This document shows, one piece after another, positions 1-64,000 of a DNA stretch of 64,000 nucleotides; the first letter of the stretch is position 1, and every line of letters begins with the position of its first letter. The notes beneath the pieces are model-generated. The model saw only the letters and a program-made list of their open reading frames with translations. It did not search any database and was not told the DNA's origin. Both the position numbers and the translations under genes were made by a program. Where the stretch lies: the NCBI RefSeq assembly GCF_932294415.1, contig NC_065542.1, positions 45,845,942 through 45,909,941 on the forward strand, read 5' to 3'. The DNA comes from Quercus robur (taxonomy: Eukaryota; Streptophyta; Magnoliopsida; Fagales; Fagaceae).

Positions 1-1020
1 TACTTCTCTTTAAGAAGGTGAATGAACAACTAGTTAAGAAAAGACAAAACTTGGCCTTAAGCAAGAGAAGATTGTTGAACCATTCAAAAGGAATTCATAA
101 GGATAAATATTTAATACTCACAAATAAGGATAAATACAATATTAATAAATGCAATTATTTCATTCCATATATGAGCTCCTTAACATTTGGCACATACATA
201 GTAGTTAATAGCACAAAAACTTAAAAAGTATAATATCATAGGTATTAGATTTATATTCGTAAAGAAAACAAAAATCTACTACAATTTTAAACTTATCTAT
301 AAATACTATGTTAGGAACCCATGAGTAGAACTCACATTTGAAAACCAGCTTGCAAGGGAAGGGTGTCATAGTGCTTATAAACATATGGTTAAGCCTATAT
401 TTAATCTATATGGGACACTAGGATCATAACATACTATATAACCGAAGTCATGGACTTTTTGTTAACTTCATGAGACTTTGGCACATCAATTTGTCAAGTC
501 TAACAAATTTACACCTTAGTTATTTATTTAATTATTATTTTTAACGTTTATTTCCAACTCCCTGTTGCCCCGATTTTTTTTTTTTTACCATTCTTTCTCT
601 CCATCCCCAACCTACAAAGTCGATCACTTCCCCTCCCTCAACTCAGCCAAAACCCACATTGAATTCATCATTCTCTCAAGACCCAACCAAAAGATGCAGA
701 GAAAGATAAGTAAAAATCCAATATGGGTCTAACTCCTTCGTTGAAAACACACTCTATACCTCCTCTTCTGCTTCTTTTAAATCTCAAAGTCTCTTCGTCT
801 TCTTCTTCTTCAAAAACAAAGTTAGGATTTTTTTTTTTTTTTTTTAAATTTTTTTTAAGGCTGAGATCAGTTAGTTGTTGAGTCCGATCATCTTTCTTTG
901 TGAGCTTATTAGCAATGTCTTTGATATAGACCATTAATATAGATCTGCTGTATTGCTCAAACTTTGATTTTGTTTTATGCCTAAAACTATTTGGAAAATT
1001 AAAAGAAGAGGAAATTTAGT

Positions 1021-1054
<34 letters not shown>

Positions 1055-1393
1055 GTTTATATTTCTTTGATATGTTAGTAATTGTGGCCATTTTGGCCTA
1101 TTTTGGTGCATTTTGGCCGAAATTAAATGAAGCTAGCTTTTAAGAAAGAAAAAAAGAGTAAAAGAAAAAGAAGAAATTTGTAGCTATGGATTGTGCTGGA
1201 CAAAGTTGCAGTAAATTTTGCAAACCTTTTTACAAGATTATATATGAACCACACAGAAAGTTAAATTAATTGACAGTTAAAAAAGAAAAAGAAAAAGAGG
1301 ATGAATACAAAGTTATTTCAACAACCATGTTTTGCCTCTTCTTCATTTAAAAAAAAAAAGAAAAGAAAAAAAAAAGACTTACATTGGAGGCTT

Positions 1394-1429
<36 letters not shown>

Positions 1430-1830
1430 GAGAATCAAATCAACACGATGTATTAAAAAAGCTGAGCAAAACTAGCCAAAATTGGCCAAGAGAATAGAAT
1501 TTATGTGTGTTGGAACATCCTCCATCCACACCATAAGACATGACTAACATGTTTAGTAAGGTTATGAGCAACTAAGTTACCATGTCTATAAATATAAGAA
1601 AAGCAATCAAAAGAAAAAGAAGCCAACAAAATTTTGGCCTCAGCCTCATGTCACAACTAGGCTACTTCTTCCCATAAATCAATAACCCACTAAAATACAT
1701 TTACTATTTTATTTGTTCATTTTAATGTTTCATTAGTTTTGGTGGACAATGGCATTTTACTTGATGTGTTTCATATTTGTTTGCTAACAAAACACTCCCT
1801 TTTCTTTTATTTTTTTTATTTTTTATTTAT
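1..1830. other. AT-rich intergenic DNA, no gene seen
   Basis: No reading frame here resembles a known protein. The stretch is AT-rich with long T runs (about 1021-1051 and 1398-1428) and A/G-rich tracts. Short open frames near 18-224 and 668-934 are low-complexity and look like chance. Confidence 0.6.
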
Positions 1831-2006
1831 AAATGCTACGTCTACAATACTTTCTCAACACTTTTTATAACAAAATATATGTGTTAAGTTTTTATTGGTT
1901 CTAATTTGAATCCACAACTTAAATTATGTTTTTGCCCACTCATAACAACCTACCACTTAGAATTTATTATAAAAGTGTTGGGAAAATATTATGGACAACA
2001 TTTCTT
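1831..2006. mobile_element. MITE-like terminal-inverted-repeat element
   Basis: The left end (AAATGCTACGTCTACAATA) and the right end read on the other strand are imperfect inverted repeats of about 40 bp. Both run into a shared CAACACTTTTATAA block. The element is short, AT-rich and non-coding, as expected of a MITE. I could not define a clean target duplication, so superfamily and exact ends are uncertain. Confidence 0.5.
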
Positions 2007-2619
2007 TCTTTTCTTTTTTTTTTTCCCCAGTGACAACTTATTCTTACCCCACTTATTACCAAAATAACTTTAACTGTTTACTAGCCTAAAATATCTTTAA
2101 ACTTTACAGTGCTATAAAACATAAGCTTAAATATTAAGTGAGCCCAACAACTACAAATCCTGTTTCTCCTCATCTCAAAATTGGGCATAGCATTGGCCTT
2201 TTTTCAAAGCCACCTATTATGCAAGTTTGGGCATTATTTTTAGAGATAGTCATGATTCTCCTATTATAGTCCATACTAAATTAATTCCTTGCCAAGGAAA
2301 CCCATTGTGGATGGTTGCCATACTCTATTAAGTGTTACACTCTTGTCATGAACTATGGATCAAGGATTTGATTGTGGAGCTTGCCAACTCACAGTTGCTG
2401 GCATCAATTGGGTTGCATGAACTATGCTTGAATGAGATTTCAGATGTGTAGAACAAATTCATGCTTTTTGTGAAAATAGGCAGGACATATATCCTATAGG
2501 ATAGTTTCTAGACTGTGTAATAAGTAAGTGCAAGCATTGGAGTTCTATTGCTTTTGAATTTTTTTCATTAAAAAAAAAAATTTAGAATGTTTCATAAATA
2601 TTTCATTTTTGGAATTTTC

Positions 2620-2646
2620 CCATGCATCACACAGGTTTGCGACTAG
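2620..2646 (+). mobile_element. Decayed Helitron 3' terminus
   Basis: A weak hairpin-like run (CCCATGCATCACACAGG) is followed by a short spacer and CTAG before T at 2647. That is the layout of a plant Helitron 3' end: hairpin, about 10 nt, CTRR, insertion before T. The hairpin has mispaired bases, and no matching 5' TC end was found, so the body is not delimited. Confidence 0.4.
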
Positions 2647-2647
2647 T

Positions 2648-5460
2648 AAAACTTAAATATTATCACACAAGATGTTTTTCAATATGCATGTACTGCATAT
2701 CGAACCAATTTATTATACGCATAACACAGAAAACTTAAATATTCTTACACACGATGCCATCAATATGCATGCACTACATATCGAACACTAACGATACTAA
2801 AATTATTAACTTAATCCTAAACATAATACACACACCACATAGAACCCAGGTAGGCGATGCCTTACATAGGTATTCATTCTGATAGGTAGTCCTCGTAGTT
2901 GAGGACATTATTACATTACATTGGTGTAAGTTGCCTATTGATTGCAGCGGCTAGCTCTTTTGCAAGTTGTAGCATGTGATACCTACACCTACGGAGTAAC
3001 ATCAGATTGGTCTCCTTTCGGATTTTTTCCACTACACGCCTACATTGGTCCATGTTTCGCTGTGGCATTGTGAGCGAGAAACGGTCCACCAGAGGCGCTT
3101 CGAGTAGCATGAGATTATTGTGCAGAGTGTTGGACTCGTTAATGCGGAAGTCCCACTCCCGCCTTAGTCCGGCATAGTATTATTCCCTCTCATCAGAATC
3201 TCTCTCCCTCCTATATTTATCTGGAAAATGAGGTAGTAGCTAATTGCGCATTGACATTGCAAAATGTGACTTCAGATCGGTATATCTAGATGTCATGCAT
3301 ATAGGACTACATATAGGAGTTTTGCATGGGTGATTATTTACGTGATAGGACTATATAGAGGACTATAAATGTCATGTAACTTGTTTAAATAATAAACATG
3401 GATAGTCTTATAAATCACCATATAATAGGTTGGTAACGATAGTTCCATACCAATTGAAAGCCAAACTTTATCCCATCAGAATTGATACTTTGGAATACCT
3501 AATATAAGTTTGAGGTAGGGTCTAGGAAATAGCAAAAGCAGTAACCACCATTAGGGTGGTGTATAAGGATCATTTTACTCTTTTTTTTTTTATTTTTTTT
3601 ATTTAGGATAGGTAAGAAAACTTGTATTAAGAGAAGACTACTTAACTAGAAAAATGAAGTAGGCAGAAAAATATGTACAAACAGCAAAGAAGAAAACAAA
3701 AAACAAAAAAAAAATTATGTATAGGAAGGATCCATTTACTCTTTTCCACATAATACTAATATGCAAATCACCACCATAACTCTACTAATACCATAATGTC
3801 ACCCATTTGACATGATAAAAAATAATTTTGAGTATTGACACAAAACACCCAAATATCATATGAGATCATAAAACTTGCCTTTAGAAGAGAAGGCATGCAG
3901 CAGAACATGTCTAATTAAAATTTCAAGCATATAGGAGGCTTCTTGGACTATAGAGTTTTCACCTTGTAAGGGCAATTAGTGTGAAAGGTTCAATGAATTT
4001 ATGTTCGTAAACATACAGAGTACATCCAAAAGTTCTTCATGCCCATTAAGATCACAGATCACTACAAAACTCCTTGAATTTGTTGAGGTTCTTCAATTGT
4101 TGAACTTTATAGTCCTTTTATAAATCTCTAGTCTAATTATCTAATCCTAGCCTGCTTCCATTAATCCAAAAAAATATGGTTCAAATTCATTGAAAAACAA
4201 CCATCTTCAGTACCCAGAAAATTCAACAAATCGATGCAAGCATAACATATTAGGCAACAAAATCTCCACAAAATTATATCGGCTTAATCAATCTACCACT
4301 AAAAATTAAAATCTTAATCAATCTAGCTTTTCCTTAGCATTGTATCCTTTATATCTTTTGAATAAACTCTCTGTCATAGACTTACATATTACAATATTAA
4401 AAGACAAATAGAGAAAGTTCTCTGGTAAGAGGTAACTTGTTGACCTTTGTAATAAATTGGTCATGATTGATACCAATGAGCCAGCATCAAGAGGATATAG
4501 AGAGACTTTTATAAGTTATCATGGGTTATTATGGTTGTTCTACCAAAATTACTACATTTTGAAACAAATTCTAGCTTCCCACATTATATCAGCATAGTGG
4601 AAGTGAAGACAATTAGGTAATACTTAATACATATAGATATAACTCTTAAAACTCAATTACAAAAACCAAGCAACATGATTTACAATTATTTGAAGAACAA
4701 CCAAATAATTTTCAATTTCAAAGCAGCTATAGCTCTTGTCTACTAGCTGCCTAAGATATTTTTAGGCAAATTAATGCAAATTAGGAATTTCAGGCAAACT
4801 CAAATCAATGCAAATTAGGCAAATGTTAATAGATAAAAATTTAGAACTCTTTAGGCTCACAAAGCCAAACTCAAATCAGATTACATGCACAAGCCAAACT
4901 TAACTCAGATTAAATGCACAAGCCATCTACTTTTTTACTCAACTCAATACACAAGCCAAACTTAACTCAAATTAAATGCAGAAGCAAAAAAAATTGAACT
5001 CAGATTTTAGAAATTACCTTAATGCGTTTCTAATCGTTTAATTTTGGTTTCTAAGCTTGATGGTGAGAGTTGCAGGTGAGGGTTATGGTAGAGTTGCAGG
5101 TGACGGTTAGGTTAGGGTTTGGGTTGAGTTTCGGTCTATGGGTAGAAAGTAGACAACTTGAAGATGGAGTGCACTTGGAGAGGAGGCGCGTTGGAGAGGG
5201 TGTACTGAACAGACTAAGGGAGATAGAGGTGGCTATTGATCGGACTGAGGGAGACAAAGTGTTTTGGAGATGTTACATTCAAAATTTGATTTTATTCTGC
5301 ATAGAACTCAATTTTCACATTGCCAAGTTTTAAATTGTCCAGCTGGAATATTTTATTGCGGATAGAACCCGATTTTAGTATAGTCGAGTTTCGTATAGAA
5401 TCCGACTTTTAGATAATCGAGTACTAAAACAGGGACACGAACCTAAATAGTTTGAAAACG
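2648..5460. other. Gene-free region with imperfect short duplications
   Basis: Two diverged tandem copies of an 82-bp segment start near 2648 and 2729, both with AAACTTAAATATT and a later CATATCGAAC. Around 4860-4990 a short phrase (ACAAGCCAAACTTAACTCA) recurs. Open frames at 2916-3110 (minus) and 5051-5333 (both strands) match no protein I know. The region 5070-5420 is G-rich and may be an old element edge. Confidence 0.4.
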
Positions 5461-5979
5461 GGGACATATTGCTTTTTTTTTTTTTCTCTTTCCAAAATAA
5501 GAGCAAAAGCCCAATATCCCCCAATACATTCATATCATATTATTTTAAAAAACAAAGTTTTAGGTTAATATAAAAGGTTAGGTAAGGGTGGCTAACTATT
5601 AGTGCCAAACTAAATTTCTAAACACATAAAGGTCTTAATTTAAAATTGAGGGTACTACTATCCTAGAAAATATTTTCAAATTTAAATGGTGGGTTGGACC
5701 ATTAGGTGCTTCCTGAAGCCTTCTTCACCAGATGATTCTATAATTTTTATTTTATTTATTTATTTTTGAGAATCAAGATGATTGGTGTAATGTTATAAAA
5801 GAATTTATCATTCCTCATTAAATAATTTTTTGGGGGCATTTCACCCTAAATAATTCTTTAGCAAGTAACAGACCAATAGTCGTTTTTCTTTGGTTTCAAT
5901 ATATTATAAAAGATTGAATTATAATTTATATTCTTAAAGTTCGGGAAAATTTTGATTTTATTCCCTAAAATTTAAAAAA

Positions 5980-6385
5980 TTGGATTGTGACCTCTAATAT
6001 TATATGAAGCTTTGATTTGATAATAGAAGTTTCATTCAAATGGCTTGTAATGATATCTTTCACCAACAAACCAAGCATATCAAAATCGATTTCAACCTTG
6101 TTCAGCATCACCTCCTTCATTGTTCCTTTTGGGTGATCTTTGTTGCCTCTCACGATCAACTTGTAGACATTTTTACCAAATCCCATCCTCTGGATGCTTT
6201 TGTGATCTAGTTTCCAAATTTAGGTTGGTCTCTCATCCTTCATCTTGAAATTGAGGAGGGCTGTTAGTGCACTGTCACTGTACTTATGTACAATATTGTG
6301 TCATAGGCGTCTCTCTATATAAAGGCCTCATCTTGTACAATATTCTATGCATCAATATATTGAGAATTCATTCTCATTTCTAGCA
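5980..6385 (+). mobile_element. Ty1-copia fossil: RNase H end plus 3' LTR
   Basis: Plus-strand coding traces near 6045-6190 read like the RNase H end of a Ty1-copia polyprotein (TKHIKIDF, then DQLVDIFTKSHPLDAF). A purine-rich tract (GAAATTGAGGAGGG) follows, then a short LTR. Only the 3' end of the element remains. It is a broken, old fossil lacking its 5' LTR and most of pol. Family assignment rests on the RNase H motif and the order RNase H, polypurine tract, LTR. Confidence 0.6.
6262..6385 (+). repeat. Short copia LTR, about 124 bp
   Basis: The segment begins TG after the polypurine tract and ends CA (TCTAGCA). It carries a TATA-like CTATATAAAGG near its middle, as an LTR promoter would. 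Sequence just after it (6383-6398) recurs near 6427-6442. No second LTR was found. Confidence 0.5.
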
Positions 6386-6734
6386 TATCTAAAATGCTTC
6401 TTAGCCAAAAAAGAAAAGAAAAGAAAAGCATATCTAAAATGCTGAGGGTAATCGTAGGTGTGCTGGAAACCGGATTATATTTGAATGTAAGCTTTGTTAT
6501 AATCCCCCTCCTCTTTTTTTTGATTGCTTTATTAATTGATTTTCTTATTTGGTTTTTCAGTTACATTCAATGTTTTCGAAAAGTACTATGAAATTTAATT
6601 AGGTGCTCAGAGATTCCAAATGTGAGAAATAAATTAGGTCATAAAATTGTTGAGCTTCTTATAAATTCCCTAATACATTTTTTTTTTTTTTTGGGATACA
6701 TTGATACTTGGAGGTGGGGGAATACAAACTTTAA

Positions 6735-6871
6735 GGGCCCGTTTGGTAGCATTTTAGCAACATGTTTTCAGTTTTTAAACAATATTACACGCATTTCCAC
6801 ACATTTTTTACTCACACGTATTTCAAAAAAATACAAACAACATTATTCAAATTACTTTACCAAACGGGCCC
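6735..6871. mobile_element. 137-bp MITE with perfect inverted ends
   Basis: The ends GGGCCCGTTTGGTA and TACCAAACGGGCCC are perfect inverted repeats, flanked by TTAA on both sides (6731-6734 and 6872-6875). The interior is AT-rich and non-coding. The TTAA flank could be a 3-4-bp target duplication of PIF/Harbinger or piggyBac type; which one cannot be decided from a single copy. Confidence 0.75.
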
Positions 6872-7639
6872 TTAATGTCTCATTTAGAAACACTAGGAGA
6901 TGCCAATTGAGCAGACATGACAAATGGTCGGGTCGGGCTAGGTTGGGTTGGGTCAATCGAGTTGTAGGCCAAAATGGTGTGGGTTTAAAAACAGGTTGAA
7001 AACAGGGTCGAGATCATCAGGTTGCGTGTGGGTCGGGTCGGGCTAACCTATGTTTTCACATGAAAAAATAAAAAACTGAAAAAAAAAAAAAAATGCCAAA
7101 TTTTTAGGGAGAATGAATCAAATCAATCATGGAAATGAATTGCACATAATACTATGTGTTTTTTTTCCTTGTTAAGTGGGCACCTACAATTATTAGACTA
7201 TCGGTGTTACTATTATACATTTGAAGGGAAAAAAACAAACAAATTAAAAAATATAAAACTTTCCATATATTTCCAATTCTGATAATTTTGTGCATGACTA
7301 AAATTCTTAACAGTCATGATAACAAAATCTTCTATATATAAATCACAGCTAGAATGTTTATAATTACAAATTTACAACTTGAGAGAGAAAGATAGATTAC
7401 AGGATCATAAACATATTAAACACTTTGACATGTATATATATATATATATATATATTTATCTTTACTAAAGACGTATGAAAAATTAATAATTAGTTAAGGG
7501 GTATCAATAGTGGTGTGAAACCTTGCAAAAATTGTGTTAATAATAAAAATTCATGTGATTTACTGTCTAGGAACAGATTACTCTGCACTTTTTTATTTGG
7601 GGGGAGAAAGATTTCAGTACATTGGGTTATTCACAATTG
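6872..7639. other. Gene-free stretch with G-rich and TA repeats
   Basis: Contains a degenerate GGGTCGG-type G-rich patch at about 6928-7045 and a (TA)n microsatellite at 7432-7455. No coding similarity seen. Confidence 0.5.
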
Positions 7640-8017
7640 TAAGTTTCTTTTTGGAGGTAAATTTTCAAGCAATGGCATCCTGAGATAATTTTTGCCACAT
7701 ATATGTACTAGAAAACTTGGAACCAGTACTGGAAGTGACCAAGGGTGAGATATGCTTTTAGTTTTTATTTTTACGAAGAAAAAAGGGAGGAAATTTATGA
7801 CTTGCAAATTGGAAAACATCAATTAGCCAAAATTTATGACTTCCAAAACACACACACACACAAAAACGGTAAACAACAATTTATTTGTGAATTCTATTTA
7901 TCTGGAAAATGGTCTCAAAACTAGATCATTTTAAAATATAGGGGAAACAACCCTCAATATTTGCAAACCTCTACTTGTAGCATTATACATCTAATAAATT
8001 ACGAGTCACACTGCCAT

Positions 8018-8064
<47 letters not shown>

Positions 8065-8162
8065 GACACGCAAACTTATTTTTAGAATAACATATCTTGA
8101 GAAATGGATTCAGAGAATGAGAGAGCACACAAGCTGATGCTAGTAGCTAGTGCTTAATATGT

Positions 8163-11100
8163 TTATGATGCTGCTGAGGAGACAAAGTGTTCTCTTAGCC
8201 ACTTGAAATACGTCAACAGCTCATTGCGATCGCGAAGGCTCTCTTTAATGGCTGGAATTTCGTTGAAGTTTTTGATCCATGCCTGTAAGCGAGGGTAGCT
8301 ATCAGCATCCAGCACTTTGACCCCAGCTGCTTCTTGAGTGATTTCCAGAAAGCAAGCTATCCATCCAAAGGCTAAGTCAGCCAGTCCTATGTTATTGCCA
8401 CCAAAAAACTTCTTCTCCCCAAGACCATGCTCTTCTAGGATTCCCAGAAGTTCTTTCATTTCTTTTGTTGCTTTCACTTGTTGTTCTCCGCTAGTTACAA
8501 AGTATCCAGAAAAATTGTTTTTCTAAATCGCACAAAGTATCCAGTTAGAGTGGGTAACATCTCCATCTTATATATTATCCGAGTCTAGAAAAAAAATGTT
8601 TAAAGCTTGTTTGTGTGTGCAGTTCATTATAGTTAAGATTAATAAAATCTACTAGTTAACTCAACTAGAAAGTTTTTTGTCATTCAATAAGGAATTTGAG
8701 TTTGAATCTTATCTATACAAAAAATCAATTGATGTATAACAATTATTATGAAATTGATGCTATAAATTTGAATCTTATTATAAACAAATCTACGAAAGAG
8801 AAAAAGACAATATAATCACCGTTTTTTATTCTCCTCTTATTATTTTTATCTTTACTTCTTTAGTTAAATGACATTTACAATGGAAATACTTTTAAAACTT
8901 TCACATGCGGACCCACCCCGAAGAGATCTTTAAGCAAGCAACTTCTCTGAAAGATGAGTACCAGAGACTTGCTAAATCCCTCCCTCACCAATAAGCGTTG
9001 GACTAAACATACTCTGTTTCATTAGTAATATTAACTCCCACACCCCCACCAGAATTTCTTTTGTACTTCTTTTTTTATATTAATATACTTCTATCTTTTC
9101 AGAAAAAAAAAAAAAAAAAATCCTTTCACATCTATAAAAGAAAAGTAATAACGACAAAGGAGACTAGTAAAAAAATAAAGAGAATGTTAATGAATACCTT
9201 TAGGGCAATTATTAACTAATTATTTTAAGAAAATTTTAATGAAAAAAGAAAAGAAAAATTATTATTTTGACAGTTTTTTTTTTTTCCCCTCAAAAAAGTA
9301 GCGCCAAAACTTTACTAAAAGGACAATTTATTTACAGTACCTTAAATGCTGTTCTTTAGGTTCTCATCTTAAAATTTTACCATGTAGTTATTTATCTAAA
9401 AAATATACTTTCATCACATGAGAAAAAAGAAATTAATATGGCAGAATCTTAAGAGGAAACCTAAGGAATAATATCTAAATACTGTACTTAAGTCTTGCCC
9501 TTCCTAAAATGAATTGTTAACAATTATTTTAGGGATAATTACACTTTACCCACCTATGGTTTGCCTCTAATTCTATGTGCCTACCCGTGGTTCAAATTTT
9601 GACACTTTGCCCACCTGTGATTGTCACCGTTAATGTGCCGTGTACCTACCTCTCCCTCACCGTTACTCTAACATAGAAATATGTAAAAACCCACTACCAT
9701 CCAGATCAAAACACTCTCACTCATCTTAAACGTGAAGAACATGAAGAACATACCCAAATTTTGAAAAATTTTGAAACTTGAGTTGGCTCACTAAACCCAG
9801 AACATGAAGATTAACCGAAAACTAAGATGAAATAGCATTATGCAAAACAAAAGTAAAGGAATCATACAAGAGAGAATAAATTATTCAAATTTCCTCAACC
9901 AAAGATTTCACTCTCATTCTCTTAAATTATTTGGGACCCGAAATATCTGAACTATCAGGAATTTTAATTTTTGGAAGCCCAGAAGAACAAAATTCATAAG
10001 ATTGAACAATTCAATTTCTTTTCTTCTCTTCCATTATTGAGCATCCAAAAAAAAAAAAAAAAAGCGAAAGCTGGAATTCATTTGAGAAAGCTCTAATCAC
10101 TGATAATTACAAAGTCCACGGCAGAACTCATTTTCCCAAGACAACCCTCTCTGCCTCGTCACCTCCGACGTCCTCTCCCATCTAGAAAACGACGAGAACA
10201 ACCCGTTCGAGCCCACCGGGTTCATCACTGCCTTCTCTACCTGGTCCATCGAGCCCAACCCCTTCTTCCTCCGCTCCTCTCTCTCCTTCTCCGGCCACCT
10301 CGCCGAACTCGAGCGAACTCTCGAATCTTCTTCTTCGTCCTCTTCATCGTCGATCGTCGTGGTCGAATCTTCTTCTTCGTCCTCAAAATTTCCAAACTCT
10401 CTCTATCTCTCTCTCTTTCTCTGAAACTCAAATCGAAACCCAAGCTCAGCCACAATGAACCACTACCACATCTACCAAGCCATTGGCAGAGGCAAAAACT
10501 CGGTACCGTTCTTGCTCAAATCGAAGTTTCTATTTTTTAAATTTTCCCAATTACAGTAACTTAACCTAGTTTGATTTATTTATTAATGTGTTTGTTTGTT
10601 TCCAATTTTTGGTTCATTGGATGAGAAATATTAATTTTTGGGTTTAATTTTTTGTTAATCTTCAAGATTTCTGGGTTTAGTTTTTGGGTATGTTCTTCTA
10701 CTTTTCTTCAGACTCATTAAACCCAGAACATGATTGTGGGTTTAGTTTGGGTACAATTAGTTTGAACATGAAAAATAGAAAACCTGGGTTTAGTTTTTGG
10801 TTAATCTTCATGTTTTGGGTTTAGTGAGCCAACTCAAGTTTCAAAATTTGGGTATGTTCTTCATGTTCTTCATGTTTAAGATTTGAGTTAGAGTGTTTTG
10901 ATCTGGATGGGAGTGAGTTTTTACATATTTTTGTGTTAGAGTAACGGGGAGGGAGAGGTGGGTACACGGCACATTAACGGTGACAATCACAGGTGGGCAA
11001 AGTGTCAAAATTTGAACCACAGGTAGGCACATAGAATTAGAGGCAAACCACAAGTGGGCAAAGTGTAATTATCCCATTATTTTAAGAGTACTCGTTAATA

Positions 11101-11507
11101 TGAACCAAAAAATAACAATAAAGGAGAACAAAGTTGTAGGTGTGATTTTATGCAATGTAAGAATAAACATAATAATCAGTTAGTTGATGAATAATTACCT
11201 TATCCTCTCCAAACTTTGCCCAGAACCGAGCCACAGCTCTCTCATGAGGATCATCTGGAAGCAAGGGGTTGTGTGGCCAAGTCTCTTCAATGTACTCAAG
11301 AATGACAATGGATTCTGCGATGGGTTTCCCACCATGAACAAGCACAAGAACCTTCTTATGGACAGGGTTGTACTTCAAAAGCATATCACTCTTGTTGAAT
11401 ATATCCTCTTCAACATATTCATATTTGATACCCTTGAGTTTTAGTGCCCATATAACTCTGTAAACATATGGACTAGTCGAAAATCCTATTAGCTTTACTT
11501 CTTCCAT
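8163..11507 (-). CDS. GSTU: Tau-class glutathione S-transferase (copy A)
   Basis: Two-exon gene: exon 1 11507-11199, exon 2 8522-8163, phase-0 GT/AG intron of 2,676 bp, 222 residues, the usual tau GST length. Tau GSTs are cytosolic dimers that conjugate glutathione to xenobiotics and stress products. Exon 1 encodes the thioredoxin-fold domain (about 1-80) with the expected catalytic Ser12 (STSPYVYRV) and the glutathione-binding pair E65-S66 (KPIAES). Exon 2 completes the helical substrate domain ([20 protein letters not shown]). The odd point is residue 54: the near-invariant cis-proline of KVPVLVH is leucine (KVLVLVH), so activity may be altered. The intron is swollen by a Pack-MULE (9532-11075). 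Closest local relative is copy C. Start is the Met of MEEVKL shared by all paralogues. Family certain; function of this copy less so. Confidence 0.9.
8640..8750 (+). repeat. Decayed tRNA-like SINE in GST A intron
   Basis: The run TAGTTAACTCAACTAG followed by GAGTTTGAATCTTATCTATA resembles a degraded copy of the SINE family seen at 62143-62316 and 40292-40405. A matching remnant sits at the same place in GST C (about 33897-34010), so it predates the block duplication. Confidence 0.35.
9532..11075. mobile_element. Non-autonomous MULE (Pack-MULE-like) in GST A intron
   Basis: Inverted repeats of about 290 bp (9532-9826 and 10784-11075) begin GGGATAATTACACTTT and end AAGTGTAATTATCCC. A perfect 9-bp target duplication, ATTATTTTA, flanks the element (9523-9531 and 11076-11084); long TIRs plus a 9-bp duplication is the Mutator-like signature. 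No transposase is visible. The GC-rich interior (about 10070-10510) is unlike the surroundings and holds gene-derived sequence, including the start of a RUNKEL/ULK4-like kinase. GST C lacks the element at the same intron, so it arrived after the block duplication. Confidence 0.9.
10120..10510 (+). pseudogene. Captured gene fragment: RUNKEL/ULK4-like kinase start
   Basis: An ATG at 10455 opens [16 protein letters not shown], close to the first residues of plant RUNKEL (ULK4-type) kinases as I recall them (MNQYHIYEAIGRGKYS). It stops at a GT that fits the first exon boundary, and intron-like T-rich sequence with CAG follows. Only the glycine-rich loop start is present, so it cannot encode a kinase. 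Upstream, 10137-10320 reads openly as a GC-rich peptide ([20 protein letters not shown] and on) that I cannot assign; it may be a second captured fragment. Both lie between the MULE inverted repeats. Confidence 0.6.
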
Positions 11508-11544
11508 TCTTACTTAGATTTTCTTGCTTCCTGCCCGAGTGAGT

Positions 11545-11555
11545 TCATATATAAC
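11545..11555 (-). promoter_or_regulatory. Putative TATA box of GST A
   Basis: On the minus strand GTTATATATGA lies about 40 bp upstream of the ATG. The same TATATGAACT context occurs upstream of copies C and D, so it is conserved among paralogues. Position so close to the ATG implies a very short 5' UTR. Confidence 0.45.
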
Positions 11556-11693
11556 TAGTCAATAGATTCTCTTGCTTTATCTACAAGCATATGCAATTGC
11601 ACAATTAGAAGACTTTTTTTGGTTGTCTTTATAGGCTATTATTGACTAAGGTAAGTTGATAATGTAGGCTATTATTGACTAAGGGAAGTTGAT

Positions 11694-11701
11694 AATGTGG
11701 T
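11694..11701. other. Deletion junction that removed GST B exon 2
   Basis: Sequence left of this point matches the region upstream of GST C (to ATGTGG at 34977-34982). Sequence right of it matches the GST D intron just after the exon 2 acceptor (from ATGTGG at 37791-37796). The six bases ATGTGG are shared by both parents and present once here, marking a microhomology-mediated deletion. It placed the GST A promoter next to a remnant of the B intron. Confidence 0.75.
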
Positions 11702-12051
11702 AATCTTAATCAACTTCTCTAGTCTTGTGGTGGAAGAATTCATATGGGTTGTAAAATTTTTAATGAAAAATATTGTTCAATCAGTGTCCGTTTGGTACTA
11801 TTTATTTTTATAATTTTTTGAAGACACTTTTGAAATCAAAAAATTATATTTTAAAAAAGTGAGGTTTAATAAAACTCTACACCAAATGGCCAAAAATCAT
11901 TGGTTTTTTAGTTATTAACAGTAAAGTTTGGTATAAGCATTTGAAAATTTATTGAGAAACTTGAAATAAAGGGCAAGAATAATGCATAAATTTGAGAATT
12001 TCATACTTCTATTGCAAATAGGTAAGCATAGAGATAAACATATTAAAATGT

Positions 12052-14013
12052 GGCAAAAATGGTCAAATACCATGTGTACATTACACTAGCCAAGGCATGT
12101 GTGAATGCTGATGTGACTGAATCTAAACCCTACATGTGAGCTAGCTATGAGGAAGGAAAGGGGGATGTCGGCTGAAAAGAGGATCTTTGGCCCGTGCCAA
12201 TGGCATGAACATCTTGGGGAAGAGTGAGATTTGCACTTGGTGTGGACACTCAACACTAGGCTAGTAAAAGGGAGATAGCGACCCCCCATGGCGAAATGCT
12301 ATAGAACACCCCTTATTGGCTTAGCTTGTGTTGGACCACTGCTAAGGCCACGTCCATCACTCCTAGTATCCCTAATGTCCCTTTCCTTGTCTATGACTTG
12401 CTCCCTACGTTGTAGCAGAGTCGCCTTTCATCCCACTACCTTGATATCAGCATGTTTTCTTTCTCATCTAGCCTTAACATAGTGCAATAGCTATATTTGG
12501 ATTCAAATGGAGGGATCACGGTTTGACACCTGTCCTTATGTACCTAACAACATTCCTCATACTATAAGAGGAACATGTTGCTGAACAATTAGGGCAAGAA
12601 TCTAGAAAGATAGAGAGAAAGAGGTAAAAGCTTGGGTAGGAAAGTAAGGTAGAAACAAAGAATTGGGAAGAATATCACCATTGTATGAAGACCTTGACTT
12701 TCACATTATAGAGAGCTCTAAGATTAAGGGACATTCTTCCCTCTACTCACCCGTGGTTTTTTATCCCTATCAAAGGGTTTTTCACTTATTTTCCCGTGCC
12801 TTTCTTACTTTCTTTGTTTCACATTTGCATTTCTCTAGACGTTAAAGTGTTAAAGTTTCCATTTCTTATTGTTCTTAAGCTTTTTCACTTAAATGTACCG
12901 TCAAATTCATCACTCGTTCTCTTACATTGTCTTGATAATCTGACTTGCACGTACACCATATTTGGCTGAAATAATTAGTGTTCAACCATTGTTTGGGAAA
13001 TAATTAGTGATCAACCACTTTTTAAAAACTTTACTTCCATAAAATCTGCCACGATGGTACCTGTTGACTTGGAATTTTTTAATAAAAAAAGTCTAGGTGG
13101 AACTCGAGTTTCATAAACTCTAGTTCCTTGTAAATAAAATTCAAGCTTTATAAGCTCAAGCTATTTAAAAATTTGGATATAGAACTCGAGTTCTGTGTAA
13201 ATTTCTTAAGAAACAATATATAAGCATGTGAAAATCTACCGATTCAACATGTTTAAGTAAACGTAATGAACAACATCCAAAGAATATAATCCGGGAGAAA
13301 CCAAAGAAGAAAAAGAATTGGAGGGGAGATTGGACAAAGATTATGTTCGCAACCCCCATTAGATAGCAGTCCAGCCGAAAAAGGACCAAAAATTCAGTAA
13401 ATAAAGATTGTAGTAAGTGTAAAGTGTTAGAGACTACCTTCAATATAGTCGATGAATGAAGCTTGAAAGCATGTGGTTTAGTACTTCAGTTTGGATTGTG
13501 GGTAATGCTCAGGGAGAATGGCAATCACAAGAGAGAGAGGGTAGGTTAAAAAAAAAAAACAAAAATAGATAATAATTAATAGAGAATGACTTAATAAATT
13601 GTCGCAGGTAGGCTAGTCGCCAAACACCCGCAACCAACCTACCAGGGTAGTTTACTCAAAAATAGTTTAAACTACAGGCAAAGGGGTTAATGTAGAACTT
13701 GAGTTTAAAGAGCTTGAATTCTATGTTCAAAATTTTTATATAACTCAAGCTTATAGAGCTCGAGTTTTGTTTACAAAGAATTTGAGTTTATGAAACTCAA
13801 GTTTTACATGGCCTTTTAATTAAGAAATTCCAAGTCAACAGGTGCATTGTGGCAAATTTTTATGGAACTCAAGTTTCTAGAACTCAAGTTATATGTCAAA
13901 CTCGAGTTTCATGAATTCAAGTTTTAAAAAGGTGGTAGATTGCTAAATATTTTCCAAATAGTGGTAGAACACTAATTATTTCGGGCGAACATGGTATTTT
14001 GGCCATTTTTGCC
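12052..14013. mobile_element. MULE in the GST B intron, with an LTR nested inside
   Basis: Outer ends GGCAAAAATGG and CCATTTTTGCC are inverted repeats, flanked by a 10-bp duplication ATTAAAATGT (12042-12051 and 14014-14023). The inverted repeats continue for about 250-300 bp (12052-12074 plus 12956-13200, against about 13690-14013) and are rich in ACTCGAGTTT-type phrases. The left repeat is interrupted by an LTR at 12075-12955; without it the element is about 1.08 kb. No transposase seen. The GST D intron lacks it. Confidence 0.8.
12075..12955 (+). mobile_element. Probable solo LTR of a copia-type element
   Basis: The segment starts TGTACATTAC and ends GCACGTACA, and is flanked by near-identical 5-bp sequences (CCATG and CCATA). 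Its 3' part contains CCCGTGGTTTTTTATCCC then AAAGGGTTTTTCAC, a phrase typical of the U5 end of plant Ty1-copia LTRs. No internal region or second LTR is present, so it reads as a solo LTR left by recombination. Its insertion into the MULE left repeat shows it is younger than that MULE. Confidence 0.6.
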
Positions 14014-14240
14014 ATTAAAATGTAAGCTATTTTTTCCTAGGAAAAAAGAAATGCATTACCTTGTCCTCTTCAAACCTCATCCAAAACCAAGCCAATGCCT
14101 TCTCAAAAGGGTCATCTGGTAGCAAGGGATTTTGTGGCCAAACCTCCTCAATGTACTCAAGAATAACATTTGTCTCAGCAATTGGTTTTCCACGATGAAT
14201 GAGCACCAAAACCTTCTTGTGAACTAGGTTGTACTGTAAA

Positions 14241-14873
14241 CGGGGATGAAGTCAGAACTTTGAGTTAGGGGGGCAGCTTTACTATTGGCTATGTGCGTTA
14301 GTTTTAACCTCTGATTTTGCTATTACTTAACTGCTGAGATTTTTATTTTATTTTATTTTGTGTAGGTAAGAACAAAATTATTTTTATTTAGAACTTTTTA
14401 ATGGGCAAGGTTGTTTATTTTGGACAAAATTGGTAAATTGAGCTTATTTTTTATTTTTTATAATTTTACTATTGGTAATTTTTGTTGTTGAGCTATTTTT
14501 TTTGGACTTGTATATTTTGTTTTAAATTTTAGATCTATAAATTTTTTTACAGCCCCTAAAATGAGGAAAATGCTAAAGTTACAAACTTTTTTATAAATTA
14601 CTGATGTGATAAGTAATTATTGGTAAGTAAAAAAATTGATGTCAATAATGGGCCCATATGTGAATCAATAAGAATTTGCTACCAAAACAATTTGTAAAAA
14701 TGTTTATGAGTATAATTTTACTCTTAAAAGAATCAATGATATTGTTTAAGGGAAGCAAAGTTTAATTTTATAGAATAAAATTGCTAAAATCAGTACACAT
14801 ATATAATAATATTTTTAAAAAAAAAATTGGGGGGAGGGGGGCCATTGGCCCCCCTAGTCCAATGATGGCCCTC
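14241..14873. mobile_element. hAT-like element inserted in GST B exon 1
   Basis: An exact 8-bp duplication ACTGTAAA flanks the insert (14233-14240 and 14874-14881); the intact paralogue D has the uninterrupted site (ACCGTAAAAG). The ends are degenerate inverted repeats, G-rich on the left (GAGTTAGGGGGGC) and C-rich on the right (GGCCCCCCTAGTCC), like hAT elements with CAGTGGCGGAGCC-type ends. The interior is AT-rich and non-coding, and 14575-14720 may hold a smaller inverted-repeat element. Confidence 0.75.
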
Positions 14874-14990
14874 ACTGTAAAAGAAGATCACTCTTGTTGG
14901 AAAGATCCTCCTCTACATATTCATATTTCACAACCTTGAGTTTTAATGCCTATGTAACTCTATAGCAGTAAACATCATAGGAGCTTTTTA

Positions 14991-16396
14991 TGTTGATGGG
15001 CCAAGGCTCATTCTACTAGGTTGAGGCTTGTCCTACTGTGAGTCAAAGAGTTGGGTTTAACCCACTATTCTAGCAGGACCTAGCTAAAGGGCCTTTTTGC
15101 ACAAGCTCAGTATCTAAAATAAAGACAACAAGCATTAACAAATATATGCATATTATTCCAGGAATGTCAGTATATGTTTATAGTTTTTAGAGCAAATATC
15201 TAGCAGGAAGATTAGTTATAGTAGGAAGCAATCAACGTAACCAATATAACAGAATATAAGATGATATAGTAGAATGTATAATGACACTAGAATGTGAAAT
15301 AATACAGTAGAATGTAAAATAATAGGTTCTTTTGCTAGAAGTGAACCAAAGAGAGCTCAAACCCTAGCTTGGATAATCTTGCTATTGGGCTAAGCCATCA
15401 AAGTTATGCATTTTGGGGAACGAGCCTGAATGGCTACTCATTGCTTTGTTGGGATTTTAAAGAGTGGGATTGCTGTAAAAGGGAGGGAAAAGATGGTTTA
15501 TTGGTGCATGCCTTTTCTGCTATGTTCACTCTCTTTTCTTTTATTTCATTCTTTCTTATTTCTCTTTCAATTTTCTCTGTTTCTTGCCTTAGTCACTATC
15601 CCCCATTCTATTTATGTCTACTGTTCCTATTTATATTGGTTTTAGCCCGTGGAATTTCTCTATTTTACCCTTATTGCTCACCAATCGTTTTTGTTTGCTG
15701 TGAGCACCCTTTTAGAGTTGCCCACTAGCGCAATAGTTGTTCGGCCTCCACTACACCTTGACATGCTCAGTGCTTTCTATCTCTTCCACTACTTATTTCA
15801 CGACGAATCCTTATTTGTTTGGTTTTGCCATGGGTCTATCTCTCTCATTCCAACGGGCAAAACATTGAGTTTCTCTCTACCTATCTCTATGGCTTGCATC
15901 AAGTGGTTCTAGCCATTTACTACCTATTTTAAGCAAAGATACCATCTTAGCAAAGTACCTCCCAAAAAAGGCATTGGCAACCTCCCCCCCCCCCCCCCTA
16001 AAAAAAAGCCAAACAACACCCTTTGCAAATTCCTTGACCATGGGCCCACCTCCCTTGCATTGGCTGGATACAAGTTGGTGGTGCTCCGGCCAAAATGTGG
16101 TTGTCCCGTTACTTCCTATTTTGTCTTCTTTTTTTCCCACTCCATTTCTGCTGCTGATGTATGACCTTGTCTCGTTTTGCGCCTTACATTTTTTTTGCCC
16201 GTGTTTATCTTTTATGGGGGATGGAATGGGCTTATTGGGCTTGCCCCACTTTTGCCTCTTCTTGGGCCCATGGGTCTACCTGCTGCTACTTTCTGCTGGG
16301 CTGGCCTATTGGGCCTTGTCTCTTTTTCTTTCTTTTTTTCTTCTTTGGGCCTTTTCAGTTTTTTGTTTCTGCGGTTACTTACCAATTACATCAACA
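14991..16396. mobile_element. Probable solo LTR in GST B exon 1
   Basis: The insert runs from TGTTGATGGGCC to TTACATCAACA, so it has short inverted TG...CA ends, and is about 1.4 kb with no pol similarity. It separates two parts of GST B exon 1. AACAT lies directly after the right end (16397-16401) and also at 14971-14975, 15 bp outside the left end, so the target duplication is not clean. Pyrimidine-rich open frames inside (15369-16427) look like LTR sequence, not genes. Superfamily not determined. Confidence 0.45.
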
Positions 16397-16442
16397 AACA
16401 TTAAATAATGGGCCAAGTTCCCAATAGCTTCACTTCTTCCAT

Positions 16443-17146
16443 TTCGTTAAACTAGACGCTCTTCTTTCTAACCAGCTAATGAGTTCATATACTGACCAAA
16501 TGGATTGGTTTTTTTTTTTTTTTTTAAATTTTTTTGGAGAAAAACAAATTTTAAACTTCAAATTCAAAAGATTAGGATTAGGAGAAAATTTGTTATTATT
16601 AAAGTAGATACCACGTTTGACACGACTTAGGTAGGTCCAAATATGGTGTAAACAGATATATTTGATATAAAAAATATCCTCTGCCGTTTATCCTTAAAAA
16701 AAAAAAAAAAAAAAAAAAAATAATCTTCTGGCCCTTCTCTTCATTGACATGGTACATTTGTGTGGCTGCTTAGTGTCAGTTTGTTACACAGCTTTTTGTT
16801 TTTTTTCAAAGATCTAACTTTAGTTTTTTAAAAATAAGCCAATTTTAAATTTTTGATTCCACATTTTATAAATAAATTGTACCTAAACGCATTAATTTCA
16901 TGGTGCATAAGAAGGAACCATAGAAGATATATATCCTATGATTCCTATCAATTAACAAAAGTTTATTATTATTATTATTATTTATAACTCAAGATTTTTT
17001 GAAGTGGGATCCAACAGTTAAGTGAGATGACAATAGAAAATTCAAACTGAAATCCAAAAAAAATGGTTTCATTTATTTATTCTATTCTATTTTCTTCGAA
17101 ATTAGTATTTTGATTTTCTGAACAAGGTACTTGAATTCAGTTTCTC

Positions 17147-17186
<40 letters not shown>

Positions 17187-17405
17187 TGAAATCAGAAAGC
17201 ATGTATACCAGAATCAGATGACTTAATCCAAGAAAGAATTTTGTTTGGCCCAAGAAATATATAAGTGTGCACCAGAAATGGGCTAAAACTAATATTCTTG
17301 GCCCAAAAAATAAGCCCAATAACTTAAATGGGCACAACGTTCCCAACCACAAGCCTTGTCAAATATATGAGAACATTTGCTGCTATTTGGTTGATAATGT
17401 GGCGA
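16443..17405. other. Upstream region of GST B, paralogous to that of D
   Basis: This stretch aligns with 38457-39750. Block 2 has a MITE (38737-38993) and a SINE (39133-39304) here that block 1 lacks, so block 1 shows the empty sites. Contains A tracts at about 16696-16721 and 17149-17184. No gene. Confidence 0.7.
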
Positions 17406-17764
17406 AAGTTATTCTTGAATGCCTTTACTCTTGACTTCGGTTTTTTAGGTATTTTTAAGCGTGCAAACATGGGATGAATTTACTCCCCCAAGGCTAAATT
17501 TCTACTAAAGTACTTCTCCTCGAAGAAATAAAGAGGAATTTGATCACAATTACACTTTACACATTCTACACGTAGTAAAAGAAAAGAAAGATTAACTTAT
17601 TGGTGGCCAGCTATGAAGTCCTGTTTATATTGCTTTGACAAACTATAAAGTTCTATTCATATTGCTTTTTGACAAACCATAAATTTCTAATTCATATTTA
17701 TGATGTGTTACGCATAAATGCTCAGTACAATCTACAAACTTTATGAGTAATACATCCACTACCT

Positions 17765-17915
17765 AAGTAATGCTACAAAAAATTTGACAATTTTTTTTTT
17801 TTTAATATCAATTAAGTTTGCAAGATTTTACTGGATTTTATTTAGATTCATCATTTATATTACTTTCTTATTTACTATTAACAATGCATCACATTAATTT
17901 ATGTCAAATTTTTTG
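17765..17915. mobile_element. Small MITE-like element
   Basis: Inverted ends of about 20 bp: ATGCTACAAAAAATTTGACA on the left and TGTCAAATTTTTTGTG on the right. The interior is AT-rich and non-coding. No target duplication could be fixed. Confidence 0.45.
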
Positions 17916-18755
17916 TGTCCCTGATTTTCTCTTAGAAAATACCAGTTTGAACTTCGAAGTATTAAAGGCTACCAGTTCTTTTCACTGGTGTTCTTAATAA
18001 CCACAAACACCATGTAGATCAATTCTAAGTTTCAAACATAGCCCTCAGACCAAAGCAGGTGGACCGGGTTTGAAAGTCACTGGGTCAACAACGAATAGGC
18101 CCACCAAAGTGATTGGACTTTCTCAAGCGAAGCAAAGCCCCCACAACTTTAGCCCGTTGTTAAGATCTCAGGCAAAACCCAAAAATGAAAACCCCAGTAA
18201 AAGCCTGAATAAAATGATGGGAGGATTTTAGCATGATGCCTGAGGGTAAGTAAGACGATATAAAATGTTGAAGACTGTTAAGAGATACTAGCCTCTAAGC
18301 ACGCGCTCATGCGTGTGTTTAGAGGCTCTTCTATTTTTTGGATAAATGTTAATTTATAACATTTATTATATTTTGGGATTACTATATTTTCCAATTACAA
18401 AAAAAAAAAAAAAAAAAAAAAAAAACTAGGGGTGTGTTTTATTTTTCTGCCAACCATCAAATCTGATTAAAACTCCTTTTCCTTCACTTCTCTTTCCCCA
18501 CACCTTTTTCGGTAAGGCGGTAGCCATCCTCTCCTTTTACTCAGTGATCTCACGTTTGTTTTATTTTTATTTATTTATTTTTAATGAAAAAACATGCTTG
18601 ATTTAATTTAATTTTTTTTAATAAAACTTGCTTGATTTTGTTAGGAGAGTTTGCTTCTTTTCTTTAAAGTAACCAACTAACCATACATGATTCCCTTAAA
18701 AAAAAAAAAAAAAAAAAGTAACCGAAGATAAAGAGAAGGAAAGGTATATGTTAAT

Positions 18756-19510
18756 TGTGGGGGCCAAGAGTCTATGGGCCCGGCTTGCTCGCTTATAGGG
18801 AGTCCACAGGCCCCCAAACTAAAGGAGGCCAGGGCCCAAGCCCAAAAACAGTGAGCCCGATGTGGTTCAAGGGCATGTCCGAGGACCGCTCCGTCCTCGG
18901 AAAGCCCAGAACCCCATTAACGAAAATGGGATGCAGGCAGACTTGAAAGATCAGAAAATATCTCACGGAAATAGTCCTTAATACCCTTCATTGACATGAC
19001 ACCGCCCCAAACAGATCCGGATTTTTAGGCTTTATGGACCATCTCCCACAACTCAGGGATTAGACTGATGGGACAGATATCTGCCCCGGAAAGATCGACC
19101 CTACACGTGGACGAAGGACAACGAACGTAGGCGAGTATAAAAGAGAATGTTATGTGACCAAGAAGGAGGTCTCCATCTAGCTTCTGGAAAAAGGCTTGAA
19201 GAAAGAGAATGTCTGGATAATACACGCCGGACACCACGTAAAAACCCTTCGACGGGTAACCGGGGACAGCGCCAACGCTCCTCGGACATGATCCGAGGAG
19301 CCAAATCCTCCTAGATACAAGATTGATGGGCCTGAATATCCAGCCCAAAGCTCTATCTCATATCAGTTCACCTGTAGTCCGACTCGAAATGTCGCCCCGT
19401 GCCCCAACGCTGGCCTTTCAAGCCCACTCTCTACAAATATTATTGTGAGGGACTTTCCGTGTGCGAGCCCAACGTCGATGTCGGGCCGTTAAAGATTTTG
19501 TGTCCTTACA
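18756..19510 (+). repeat. 5' LTR of the young element
   Basis: 755 bp, TGTGGGGGCC at the start and GTGTCCTTACA at the end. A TATA box (TATAAAAG, 19136-19143) lies about half way. Contains TCCTCGGA phrases that recur in the internal arrays. Confidence 0.9.
19136..19143 (+). promoter_or_regulatory. TATA box in the 5' LTR
   Basis: TATAAAAG inside the LTR, with the same copy in the 3' LTR at about 24763-24770. Fits the U3/R promoter of an LTR element. Confidence 0.5.
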
Positions 19511-19530
19511 ATTGGCGCCGTCTGTGGGAA
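19511..19530 (+). other. Primer-binding-site region
   Basis: Immediately downstream of the 5' LTR: ATTGGCGCCGTCTGTGGGAA. The TGGCGCC core is complementary to the 3' end expected for a tRNA primer, as in many plant gypsy-like elements. Which tRNA was not determined. Confidence 0.6.
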
Positions 19531-19764
19531 AGGCTTGCGCGTTGGCACGAGTGGCACATGAGTCAGCCTTCTCGCAAACAGAGTTCCACGAGATTTTCTC
19601 ATCTCCAGCGGCGTGCAGTTGTTGCTCCGCCGTGAGCTTCGTCTAGGGGCTACGCCTTGCACTGACGACGTAGCGGACAGCTCTAGGGGCTTGCGGCCTC
19701 GAGCCAACTCCTCCCTCCCTGGCCTAGGGGCTCACTTTCGAAAAATAAATCAGTGCAGAGAAAA

Positions 19765-21020
19765 GACTACAAAAAGAACTCTTACAAGTAACGGACAGAA
19801 CCAAGGCCTTGCATGGTCCTCGGACCCAAGCCTATGGGGAAACCGAGTACAAAGAGGACATCTTACAAGTAACGGACAGAACCAAGGCCTTGCATGGTCC
19901 TCGGACCCAAGCCTATGGGGAAACCGAGTACAAAGACGAAGACATCTTAAAAGTAATGGACAGAACCAAGGCCTTGCATGGTCCTCGGACCCAAGCCTAT
20001 GAGGAAACCAAGTACAAAGATGAGGACATCTTACAAGTAACGGACAGAACCAAGGCCTTGCATGGTCCTCGGACCCAAGCCTATGGGGAAACCGAGTACA
20101 AAGAGGACATCTTAAAAGTAATGGACAGAACCAAGGCCTTGCATGGTCCTCGGACCCAAGCCTATGGGGAAACCAAGTACAAAAAGAACTCTTACAAGTA
20201 ACGGACAGAACCAAGGCCTTGCGTGGTCCTCGGACCCAAGCCTATGGGGAAACCAAGTACAAAAAGAACTCTTACAAGTAACGGACAGAACCAAGGCCTT
20301 GCATGGTCCTCGGACCCAAGCCTATGGGGAAACCGAGTACAAAGAGGACATCTTACAAGTAACGGACAGAACCAAGGCCTTGCATGGTCCTCGGACCCAA
20401 GCCTATGGGGAAACCGAGTACAAAGACGAAGACATCTTAAAAGTAATGGACAGAACCAAGGCCTTGCATGGTCCTCGGACCCAAGCCTATGGGGAAACCA
20501 AGTACAAAGATGAGGACATCTTACAAGTAACGGACAGAACCAAGGCCTTGCATGGTCCTCGGACCCAAGCCTATGGGGAAACCGAGTACAAAGAGGACAT
20601 CTTACAAGTAACGGACAGAACCAAGGCCTTGCATGGTCCTCGGACCCAAGCCTATGGGAAAACCGAGTACAAAGACGAAGACATCTTAAAAGTAATGGAC
20701 AGAACCAAGGCCTTGCATGGTCCTCGGACCCAAGCCTATGGGGAAACCGAGTACAAAGACGAAGACATCTTAAAAGTAATGGACAGAACCAAGGCCTTGC
20801 ATGGTCCTCGGACCCAAGCCTATGGGGAAACCAAGTACAAAGATGAAGACATCTTAAAAGTAATGGACAGAACCAAGGCCTTGCATGGTCCTCGGACCCA
20901 AGCCTATGGGGAAACCAAGTATAAAGATGAAGACATCTTAAAAGTAATGGACAGAACCAAGGCCTTGCATGGTCCTCGGACCCAAGCCTATGGGGAAACC
21001 AAGTACAAAGATGAAGACAT
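19765..21020 (+). repeat. Minisatellite of 80/81/84-bp units, 15 copies
   Basis: The phrase GGCCTTGCATGGTCCTCGG recurs at 19805, 19886, 19970, 20054, 20135, 20215, 20295, 20376, 20460, 20544, 20625, 20709, 20793, 20877 and 20961. Spacing is 80, 81 or 84 bp; the 84-bp units carry an extra triplet in the GAYGARGACATC part. Units are nearly identical, and unit types alternate, which points to recent expansion and shuffling. Long open frames on both strands follow from the repeat length being mostly a multiple of three. Confidence 0.95.
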
Positions 21021-22208
21021 CACCGGAACCCCCTATATCCCAGTCGATGGCTCAGATGGATTGCTTAGAAGTCATCAGCCTTGGACGATATTCACTCGCT
21101 TATCACAGAATATCCAACTGATATCTCGGTTAGTTTTCTTAAGTTTCATTTATTATGAATCATCAATGTAATGCCTGGTATGATCGATAAATTGGAGTTA
21201 GTTGAATTATGCTTCAAGTCATACGGCCCTAAGTACTCTTGAAGAAACGTACACAGAGGGCACACCCATTCAAGAAACAGTGTGGTCAAAGAAACAGTGC
21301 TCAAAACAAGTAAAGAAATTTCCATTCTTATCATGAAGAAGAGATAGTATAGTGTACAAGGAAAAGCTGAAATCAGCCTACGTCGAAGCCTACTACATAA
21401 GCAAGAAAAAGAAAAATACAAGAAAGCTGTAGAAAGCCGAGGAGGTATGTCGGAGGAGAGGTTGGCTACAGCTCCGAGACCTTATTCTTTCCCCGCATCT
21501 TTGCCTGCCCATAATTCAGGCAGCCAAAGAGACCCAACTTGAACCTGACACCGTTGAAGAAAAGGTGTAGGGAGTTGGAGGTGGTGGGGCTTTCTCTAAA
21601 TATACGCCCACCGCAAAGCAGAGGCGCTGATGGAGGAAAACCCTTCTTCTGCCGCACCAAAACTCTGGCATGGACAGAACCTGCTTCGGATTTTGACTAA
21701 AAGAGGGGAAGATTTCTTTCCCTCTCGGTGGAGATGGAGTGCTCTCCTGAACTTGTGCTTCCTGTGCCCATACCTTGCTGTTATAAGCCTCATGAAGACA
21801 CGGCGCTTCCGCGGCGGAGGAAGTTCTTTATTCCCAACCCTCGCCTTCAACATGTTGTGCCAAGAAAGGAGGACTCCGGATATGGGAGGCGTGATGTAAG
21901 AGAAAGCTAAAAGAAGGGGTGTATATATAAAGCAACCTTTTTCTCCCTCCTATTTATTTGAAAAGACAAGACGATGTCAGTCAACTCACGCGGCGTCCCA
22001 AGGAGCACTACAGACAAAGTGGTCTTGGCTCAACTTCCAACGTCAACTGCAACTAAGAGACTCGAGGGGCCTCGTAAAGGCGCGCCTCGATCCTTGGGAC
22101 GTCAGTGAAATACCGCATGGCCAGAGGCTGCAGAAATATCTCTCAATCTGCGGGTCCATTGGATTCGCGGCCCAGGCCCGCTTTGCGTGGAGGCCCAGGG
22201 ACACCCTG
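21021..22208. other. Interior of the LTR element, no gene recognised
   Basis: Mixed-composition sequence without retroelement protein similarity. Part of it (about 21600-21900) resembles 23740-23990 (shared CTGCTTCGGATTTT then GACTAAAAGA/GGCTAAAAGA), so the interior has an old diverged duplication. A TATATATAAAG motif lies near 21923. Confidence 0.45.
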
Positions 22209-22690
22209 TTCGGCACCTAAGGCTTGCATGGTCCTCGGACTCAAGTTAAAAGGGAAAACCAAGTACTGATGCAGACATTGGTCTTGGACAGAACCTAAGG
22301 CTTGCATGGTCCTCGGACTCAAGCTAAAAGGGAAAACCAAGTACTGATGCAGACATTGGTCTTGGACAGAACCTAAGGCTTGCATGGTCCTCGGACTCAA
22401 GCTAAAAGGGAAAACCAAGTACTGGTGCAGACATTGGTCTTGGACAGAACCTAAGGCTTGCATGGTCCTCGGACTCAAGCTAAAAGGGAAAACCAAGTAC
22501 TAATGCAGACGATGGTCTTGGACAGAACCTAAGGCTTGCATGGTCCTCGGACTCAAGCTAAAAGGGAAAACCAAGTACTAATGCAGACGATGGTCTGGGA
22601 CAGAACCTAAGGCTTGCATGGTCCTCGGACCCAAGCTAAAAGGGAAAACCTAGTACCGGTAAAGACCCAAGTCTCGGACTCAAGCCTAAG
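22209..22690 (+). repeat. Second minisatellite of 78-bp units, 6 copies
   Basis: GGCTTGCATGGTCCTCGGAC recurs at 22221, 22299, 22377, 22455, 22533 and 22611, exactly 78 bp apart, followed by degenerate copies to about 22780. The core is shared with the 80/81/84-bp array, so both arrays descend from one unit, but the spacer differs (AAAGGGAAAACCAAGTACT then GATGCAGAC). Confidence 0.95.
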
Positions 22691-22836
22691 AGAAAAGTCA
22701 AGTGCATAAGATAAAACGCATAAGTCCTAAACAAAGCTCAGGTTTTGCAAAGTCCTCGGACTCAGGCTTCTTGGGAAATCAATTGCCTTAATGAAGAAAT
22801 TTTTCGGCTTAAATAATGGAAAGGGTTAGGGCTTGT

Positions 22837-23184
22837 GCGTCATGGAGATGGCAGAGCAACCTAATGATCGTCAACCTAAGGAGGCCATTCATCCGATGGG
22901 TAACATGTCCTCGGAAAAATACTTCTCACACCTTATCGAGCATTCAACACCCATCACTGCTAACTTTAAGATAAGTCTCATTCTTCGCTGGTCGGATTGT
23001 TATGTTGAGTGCGTCATGGAGATGGCAGAGCAACCTAATGATCGTCAACCTAAGGAGGCCATTCATCCGATGGGTAACATGTCCTCGGAAAAATACTTCT
23101 CACACCTTATCGAGCATTCAACACCCATCACTGCTAACTTTAAGATAAGTCTCATTCTTCGCTGGTCGGATTGTTATGTTGAAT
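22837..23184 (+). repeat. Tandem duplication of 174 bp
   Basis: GCGTCATGGAGATGGCAGAG starts at 22837 and again at 23011. The two 174-bp copies look identical by eye, so the duplication is very recent. The length is 58 codons, so an open frame spans both copies; I see no known protein in it. Confidence 0.9.
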
Positions 23185-24382
23185 AGTAATCTCTTTAAAG
23201 TTATCGTGGCATTTTTTTTTTTATCAAGGATTACTTTAGCCTTAGTTATTATTGATTGAAATGCTATATTATTATGCCGAGCAGCGCTTTCACACTTGTT
23301 AAAATATATAAACAAGACATAAGAAATAAAGTAACACTGACTTTTATTAATATGAAAATTTGTTACAACGTACAAAGAAGGGCTTAAACAAGCCTATACA
23401 AAAAATGAACTGTTAAAACAGTAACAATATCCGTAATACAAATAAGTAAACCATCAGGTGCCTTCTGTGTTCGCCTTCAAAGTCTTTCTGAAATCTATGC
23501 CTCGGTACTGCTCATATCAGGAGAAGATCCTTATACAAAAATAATGAAGGAGAAGGAAGACGCATTGGAAGACATGGAAGCACTTCAGCAAGCTCTTGTT
23601 ACTGAAGAATGCAAGGGAAAAAGAAGATGGAGGACATGAGTGGGAAGGAGGAGAAGAAGAGTGAAGCAATGAAAAGAAAGTAAAAGGAGCAAAAGAGGGA
23701 GAAGGGGAGCCTTATTAGGTATGCTCGTGAGAGAGCAGATGGAGATGACAAGGGAAGTTTTCGACTCAGTCACACCAGAAGTGGGGTGTGACGAATCCCT
23801 GCTTCGGATTTTGGCTAAAAGAATGGGGAGGCAAATCTTAAGCCTCCGCCATCCTTGCCCAGACCGAGCCATCTCGAGTTTTGTTGGGACATGGCGTTTC
23901 TGGGAAAGGAGGGATTTGTTCATGGTGGATTACTGTGAAATAAGTATTATAGAAGTGGGCGTAACCGGAAGGAGGAAATGGACTCTGGGAAGAACATGAG
24001 GGATTCTGATATGAAAAGGTCACCCCCTGTCTTCTCTCTTTATATAGGGGACGAAGAAGAGGGTATGTGACACATTCGGACCCTCAGGGAAATCCAGAGT
24101 ATGACGCGTCGTTTCGCTCTCCCACACCATCAGTAACCGTTACATCTGGAAGGTCTCGTAAATGGTAAGGGATTAAAGGCACGTTGCGGATAACCACGCG
24201 GCATAACGGCAACGTACGTAAATCCAGGAAAAACGGCTCGTAGACCGGCGCAGCCCTCGTGGAGGTGAAGAGTCACCAACGTGGATCAAGGGCCGAATTA
24301 AATGAGCCGCAATTAAAGCTCGCAATTACCGAAACCCACCTCTCCAACCAGGACGTTGGACAGCAGGGTTTCGAGGGGCTAT

Positions 24383-25137
24383 TGTGGGGGCCAAGAGTCT
24401 ATGGGCCCGGCTTGCTCGCTTATAGGGAGTCCACAAGCCCCCAAACTAAAGGAGGCCAGGGCCCAAGCCCAAAAACAGTGAGCCCGATGTGGTTCAAGGG
24501 CACGTCCGAGGACCGCTCCGTCCTCGGAAAGCCCAGAACCCCATTAACGAAAATGGGATGCAGGCAGACTTGAAAGATCAGAAAATATCTCACGGAAATA
24601 GTCCTTAATACCCTTCATTGACATGACACCGCCCCAAACAGATCCGGATTTTTAGGCTTTATGGACCATCTCCCACAACTCAGGGATTAGACTGATGGGA
24701 CAGATATCTGCCCCGGAAAGATCGACCCTACACGTGGACGAAGGACAACGAACGTAGGCGAGTATAAAAGAGAATGTTATGTGACCAAGAAGGAGGTCTC
24801 CATCTAGCTTCTGGAAAAAGGCTTGAAGAAAGAGAATGTCTGGATAATACACGCCGGACACCACGTAAAAACCCTTCGACGGGTAACCGGGGACAGCGCC
24901 AACGCTCCTCGGACATGATCCGAGGAGCCAAATCCTCCTAGATACAAGATTGATGGGCCTGAATATCCAGCCCAAAGCTCTATCTCATATCAGTTCACCT
25001 GTAGTCCGACTCGAAATGTCGCCCCGTGCCCCAACGCTGGCCTTTCAAGCCCACTCTCTACAAATATTATTGTGAGGGACTTTCTGTGTGCGAGCCCAAC
25101 GTCGATGTCGGGCCGTTAAAGATTTTGTGTCCTTACA
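24383..25137 (+). repeat. 3' LTR of the young element
   Basis: 755 bp, same length as the 5' LTR, with three transitions between them by eye. Preceded by a purine-rich CGAGGGGCT tract and followed by the target duplication TTAAT. Confidence 0.9.
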
Positions 25138-25458
25138 TTAATAATTTGCTAAATTTAAGGAGATGGATGGGAAGTTATAGTAATATAGTTTTTTAATAGG
25201 AGTGTTTTTTTTTTCCCTTTAAATTAAAAATAAATAAGAAGATATTTGAAAAAAAAAAAAAAAAAAACACAAAACACAAAACAAACTTAGTGAAATGATG
25301 GAGTAAGGAAAACAAATTCAATTAAAAAAAATTGAAAATGTTTAACGAAGAGATTGGTAATATTTAACACAAAAAAAAGTGGTAACTGGAGATAAAGAGG
25401 AGAGGTATATGTTAATAATTTGCTAAATTTAAAGAGATGGATGGGAGGTTATAGTAAT

Positions 25459-25460
<2 letters not shown>

Positions 25461-25501
<41 letters not shown>
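25461..25501. repeat. T tract of about 41 bases
   Basis: Uninterrupted T run within the Helitron body. Other long homopolymers in the window: 8020-8058 (T), 29406-29447 (A), 49172-49220 (T). Confidence 0.95.
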
Positions 25502-25505
<4 letters not shown>

Positions 25506-25805
25506 ATAAATAAGAAGATATTTGGGGAAAAAAAAAAAAAAGCAAACGTGAAATCATGGAGTAAGGAAAACAAATTTTATTTTAAAAAAATTGAAAACGT
25601 TTAACCAAGAGAGTGATCCTATTTATCACCCAAAAAAACAAAAAGTGGTCCTATTTTGTTGGTAATGTTTTAGTGGGAGTTAAAAGACATAGTTTTACCA
25701 AATTATCATTTACTTTTGTCTTTACTTAAACTTAGGAAAATAGGGGTATTTTGGAAAAAAAAAATCCAGTCCAAACAGGTGCAGCCTCTTAAATAGTGGT
25801 ATAGA

Positions 25806-26975
25806 TATTAGCTAATAATATAAGCTCAAGCCCAAGCCTAAGCCCAAACCCAATCCTAATTTGTGTACAAGTCAAATCTTCTACTTGTACTACAAGTGTA
25901 TTAATCATAGTTAATGTATGATTAGTTTAGGATTAAGCTTATTATATATACCCATATTTGGTTGTCATAGTTGGGTATTGGAAACTAATGCTGACTTGGC
26001 TCCATTTACACAGGTTGAAAATATGGCAATAGCAATTGAACGAATTGTGTAGTTTTTTCGCTATTTGATTTTTGTTCTTGAAGAAGATAAAATCATAAAA
26101 ATATTATCTATGAATAGGAGGTGGGAAATGGGAGGTCCCCCCCACCCTCTCAATTTAGCCCCTCTCAATGTCCTTTGTTGTTCCATGTGCATCAACGCAT
26201 AGGACAACACATTAGTACAAAGGATTAATAAGGATCAGAATAGTAGATCACCCTGCCTTAGACAAATAAGGTGTTGTTCACTATGATACCGTAGAAAATA
26301 GTTCATACACATTACATGAACGCGTATCCTATGTCCTATTGATCCTGTTCTAATTCATGTACCACTAGTGAACTTAGGACATGAATCTCTTTATTATTAT
26401 TATTTTTTATTCTTAACACTACTAGCTAATGTCTCTCTTTTTGACTAAATAAACTTCTTAACGTTAACGTTATTCTTTCTTAAAAAAAAAAACAAAACAA
26501 AACGTTAACGTTATTTTAGTTTGCTGAATATGTCATATCGTTTTTTAGTTTTCATACTTCTTTCGCAAATTAAAGTAACGTTGATGTTGTGAAGTTCAGT
26601 TGGTCAATAAGAGAGAAGTTAGGTAGCAGTGTTTAGAATTAAAAAGTAATAATAAATAAAGAGACGCATGTCATAACTTCACTTGTGGTACATGAATTGG
26701 GACAAAAACAATGAGACTAAGGATGTGCATTCACATTATATGACTAGCTTGTATCCGCAACGGACTAAAACCCATATGGGATAGAACTATTTTGATTAAA
26801 TTTATCTAGCTTAATTTGTCATAGGTTTTGCTAAGATCAAACTTTAGTGCAACTTGTCTTAATTGCTCCCTCTTTCTCTTTTTGATGATGGACATGAATT
26901 CATTTGTGCAGTCAATCATCATATCATTTGTGCAGAGACAAAAAGAGGAGAATCCTTTGGAATTGGGCAAAGACT
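25806..26975. other. Gene-free intergenic DNA
   Basis: AT-rich sequence without protein similarity. GTACATGAATT occurs near 26690 and its inverse complement near 26350, possibly an eroded inverted-repeat element, not delimited. Confidence 0.4.
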
Positions 26976-26983
26976 GAGTTAAT

Positions 26984-27169
26984 TAGGGATGGCAATTTAG
27001 ATTCGACCCGCGGATACCCGGCTCAGCCCAATAAAGAATAAGGCCAGGTATGGGTTTTTAAAAAAAAACCCGAAGCGGGTCCGGGTTTTATCAAAAAACC
27101 TAAGACCCGGCTTGAAATCCAACCCGGATATGACTCGGTTACTATGAAATTACTAAACCCCCCCCCCCT

Positions 27170-27203
<34 letters not shown>

Positions 27204-29204
27204 GGTTCAAGTTACACCTAGTGTAACTCTAAAGAGTTACACCTTTTCTAAACCATTAGATTTAAGTAGATCCAATGGTCAAAAAAGACACTCATTAATA
27301 CTAATATTCTTATTAGTATCTCATTAATTATCCCTTATTTATTGCATTCCATACCTATCTCTAAACCCAAAAAAATGGTCTACGTTTTACTCTCTCTCTC
27401 CTCCATAGTTCACGTTTTTCTCTACTCTCTCTTTCTCCTCCATCGATTTTCCCCAAATCAATTCCATTGCCTTTCTCTTAATTCCAATCTCACCAGCATG
27501 CTCCTTGCCTCATCAACATAAACAAATAAAAAATAAAACCTTATTATTAAATGTATTTTATGGTCCATCTAATAAAAAATTAAACCTTATTATTAAATGT
27601 ATTATTCCCCAAAAGGTTTTTGTTCTTATATTTGTTTGTTCAGAATTCAGACTTCAGCAACCCAAAAAATAAAATAAAAAAGGTTGGGAAAGTGTGACAT
27701 ATCTAGTATAACAACTCAAATAACGACTTAATTTAGCGTTACACTGAAAAGGACTTGGTGGATCTGTCACCTAACAAGCAAAAACTACTAGTCTAGGCTC
27801 TGGATATTCTTTTCAATTTTGCTTAATTACAAAAGGAAACATAGCAAAAGCACATGCAGGAGAAAAATTTTATGGACCAATATGTTAGTCAATTTAGTTA
27901 GTAACTTGGTATTGCGGTATTCGCATTAGTACTAATCATCTTCAAAATTTTGTAGTGGACGAGTTTACATTCCAATAATCATATATGTAGCACTAGTTCA
28001 GTCGCGTATGGGCCTTATAGGCTACAAAATATGTGAAATTATCAGTTCCTTTTGAATAAACCTAAGGCCCAAGGAAAGTGTGGTGATCAGAAATTCCAAT
28101 TGTGCGTCCAGCGGCTGTGGCTTTTTTTTTTCTTTCTGCCGGCAACTTGGCCATGGAGGTGGAAGAGTAGTGGAGGAGAAAGAAAAAGAGAGGAACGTAT
28201 AGTGGAGGAGAAAGAGAGAGAGACGTATACCTTTTTTTTAGGTTTAGAGATAGGTATGGAATGTAATAAATAAAGGATAATTAATGAGATCCTAATTTAA
28301 ATATTACCATTAATGAGTGTCTTTTTTGACCGTTGGATCTACTTAAATCCAATGGTTTAGAAAAGGTGTAACTTTTTAGAGTTACACTAGGTATAACTTT
28401 TTAGAGTTACATCAGGTGTAACTTGAACCCATCTCATAAATATATATATGGAGTTGTAAACCCTAAGTCACTAACCTAGTACCCATCCACCTCTCCCTAA
28501 CCCTCAATCTCTCTGTCACTCACGTAGCCACGCACAAGAGCACGCAGCCATGCATAAGAGCACGCAGCCACGCCTTGGCCTCACTCTGAGTCACTCCTCG
28601 GCCTCACTCTGACTGTCACTCACACTCAATCTCACAGCTCACACAGCTCACACAGTCACTCACTCACTCTCAAGCACTTTCCTCTTGAATTGGTTTTGGG
28701 TCGCGATCTGCTTGTTACCTAAGCACTCTTCCCTCTATCTCTAGATCTAAAACCCAAGGCCGAAGACCTCAAGCTCTTTCTCTCTGATCTCCAACTCAGG
28801 GCCAAGACTTTCTTCTCTCTCCATTTCTACTTTTATCTTCTTCTTTATATTTATTTTTTGTTTGATTCGAAATCTCCTCCATTGGTTTGGTTATTTCTAG
28901 GTTTGAGGATTGAAAAATGGGATTTTTATTTTTTTATTTTTTTATTTGGGTGTGGCTGTGGAGATTTGAAAAGAAGGGACTTTTGGGATTGGTTGTTTGG
29001 CTGTAGGTCTGATGTTGAGTTTGGGGCTTGTTTTAAAAAAGCTTCCTTTCTGGTTGGGCTTAACGGGGCCCCGCGGGGGCGGGTCTAGGCCTCGGAAAAA
29101 AATCCGTTTAGTAAACGGGCCGGGTTCGAGCCGCAGGTCTTAGCCTGCTGGTTGGGTCCGGGTATGCAAAAACCTGGCTCGAACCCGACCCGTTGCCATT
29201 CCTA
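26984..29204. mobile_element. hAT-type element with 8-bp target duplication
   Basis: The left end TAGGGATGGCAA and right end TTGCCATTCCTA are inverted repeats with one mismatch, flanked by a perfect 8-bp duplication GAGTTAAT (26976-26983 and 29205-29212). Sub-terminal regions are rich in GACCCG and GGGTTCGAGCC phrases. No transposase seen. Much of the interior is a second inverted-repeat element (about 27204-28430), so the hAT itself is about 1 kb. 28450-29060 is CACTCAC/CTCTC-rich and reads like a captured untranslated leader, but I could not assign it. Confidence 0.85.
27204..28430. mobile_element. Long-TIR element (MULE-like) nested in the hAT
   Basis: GGTTCAAGTTACACCTAGTG at the left and its inverse at the right (CAGGTGTAACTTGAACCC) open inverted repeats that continue for about 250 bp, including ATTAATTATCCCTTATTTAT and CATACCTATCTCTAAACC. 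The right arm has an extra copy of the AGAGTTACA motif. No clear target duplication, as the left flank is a TA microsatellite. Non-coding; open frames in it derive from the inverted arms. Confidence 0.65.
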
Positions 29205-29212
29205 GAGTTAAT

Positions 29213-29402
29213 TGTGAGTTTGAGTTTGTATATTTTATAATTCATTAGTCAAAAGGGTACCATGCGCACTCGTGACTTGTTGCATCACCCTCAAACGGGT
29301 ACCACCTGCACCTAAGTTTTGGCTTTAACATACCTCCAATAATACCAGTAATGCACTTTCACACATACTTTACTCTATATTCTCTAACTTTTCTTTTTCT
29401 TC

Positions 29403-29448
<46 letters not shown>

Positions 29449-30461
29449 ATTTCAAAACTTTATACTTATATTCTCTCATTCTTACCATCATTATTTGCCT
29501 AAGCTAAGCTTTCTTCTCCTCTTTCTTCCCCTTCTCCCTTCTCCTATTTATTGCACTTAATATTACTCAAATAAGTGAAAGACACATTCAAATTTATATT
29601 GCCAATAGTTTTTAATTTTATTTTATATAAATTCAAATTCTCACTTCTAAAATAACTAAGTATTAACTCAAACAAAAATTAAACCAAAAATATAAGAGTG
29701 ATAGAAACTACTTGTTATGGAAAACTAAAAAAATACAACATTAAAACGTATTAACCCAAAATAGATTTTAAAAAAGCACAATGATTCATCAACCTAAAGT
29801 AGAATTGCAAGAAAGAATAAAAGAGAGAGAGAGAGAATAAACAATTTATAAAAAATAAGATGAGAATAAAAAGAGTACAAATAAAATATATAGTAATAAA
29901 TAACAAATTATCCAAGTTATGCTATATAATAGAATAATATTATATTCTTATATACTATCTTTATCATACAATAGGTTGTCATCTATGAAATCAAAGAAAA
30001 GAAAAAGATAACTACATAAAGTTACAAAACAAAGTCAAATCAACCTAAATTAGAGTTCTAAAGAATACAAAAATTCATCGACATAAAGTAGAGATGCGTG
30101 AAAAGAAAAAAAAATCCACTAAAAAATGAAAAACAAATTGAGAGAAAAAGAGAGACATAACTTTTTATGCGTGGGAAAACTATGCATAAATGAGAGAGAG
30201 AATTGAAAATTTAGAGTAAGGGGACAAGAATAAGAAGAGCAAAAAATAAATGAAGATATAAGGATAGAGAAGGAGTGAAATTAAGGTAATTAGTAGTGGG
30301 GAGATGAAAATGTAAAGGGGAAGGAGAAGTGTTTGAAAAATGTAACAATATGTTAAGAAAATTAATAAGAAGAGAAAGAGAGAAAGAGTTGGAAGAAAGT
30401 GGATGAAGTGGCCGCTGACGTGGCTCAACAAAAATGTAGTAACAACAAATGTCAATTTTAG
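29213..30461. other. Gene-free AT-rich DNA
   Basis: Contains an A tract at 29406-29447, GAGA-rich stretches (29823-29840, 30190-30400) and no coding similarity. The open frame at 30180-30455 (minus) is low-complexity. Confidence 0.5.
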
Positions 30462-30470
30462 TTTTTAGAT

Positions 30471-30962
30471 GAGTAAACCTTCAGTCCGGATGTGGCGTAA
30501 ATGGGCTAATTTACGCCACCAAGTAAACACTGCCACGTCAGTCTTTTATTTAAAGAGCAATACACTCTAGCACACACAATTCCATCTCAATTAAAGTAAA
30601 AATCCTCTCCATACGATTCAGACCTGAGAACAACTCCTCCAACGCCTAAACCCAGAGATGACTTCTTCCTCTCCTCTGAGCACCGGAGCCCCGCCACCGG
30701 TGCCGCTGCACACCTCGTCTCTGGAGCTAGCGCCGCCACACTGGACCTAAGGTGTGTTCTTTTATGATTTGCTATTTCCCCAAACTTTGGATTTTGTGAT
30801 TTAATGGGTTTGGGATAATTTTTTGGATATCAATCTGTTTATATTGGTATGTGTTTTGTTGATTTGGCAGGGGTTTTGATTTTTTTTTTTTTTGGTATTT
30901 TCATGGGTTTTGATTAGATTCTTAAGTCGTAGGTTCAAACCCTAAAATCAATCTTCCTTCCT

Positions 30963-30997
<35 letters not shown>

Positions 30998-31450
30998 CAT
31001 ATATGCAAAACAAATTGCTTCTTAAATACCAGAAATTGAATGTTTGTTTCAAAATTTTTATCAAGTGAACCTACGGAGCCATTGAATTTGGTGAGACAGG
31101 TTGTGCAGCCTTGAAAATTATATGAACCTTTTACTTTGTTTCTCTCAATTATGGCAATTTCAAGGTGCGGTGGCGCCAGCTCCAGAGACGAGGTGTGCGG
31201 TGGTGCCAACGACGGTGCCAACGGCGGAGCTCCGGTGCTCAGAGGAGAGGAAGAAGTTGACTCTGGGTTTAAGCGTTGGAGTTGTTCTTTAGGTCTGAAT
31301 ATCATCATATGGGGAGGATTTTGAGTTTAATTGAGATGGGATTGTGTGCGCTAGTGTGTATTACTCTTTCAATACAGGACTGACGTGGCAGTGTTTAATT
31401 GGTGGTGTATATTAGCCCATTTACGCCACATCCAGACTGAAGGTTTACTC
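30471..31450. mobile_element. Third MULE, with gene-like GC-rich inverted repeats
   Basis: Inverted repeats of about 290 bp (30471-30760 and 31160-31450) start GAGTAAACCTTCAGTC and end GACTGAAGGTTTACTC. A perfect 9-bp duplication TTTTTAGAT flanks them (30462-30470 and 31451-31459). The inner parts of the repeats are GC-rich and coding-like (TGAGCACCGGAGCCCCGCC and CGTCTCTGGAGCTAGCGCC), suggesting host sequence captured into an arm and then present on both sides. No transposase. Confidence 0.85.
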
Positions 31451-31462
31451 TTTTTAGATATA

Positions 31463-31611
31463 CTAGTCGATAATCCATGCAATGCATAGGAATAGCTACT
31501 GGATTTGTTTAAGGAAAAAAAATGTTTATTTATTTATTTATTAGTCATTTGTGGGAAGGACTAAGAGACATAATGTTTCGTCTCTAGTTTAGTTTGTGTT
31601 GTATATATAGA
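31463..31611 (-). mobile_element. Possible mini-Helitron
   Basis: On the minus strand it starts TCTATATATACAAC after an A and ends with the imperfect hairpin CCTATGCATTGCATGG, then ATTATCGA and CTAG before T. The 3' end resembles that at 61901-61927. At 149 bp it is very short; the 5' end is AT-rich and could be coincidental. Confidence 0.35.
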
Positions 31612-31707
31612 TATATACAAGATAAGTTGTAATATATATACCAAAAGGTACCAATTGATAGGTCATAACTATTTAAATTAGATATACCAAAAGGTGCTAT
31701 TGAAAAA

Positions 31708-31860
31708 AAATGTGCTTATTGGCCGAAAATGTGCCTATTGAACAAAAAAGTGTCTATTGATCGAAAATGCGTCTATTGAGTGAAAATTGCTTATTGAACA
31801 AAAATGTGCTTATTGACTGAAAATATGCCTATTGAATGAAAATGTATTTGTTGAAGAGTC
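31708..31860 (+). repeat. Minisatellite of 19-bp units, about 8 copies
   Basis: Degenerate repeats of GTGCCTATTGAATGAAAAT with variation at several positions (for example GTGTCTATTGATCGAAAAT). Units are 18-19 bp. Confidence 0.85.
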
Positions 31861-31889
31861 ATAATCCTTTGGGTATAAATAGTGGTTCA

Positions 31890-32065
31890 TATTCATTTGA
31901 TAATTTTTTCTCAACTTCTTCTCTTTTATCTTTCTTAAAAACACAAAAAACGTATGAGTTCTCCATTTCATAACACTGAACAATTTCTTCATTTGATAAC
32001 TTCTTCTCAAATTCTTCTCTTTCATCTTTCTTAGAAACACAAGAAACCTATACGTGTTCTCCAAA
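31890..32065 (+). repeat. Diverged tandem duplication of about 85 bp
   Basis: The phrases CATTTGATAA, TTCTTCTCTTTTATCTTTCTT and AACACAA...CGT/CCTAT followed by GTTCTCC appear twice in order. Confidence 0.6.
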
Positions 32066-33074
32066 ATTACTATTTGCAAGTCGGTTTTTTTGTTAAATAG
32101 TGAAAAGATCCAAGAATTAAGCTACACCAACAGTAGCAACAGTAATACTGAACGATATCTTTATATGTCTTATGAATACTATTTGATGAGTCAAAAAATA
32201 ACATGGGATTGTCATTCCATGTCAATGATGACTCGAACAAGCGTTACACATTTATTGCGTGCATTGAGGATGAAATGTAATGGATGAAGCAACGGTAACA
32301 AGTGAGCTATGTGTTTTAGAGCTCCCATTGATGACATACTAGCTGTTGCTCATAAATGCCGGGATTCATTATCCATAAAGACAGGAAAACAACTATAAAA
32401 TAAAGGAACAACATAATCCAAAGGTACACACAGATACTTAACCAAAAAACCACTCCAAGTCATTTTTCTCTCTAACCATTTTCTCCCTATTTGACTTAAG
32501 CATCGGAGTATTTTTGGCAAACACCACACTAATGTATTACACTTCTTTCCCAAGCTTTCTTGCAGGTTTTCACCGGAGACACGACCAACCTCGTGACCAT
32601 CCATCCAATGAGACGAGGCCCTCAACTAGGTGATTTTTTGCATCATCACTATTCTTATAAGATTTCTCATTTTTTTCATTATGCCTTACCAATGTTTTTC
32701 TTCTCAATTATAGTTTTTTGTTTTAATATATACATCTTATGTGAAACGATGAGTAGATACTGAAACTTAACGAGTAAAATGAAAAAGCATAATTGTTCGG
32801 TATTTTAAATCTATACGAGGCATAAATTTATAAAGTCATGTAGCGTAATAAGGAGTGATCCACAAAAAGTTAAACATTTCATTTTTATATTATATATAGG
32901 TATGTAGATTTCTATATAACACAACACATTCATGTCATCTAATTTTTTTTTTTTTTTTTTTTTCCTTCTAGATCTTTAATTGAGGGAGGAAGATGTTAGT
33001 ACTCAAAATAAATCGGAATATTCATGTCATGTAAGGTTTTTTATTTATATTTTTTTGAGTGATAAAACTTTCGA
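32066..33074. other. Gene-free stretch with unassigned short open frames
   Basis: Plus-strand 32054-32287 and 32560-32763 and minus-strand 32350-32625 stay open for 67-91 codons but I recognise no family. A T tract lies at 32941-32964. Confidence 0.4.
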
Positions 33075-33429
33075 GCAGTGGCATTCCTGAGGTCATTTCT
33101 GTAACGTAAATGCGCTAGGAGACCTGGAGCCTCTACTGGAAGTGACCAAGGGTGAGATGTGTTTCTAGAATCTAGACTAGTTGAATTTTATGAAGGAAAA
33201 TAGGTTGAATTTTATTACTTTCAAATTGAAAAAAAAAAATCAATAATTGCAAGCCTCTACTTGTAGCATTATACATCTAGTAAATTACCAGTCACACTGC
33301 CATGTCTTCCGCACTCAGACACACAAACTTATTTGTAGAATAACATATCTTGAGATTTAGATTCAGAGAATGAGAGCACACAAGCTGTTGAATTGCAGAC
33401 CAAGCTGATGCTAGTAGTGTTTAATATGT

Positions 33430-34662
33430 TTATGATGCTGCTGAGGACATCAAGTGTTCTCTTCGCCATTTGAAATATGTCAACAGCTCATTGCGATCGC
33501 GAAGGCTTTCTTTAATGGCTGGAATTTCATTGAAGTTTTTGATCCATGCCTGTAAGCGAGGGAAGCTATCAGCTTCCATTACTTTGACCCCAGCTGCTTC
33601 TTGAAGGATTTCCAGCAAGCACGCTATCCATCCAAAGGCTAAGTCAGCCAGTCCTATGTCACTGCCACCAAAAAACTTCTTCTCTCCAAGACCATGCTCT
33701 TCTAGGATTCCCAGAAGTTCTTTCACTTCTTCTGTTGCTTTCACTTGTTCTTGTCCACCAGTTATAAAGAAGCCAAACAATTTGTTGCTCTAAATCACTC
33801 AAAAATTATCCAATTAGAGCGGGTAACATCTCCATATTATTATCTAAGTCTAGAAAAAATGTTCAAAGTTTGTTTTTGTTCAGTTTATAATAGTTAGATT
33901 AATCAAATTTATGTGAGTTCTGGTTAATTCAATAGTAAAATATTTTTTCTTTTAATAAGAAATTTAGGTTTGAATCCTGTCTATATGTGCTAAAAATCAA
34001 TGTCTAAAAATTATTATAGAATTGATACTAAAAATTTAAATCCTATCATATCATGTCTATATAAACAAATAAAAAATCAAATATACCAAAAAGAAAAAGA
34101 AAAGACAATCACCCTTTTTTATTCTCCTCTTATTTTTTTTCATCTTTAGTTAATTGACATTTACAAATCAAGCAAATACTTTTAAACTTTTACATGTATA
34201 AATGTAAGTTAAAAAAAAAAAAAAAAACTAACAATTAAGAAGAACAAAGTTGTTGGTGAAATTATATCAAAAAATAAAAAATAAAAAGGTTGTTGTTTTG
34301 ATTTTATGCAATGCAAGATTAAACATAATAATGAATTAGTGATGCATAATTACCTTATCCTCTCCAAACTTTGCCCAAAACCGAGCTACAGCTCTCTCGT
34401 GAGGATCATCTGGAAGCAAGGGGTTCTGTGGCCAAGTCTCATCAATGTACTCGAGGATGACAATGGATTCTGCGATGGGTTTCCCACCATGAACAAGCAC
34501 AGGAACCTTCTTATGGACAGGGTTGTACTTCAAAAGCATATCACTCTTGTTGAATATATCATCTTCTACATGTTCATATTTGATACCCTTGAGTTTCAGT
34601 GCCCATATAACTCGATGAACATATGGACTTGGCCAGAATCCTAGTAGCTTTACTTCTTCCAT
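33430..34662 (-). CDS. GSTU: Tau-class glutathione S-transferase (copy C)
   Basis: Two exons: 34662-34354 and 33789-33430, with a 564-bp phase-0 GT/AG intron; 222 residues. The thioredoxin-like domain has catalytic Ser12 in WPSPYVHRV, Lys39, the cis-proline P54 (KVPVLVHGG) and glutathione-binding E65-S66 (KPIAES). Exon 2 completes the all-helical domain with [10 protein letters not shown] and [10 protein letters not shown]. All key residues seen in tau GSTs are present, so this copy is probably active in glutathione conjugation in the cytosol. It is the close paralogue of copy A and differs little across exon 2. A putative TATA box lies about 40 bp upstream. Confidence 0.95.
33897..34010 (+). 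repeat. Decayed SINE in GST C intron
   Basis: GTGAGTTCTGGTTAATTCAATAG then GGTTTGAATCCTGTCTATA parallels the remnant in the GST A intron. A B-box-like GGTTTGAATCC survives. Inserted before block duplication. Confidence 0.4.
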
Positions 34663-34701
34663 AGATAGATTTTCTTAATTTTCTTCCTACGTTGGTGAGT
34701 T

Positions 34702-34709
34702 CATATATA
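34702..34709 (-). promoter_or_regulatory. Putative TATA box of GST C
   Basis: TATATATG on the minus strand about 40 bp upstream of the start codon, in the same TATATGAACT context as A and D. Confidence 0.45.
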
Positions 34710-36570
34710 CCTAGGGCAGTGTTCATAAAAAATATATATATACACACCTAGGAGAGTCAAATTGATTCCCTTGCTTCAGCTACAAGCATATACAATTTGG
34801 ACAATTAGAAGACATTTTACTTATATTTTTTTATTGGCTATTAATTATTGACTAAGGCCAGGTTCAATGTAATTCAATCTTTATTCTGCAAAAATTAATT
34901 AGCTTTAACTAGATAAATTATGTGGGGGGAAGGGAGGCTTTATCTACTTGAATTGTATAGTAAAGGGAAGTTGATAATGTGGACCATGTGGCTCAAGCCT
35001 TAGGTCAATGGGTAATTATTGGCTTTTAAAAAATAAAAATAAAAATCATTTTATTTTTATTTTATTAACATTATGGGCTCTTTTTCCATGTGAGATTGTC
35101 AGACCCCTTTGTTAAGATTTTATTTTATTTTATTTATTATTATTATTTTTTTAAAGAAATTATTTTCTTTCTATCGCCCCAAAGTGGGACTAGGAGGTGG
35201 AGAGAGCATATAAGTGAATTAAATTAACTTTGATCAGTGATCAAAGAGGCTTAACTCGGTGGTGTAACATGTTCTCTTTTATTAGGAAAACTGGGTTCAA
35301 ACTTCAAATCCTCTTTTAACTTTTTTTTCCTGCTAATTCAGTGCATAAACTTGATACTATAGTCATTCTCAAAATAAAAAAATAAAAAAATTGATACTAT
35401 AGCCAAATAAAGAAAAAAAAAATCTTTTGTTAAAAATTCGTCAATTTGCTAAAGGAAAATTGGCCGAAAAAAAGACTTGACGCAATCCTACTGCACAGCA
35501 TAAAATTTCAAGAGGTAGTCTTTGTACATTAATTATGCATAGTCACGTCACATTTCCATTTACAATTTGACGGAATTTTAAAAGAAGGGGTCTATTTTTA
35601 CTACAATATCTTTATGTACTAATTATTGGTGATAAAAAAAAAAAAAAAAAGTATATGGGCTCTTTCTATGACAACATAAAAAGTTTCATTCTAAAAAAAA
35701 AAAAAAAAAACATAAAAATTCAGAGTCCAAAGTATATTTTACACTTTTTTATTTAATTTTTATACAGGATAAAAATTCTACTTTAACTTAATCTAAACGT
35801 ATATATGTGTAAAATTTCTTTCTAAAGACTTGAATTTCGATCCTTATCCCTATCTCACAAGAATATTATACTTGTAAAATAATCATCACGTCAATAATGT
35901 ATGATTATAGTAGTCCCTAATTTTTAATATATAATGCTCATTTGTGTCTGGAGAAGCAAGACGTGGAGAGAGAGGATTAATAAGGTGAGTGGGGGTAGAT
36001 GAGATTAGGAGGGTTTCGAATTTTGAATTAAGATAATGGGGGCAGGTGGGAAAGCGTGAGAGGGGGGTTGATTTATTTTTTTGGACCTTGGCGTTTGCAA
36101 ATGTCCTTTATTTAACTTTTTTTTACCCTTTTTTTATTTTTATTTTTGGCTGGGGTTTATAATGACGTTTTTAAAAAAATTTTGGTTTTTTTTTTTTTTT
36201 TACGGAATATTCTGAAATATGTCACTGAATATTCTAGAAATATGGCACTATTATTTTTTCTTTTTCTTTTTTTCCTAACCGTATGTTTTAGGAATTAGAT
36301 TACTTTTTTTAAAAAAAATTCTTTAAGAACCTGTAGTGGCGTTTGTAAAACGCCACTATAGACCCTTTTAGGACAGATGGCCTATCTTATGATATAAGTA
36401 AGAAATCAATTTTTCATAACTGATTATGATTTGTCTCTCCTTGTTCATCTACCAAGCATGCATGAATTATAATATACGCTGCTGGCCTGCTAAAACCACT
36501 GTATTTATATTACTCTTTTAACTTTCAAATTAGTTATGAATATGCTGAAGTTGGAAACTAAGCAAGAGTA
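34710..36570. other. Spacer between GST C and D
   Basis: No gene. Holds a decayed SINE (35755-35903), A tracts and a short inverted phrase around TAGTGGCGTTTGTAAAACGCCACTA at about 36335-36358. Part of this spacer (from 34983) is the material missing from block 1. Confidence 0.6.
35755..35903 (-). repeat. Old SINE copy
   Basis: Read on the minus strand, it matches the second SINE family (62430-62584 and 39133-39304) in order: a GTGATGATTATTTTAC-type start, a degraded B box (GATCGAAATTCAAG), then the CATATATACG...TTAGATTAAG tail. More diverged than the other copies. Confidence 0.55.
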
Positions 36571-36578
36571 TACGAGGC

Positions 36579-37189
36579 CAGGGCCGGCTCAATGAATTTG
36601 GGGACCCTAGGTGAAATCTTTAAATGGAGCATTTTATTATATTTAATTATAAATTCATATATTTTTTTAATTAAAATTTATTTTTCTTACTTTTTGAAAG
36701 GCAAAATTACTAATTAAATTTTTGCATTCAAGTTCCGCTAACATTTCCTTTTCAATTGGTAATATGGCTAATCCACTTAATCTTTCTTGTGACATAGTTG
36801 ATCTTAAATAGGATTTTATTAATTTTAATTTTGAAAAACTTATTTATGCGGAAGTAATTGTAACAGGTATAGTTAGTAATATTCTGAAAGCAATACATGC
36901 ATTTGGAAAATATTCTAGCCTCTTTATATAATTTAGTACATTAATTGGAGAGTTTTCATTTATTTGCAAAACTTCTTTTAAAACTTTTAGTTCTGAAAAT
37001 AAATCTAAACCATCAATATCAGAATAAGTTTCATGTGTGAGAAAATATTCAGGATTAAGACAATTTTTTTCCAAACTATACAATTTTTTGATGGGACATT
37101 ATATAATATATTCTTACTATTTGGGGGCCTCTTTATCAGTGGGGGCCTTAGGCCACTGCCTAAGTGGCCTATAGCTCCAACCGGCTCTG
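36579..37189 (-). mobile_element. Small hAT element with transposase remnant
   Basis: Perfect 8-bp duplication TACGAGGC (36571-36578 and 37190-37197) and inverted ends CAGGGCCGGC / CCGGCTCTG. The minus strand retains a piece of an hAT transposase C-terminal dimerisation region at 37083-36844: DLFSELKVLKEVLQINENSP, NVLNYIKRLEYFPNACIAF and LLTIPVT. These phrases are typical of the ZMYM1/TTF-type hAT proteins of plants. The rest of the transposase is gone, so the element is internally deleted and non-autonomous. Confidence 0.85.
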
Positions 37190-37415
37190 TACGAGGCAAG
37201 GTTTACACTTCAAAGTCCCAAGAATCCAAGAGATAATACAAAAAATATCCAAGCAATGAGGAGTCCGAAATTGATTTATTCCCACATAGACATCACTTCT
37301 TGTTTGTTATGCATGTTGAACTAAGATTCATGTAGTAATTTTCCAACAATGAGACATAAAGAACAAGTTGTGCATGCCACATTTATGATCCTTATTTATA
37401 TTTATGAATCTATAT

Positions 37416-38456
37416 TTATGTTGTTGCTGATGCAATAAACTTTTCCCTTAGGCTTTTGAAATATGTCAACATTTCATCGCGGTCAGGAAGGTTCTCTTTG
37501 ATCATGGAGTCTTCCTTGAAGCTTTTAGTCCAAGCTTCTAAGCGTGGGAAGCTATTAGCTTCCATCAGTTTTACACCAACTACTTCTTCCATGACTTCAA
37601 GCCAGGCAGACAACCATCCAAAGGCCAAGTCTGCCAATCCAATCTTATTGCCTCCAAAAAATTTCTTCTCCCCAAGGCCATGATCTTCTATTATTTTCAA
37701 CAGTTGTTTGGCTTCTTTTGTTGCCTTCTCTTGTTCTTCCCCTACACCACGAAAGAAAGCAAAAAAGGCTGGGCTCTATGGAACCCAAATATGTGGTTAT
37801 CTTAATCAACTGTTCTAGTCTTGAGGTCGGAAGAATTCATATGGGTTCTCAAATTTTCTTAAAAAAAATTTTGAAAATAAACTTTTTAAAATAAAATAAA
37901 AAATTTGTATTTAAAAAAGAGAGGTTTAATAAAGCTTTACACCAAATGGCCAAGAAAACATTGGTTTATAATCATAAACAGTGAACTTCGTAATAAGCAT
38001 TTGAAAATTTCTTGAGAAATTTGAAATAAAGGGGAAGAAAATTGCGTAAATTTGAGAATTTCATTCTTCAATTGGAAATTGGTAAGCATATAGATAAAGA
38101 TATTATAATGGAAACTATTTTTTCCTTGGAAAAAAGAAATGCGTTACCTTGTCATCTTCAAACTTTATCCAAAATCGAGCCAAGGCCTTCTCAAAAGGGT
38201 CATTCGGTAGCAAGGGATTTTGTGGCCAAATCTCCTCAATGTACTCAAGAATAACACTTGTCTCAGCAACTGGTTTTCCGCGATGGATGAGCACCGGAAC
38301 CTTCTTGTGAACTGGGTTGTACCGTAAAAGAAGATCACTCTTGTTGGAAAGATCCTCCTCTACATATTCATATTTCACACCCTTGAATTTCAATGCCCAT
38401 ATGACTCTATAGCAGTAACTACTAGGCCAAGCTCCCAGTAGCTTCACTTCTTCCAT
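37416..38456 (-). CDS. GSTU: Tau-class glutathione S-transferase (copy D)
   Basis: Two exons: 38456-38148 and 37775-37416, 372-bp phase-0 GT/AG intron, 222 residues. The N-terminal thioredoxin-like domain has Ser12 ([10 protein letters not shown]), cis-proline P54 (KVPVLIHRG) and E65. The next residue is Thr66 (KPVAET) where A, C and E have Ser; threonine keeps the hydroxyl but is unusual in this glutathione-binding pair, and pseudogene B shares it, so it is ancestral to the B/D lineage. Exon 2 has [10 protein letters not shown] and [10 protein letters not shown]. Probably an active cytosolic enzyme. It is the intact paralogue of pseudogene B and defines what B has lost. Confidence 0.95.
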
Positions 38457-38501
38457 TTTGTTAAGTTATATATGCTCTTCTTTCTAACCAGCTAATAAGT
38501 T

Positions 38502-38510
38502 CATATACTT
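38502..38510 (-). promoter_or_regulatory. Putative TATA box of GST D
   Basis: AAGTATATG on the minus strand, at the place equivalent to the TATA boxes of A and C. A second candidate (ATATATAAC, 38465-38474) lies too close to the ATG. Confidence 0.35.
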
Positions 38511-38736
38511 GACCAAAATGGATTGGTCTTCTTGGTCTTTTTAAATTTTAGGCTTTAAATTCAAAAGATTAGGATAAAATTTGTTTTTATTAAAGTAGTT
38601 GCCATGTTTGACTCCACTTAGATAGGTTTAAATATGGTGTAAACAGATATATTTGATCATGTATGTTAATCAAATACAAAAAAATATATCCTCCCCCCTT
38701 TCCTTCATTGACTTGATACATTAAATGGCTGCTTGT

Positions 38737-38993
38737 AGGTGTTTGGATCCACGTTTTGAGCTGCTTTCACGTTTGCGTTTTCCCTTTATTTATTTATTTA
38801 CGCGCAACAGCTTTTAGGAGACAGTGCATTATTCATGCAATGTTTGTGCATTGTTCATTACTATTTGTGCACTGTTTATCAGGAAAAAAAAAATATTAAA
38901 AATGGGTCCCACAGTACTATTTACACATTTAAAAATTATTTTGCTACAATGTTTTCAGTTTCGGTAAAAATAAATTGTATCCAAACGGACCCT
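38737..38993. mobile_element. MITE of the GTTTGGAT/ATCCAAAC family (copy 1)
   Basis: Ends GGTGTTTGGATCC and GTATCCAAACGGACC are inverted. Block 1 shows the empty site (GGCTGCTTAGTGT near 16768), giving a target duplication of only 2-3 bp (TA or TTA). That suits a PIF/Harbinger or Mariner-type MITE. The interior has the phrase ATTTTGCTACAATGTTTTCAG, shared in inverted orientation with the copies near 41088 and 57983. Confidence 0.75.
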
Positions 38994-39132
38994 TAGTGTT
39001 TATTATTACAACTTTTAGCTTTTTGTTTGTTTGTTTCAACTTTTTTCAAAGATCTAACTTTAGTTTTTAAAAAATAAGCTAATTTTTAATTTTTTGTTCC
39101 ACATTTTATAGATAAATTATTAAATAAATTGT

Positions 39133-39304
39133 ATTTTTTTTTATACAAGATAGAAAATTTACTTTAGTCTAATCTAAGTACATATGTGTGTGAAGCTCCC
39201 TCTTGGAGATTGGAGACTTGAACCGTAACTCTTGTTCAGCCCCCCCACACTTCACAAATACTTATAATTGTGAAGTAACCATCACGCCAAGAATGTGCCG
39301 TGGT
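39133..39304 (-). repeat. tRNA-derived SINE with paralogous empty site
   Basis: On the minus strand: a TTGGCGTGATGGTTAC A-box-like start, a B box (GGTTCAAGTCTCC) and a tail ending in an A run. The flanks AATAAATTGT (39123-39132) and AATAAACTGT (39305-39314) form a target duplication. Block 1 near 16863-16885 has the uninterrupted site (AATAAATTGTACCTAAACGC). Insertion therefore followed the block duplication. Confidence 0.8.
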
Positions 39305-39314
39305 AATAAACTGT

Positions 39315-41085
39315 CTTTAAATGCATTAATTTCATAGTGCATAAGAAGCAACCATGTAAGATATAGATCCTATCAATTAAAAAAGTTTTTTTTTTTTTTT
39401 TTAATTTATAACTTGAGATTTTTGGAAGAGGGATCCAACAGCTAAGTGAGACGACAATAGAAAATTCGAGCTTAAATCAAAAAAATTGTTTTCATTTATT
39501 TATTCTGTTCTATTTTCTTGGAAATTAGTATTTTGGTTTTCTGAACAAGGTACTTGAATTCAGTTTTTTCAAAAAGAAAAAAGAAAAAGAAAAAAGGGTA
39601 CTTGAATTCAGGCGGCATGTATACCAGCCCAATGGGCTAAAACCAATCTGCTTGGCCCAAAAACAAGCCCAATAACTTAAATGGGCACAACATGCCTTCG
39701 AGTTCAAACTAGTACATTTGTTGCTATTTGGTTGATAATGTGGCGAAAGGCGCTCAAGAACTTCTATTCAATCTTGGAACAACATGCAGATTCAAGTTTG
39801 TTACATTGCATCCGGGCTCATCTCCACTTCTTGATCTCTCTTAAATAATTTTTTTTTTTTTTTTTCATTCTATTTCTCGATAATTTGTTTTGCCATTTGG
39901 TTTTTGCATAAGTAGTTCTTTTTTATTTTATTTATTTTTTAAATTTAACATTTAAGAAAAATGTTTGTTTCGTACTACTATTACAAGGTCTAGCAAGGAT
40001 AAAGTTTTTGCTCAGTGCACTACAGTTCACTAGATCTAAAAAGGATACAAGACTAACATGTTTTTAAAATTGGCTTCAAAATTGGATACAAGTCATATCT
40101 AAATTGCAATCAATGCATTGAACACCGGTCTACCAATATTGTTATTTATGATTCATGAATGAGAAAAAAAAGAATTAGTAAATTTTAATTTAAAATTTTA
40201 TTAAAAATACTAATAAAGTAGTCATATGCATTTTTAGTCCATCACAATTTACAGAATAGTCATTTTGTCTAAAATAATATCTCAGGAACATGTGAGTTTC
40301 AGTTAGCTTAACTAGTAAAATCCCTTGTTGTCGAATAAAAGATTTGAGGTTCGATCCCCACCTACAGTAAAATCTAATTAGTGTCTTAATTTGGCGATAA
40401 AGAGTCATCATCAAAAGCTATTTTGCATTAAATAGAAAGTATAAGAGGTCTATTTGAAATTAAGCCAAACTCGAGGAGCCATTTTGCATTTTATCAAATG
40501 TCAAAGTCATGAGTCTACTAATTGAGAATTGAGATTGAGAAGGATTCAAAACTTTTCTTTTAAGAATTTATGTTGAGAAGGAAGAATAGGTTGGGTGGGT
40601 ATTCAAGTTTCAAATATAGGGTGTCAGATTTGGGTTTGGGTTGGGCCAATCCAAACCCGTCCCATGGCCTTAACTACTCTTATCCTAAATCCTACTTGAT
40701 GGGGAGAATGCAGTAGTTTAGAGTGAGAGTTGGTAGTTGGAACCAACACCTACTACTTTTTATAAATTGTTACTCAAAATCATAAGTTCATAACCCATGG
40801 AAGACTAACACAATTTCATATAGGGAAACTAGTTCTCGACCCACACTGATATAATAAATCCTGTGCACATGAAATAATGATGACAAACCAATAATGAGAC
40901 TATCTGCTTCATTCTCTAACCTTTATTGTATTCTAACTAATTTGGTATTTGACGCATACAAAATATTATTTCATAAAAGAAAAATACAAAATATAAATGC
41001 CCATGTTGCCTACGTTAAGTTAAAAATAATTATTGCAAGGCATGACGAAATAATAATATATTATTAAGACCGCATTAGAGAGATT
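39315..41085. other. Spacer between block 2 and GST E
   Basis: Paralogous to block 1 up to about 39750, then unique AT-rich DNA with a SINE fragment (40292-40405). No host gene. Confidence 0.5.
40292..40405 (+). repeat. SINE fragment, first SINE family
   Basis: GTGAGTTTCAGTTAGCTTAA at the start and a clear B box (GAGGTTCGATCCC) match the family member at 62143-62316. No target duplication found; probably an older or truncated copy. Confidence 0.65.
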
Positions 41086-41087
41086 TA

Positions 41088-41335
41088 GGGTCTGTTTGGA
41101 TTAAGCTTATTTTTGCTGAAACTGAAAATACTGTAACAAAATAATTTTTAAATGTGTGAATAGTGTTGTGGGACTCATTTTTAATAAAAAAGTTGTTGAA
41201 AAGTGGAATTGTGGATCCGTGAACAGTGCATGAATGTACTATTCACCGTGGAAAAGTCAACCTTAATGCGTGAAAAAAAAAAAAAAAAAAAAAAAAAACG
41301 CAAACGCCAAATTAAGTGCAATCCAAACAGGTACT
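41088..41335. mobile_element. MITE copy 2, next to the GST E stop codon
   Basis: Ends GGGTCTGTTTGGATT and AATCCAAACAGGTAC are inverted; the inside has CTGTAACAAAATAATTTTTAAAT and an A tract near the right end. The right end lies about 8-10 bp from the GST E stop codon (41345-41343), so the E transcript must end inside or beyond it. Confidence 0.75.
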
Positions 41336-41342
41336 TATAGTT

Positions 41343-42566
41343 TTAAGTTGCAATTTTTGATGCCAAAAGGACCTCCCTTTTCTGCTTGGAATGGGCCAAT
41401 AATTCAAGAGGATCAGGAAGGTTGGCCTTGATTACGGGGTTTTCCCTAAAATTCTCAATCCATACTTGCAAGCGAGGGAAGTCATCAGGTTTCATAACTT
41501 TGACACCAGCTGATTCTTCAAGTACTCCCAGCCAAACTGGTATAAATCCAAACACTAAGTCGGCCAATCCAATTTTGTCGCCACCAAAATATTTCTTCTC
41601 CCCAAGCCCTTGCTCTTCAATGACTTTCAGCAGTTCTCTTACTTCTTTTGTTGCCTTCTCTTGTTCTTCTCCAACAGTTAAATAGAACCGCAAGAGTGTG
41701 GGGCTCTGCATCACAAGATTCAAGAAACACTTACTAATTAGGAAAAGAAATATGTTAATATATCTAGTTTTTCGTTTTCTAATTTTATTAGTTGAAGAAA
41801 CAATAATGCTACTTGTTGTTTTATTGGAAACGAAAATGAATCGTGAGATCATTGCTGAACAACTATTTCATCCCTCTTGTTATAATCAGGTACTATGCAG
41901 CAGTTGTTTGATTAAGAAATTATTCAAATCATTAATTAAATAGATATTTCTGAATAAGTAATTAGAACAGTTACAATTTCCACTCTCAATAAAGAAAAGA
42001 ACAGTTACAATTTTTTTTTTGATATATAAATAATTGGAAGTTAGGAATTGAATTGAATGCATATTATTGACCATATGCACTAATTAGCCACAAGATAGGT
42101 AAATTGTCTATAATTTTAGCTCAAAAGATAATCCGATAAGAAGTAAACACTGCAAAGAGTAAAGTGTTTGAGTTTGGATATTTCTAGAACCTGTGTTAGA
42201 TCAAATTGAATTATAAAACATATAAAGACTTGGATTATTGGAATACAAAGAAATTACCTTGTCGTCTAGAAACTTGATCCAGAACCTTGCTAAGGCCCTC
42301 TCATGAGGGTCAGTAGGAAGCAAGGGGTTATGTGGCCATGTCTCCTCAATATATTCAAGTATGACAGTGGACTCAGCAATTGGTTTCTCATTGTGAACGA
42401 GCACAGGGACCTTCTGATGAACTGGGTTATATCGTAAAAGCAAATCACTCTTATTAGCTAAATCCTCTTTCAAATATTCGTACTTCACACCCTTGACTTC
42501 CAGAGCCCATATCACCCTGTAACTGTATGGGCTCGGCCAAACTCCAAATAACTTAACTTCTTCCAT
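41343..42566 (-). CDS. GSTU: Tau-class glutathione S-transferase (copy E)
   Basis: Two exons: 42566-42258 and 41705-41343, 552-bp phase-0 GT/AG intron, 223 residues. Ser12 in WPSPYSYRV, cis-proline P54 (KVPVLVHNE) and E65-S66 (KPIAES) are all present, and exon 2 has [10 protein letters not shown] and [10 protein letters not shown]. It is the most diverged member of the cluster and is not part of either duplicated block, so it is an older tandem copy. Probably a cytosolic glutathione-conjugating enzyme. An open frame runs upstream of exon 2 into the intron, but the AG acceptor at 41707-41706 matches the position used in the paralogues. Putative TATA about 35 bp upstream (42600-42608). Confidence 0.95.
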
Positions 42567-42599
42567 TTTCGTTTATTTTTTTAACCCTGTCAAATTCGT

Positions 42600-42608
42600 G
42601 CATATATT
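42600..42608 (-). promoter_or_regulatory. Putative TATA box of GST E
   Basis: AATATATGC on the minus strand about 35 bp from the ATG. Confidence 0.35.
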
Positions 42609-43150
42609 GAGAGAGATGATTTTGTCTTTGTGTGACAATTTGGGGCTTATCTTCAGTTTTTGACCATTTTGTAGCCTTCTTTTTTGACCGTTTTTCAATT
42701 TTGGTTGCCTTCTTTTTTTACCATATTTTAACAAAAAGACTTAGACAAGTATGGGCTGTTTGGAAGTAGTTTTTAGTATTTAAACAATAAAAATAGTAGT
42801 ACTCAAAAAAAGAAAAGAAAAAAGAAGTGTTTGATAAAGTTGTTTAATTAAGAGCGTTTGAGTTCCGGTTCTTAATTTAAGGTGTTTAAACACTGTATTT
42901 TGAAAACTACTCATGAGTAGTTTTCAGTTTTTGAGTAATAGTGTTGAATGAAATTATTGTAATTAACTGTAGAACCCATCAAGTCTGACATGACATAGAG
43001 AACCAGTAAGATTTTTCTCTCTTTCACACCTCTCTCATTAGTCATTACTGTATTATCTTCCTCTTCGTCTTTCTCTTTCTCTTCACCTTTCTTTCAACTC
43101 CATGAACGCACTGTAATTGGAAGTGTAAGGTTGAATTTTATTAACCATCT

Positions 43151-44264
43151 TGTTGGTTTTATTTCGTACCAAATTTGCTTGTATTTTAGCAATTAGTAAC
43201 CTTGTATTTAGGTGGGAATCATGTAAGGGTAGTGTGTGAGAGAGTGTGAAGAAATCCTCAAGATTATGCAAAGAAGCAAGGACTCGCGATTGGCTCTTAC
43301 GGGTGGCTCACGGCTTGCAAGCCGTTAGACGTTGCACACGTGCCAAGCATGCCAGAAGTTGAAGAGTCACACCAATTGTTGCACTATAGGACAAAAGTCC
43401 CAGGCTGGACAGAGCTAACCAACTGTTGCACTATAGGACAAAAGTCCCAGGCTAGACAGGCTGTTAGCTCGCGACTTGAACTCGCGACTCAACCCAGTCG
43501 CGAGGCCAAGTCGCCAGAACACCCAGTTTGGGAAAAATTGACTTTTCACATTCCTTTTCACCCTACTATACATATACCCTTATACCCACGATATTCAGAG
43601 AGCTTCCAAAGAGAATTTTGAGAGAGAAACCTTAGAAAAAAACAAGATTGATTCATCCATAATCTTCACATAGAAACTCTTCAAATTCCTCTACTCTCTT
43701 CATCTCCATTGTTAAATCCTTGAAAGGTACATTACTAAAACCTTTTCTCACCATACCCATATCTATGAGAAGGCCATTTGGTGTTTGGGAAGCAGTTAAG
43801 AAGAGACTAATTTCATATTGGTAGATGCTATGGTCAAGTAATGGAATCCGGCAAGCTAAAGAAGAAATAGGTTCAGCATAACCTCGTCGGAGTAGGAGCT
43901 TGGAGGGCTTAAGTACATTGGGTAGATTAGGCTTGGAAGGTCTTTTACTGTTCATGTATCCCAACTACATTCTTTAGTGGATTGTTTACCGCTTGGAGGG
44001 AGGAGGAGAGGTTTTACGTCGAGGGCTTCGGTTTTCTCTTCGATAACACATCGAGTGTTGTCCTTGTGTTTGCATCTCTCTTCATCTTTTCCATTTAATA
44101 TTTGCCGTGGATGTGATTTTATTTAGTTTAGATTGTTCATCAATTCTGTTTTAAGCTTATATTCATATTCCGCACATTAATTGTTTGACATTAAGCTTGA
44201 ATTGGTAATTTGTAATTTGGGGGTCTAAACATTCATAGTATTTTATACACTAATTGAACTTTCA
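43151..44264 (+). mobile_element. Probable solo LTR
   Basis: Starts TGTTGGTTTTATTTCG and ends GAACTTTCA. Internally it has a duplicated phrase (CACTATAGGACAAAAGTCCC at 43380 and 43427), a CTCGCGAC-rich segment and, before its end, AATTTGGGGGTCTAAACATTC, all in the style of copia LTRs I recall from woody dicots. No 5-bp target duplication is visible and no internal region follows, so both ends and the assignment are tentative. Confidence 0.4.
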
Positions 44265-45104
44265 GTAAGCAAAAAAAAAAAAAGAGTTGAGCTTACCAAA
44301 AAAACCCAATCAGGAAAGCAATTTCTAACACCAAAGATACAATTATTATACTCCAAACTATTAGATCCACTAACACCAACAATTGCTATTAGTCATTGAC
44401 ACCAACAACAAATAGAAAAAGGCCAAACCCAAAAAAAAAAAAAAACATTTGAATTTAAATAATTCGGATTGGAGGAGAAAATAAAAAGCAAAAAAACATT
44501 TTGTATTGAGTTGTTTTCCAGGTTTTGCAAGTTGGAGAAGAGAAGAGACCCACATAAAAAGATGAAGGAAATGCAGAGTCTCTGTGAAGAGAATGAATAG
44601 AGGGCAACAATAATAAGTGGGAGTTTCTCTCTCATTAAATAAAATAATAAAAATTTTAATGTACATGTGACATCAGTTGTTCACTACTAAGCACACAATT
44701 ATGTTTTTTATATTTAAAAATACATTATTAGGAACATTCTACCAAACACATTTTTTGCATTATGAATATCTTAAATAGTGTTTTTACAATACTTTTTAAA
44801 CCACAATTTTCACATCATTTTAAACAAAAATATTTAAAATCTGCTACCGACCATGTATCCCTGACCCTGAGAGTAGGGACAAGTAGCCTAGATTTTTGAT
44901 TTCCTTTTGAGAAAAAGAAGTAAATTTTCTTTTGAGCTAGAGGGAAAGTTTTGAGCCTGCCCCTACTATATGTCTATATCTACCGACTAAAGAGATACTT
45001 GAACTTATGACCAACGTATACCTCTTAATTATGCTAAAATATTATTTTTGTCTCTAAAATTTGTATGAACTTTGCCTTTTATCCTTAAACTTTAAAGAGT
45101 TGAT
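44265..45104. other. Gene-free intergenic DNA
   Basis: AT-rich, no coding similarity. Minus-strand frames at 44370-44666 are hydrophobic by composition only. Confidence 0.45.
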
Positions 45105-48100
45105 TTTTTGTCCTTTGAACCCCATATGTAAAGATCCTTTCAAATATTTGAGGATCCTCTTAGCTGCTATAAGATTATGTTGAATAGACTTGCTCATAAG
45201 CTAATATGCTTGTTGCACAGCATAGGACAAATTAGGTTTAGTAAAGGTCATATACTGAAGAACCCCAACCAAACTCCTATAGATAGTAGGATCAGGGGGA
45301 GGAGGACTATGAGCTGGTACAAATTGATGATTAGAGGCACAAGGATTAGAGCAAGGCTTGCAGTCAAGCATGTGAAACTTAGTAAGCAAGTCCTGAGCAT
45401 ACTTGGACTGATGAACAAAAGGGCCTACTACCCCATAGCATGTTGCCACCGGAAGCATAACCCCGTATTTCTTCTATAGAATCTCCTAATTGTTCCAGTT
45501 ACCAGAATTTGTGTGTTCAATTTGAAGCCCAAGAAAATAATTTAAGCAACCAAGATCCTTAAGAGCAAAGGAAGCACCAAGTAGACTCACAATCTCAATA
45601 ACAAAAGAAGAATGATTGCCAGTGATGATAATATCATCAACATAAAGCAGTAGATACACAATATGAGAGGAATGAATGAGAATGAAGAGATTACTATCAA
45701 CACAAGAGGCATGAAATTCAAGATGAAACAGCTAAGAAGTAAAACTATCAAACCAGGCCCTAGGAGCTTGCTTGAGGCCAGAGATAGCTTTATGTAAGAG
45801 ACACACATGATCAAGCTTAAAGTTGTCCTTGTAACCTAGGGATTGACACATATACACCTCCTCATGTAAAAACCCATGAAGAAAAGAATTGGACACATCC
45901 AATTGCCTAAAAGACTAGCCAAATTGCACTGCGAAGGCAAGAACAATTCTAACAGTGGCAGGTTTGACAACAGGACTAAATGTCTCTACATAATCCAAAC
46001 CGTATTGTTGAAAGTAACCATTGGCCACCAACCTTGCCTTATACCTAGCAATATTACCATTTCTATCCCTCTTAATTTTATAAACCCATTTTCAACCAAC
46101 CATATTCTTACCATAAGGGAGAGGAATAAGAGACCAAGTATGCTGCCGCTGAAGACTAGTAAATTCTGAATTCATTGCATCAACCCAATGAGAAAACTTA
46201 GAAGCCAAAGCATAAGAGGGAGGCTTTGTAGCAGTATAGTCAACCTAAACAGAATAGGCTTTGGGCTTAAAGACACCATTCTTAGACCTGGTAAGCATAG
46301 GGTGAGTATTGGTAGGAACACTAGGGGCAGATATAGGTGGAGACATAGAGGGAACAAGGGCAAGAGTAGAGTCTTGAGGAGGGAAGGAAGCAGTGATGTC
46401 AATAGTTGTACTAATGTCAAGAGTAGGGTCAGGATGAGGCGAGGCAGTAGTGACACCATTGGGAGCAAGAATATGATTAGGATTAGGCAAAGCAATGTCA
46501 TGTGAGGAACCAGAAAATTGAAGGAACAAATAAAAGAAACAAAGTAGCTAACCAAGGATTAAAAACAAGAAGAGAGGAAGAAGGTGAAGAAGGCACAAAA
46601 TCCACATTTGACAAGGAAGGAAACACGGTTTCATGAAAGATACAATGAGGGGAAATGTACACTTTCTTAGTGGAAACCTCTGAACAGATGTAGCCTTTGG
46701 AAAGAGGAGGATAGCCCAAAAAGTTACATAACCTAGACTTGGGATCAAACTTATGATAGGAGTAAGGCTTCAAAAAAGGAAAACAAGCACAACCAAAGAC
46801 CTTTAAAGCATGATAGGAAGGCTTCCTAAGATACAGTTTCTGCCAAGGAGATACAAAATTAAGGGCAGAAGAGGGAATCCTATTAAGAAGATAGACAGCA
46901 GTACTGAAAGCATAGATTAGTCTTATGAAGCATAGCTAAACCAATCTCAACAATATGCCTATGTTTCCTTTCAGCCACCCCATTTTGTTAAGGAGTGTAA
47001 GGACATGGAAGTTGATGAGAAATATCATTATCTAGACAAAAGGACTTAAATTTGTGATTAAAAAATTCACCACCACCATCAGTCCTTAAAGTTTTGATTT
47101 TGGTATTAAATTGATCCTCAACAAGAGACTTAAAATGAACAAACACACTAAAGACATCAAATTTCAGTTTAAGAAAAAATAGCCATGTAAAACTAGTAAA
47201 ATTATCAACAAATATCATATAAAACCTGTGATCAAGCACATAAATAGGAACGGGGCCCCAAACATTAGAGTGAATTAATTCCAAAGGAAAAGTAGTACTA
47301 GATACATGTTTTGGAAAGGAAGATCTATGCATTTTAGCACTTATACAAGAAACACATTGTGAGCAAATGTCACTAGAAGAAGAAATGTTAACAAAAGGTA
47401 CATCATTTAAGGCAAAATGTAAAATTTTGGAACAAGGATGCCTAAGTCTTTGGTGCCAAAGCAAGGCCTGAGCAGAAACAACAACAAAACACTTGGAATT
47501 GAAAGAGGATGTAGGTGGAGATGAAACAGAAGCAAAGGATGGAATAGGATGGACCCCATCTTTAATTAAAATAACAAAAGGCACTATTTTGTAAACAAAG
47601 CTTATGCACTGAAAGTAAATTTGAAGCAATCTGTGGTACCCAAAGGATGTTATTAAGGTTGAAATTGTGTAAAGGAGTAAGAAGCTTACCATTCCCAATA
47701 TGAGTAACTAGTAATTCTTGCCCATTACCTACTATAATAGTCTTACCAGCTGTAGGTTGTTGATGTAGAGAGAGCTGAGCCAAGTCTAGTGTAATATGAT
47801 CAGAAGCACTTGTGTCAGTGAGCCAATTTTGGTTTGAAGAAGGGCCTGAATGTGCAGCCATTGAACTTGCAACCTTTGAAGCAAGCTTAGCTAGAGGATA
47901 TCTCCCTTGATAAGCAAAATTCATCCTATGATAACAATCCTCAGAGCAATATGGCCATTCTCACCACAAATCTGACACACTGGCCTTTGACCTTGTTGAA
48001 AATTAGACTTGGATTGAGCGGAAGGGGAAAACTGACCTTGACCATTGTAGGATTGGCCAAAGAATTGAGACTAGCCAGTAGTAAATTGATTAGATTGACC

Positions 48101-48965
48101 ACCAAAGAATTGACCATTGCTATTACCTCTTCCATTACCATGACCAAGATTGTTGGCATTCTTTCCCCTTCCTCTATAGAAAGATTGATTGAACCGATTA
48201 ACTGCCATAGCCAATGAAGATGAATCTCAAATATCAGACCTTTCTTGATGGATGTTTCTTTTGCATTGAGCAGAGGATTCAACTCTTCAATTGTAACTAC
48301 ATCACTTCTAGTTTGTATGGTAGAACAAAATGCATCATATTCTGGTGGAAATGCTTCAAGAGCTAAATAAATAAGCTCTTCCACATCAACACAAACTGTC
48401 ACTACACGAAGCTTATCACGAATTTCTTTGTTTCTTTGAAAGAAAGTGTTCATGCTCTCTAAACCTTTCTTGAGGCTTATTAGTTCATTCCTTAAGCAGA
48501 GAATGTGAGATCGAGAAACAGAAGCAAAACGTTTCTCCAAGATCTTCCAGACTCCTCTACCAGATTTCTAACCTACTATGAGAGCCAAGATTGATAGGGA
48601 GAGAGTAAAATTGATGAAAGTGAACAGTGTTTGTTCATGATTCCTCCATTGAGTATACTCTGGATTAGCTTCAATGGTATAATTCCCTGAGCTATCCTTA
48701 AAAAGAGGATCTGGAGCTTCAAGATTGTCTTCAATGAAGTTGATCATTGAGTAAGCTTCCAAAATCACCTCAATTTGGTGTCTCCAAACCAAATAGTTGT
48801 TGTAATCAAGCTTTACTATCATCATACTTGCCATGTTAGATAGAAGCAGCAACGAAGGATTAACTTCATGAGTAGAAATTGAAGTGTGTGTACTTGTACT
48901 TGTGCTTGAACTCAAAGTAGAAGAAGTTGAACTTGCAAAGGACACCATTGATGGCTCTGATACCA
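45105..48965 (-). mobile_element. Ty1-copia retroelement, broken
   Basis: Minus-strand domains run in copia order: gag-like start (about 48950-47950), protease (WLTDTSASDHIT near 47830), pre-integrase (LLWHQRLRHPCSKILHF), integrase (to TLRTDGGGEF near 47050), the post-integrase KSRLCNFLGYPPLSKGYICS segment (near 46730), and reverse transcriptase to YLKGSLHMGFKG near 45115. A primer-binding site for initiator tRNA-Met (TTGGTATCAGAGCC, minus) lies at about 48951-48964. The RNase H end and 3' LTR are missing and no LTR pair could be matched. Several reading-frame breaks are present, so it is an old, dead copy. Confidence 0.85.
48951..48964 (-). other. Copia primer-binding site (tRNA-iMet type)
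   Basis: TTGGTATCAGAGCC on the minus strand, complementary to the 3' end of initiator methionine tRNA, just upstream of the gag start. It marks where the 5' LTR should end; the sequence beyond (to about 49075) may be a remnant of that LTR. Confidence 0.7.
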
Positions 48966-49031
48966 AGAAAGAAAACCTTAATTCTAGAGAGAATTGAGAG
49001 AATCCAAGGAAAATGAGATTTTGTATTATCA

Positions 49032-49032
<1 letters not shown>

Positions 49033-49063
<31 letters not shown>
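49033..49063. repeat. (TA)n microsatellite
   Basis: Alternating TA run. Other TA microsatellites in the window: 7432-7455, 27172-27196, 49672-49695, 55916-55940 and 60357-60386. Confidence 0.9.
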
Positions 49064-49065
<2 letters not shown>

Positions 49066-49170
49066 ATATCTAGGAAGCACCAACGCAACTAGGAGGGTGC
49101 TGCACCGGAGTCCGACGCAGCCCGACGTGAGGTGCGGCCACCAACGCCATTGCCCGCACATCAGTGCTGT

Positions 49171-49171
<1 letters not shown>

Positions 49172-49220
<49 letters not shown>
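49172..49220. repeat. T tract of 49 bases
   Basis: Longest homopolymer in the window, next to a short GC-rich patch (49081-49160). Confidence 0.95.
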
Positions 49221-49221
<1 letters not shown>

Positions 49222-49669
49222 GATTCGACTTTGATTCGCGCTGATTTAGCCAAAATTAGGTTGTATCAGCCAGTGGCTGAAACTGACCATATCAGTCAAA
49301 ATCGACCGAAACGACTGAAAAAGGCCGAAATCGGCCTTGAACCATGCTAAAACAGCCGAAATCGGTTTTGAATGAAACCCAAACATCCTAAATATGTCCT
49401 TAATTTTATTCTGAATATTTATTGCTTCTTATGTGTTTTCTTTTTTGTTTTGTGTTTCTTGCCTTCTTTTTTCTTTGTTTTGTGTACCAGGTCATAATAA
49501 TGTGTTTTTTAAGAATATTTTAATAGTAAAAATATATAGAAAATAAAAATAAAAATAATTTTAATAAATTTTTAATCATCGCAACCCGTTGCACCTGCAC
49601 CTTACTTTTTAAAAAATTGCCGAGTCTCGCACTTGCACTCGAATCTGGAAATGCACCCATGCTTCATAG

Positions 49670-49701
<32 letters not shown>

Positions 49702-51380
49702 GCCTTGTTATAGCTAATCTATCCTAATTAACCCACGAGATTTCAGCAGGATTAACAAACTATCAAAAGATCCAATCAAGACTATACACGTGGCCATTAA
49801 CCATAACTAAATCAGCTATTAATGATTTACACTAAGCTACAGGTAGTTTTACAAACATGCTACTAAACTACATGCCGTTTCTGCAGCTCATGAACCTTTG
49901 CCTTCTGCTCTGCACCTTGCTCTGCATCTGCTGCCTTTACAAATAGGAGATGGGTTATTGTTTAGGTTTAGTGAGTAAGCATGGGATTGTGAGTTTCCTA
50001 GAGTAACATAGCTATAGGTGTTGCAATAACACAGAGTCCTAAGAAAATTGAAAAATAATTGCTTTGATGCATCACAAGCGGAACACGTTCTAAGACCTTC
50101 CACGAAGAGGAAAAAAAATGAAATAAGTAATAGAATAACCGAAATAGTTTAATAGAAAAAACGAAACAAAAAGTGACATGATAATTGATAACGTTCAACG
50201 TAATTCATTAGCTGTAATAGGAAAAAAGTGAAGGAAACAAAAAATGTTAATAACAAAAATTAAGCTTTTGTGTTTACAGTAAAAATTGATAAAGCAGCCC
50301 AGGAAAATTTGATCGCAACAATTACGGTGTTGTCCCCTTTTTTTTTGTGTTTTGTTTAATAATAAACGGTGTTTTTTTTATTTTAAAAATCGTTATTATT
50401 TAGTCCAAAGATATATGACAATCATGATTCAAATAGGAAAACCACTTGCCTTAACCATGACTTTTAAAACTCTGTTTTAATTATATAGTATAGTATATGA
50501 TATAATTTTGTAACAATAAATTTATTATATAAATTTATTTATTTATTTTATTAAAATAAACTAACACTATCAAAGAAATCAGGATGGTATATTAAGTTAA
50601 CCATTAAAATATATTTTAATAAGTCTTGAAGGCGTCAAGTCCAAGTAATTAATGGCGCCAAACTTGGCATATGCCGAATGCAACACTTATCCCTTAGATA
50701 GAGTCTTAGAAGAAGTGTGAACATGTACATGGTTCCAAACAATAGGTTTTGTTCTCCTCGACCGGATGTGGTTGGGTTGAGCACTCAACTCAATTTGACC
50801 CATAATGTGAACATGAATTTTTGCCTTAATTAAAAAAAAAAAAAAAAACCTTTATATTTGTTTTCAGATGAGACAAACAAAATTAAAACCCTGTAAAAAG
50901 ACGAGCTGGAAAAAATGGGAAATAATTGGCTCAACACAATTACAATCGACTCTCCAGCAGGAAAAAAGAAAAAAACAATTACTTTCATGAATCCTTTGTT
51001 TTCTTGACAGTTTTATCTCTTATGAGCAAACGGGTCACGGTGCTAATTATAGACCTCATCTTTGTTGGGAATTATGATATTTTCTTACCAGAAAGAAATT
51101 AAGTAAAAGTTGGGAAATTCTTAGCTCCTTAGTCCCTTCCTTCAAGGAAAGTTCCAACGTGAGGAAGGATAGCCCCTAGTCCCTTCAAGGAAAGTTCAAA
51201 AACTTAAAATGAAATTCCTCTAACATTTTGTGATCCATTTTATGAGGAGAGGGGGACGTAATATAGTTTGCCGTATACAACCATAATTTAGGGATCCACC
51301 ATTTTTTGTGTTCTTTGGTTGCAATTCCATATTCCACACTCATTTCATTGGCTTGACCAAACTGTGAGAGTGAGACAAAG
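49221..51380. other. Gene-free DNA upstream of the RLP gene
   Basis: No coding similarity. Contains degenerate CGAAATCGG/CCGAAACG-type repeats (49290-49370) and a TA microsatellite (49672-49695). A GAAAGTTCCAACG/GGAAAGTTCAAAA phrase recurs near 51145 and 51190. Confidence 0.45.
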
Positions 51381-51388
51381 ACTTCACT

Positions 51389-51396
51389 TATATATA
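51389..51396 (+). promoter_or_regulatory. Putative TATA box of the RLP gene
   Basis: TATATATA about 200-230 bp upstream of the possible start codons, followed by a purine-poor leader. Confidence 0.4.
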
Positions 51397-51439
51397 GTCT
51401 GTGAATAAACTTGATGCAAGTAAGTTCTCATCTTTTGGA

Positions 51440-51640
51440 GTGTGATTTCCTTGCCTGTTTTGTTCGTGTTTTCCTTCAGCTTTCTATATCATTGTAGAAG
51501 AGTTGCCCAAGGGCCATGGTTTATAAAAGCTCCATTCACTCATTTCCTTGCTTATCCAAGAGTTTGTACTAAACATAAAGTAGTGCTAAATGAGAGGTCT
51601 GCCTTATTCAGGAAATATGAGTCTAACACCATCTTACTTC
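51440..51640 (+). repeat. Decayed duplicate of the RLP 5' coding region
   Basis: ATGAGAGGTCTGCCTT at 51590 repeats at 51740 inside the gene. In another frame the upstream copy reads NERSALFRKYES, like the gene's own DERSALLQFKES. This suggests a short 5' tandem duplication whose upstream copy has decayed into leader sequence. Confidence 0.5.
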
Positions 51641-54544
51641 ATGTTCTTGAGCTCACTTCCCATTTTCTCACTTCTCTTACTTTTAACTTTTCAACTCAGT
51701 TACTCTTTATCTTCTATGCATCCATTGTGTCACGCAGATGAGAGGTCTGCCTTGTTGCAATTCAAGGAAAGCTTTATCATCAACAACTCCACCTGTAGAT
51801 TTTTTTATGATGATTATCTTCATCCGGTTGCATCATGGACTCTTGAAAATAGCAGTTGTTGCTCGTGGGTCGGGGTTGATTGTGACAAGAAAACTGGTCA
51901 TGTGATTGGCCTTGAACTCATCAACAGTTGCCTCTATGGTTCCATCAACTCTAGCAGCAGCCTATTCCAACTTGTTCACCTTCAACTACTTGATCTCAGC
52001 TACAATAACTTCAACTTCTCTCAAATCCCATCTAGCATAGGCAATCTTTCAAAACTTAAATATCTCAGACTCTCTGATTCCTTCTTTGCTGGTCAAATTC
52101 CATTGGAAATTTCACGGTTATCCAAATTGTCTTCCCTTGATCTATCCTGCAACTCTCATCCATCTTCCTGCAGTTTTTGTGGTATGTTTAGTTTTGATCC
52201 ATCTTCTAAACGGTTGTTAGAACTCAAAAGGCCTCATTTTGAAAGCCTAGTACAAAACTTAACTTTCCTAGAAGAATTGTCCCTCTCTTTGGTAAACATA
52301 CCTTACCCTGTGCCAAGTTTATTGGCTAATATGTCATCGTTGTCCTCTCTCATGCTCACCAGCTGTGGATTGCTTGGGGAACTTCCGACTAATATTTTCC
52401 AGCTACCAAATGCAGAATTTTTACATTTGGTGCAGAATCCAGGTCTTACCGGTAACTTGCCTGACTTTAATCGGACCAGTCACCTTAACTATTTGTATGT
52501 TATGGGAACAGGATTGTCTGGTGAGATACCTGCTTCAATCGGAAACCTTGGTTCCTTGGAACAATTGTCTCTCGGTTTCAACAATTTCTCAGGGTTTGTT
52601 CCGCCTTCAATAGGTAACCTTTCCAAGCTTACTGTTATGGCGCTTTCAGGTAATTCTTTTAGGGGCAATTTACCTTCTTTTGCTAATTTGAACCATCTTG
52701 CTTCCTTGGATCTAGGCTCTAATGGTTTTGCTGGTCCAATCCCATTTAACCTTATGAACCTGACCAGATTAACTTCACTGAACCTTGAATCCAATAAGTT
52801 TCAAGGTCCAATTCCAAGCTCAATATCTAGACTCGAGAATCTTATGAATCTTGACCTTTCTTTCAATAATTTGAGTGGTACAATGGAGATAGACTCGTTG
52901 CATGTGTTAAAAAATTTAACAATCCTCAGTCTATCATTCAACAAACTATCTTTGCTAGGAAAAATCAATTCCAGTGCTTCTTTTCCAAACTTAATGACGT
53001 TGAGTTTGGCTTCATGCAATCTAAGTGAGTTCCCACAATATTTACAAAATCTGGATAGGTTGATGTACGTGGACCTGTCTTATAACAATATCCATGGCCT
53101 TGTGCCCCAATGGTTTTTGGAAACAGGTAAAGAAACCCTGCAGAATTTGGACCTCTCTCACAACTTTCTAACAGGCTTTGACCAATCTCCTCTTGTTCTT
53201 CCATGGTCTAGTTTGTTAATTCTGAAAATTGATTCAAATAGAATCCAAGGATTACTCCCAGTTCCACCATTGTCTACCGTGTCTTATATAATCTCAAACA
53301 ACTCAATGACAGGAGAAATCCCACCATTGATTTGCAATCAAACTTTGCTACAAGTTCTTGATTTGTCTAAGAACAACTTAAGTGGCCAAATTCCAGAATG
53401 TTTGGGAAACTTGAGTAATTCTCTGTCAATACTGAATTTAGGAAGCAACAACTTTCATGGCATCATTCCTCAAACTTGGACACATGGGAGTAAATTAAGG
53501 ATGATTAACTTGGGCCAAAACAAGTTGAAGGGGCTGATCCCAAGATCAATGTCAAAGTGTGCAATGTTGGAGATTCTTGATCTCGGACACAACCAAATTA
53601 CTGATACTTTCCCCTTTTGGTTGGGGACTCTTCCTGAATTGAAGATTCTCATTCTACGATTTAATAAATTCCATGGTGCCATTGAAAGTCCTTACTTCAA
53701 GTCTACCTTCCCTAAATTGCGCATCATTGATCTGTCTTATAATGACTTTGTTGGTAATTTGCCTTCTGAATACTTCAATAGCTTCAATTCCATGAAAATT
53801 ACAGATGCAGAGCAATTGACTTACTTGCAAGCAGACATCAGTTTTAATATGGGGCCAACTAACAAGATGCCTGCTTATTTAAGTTTCCCAATGATGGCGC
53901 GTGATTATTATGACTACTCAATAATAGTTAAGAACAAAGGTTTGAGGACAGAATATGCCAAGATCATAGCAGTCTTTGCGCTCTTGGACTTCTCTGGTAA
54001 CAGATTTGAAGGTGAGATTCCAGAATCCATTGGGACGTTGAAGGGGCTTATTGCACTCGACCTTTCCAACAACTTACTCTCAGGTCACATCCCATCAGCC
54101 ATGGGAAACCTAACACAACTGGAGTCCTTAGACCTTTCTCTAAACAAACTCTCAGGAAAGATCCCTCAGCAACTAGCACAACTCACTTACCTTTCATTCT
54201 TTAATGTGTCTTATAACAACTTCACCGGACCTGTACCGAGAGGGAACCAATTTGATACCTTCCTAAACAATTCATTTGAAGGAAATTTAGGATTATGTGG
54301 AAACCAATTATCAAGAAAATGTGAAGGTCCTAAAGCCTTTTTACCACCTCTTTCAGCCTCCACAGATAATCAGGAATCGGGATCTTTAATTGAATTTGAT
54401 TGGAAAATTGTTGTGATAGGGTATGGAAGCGGTTTTATAATTGGAGTGGTTATTGGACACATTGTGATCACTAGGAAACATGACTGGTTTTTGAAGAATT
54501 TTGGAATTAGGCAACCAAAAGCCAGCAAAGGAAAAAAAAAGTAG
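51590..54544 (+). CDS. LRR receptor-like protein (Cf-9/RLP type)
   Basis: Intronless gene of up to 984 residues. Layout: signal peptide (about 10-45), LRR N-cap (ADERSALLQFKES to SSCCSWVGVDCD, about 48-98), extracellular leucine-rich repeats with the LxxLxLxxNxxxGxIP plant pattern (about 120-740), a non-LRR island (about 750-800, around PMMARDYYDYSIIVKNKG), last repeats to about 900, an acidic stretch, one membrane helix (about 940-961) with spaced glycines (GYGSGFIIGVVIG), and a short basic tail without kinase. That is the Cf-9-type RLP architecture: cell-surface recognition of microbial or developmental ligands with SOBIR1/BAK1-type partner kinases (family knowledge). Met10 (51617) gives a cleaner signal peptide than Met1 and may be the true start. 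The frame is intact throughout. Confidence 0.93.
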   Translation: MRGLPYSGNMSLTPSYFMFLSSLPIFSLLLLLTFQLSYSLSSMHPLCHADERSALLQFKESFIINNSTCRFFYDDYLHPVASWTLENSSCCSWVGVDCDKKTGHVIGLELINSCLYGSINSSSSLFQLVHLQLLDLSYNNFNFSQIPSSIGNLSKLKYLRLSDSFFAGQIPLEISRLSKLSSLDLSCNSHPSSCSFCGMFSFDPSSKRLLELKRPHFESLVQNLTFLEELSLSLVNIPYPVPSLLANMSSLSSLMLTSCGLLGELPTNIFQLPNAEFLHLVQNPGLTGNLPDFNRTSHLNYLYVMGTGLSGEIPASIGNLGSLEQLSLGFNNFSGFVPPSIGNLSKLTVMALSGNSFRGNLPSFANLNHLASLDLGSNGFAGPIPFNLMNLTRLTSLNLESNKFQGPIPSSISRLENLMNLDLSFNNLSGTMEIDSLHVLKNLTILSLSFNKLSLLGKINSSASFPNLMTLSLASCNLSEFPQYLQNLDRLMYVDLSYNNIHGLVPQWFLETGKETLQNLDLSHNFLTGFDQSPLVLPWSSLLILKIDSNRIQGLLPVPPLSTVSYIISNNSMTGEIPPLICNQTLLQVLDLSKNNLSGQIPECLGNLSNSLSILNLGSNNFHGIIPQTWTHGSKLRMINLGQNKLKGLIPRSMSKCAMLEILDLGHNQITDTFPFWLGTLPELKILILRFNKFHGAIESPYFKSTFPKLRIIDLSYNDFVGNLPSEYFNSFNSMKITDAEQLTYLQADISFNMGPTNKMPAYLSFPMMARDYYDYSIIVKNKGLRTEYAKIIAVFALLDFSGNRFEGEIPESIGTLKGLIALDLSNNLLSGHIPSAMGNLTQLESLDLSLNKLSGKIPQQLAQLTYLSFFNVSYNNFTGPVPRGNQFDTFLNNSFEGNLGLCGNQLSRKCEGPKAFLPPLSASTDNQESGSLIEFDWKIVVIGYGSGFIIGVVIGHIVITRKHDWFLKNFGIRQPKASKGKKK

Positions 54545-54762
54545 GGGATACAGAAACTTTGTTTTTTTTTTAAATTTTTTTTGGTATGCCTTATGGATGT
54601 TTTGTTTAGTTGTTAGTGCAGTTATTACTGTGTTTTGCTTTGCCATTTGTTTTGGCTTGCTTTGGTTTTATAGTTTTGTTTTCTGGTTGCTGTAGCAGGG
54701 AGGTTTCCCTATGCTGGTTTATTTTGGAATTTCCCGTTGTAATATATGTGTTTGTTTCAATG

Positions 54763-54768
54763 AATAAA
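54763..54768 (+). terminator. Poly(A) signal of the RLP gene
   Basis: AATAAA about 220 bp after the stop codon, followed 12 bp later by a genomic run of 16 A (54781-54796). Confidence 0.55.
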
Positions 54769-54796
54769 AGCTGAATTACCAAAAAAAAAAAAAAAA

Positions 54797-55910
54797 CTAA
54801 ATTTGTTCATGCAGTTTTTCCTTCATGAATAAGAATTTGTGTCCGCTTGTCACTCATGTCTATTGTACATGTCTGTCATTTATGGTTTTTGAGTGAGGGG
54901 AGGGGATGAAATAATATGTAGCACTACATACTAGATGTAAAAAATTATGGTGATTACGATGAATAAAGGCGAGAGGTTTGTGCTTATTTATTTATTAATT
55001 ATATATTTGCTTGTGGTTTCATATATAAGAGACTCAAGGGATGCAAGGTTGAAATGATGGCTGCCATTTAAATGCATTATAAGAGAAAACTTCAAAGAAG
55101 CAGAGGTCAGTGAAGTAGAGCCAAAAAGGTTGTAGCTCATCCCAATGGGTATCACTCTAAACTCATCCTGAAATCGCTCTAAGAGTACCTAACAAGAAAC
55201 ACTCAAAACTTAAATACCAAGCAAGGAAGCAATCCAATGCGCAGAGGAACCCCAAGCAAATATCTCTCTGTGAGCTTACTGATTTAAATGTAGCTACGAC
55301 ATCATTGGTTGAGGAGGCAGGCCTAACCATGCTCAACACCCTATTGAGACTGTCATGGGTTAGATTGAGTCACAGCTATTCGTCATCTTCTAGCTATGGT
55401 GGATGGAACAAGAACTATTATTTCTCATTCCATTAGAAGCTGAAGGATTTGGAAGCTGTAACAACAAAGATGCAATTAGAATATCCAACTGAAGACAATA
55501 CTTAAAAAAAAGAAAAAAAGTCTCACTTAAAATTCAAGTGTTACTTGTTCATTAAAAAAAAAAAAAAAAAAAAAATCCGTTCTCTCTTTCTCCATGGATG
55601 CATTAAAAAGTAAAAATCAAGAAAGGCACCAAGAAAAAATATATGTCAGGTCTTGGTTGGTAGCTTTAACTTCCATCTCTTTTTTAATTGGTCGGTACTC
55701 AGTAGTAATATAAGCCCATTAACCATATTGTTGACTTCTATGTATGCCATTCAGGCAATATACTTCCCACCTTGCATCCAATAAAATTAGACTAACATTT
55801 TTACAAAAGGGGCTTCACTTGGTCGAGGCTCAAGGTTTCAATTTAATCTTGATGAACTTTGGATGTATAAACTTAAAAATTAATGTAAAATTTAACTTTT
55901 ATTTTTTTGG

Positions 55911-55942
<32 letters not shown>

Positions 55943-56743
55943 TTTATTGTACATATTAAAAGGAAGACAAAAACAAATATTATCAAATTTCTTTTTCAAG
56001 TTCTGTTCTTTTCACTTTTCTTTCTTTGCTGGATTACTGTGTTATTTAACTTTATATAAATTTTAGTATCTTAATTATCTGTTCTTGTATAATTTATATA
56101 TTTATTTTTTGTATATGAAATAAAATTTGGATTATACTCGATTGATCCGACCGTCAAAAGACCAAATATGGTCATATGTTTTACAATCCGTTTTGGATGA
56201 CCTATTTTTCACTAGAACTCAATTTGACCTGAACTCGGCTAGATTGAACCAAAACTGAATCACCACAACCTGTTCGCCTGGTCTAGGTTGGAGAACCATT
56301 AGATGAGGATGGCTTGGTTCTCTAGTTTCTCCACGGGTAGAACCCCTGAATTTTTTTTTTTTTAATTTTTTTTTTTTTCATGAAAGACAGTTTCGGTTGG
56401 TTGCATGCAATGAAAGGTTCTTACAATTTTGCATATGGTGTAAAAGAGGATAAAGAATGTGACGAGGAACAAGAGCTCACAAATAAACTTGCTGCTATTA
56501 CGTCCCAAGAACTAGAAGGACATCTTATTCATGATCAAGGCCTTTGTTGACGGTGTGATGTGATATTATCTATCAAAATTCCATTCATGTACTTCCAGAT
56601 GGTTTCAAGAGCTTGATGTGACCTTATCTTAATGAGAACCTATGGCAAAATTTTATATTCGCAGGAAATTGAGAAGGATTGAGATCATTACTCACGGTTA
56701 TACAAAGGTATTACACTATATTTCACAGGACATTAAGACAACA
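54797..56743. other. Gene-free spacer between RLP and ZIP genes
   Basis: AT-rich; TA microsatellite at 55916-55940, A tract at 55554-55575. Sequence at 55080-55480 is less AT-rich but has no frame I recognise. Confidence 0.45.
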
Positions 56744-59530
56744 TCAAGCCCATTTGGCTAAGAGAGTCATAAGACCAGTCCCAAGAAGAAGTGCTACGTT
56801 TGCTCCTATTTGAAGCCTTCCATTGTTTTGCATCCTTTCGCTCATAAAATCCGCCGCAAGAAGATCCACAAGCGCCATATAGATTAAGATCCCAGCTGAT
56901 GCCGAATCAAAAATCCCTTGAACTATTAGAGCAGTTGGGCTGCTCTCACTGTAAACACTAGATATTGCTAGTCCAATTACAATCCCAATTGGGGTTGTAA
57001 GGGAGAAGAATAGTGACATAATTGCAACAGCTTTGCTCTTGAATTTTGCCTATAAACGCACAAGTGCATGTTATACAGAATGATTTAATACACCAGCTAA
57101 TGCAGACATAAACAATGCACAAAACAGATTAACAAGCAACTAAGGTAACTGGGAAGAAAGCTATACAACCTAGCGTACATACTATTCTTAAAGCATATTC
57201 ACTGGTCACGTGCAAAACTTGTATGAGTTACGGACATACTAATTTTTAGTTGTTTAGTCAGACTAGCTAAAAATTTGAAACTTGTTTTTTAAATAAAAAA
57301 CCAATTTGAAATTTAGAAAATCATGATAGATATTTTAATGTATTCATTGACTAGATCTGAATTTGTATAAGATAAAATTCAAATTAAATAAAAGAGAGTA
57401 TATGCTAGCATCATTTAATTTAGTTATCTAAAAAACTAATCATAATTAATCTTAATCTAAACTAATTTAATCATATCATAAAAATATAACACATTCATAT
57501 AATTATTTATCCAAGACTAATTAGAATAAATTAGACTCATAAAAGTTCTTTGAAAACTTAAACTAAGGCCCTTTCAAAAAAAAAAAAAACTAAGGCATTT
57601 TGTTAAACAATTGAAAAATACTTCCTACCAAATATGAGCTGAAAATTTTAACAAACGAACTTATTCAAAATTGGATGAAAGTCAATCAAAAATCAATACA
57701 GTCCGAATAAAAATGTGTTTCTTTAAAACGAATAATTAGTATAGATTTTATAATTTTGAAAACAATAAATAGGTAATATATACACGTATGGTGATATTAC
57801 CTGAGCGATGCATCCACCAAGTCCCATGCCCTCAAAAAACTGATGGAAGGTCAATGCACCTACAAGAGGCTTTATTGTTTCGGGATTCATAGAAGTACCC
57901 ACAGAAATTCCAATTATGACTGAATGTACCACAATCCCCAACTCCAAAACCTGATATAATCACAAGCTTAATTAAACACTTAGGCTCCGTTTGGATACAG
58001 CTGAAAACTGAAAACTGAAAAACACTGTAGCAAAATAATTTTTAAATGTGTGAATAGTACCGTAGGACTCATTTTTAATGAAAAAGTTGCTGAAAAGTAA
58101 AATTTGTGGGTCCGTAAACAGTACACGATGTGCTCTGATTAGCTAAAAAAAGTTTGAAAAGTCAAAATTTGCGGTTACTGTTCATTGAACAGTACATGAA
58201 CAGTAACCACACGTCTGAAAAACGCGTGAAAAAAAAAAAAAAAAAGGAAAAAAATGCAAACGCGCTGATTTTCAATGCAATCCAAACGCAGCTTTAGAGT
58301 ATATTTGGTAACTGTTTTTTTCCATTATTTTCTGTTTCCAAAAGCAATTTTTTATTTTAAAAACTAAAAAACTTATTTGGCAACCTAAAATGGACAGAAA
58401 ACAAAAACTGTTTTCAAAACTCAATTTGTGAAGGAAATTGAAAATATGCAAAAGACTATGTTTAGTTTTTAATTTTCAAAAGTCAATGATAACAAACATT
58501 TAATTTAATGAATCTATCTCATTTAATGAGTTTGCATTAAAATTCAAATCCTATTAATAACATATTTTAGTATTTTCTATTTTTTCTTCAAAAAACTATT
58601 GTTTTAATTTCAACTAACCAAACATGTTTTTTATTTCAAAAATACATGAAAATAATTTTTTATTTATATTCTCAAAAACAAGATTTTGAAAATAGAAAAC
58701 AAAATTATAAACAAACATAACCTTAATTCTTCCATGATCTCTCTCTTTTTTTTCTTTTCTTTTTTTGAGAAGAAATTCTTCCATGATCTCAAAATCAATA
58801 TTTCACCATTAGTACCACCACTTCATAGTTTAAAATAATAAACTACATAACTAAATGGGCCACTAATTCAATTTGCATTGTGCAAACAAATCCAAAAACG
58901 TTACCATAAAAACACACAAACTACCTGCGTTATGACACGATGCCTCATAAGGTCTGATGTAGCCGAATTGAGAAGCAAAGTAGCTGAACCATGAGAATGA
59001 CCATGAGTTGTATGTGTATCAACGTGTAAGGGACCCTCCTGTCCTCCTTCCTTCTCCGAATCTCCAATCTCCTGCTGAACCTTGTCCGATTGAGACTTCT
59101 TGTAATAAGAAGTCGCAATGCTATCAACCATTAAAGTTCCAATTGCACTCATCATCGCCACGAATCCCGTGAATGGAAAATCCTGCCACGGGCTCTCATT
59201 CAGACATGGCGACGTCAAGTTCTCGAAAGCATCGGGAAGTACATGGATGAACCCAGTTGACAATATCACACCGGCAGCAAAAGCCTTGATTAGGAAGAAG
59301 ATTTCCTTCTCGGGTCGCAAAGCTGGTACTGTCCTTCCAAGTAATGGAATACAAACCCCAAGTGCACTCGCTAGAAGTATGGAAACAAAAGCAGCTATTT
59401 TATATTTGAGAGCTTGGGACTTGTCTTCTACTTCATCCTCCTCATCACAAGTGCACTCTCCAAAAACCGAAGATGGGAGTAGGAAGAGAATGCAAAAGAG
59501 TGTGATGAGGAGTTGTTGAAGCTTGGCCAT
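56744..59530 (-). CDS. ZIP: ZIP family zinc/iron transporter
   Basis: Three exons: 59530-58925, 57950-57801 and 57049-56744, all phase 0 with GT/AG introns; 353 residues, the usual plant ZIP length. A signal peptide (about 1-24) precedes a short acidic [11 protein letters not shown] outer segment. Helices I-III follow (about 43-140), with FIHVLPDAF at 94-102 in helix III. A cytosolic loop (about 143-192) holds the histidine-rich [13 protein letters not shown]. Helix IV carries the ZIP signature [10 protein letters not shown] (211-220) and helix [12 protein letters not shown] (238-248), the residues known to line the metal path. The last helices end [14 protein letters not shown]. Family role: import of Zn2+ (or Fe2+, Mn2+) across the plasma or vacuolar membrane. 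It resembles plant ZIP1/IRT-type members; substrate not determinable. Frame intact. Confidence 0.95.
57983..58294. mobile_element. MITE copy 3, in ZIP intron 1
   Basis: Ends GGCTCCGTTTGGATAC and AATCCAAACGCAGC are inverted. The interior matches the copy at 41088-41335 (CTGTAGCAAAATAATTTTTAAAT; GACTCATTTTTAATGAAAAAG). Same family as 38737-38993. Confidence 0.75.
58305..58724. mobile_element. Second MITE-like element in ZIP intron 1
   Basis: Left end GTATATTTGGTAACTG and right end CAAACATAACC are imperfect inverted repeats that continue through TTTTCTGTTTCCAAAA and its counterpart. AT-rich, non-coding. With copy 3 it makes up most of the 974-bp intron. Confidence 0.5.
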
Positions 59531-59600
59531 TGTAGTGTTTGTTAAAGAAAGGCCAAGGAATTAGAGAGGAGCATGAAAGGGGTACGAGGGAAAGAGAGGT

Positions 59601-59610
59601 CTTAATATAG
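59601..59610 (-). promoter_or_regulatory. Putative TATA box of the ZIP gene
   Basis: CTATATTAAG on the minus strand about 70 bp upstream of the ATG. Confidence 0.5.
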
Positions 59611-60353
59611 TGTGTATTTGTGTGTTAATGTGTAAACTTGAAAGTGAAAAAAAAAAATGACGACCTGTGTTACCCATAATTTGACTGTGATGCTTTGTTT
59701 AGTTAGCTTGAATTGTAATGACATTTGGAAAAGAAAATAGGGAAAGCAATGTTGGGAAATAGATTAGATCTAAGATTACGAAAAGAGGGTATCTGGGTTT
59801 CATTTTGTTTGTGTTGTGTGTGAATGTATTGATGAGAAATGACAGGGTTAAATTGGTCAATTTGTACATGCAAGATTTGGATACCTTTGATGGCGTTCGT
59901 GGAATAAATCAATCTATGCTAATTACATTGCTAATGGTGAAGAAATAATGAGGTCATTCCTCTATGAATTAGGAAGCAAATTTGTAATTTTTGATTATGT
60001 GCTTTTTTTAAACTTGAAGGTAATATGAGGAAACCGTATTTGAAGTAGTCACAACTAACAAATACTAAAATTATGGATCTAGGATTCGTTGTTAAAAAAA
60101 GAAAAAGAAAAAGGAAACTGGATTACTTGAAAACTTATTCAGAAAGTGTTGAAAGAATGTCGACATTAACAAGACATAGATAGAAAATCAAAGTTTGTTC
60201 ACATTACTGTGCAATTAATTTGGCTGTATTCACCCAAAAATGGTTTCTCAAGAAAAATATTTCACCCAAAAATGAAAAATGACGCTATTGTGTTTGTGTG
60301 TTAACGGCGAAATATTGATAAAATATTAAGTTAGAATAAAATTCTATCTTGGG

Positions 60354-60389
<36 letters not shown>

Positions 60390-60666
60390 ATAACATTTCC
60401 TTTAATACTCTTGCCAACCTGCTAATTGGTTGAATTAGGCATAAACTAGCTTTGTCAAAAGATTAGTTTTTTACTCTCTTTTTTCCACAATTTTCCGGCT
60501 TAATAAGATTAAGGTAACTTGAAAGGGATATTCCCCACATTTAGAGAACAAGACGTGTATAAGAAGTTCAGTTTTTATTTTTATTTTAGTAAAAATATGA
60601 AAATTAGAAACCAACAAAAATAATGAACTCGGTAAAAAATATAGAAAAACATTAATTAGAAATCAA
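59611..60666. other. Upstream region of the ZIP gene, no gene seen
   Basis: AT-rich; contains the TA microsatellite 60357-60386. I see no zinc-deficiency element (RTGTCGACAY-type palindrome). Confidence 0.4.
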
Positions 60667-61073
60667 TCTATATATATAATAATAGGTGAAACTGAGAGAA
60701 ACTCAAATTAGAATTCCAAATTAGAGTTCTAATTTTGTTGCAATGTGTCTTAAATTATTTATTCTTAAAGAGTTTTAGAATCAAATGTAGGACCATATCA
60801 TAAATATTCATCCAAGTGAGTTATTAAATACAAAAACCAAAAAGTCTAGAATAAATGAATCGTAAAAAAAATATATGCTTCAAAATAATTTTTTTAAAAA
60901 AATAGACAGTTTACATTTTATATCTAACAATATTCTTACAAAATTTTTAAAAGAATTAACAAAATATAAAAATAACTATCAATAGTATTTAAATTATATA
61001 TATGGAATTATATTATGTATCTTATTGTATATTTTTAAGTATATTCATGCATATGCATGGGGTTACAAACTAA
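60667..61073 (+). mobile_element. Short Helitron
   Basis: Starts TCTATATATATAATAATAGG after an A. It ends with the palindrome CATGCATATGCATG, ten bases, then CTAA before T at 61074. The 5' start (with GGTGAAACTGAGAG following) is typical of plant Helitrons. About 407 bp, non-coding. Confidence 0.55.
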
Positions 61074-61092
61074 TTATATACAAAAGCAGAGA

Positions 61093-61927
61093 TCTCATGC
61101 CGGAGTGCATGAACTCCTGCCATAGTGCACTCTAATATTTTATTTAGCATTTTTAACCTCTTTTCATTAAGTTCTTTTACTGTTATCCAAAAGATTGTAT
61201 TAACTTTTTTTTTAACTGTTATCTAAAAGATGGGCTGTAATTCAAAATTAAATTAAAATCAAATCAAACCTCATGAAAAGCCCAAATCCACTTATTACCT
61301 TACATATTATGACCTAGACCTGACCCTTCCACAATAACTTTTTCCCACATTCTCCAAAATATGGGCTGGCATCATAAAATAGGACACATTTTGAAAGACT
61401 CTCTTTACAATCTTTCTGATAAAACTCTTGTTATTAAGTGCTACATCAATATGCACTTTCTTCTTCCTATCGCTGATAGAATTTTTGCATGAAAATGAAT
61501 TATTTCTACACCATCTTCTTTTATATGATGGAATCTATGATAAATAAATAAATAGTTTATATGATAGAAACAATAATTCCCTCAATTTGTTTTTTTTTTT
61601 TTTAATTTCTAATGTAGAAGACTCTTGAAGCCAACAAATTGTATGCCCAAGTTGTCCACTCTCTTTTAAGGAATGTAAAAGATAATGGTACACTTTGATT
61701 AGCCAAAATAATTAAATAATTGTGAAATTCATTTAGGCTATATATATTCATAATCTTAATTATGTATATTTATAATAATTTGGGTTCTTTTTATTTTCTT
61801 CCTCTTAATGATATGTATATTATAATTGAACATAAGATGCGTGTTTTAGGGCCATAAAGAATAGTTAGAAATTATTTCAAAAAAAAAAAGTATAAAGTTT
61901 CCGCACATCGTGCGGGACATCGACTAG
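61093..61927 (+). mobile_element. Helitron with a strong 3' hairpin; 5' end uncertain
   Basis: The 3' end is clear: hairpin CCGCACATCGTGCGG, eight bases, CTAG, then T. The start is a guess (TCTCATGCCGG after an A at 61092); alternatively the whole 60667-61927 is one element. No Rep/helicase. Confidence 0.45.
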
Positions 61928-62142
61928 TATGATCTAAAAAATAAAAACAATATATATAAAAAGATAAGGGTGGAGATTCTTGAGCAAATATTGGAGTAGA
62001 TAAGAGTGAGAGGCTTGTTGTTTGAGGTGTTTGATGTTTGTAAAGGGGTATCAGAATTCAAAAAAAGGTTTTTGTTTTAAAAGAAAAGTTTATGTGAGGG
62101 AAGAGACAAATAAAAGGAATAAAAAACTTGTCCTCACGAGTC

Positions 62143-62316
62143 TTCTTTTTTTCTTTTTTCTTTTTCAGAGAATTTCAACCTATAGTGTCCGCTCTTAAAG
62201 ATAACTTTTTATCATTAAACCAAGACACCAATCTGTTTTTGGTGTAAGCGGAGATCGAACCCCAGATCCCTTATACAACCATTAGAGACTTTATCAGTTG
62301 AATTAACTGAAACTCA
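62143..62316 (-). repeat. tRNA-derived SINE with 16-bp target duplication
   Basis: Read on the minus strand it starts GTGAGTTTCAGTTAATTCAA, has a B box (GGGTTCGATCTCC) and ends in an A/G-rich tail. A perfect 16-bp duplication, CTTGTCCTCACGAGTC, flanks it (62127-62142 and 62317-62332), so the insertion is recent. Same family as 40292-40405. Confidence 0.85.
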
Positions 62317-62429
62317 CTTGTCCTCACGAGTCATAATAACAATAATTGTTTGCTTTTTGGGTTATTAGTTAATAATTTTTTATAATATTTTTTACAACAG
62401 TTAACTTGACAAATGAAAAGTGAGTTGTT

Positions 62430-62584
62430 TCTCTTAGTGCGATAGTCACTCCACAAACATAAGTACTTGTGGGGCGTGGGAGGAAAGGGTCAAAATTTAA
62501 GTCTCCAGGTGGAAACTTCATACGCATATACACTTAGATTAGGTTAGAATAAAAATTCTATCTACTATAAAAAATTTAAAAAAA
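62430..62584 (+). repeat. SINE of the second family
   Basis: TAGTGCGATAGTCACTCC start, a degraded B box (GGTCAAAATTTAAGTCTCC), then CATATACACTTAGATTAGG and an A-rich tail. The 14-bp flanks AAAAGTGAGTTGTT and AAAAGTGAGTTATT (62416-62429 and 62585-62598) are a target duplication with one change. Confidence 0.75.
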
Positions 62585-62598
62585 AAAAGTGAGTTATT

Positions 62599-63576
62599 AG
62601 TTTAAAATTTTTATTTTTATTTTATAATAGTTAAGTTGACAAATTATTTTATTTATTCTCATCTTGATTTATTACCAACATTGCTTTTTTTTTTTCTTTT
62701 TCTTTTTTTGAGAATAACCAACATTACTTTTAACTTATCATTAATAACTTTTCATTTGATATTTTTATTTTTTAATGCCTCTGTAGTTTATGTATTGCAG
62801 TATTGTTAATGTTGGCTCTTGATGGATTGTATTTAAAGTTTAAACTTTGTGAGATTCCTGAATTTCTCTTATTCAAAAATAGAGAAAAGAAAAAAAAAAA
62901 AACTGAATGATAAAAAAATGTTTAAAAGTGATTTTAAGAAAAAAAATAGATATTATGGTGTTAAAGTTTGTGAAAAATAAACTAACTAATGAAGAAAAAA
63001 AAAGTTTTTTTAGCTAAAATTTAATTAAAATTTTGAAGAGCTTAATGTGAATGCTCTTAATTCTAAGAATAATGCTATCATATTTATTCCTTTATTTTAG
63101 TAGAATTATCATATTTATTTAACAATATATTAGTATGCACTTACATGTATTATGTGAAAATGATTAATTATGTAATACTAAACCACCTTTAAGTATGTGA
63201 GTATAACACTTAAACCTCATGGGAGTTTTGAGTGTGATTAAAAATACCCCTATGATAGTGGGTTTATGTGAAAAGAATATGAGCATGTATCAACACATGA
63301 GCAATTCACTGCATGTTTTCACAAATGTTTAACAATTTATAAATATAACAATACCACATAAGTATTCCACTGATCAAAACTTTTAAGGATTTTGTGTTTT
63401 TGTGAAAAAACAACATGGGCCGGGGTTTTTATCTGTTTTTTTCCCATATTAATTTTTTTAAAAGTAATTATGGGACAATACATAAAAAATTTTACTGCGT
63501 TAACATGTTATGATCAGATTGCGCTAATTCTTTTTTATGAAAGAAATTAATTTTTTTTCTAATTTTCTTTTTCATC
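62599..63576. other. Gene-free AT-rich DNA
   Basis: No coding similarity; simple A/T-rich sequence only. Confidence 0.5.
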
Positions 63577-64000
63577 CAGTGGCGACTCCAGGAATTTTTT
63601 CCAGGGTGTTCCTTAAGAAGCATAATTTTTCTCAGTGGCGGCTCCATGAATTTTTCCCAAATGTATTATTGTTTAGTTGTTTCCTTAATTTGTTTGTCTT
63701 TTATAAACTATAATTTGTTATAGTGTTGTTTTATTAATTATAAAATTATTAATTGTTATTTAACCTAACACAATTTAATTTGTTTGTCTTATATAAAGTA
63801 TTGATTAATTAAATTATTAATTATTATTTATTAGTTGTTTTCTCCAATTAATTATTGGTTAATTAATATCCCAAACAAACAAAATTAATTAGTTCAACTA
63901 ATTACTATGGTTGTTTGATACTTCCCTACTTGGAATATCACACTATTACTTAACCAAAAAAAAAAGTCAATAAATTTTGCAGCACAAAAATATATAGGCC
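63577..64000. mobile_element. hAT-type terminus pair running off the window
   Basis: CAGTGGCGACTCCAGGAATTTT at 63577 and CAGTGGCGGCTCCATGAATTTT at 63633 both look like left ends of hAT elements of the CAGTGGCGGAGCC type. No right end lies in the window, so the element or nested pair is incomplete here. Confidence 0.4.

Follow-up and report, generated by a model that had tools for sequence, protein, structure and literature searches.

BARE-2 and similar elements are parasites of an autonomous element, being protein-deficient and presumed users of a helper's particles, and LARDs carry LTRs of several kb. LARDs such as Sukkula are described as encoding a well-conserved RNA secondary structure (Kalendar 2004, via an excerpt of PMC7215508). 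It is already known that Tat/Retand elements carry tandem repeats and that satellites have arisen from them, and the origin and any function of Retand-type repeats are described as unknown in the cited excerpt of PMC11963269. The Tat lineage (Ogre/Retand) is defined by a pol that includes an extra RNase H of archaeal type (excerpt of PMC6317226), and Coffea_sat11, an 82-bp repeat from the 3' end of Tat elements, is found in pericentromeres (Cintra 2022, via an excerpt of PMC13013560). The element described here lies in a 64,000-nt stretch of Quercus robur DNA (the window) and belongs, as a very young copy, to a multi-copy family of non-autonomous, LARD-like LTR retroelements.

Element anatomy and class membership

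The element has the TG..CA LTR ends, primer-binding site (PBS), polypurine tract (PPT, short) and 5-bp target-site duplication (TSD) of an LTR retrotransposon (Table 1). The two LTRs differ at offsets 53, 120 and 702; all three differences are transitions, as the first-pass annotation had stated, and all three are located at CG or CHG cytosines. The same annotation had correctly given the TTAAT duplication, the primer-binding and polypurine tracts, the unit numbers and lengths of both arrays (array 2 has one further, decayed unit) and the 174-bp tandem duplication (100% identity). The short phrases that it had noticed in the LTRs are present as arms of two perfect hairpins; for those at 18878-18901 and 19277-19301, stretches of 61 nt and 51 nt fold at z -5.8 and -4.0, respectively. 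Among five diverged partial LTRs, a 9-bp analogue of the 10-bp hairpin was found in L076 and none in the other four.

Table 1. Parts of the element, numbered from the first letter of the window
Feature	Position	Strand
Target-site duplication TTAAT	left copy 18751-18755, right copy 25138-25142	.
5' LTR, 755 bp, with a TATA box near 19136	18756-19510	+
Perfect 9-bp hairpin TCCGAGGAC/GTCCTCGGA, upstream of TATA box, again in 3' LTR	18878-18901	+
Perfect 10-bp hairpin GCTCCTCGGA/TCCGAGGAGC, downstream of TATA box, again in 3' LTR	19277-19301	+
Leader, 5' LTR to array 1	19511-19779	+
PBS TGGCGCCGTCTGTGGGAA, two bases past LTR	19513-19530	+
Array 1: 15 units, 80/81/84 bp, every unit predicted to form an RNA stem-loop	19780-21021	+
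Block R1, without domain match, diverged direct repeat of R2	21022-22214	+
Array 2: 6 units, 78 bp, predicted stem-loop as in array 1	22215-22656	+
Further decayed array-2 unit, 45 bits to hairpin model	22721-22800	+
Perfect tandem duplication, 174-bp unit	22835-23182	+
Block R2, 3' end is the short PPT	23183-24382	+
Short PPT GTTTCGAGGGGCTAT	24368-24382	+
3' LTR, 755 bp	24383-25137	+

The core TTGCATGGTCCTCGGAC occurs 22 times with up to three mismatches (0.03 expected by chance) and TCCTCGGA occurs 32 times (0.6 expected), every occurrence lying inside the element. The two arrays do share this core, as had been claimed, but their likeness is not confined to it and extends over the whole unit. 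Because the arrays comprise 1,684 of the 4,872 interior bases (35%), the earlier description of the interior as mostly minisatellite has to be withdrawn. No LTR-like sequence was found in six interior segments, all outside array 1; their scores did not exceed the shuffle maximum except for the reverse leader (251 versus 241). No Rfam family was detected at gathering scores, and there were no matches of the core in viral contigs or of its 24-base form in bacterial/archaeal genomes.

The reported absence of gag-pol was borne out, and the element contains no credible coding domain. A Pfam scan of nine of its ORFs yielded weak or repeat-driven matches only; one array ORF exceeded the DUF4548 cut-off (29.2 versus 27 bits), with no single stretch being significant. 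Five antisense ORFs in the R1/R2 region gave no Pfam match above its cut-off. TRP28 (PF04195), which an antisense ORF carries in Retand, was not found among these five at E up to 10, in a search whose HMMER filters drop most weak hits.

As in LARDs, the interior is long and non-coding (by Pfam in the window copy, and by accounting for segments and arrays in 16 other interiors), and conserved RNA structure in the core was found for the array unit only. The LTRs fall short of the several kb of LARDs, and the 755-bp LTRs and 4,872-bp interior do not fit a TRIM, which has short LTRs and almost no interior. The PBS TGGCGCCGTCTGTGGG is presumably of the Tat-like kind. Pol, the bearer of the RNase H trait of the Tat lineage, is absent from the element. 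Tat elements have tandem repeats of varying unit number between pol and the 3' LTR; in the present element, arrays of variable unit number are present, with array 1 at the 5' side and no pol by which to define that region.

Other copies of the family

We compared 17 complete copies from the same genome, namely the window copy and 16 others. The order of parts is identical in all 17, L043 alone lacking array-1 units, and the interiors (3,285-5,499 bp) contain no unexplained stretch able to hold gag-pol. Copies with gag-pol interiors and no array, which the first-pass annotation had named as evidence against its view, were thus not encountered among them, and the arrays belong to the design of the element. 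A perfect 5-bp TSD is present in 16 of the 17 copies, and K2P distances between LTRs range from 0.0013 to 0.0147. Array 1 contains 0-28 units. The window copy alone has the 174-bp duplication, the unit of which is single in the 16 others. R1/R2 identity within the window's subfamily is mostly about 99%, with lower values in L037 (95% and 98%). Both arrays are versions of one repeat, and the array-plus-block module (array 1 with R1, array 2 with R2) was duplicated.

Two copies deserve separate mention. L043, which carries array 2 only, is young (LTR K2P 0.0053); a young copy with zero array-1 units, which may have been lost before or after insertion, weighs against a functional train of hairpins. 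L031 is a recombinant that switches between leader and array 1, its leader being 97.0% identical to that of subfamily S3 (L072) versus 83-84% to its own subfamily.

The first-pass annotation had proposed to look for an autonomous partner sharing the LTR ends, and none was found. A 19-base PPT+LTR-start pattern matches at 210 places; when those listed were paired by eye with the listed LTR-end+PBS places in search of long autonomous elements, two pairs lay within 15 kb on one strand, each of them a copy known before.

Conservation of the repeat unit and its predicted RNA hairpin

The exact LTR-end+PBS pattern occurs at 271 places in the genome (reversed control, 0), and at all 17 places sampled an array follows the PBS leader. 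At five diverged loci among these, those whose LTRs were compared, the 3' part of the LTR is nearly unalignable with that of the window (54-56% identity; 50-51% when shuffled) and the leader is 43-76% identical, and the repeat-unit block retains 84-93% identity. Unit lengths across arrays are 75-84. The conserved part of the unit is a block of about 63 columns (mean identity 90.5%, versus 49.7% in linker columns), which is predicted to fold as one RNA hairpin. The 17-bp core was rejected as the conserved feature; it is equalled by 17 of 65 and 9 of 62 unit windows, itself counted.

On 13 distinct units, the predicted hairpin has 22 pairs, five of which show two-sided change; one of the five is C-G in six units and U-A in six. 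We tested the hairpin by five measures against 500 shuffles and slid controls, the structure being derived from the alignment used for testing and the shuffles ignoring the relatedness of the units. Three measures (95.5% of cells paired, a covariation score of 0.160, and cells with two-sided change) were reached by no shuffle, and the remaining two by 3 and 13 shuffles; the slid controls gave at most 54.5% paired and 0.074 covariation. When 97 units were fitted to the hairpin model, one of the five measures was not significant (52/500). In array 1 of eight copies (123 hairpins), a given stem pair reads T-A in 60, C-G in 55, T-G in 4 and C-A in 4, and none of 2000 within-copy shuffles paired equally well. 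Single units fold only modestly better than shuffles (z -0.6 to -2.7, equalled by 1 to 57 of 200 shuffles). G-U cells outnumber A-C cells by 18:3 and 141:48, about half of the G-U cells coming from one pair without which the ratios are 9:3 and 76:48; this is the direction expected for sense RNA, and the excess is weak. We read the array unit as a conserved RNA stem-loop, backed by compensatory changes.

The same data bear on whether the arrays are instead neutral, hypervariable tandem repeats of the Tat/Retand type, generated by abnormal strand transfer in replication and alike across families through exchange between co-packaged elements rather than through function. Arrays of this type are frequent in the Tat lineage and differ from copy to copy (excerpts of PMC7004042 and PMC11963269), mosaic copies such as L031 indicate exchange between subfamilies, and array exchange between families might likewise maintain the likeness of the block. 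However, conservation of the block but not of the linkers of the same units is not predicted by the exchange of whole units, and arrays maintain both of two alternative Watson-Crick states. Moreover, such repeats are family-specific in the excerpt of PMC11963269, whereas the block found here spans families with nearly unalignable LTRs. We consider neutrality rather unlikely. It is improbable that the repeat acts at the DNA or transcriptional level, through repeated protein-binding sites on the GGTCCTCGGACC dyad or as a small-RNA source, instead of serving the life cycle as an RNA signal. The core does hold a perfect dyad (GGTCC-TC-GGACC), and the same octamer forms hairpin arms in both LTRs. 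Within the family, however, this core is no better conserved than many stretches of the unit, compensatory change reaches along the long stem beyond the dyad, and the weak G-U excess is what sense RNA predicts.

The satellite block and the proposed role of the arrays

At the points sampled, contig C35 carries a block of about 0.4 Mb with an 84-bp unit and without LTRs, which is presumably continuous between these points. A sample of 8 kb contains 95 cores, spaced 84 bp throughout, and the 159 sampled units are 97.2% alike, every one of them 84 bp long. The commonest unit (55 of 159) matches one L072 element unit exactly; the second commonest (43 of 159) is absent from the element sequences retrieved. 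As in retroelement-derived satellites, a long uniform array is present outside elements and its unit is found in element copies. The earlier suggestion that the element could seed satellite DNA is supported, because one repeat type forms this LTR-less block. Arrays without LTRs, which the first-pass annotation would have counted against their being part of the element, do exist here, but the commonest unit of the block has an exact counterpart in an element.

Descent from element to satellite is the likelier direction. Capture of the array by elements from a pre-existing 84-bp satellite would accord with the size and purity of the block, with 84-bp units present in some copies and missing from others, and with the second commonest unit. 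We nevertheless regard capture as very unlikely, given the array at every sampled PBS site, the presence of the repeat in both diverged arrays, the variable length of element units as opposed to the uniform satellite, and the exact L072 match. That the arrays encode a repetitive peptide can be dismissed with near certainty: an open frame of 342 aa takes up much of array 1, but the opposite strand is open too, units with lengths of 76, 79 and 80 break the frame, and third codon positions are not favoured (variable columns, 6/3/6 by codon phase).

We give about an even chance to the reading as a whole, namely a non-autonomous family with conserved hairpin trains acting in cis, from which one repeat type escaped as a satellite. 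In the genomic RNA, array 1 would set a hairpin train some 0.25 kb past the PBS; array 2 would be a second, diverged train resulting from duplication of the array-plus-block module. We propose that the train acts in cis, at the RNA level. Its likeliest role is that of a packaging or dimerisation signal present many times over, which the Gag of an autonomous helper would recognise, and a larger number of hairpins would help the protein-less element into the particles of that helper. Slippage or template switching inside the arrays would make unit number change fast, and one 84-bp repeat type would have escaped to form the C35 satellite. We infer the helper, as well as the timing and mode of array change. 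Possible, but more tentative, is the full proposal that a protein-less superfamily multiplied a putative packaging/dimerisation hairpin beside the PBS, that hairpin number sets its success in the helper's particles, and that the same signal was released as the satellite. If this is true, hypervariable minisatellites of LTR elements would be functional, copy-number-tuned RNA signals, and satellite birth would be a side effect. A covarying hairpin kept across families with hardly alignable LTRs suggests a testable function for such repeats. It also ties the question of how elements without proteins compete for a helper to that of how satellite DNA originates, both of them open, and a single genome allows the same unit to be traced from hairpin train to satellite block.

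The element resembles BARE-2 in being protein-deficient with a presumed helper, and we know of no multiplied hairpin train in BARE-2-type parasites. Like LARDs such as Sukkula, it combines LTRs and a conserved non-coding core with the lack of any protein (Kalendar 2004, via an excerpt of PMC7215508); unlike them, it has LTRs of 755 bp and repeated hairpin trains, which that excerpt does not mention. Compared by description only, Coffea_sat11 is likewise an element-borne unit of about 80 bp, at a different position within the element (excerpt of PMC13013560). Tat/Retand elements, as presented in the excerpt of PMC11963269, share short arrays, a similar unit length, copy-to-copy differences in unit number, the seeding of satellites by some and the existence of non-autonomous members. 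Unlike in these elements, no gag-pol was found here, array 1 begins about 0.25 kb past the PBS, and the unit block, which covaries as a predicted RNA hairpin, is conserved between families whose LTRs can hardly be aligned. No description of tandem conserved hairpins beside the PBS was found in the literature searched, and the conserved hairpin train at this position is the new part of the present system.

Anatomy of the element and its copies

The element consists of two 755-bp LTRs, which differ at three positions (each a transition at a CG or CHG cytosine), and an interior of 4,872 bp, and it is bordered on both sides by TTAAT. The interior comprises, in order, a leader downstream of the 5′ LTR, array 1 (15 units), block R1, array 2 (six units and one decayed unit), a 2 × 174-bp duplication, block R2 and a short polypurine tract. 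Pfam scans of nine ORFs of the element and of five antisense ORFs (three of them also among the nine) detected no credible protein domain. One repetitive array ORF exceeded the DUF4548 cut-off (29.2 versus 27 bits); no individual stretch of it was significant alone.

Features located in the window
Feature	Position	Strand	Remarks
Whole LTR element	18756-25137		Two LTRs and interior
Putative glutathione S-transferase exons	8163-11513 and 33430-42572	minus	Several ORFs, presumably resembling exons of clustered genes
Tandem repeat	28364-28424		25-bp unit, itself near-palindromic
Broken Ty1/copia-type element	46498-47707	minus	Two ORFs matching SH3_retrovirus, integrase core and gag_pre-integrs (the last slightly below its cut-off); adjacent ORFs as far as 49245 may be further parts of the element
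984-aa open frame	51590-54544		Resembles what we take to be a leucine-rich-repeat receptor-like protein

A search of the same assembly (785.7 Mb, 42 contigs) with the window LTR, in which 40 of 2,780 candidates were scored and counts are therefore lower bounds, yielded at least 41 matches, representing 17 pairs (window included), six single LTRs and one fragment. We compared the 16 other pairs (L031 to L046) and the surroundings of four of the single LTRs. Two of the latter (L047 and L049) are solo LTRs with a target-site duplication (TSD), and L050 is the 3′ part of another copy with the same make-up. At L048 (C35:4057798-4058608), the LTR shares 99% identity with that of the window, and its final 46 bases recur approximately 10 bases further on.

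The first-pass annotation had regarded the arrays as part of the design of the element, and this view held: the order of parts is identical in all 17 complete copies, and array 1 is missing only from L043, together with the adjoining ends of the leader and R1. K2P distances between LTRs range from 0.0013 to 0.0147, and identical 5-bp TSDs flank 16 of the 17 copies. Array 1 contains 15 units in the window copy and 14, 23, 28, 14, 9, 13, 10, 6, 3, 11, 20, 8, 0, 14, 19 and 18 units in L031 to L046, respectively, and array 2 contains 3 to 9 cores (the 17-bp stretch common to units of both arrays) per copy, decayed cores counted. The 174-bp duplication, perfect in the window copy, is present in none of the 16 others.

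Conservation and folding of the repeat unit

A 29-base exact pattern covering the LTR end and the primer-binding site (PBS), which extends four bases beyond the PBS and might be selective for this lineage, occurs at 271 places in the genome (reversed control, 0). Arrays were present at all 17 sites sampled from the listed places on contigs C1 to C4 (5 by hand and 12 at roughly even steps), with units mostly of 74–81 bp and, where measurable, the first core ∼0.23–0.3 kb downstream of the PBS. The exception is L073 (C1:4514150-4515650), where the first core lies ∼0.5 kb after the PBS and a second LTR-end/PBS-like stretch lies between them, ∼240 bases on. At the five hand-taken sites, identity to the window was 54.0–56.3% for the 3′ part of the LTR (shuffled sequence, 50.0–51.0%), 43.3–75.5% for the leader and 84.2–93.0% for the hairpin-forming block of the unit. 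Mean identity among 25 representative units was 90.5% in block columns and 49.7% in the linker. Judged by these sequence comparisons, the repeat is the conserved part of the element. A coding role of the units is disfavoured by their lengths (75–84 bp) and codon-phase spread (6/3/6), and the 17-bp core is not special by itself within the family.

For a set of 13 distinct units (one from each window array and 11 from other loci), RNAalifold predicted a single stem-loop with 22 pairs, spanning the conserved block. Five of the 22 pairs show two-sided compensatory change, and one pair is C-G in six units and U-A in six. The proportion of cells pairing (95.5% versus 92.8% shuffled) and the covariation score (0.160 versus 0.106) were reached in none of 500 shuffles, and the observed numbers of pairs with two-sided change and of further pair types in 3 and 13 of 500, respectively. 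When the partners were slid by 1–3 columns, pairing was at most 54.5% and the covariation score at most 0.074. A covariance model built from the 13 units matched 22 units in the window, every one on the plus strand, and gave one additional chance-level match (E 0.05). After 97 distinct units had been fitted to this model, at least 497 of 500 shuffles fell below the observed value for four of the five measures; the exception was the count of pairs showing two-sided change, which was not above shuffles (52/500).

Within arrays, the cleanest case of compensatory change is the pair formed by the bases that immediately precede GGACAGAA and follow AAACC. Among 123 hairpins from the eight copies of subfamily S1, this pair is T-A in 60, C-G in 55, and T-G and C-A in 4 each, a count inflated by linkage, as units multiply as hairpin modules. 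None of 2,000 within-copy shuffles paired as well, and the same bases paired across neighbouring hairpins gave 40 C-A and 49 T-G among 203 (all copies). Taken singly, the units have fold energies that are only modestly low (z −0.6 to −2.7). Counts of wobble pairs are in favour of the sense RNA (18:3 and 141:48), with about half of them supplied by one pair, without which the preference is weaker (9:3 and 76:48).

Duplication, recombination and a satellite block

R1 and R2 align colinearly over ∼1.1 kb with a score of 925, versus a maximum of 806 in 100 dinucleotide shuffles and 659 for the opposite strand (z-score 6.5 to 8.0 in four copies, 200 simple shuffles), which indicates that they are diverged copies of one another. 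Because the arrays are homologous as well, the simplest history would be that the array-plus-block module was duplicated and the two arrays then diverged.

The copies fall into subfamilies S1 (window and L031–L037) and S2 (L038–L041 and L043–L046), with L042 intermediate; a third type, S3, is represented by L072, found in the array search (LTR 88%; same order of parts over the stretch compared). L031 has the LTR, R1 and R2 of S1. Of 13 diagnostic sites in its leader, 11 agree with S2, and this leader shares 97.0% identity with the leader of the S3 copy, versus 83.0–84.1% with those of the other S1 copies. L031 may stem from one switch of template at the leader/array-1 side while the minus strand was being synthesised. 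Mosaics inside R1 occur in L037, L042 and L044.

The array-1 search, with 40 of 1,641 candidates scored, gave at least 210 matches, many on contig C35 between 20.55 and 20.93 Mb. C35:20,550,000-20,558,000 consists entirely of the repeat unit (95 cores, spaced at 84 bp throughout) and contains no LTR, R1 or R2. Between 20.60 and 20.96 Mb, all nine 701-bp samples contained the 84-bp unit in the same orientation; it was absent from those taken at 20.54 and 21.00 Mb, as well as from nine others outside the block. If continuous, the block would span ∼0.41–0.46 Mb and hold near 5,000 units. All 159 sampled units are 84 bp long; they are 97.2% alike and represent 36 types. The commonest (55/159) is the last array-1 unit of L072, and the second commonest (43/159) was not found in any element compared. 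The earlier suggestion that the element could seed satellite DNA gains from this LTR-free block and its match to L072, and the direction from element to satellite is the likelier one because unit lengths vary widely in the elements and a single length prevails in the block.

A run of several unit variants occurs twice in the block (L051); larger segments have probably contributed to its growth too. A 345-bp tandem repeat ∼0.55 Mb away (L053, C35:20000000-20000700) is possibly a centromeric satellite.

Putative role and relation to known systems

In retroelements, signals for packaging and dimerisation are commonly situated immediately 3′ of the PBS, and the tandem hairpins would occupy this position. 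A protein-less element would rely on a helper, with cis signals as its main selectable assets, and conservation of the hairpin block alone would fit such a role. We give the whole account, with packaging or dimerisation as the most likely role of the hairpins, an even chance of being correct. The young copy L043 carries array 2 and no array-1 units; either the element can do without array 1 or the loss of array 1 followed insertion.

Tat elements are described as carrying hypervariable tandem repeats in their 3′ region that vary among copies and give birth to satellites (PMC7004042; PMC11963269), and satellites made from LTR/UTR parts of centromeric elements have been described (PMC3648361). 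In PMC11963269, the repeats are termed family-specific, and some domains are missing in 10 of 63 clusters and all domains in none. LARDs, which lack proteins, are said to specify conserved RNA structure (PMC7215508). A literature search with coverage mostly outside subscription journals found no paper describing conserved hairpins in tandem next to the PBS. Hypervariable Tat repeats and the birth of satellites from them are already known, whereas tandem conserved hairpins beside the PBS are apparently new.
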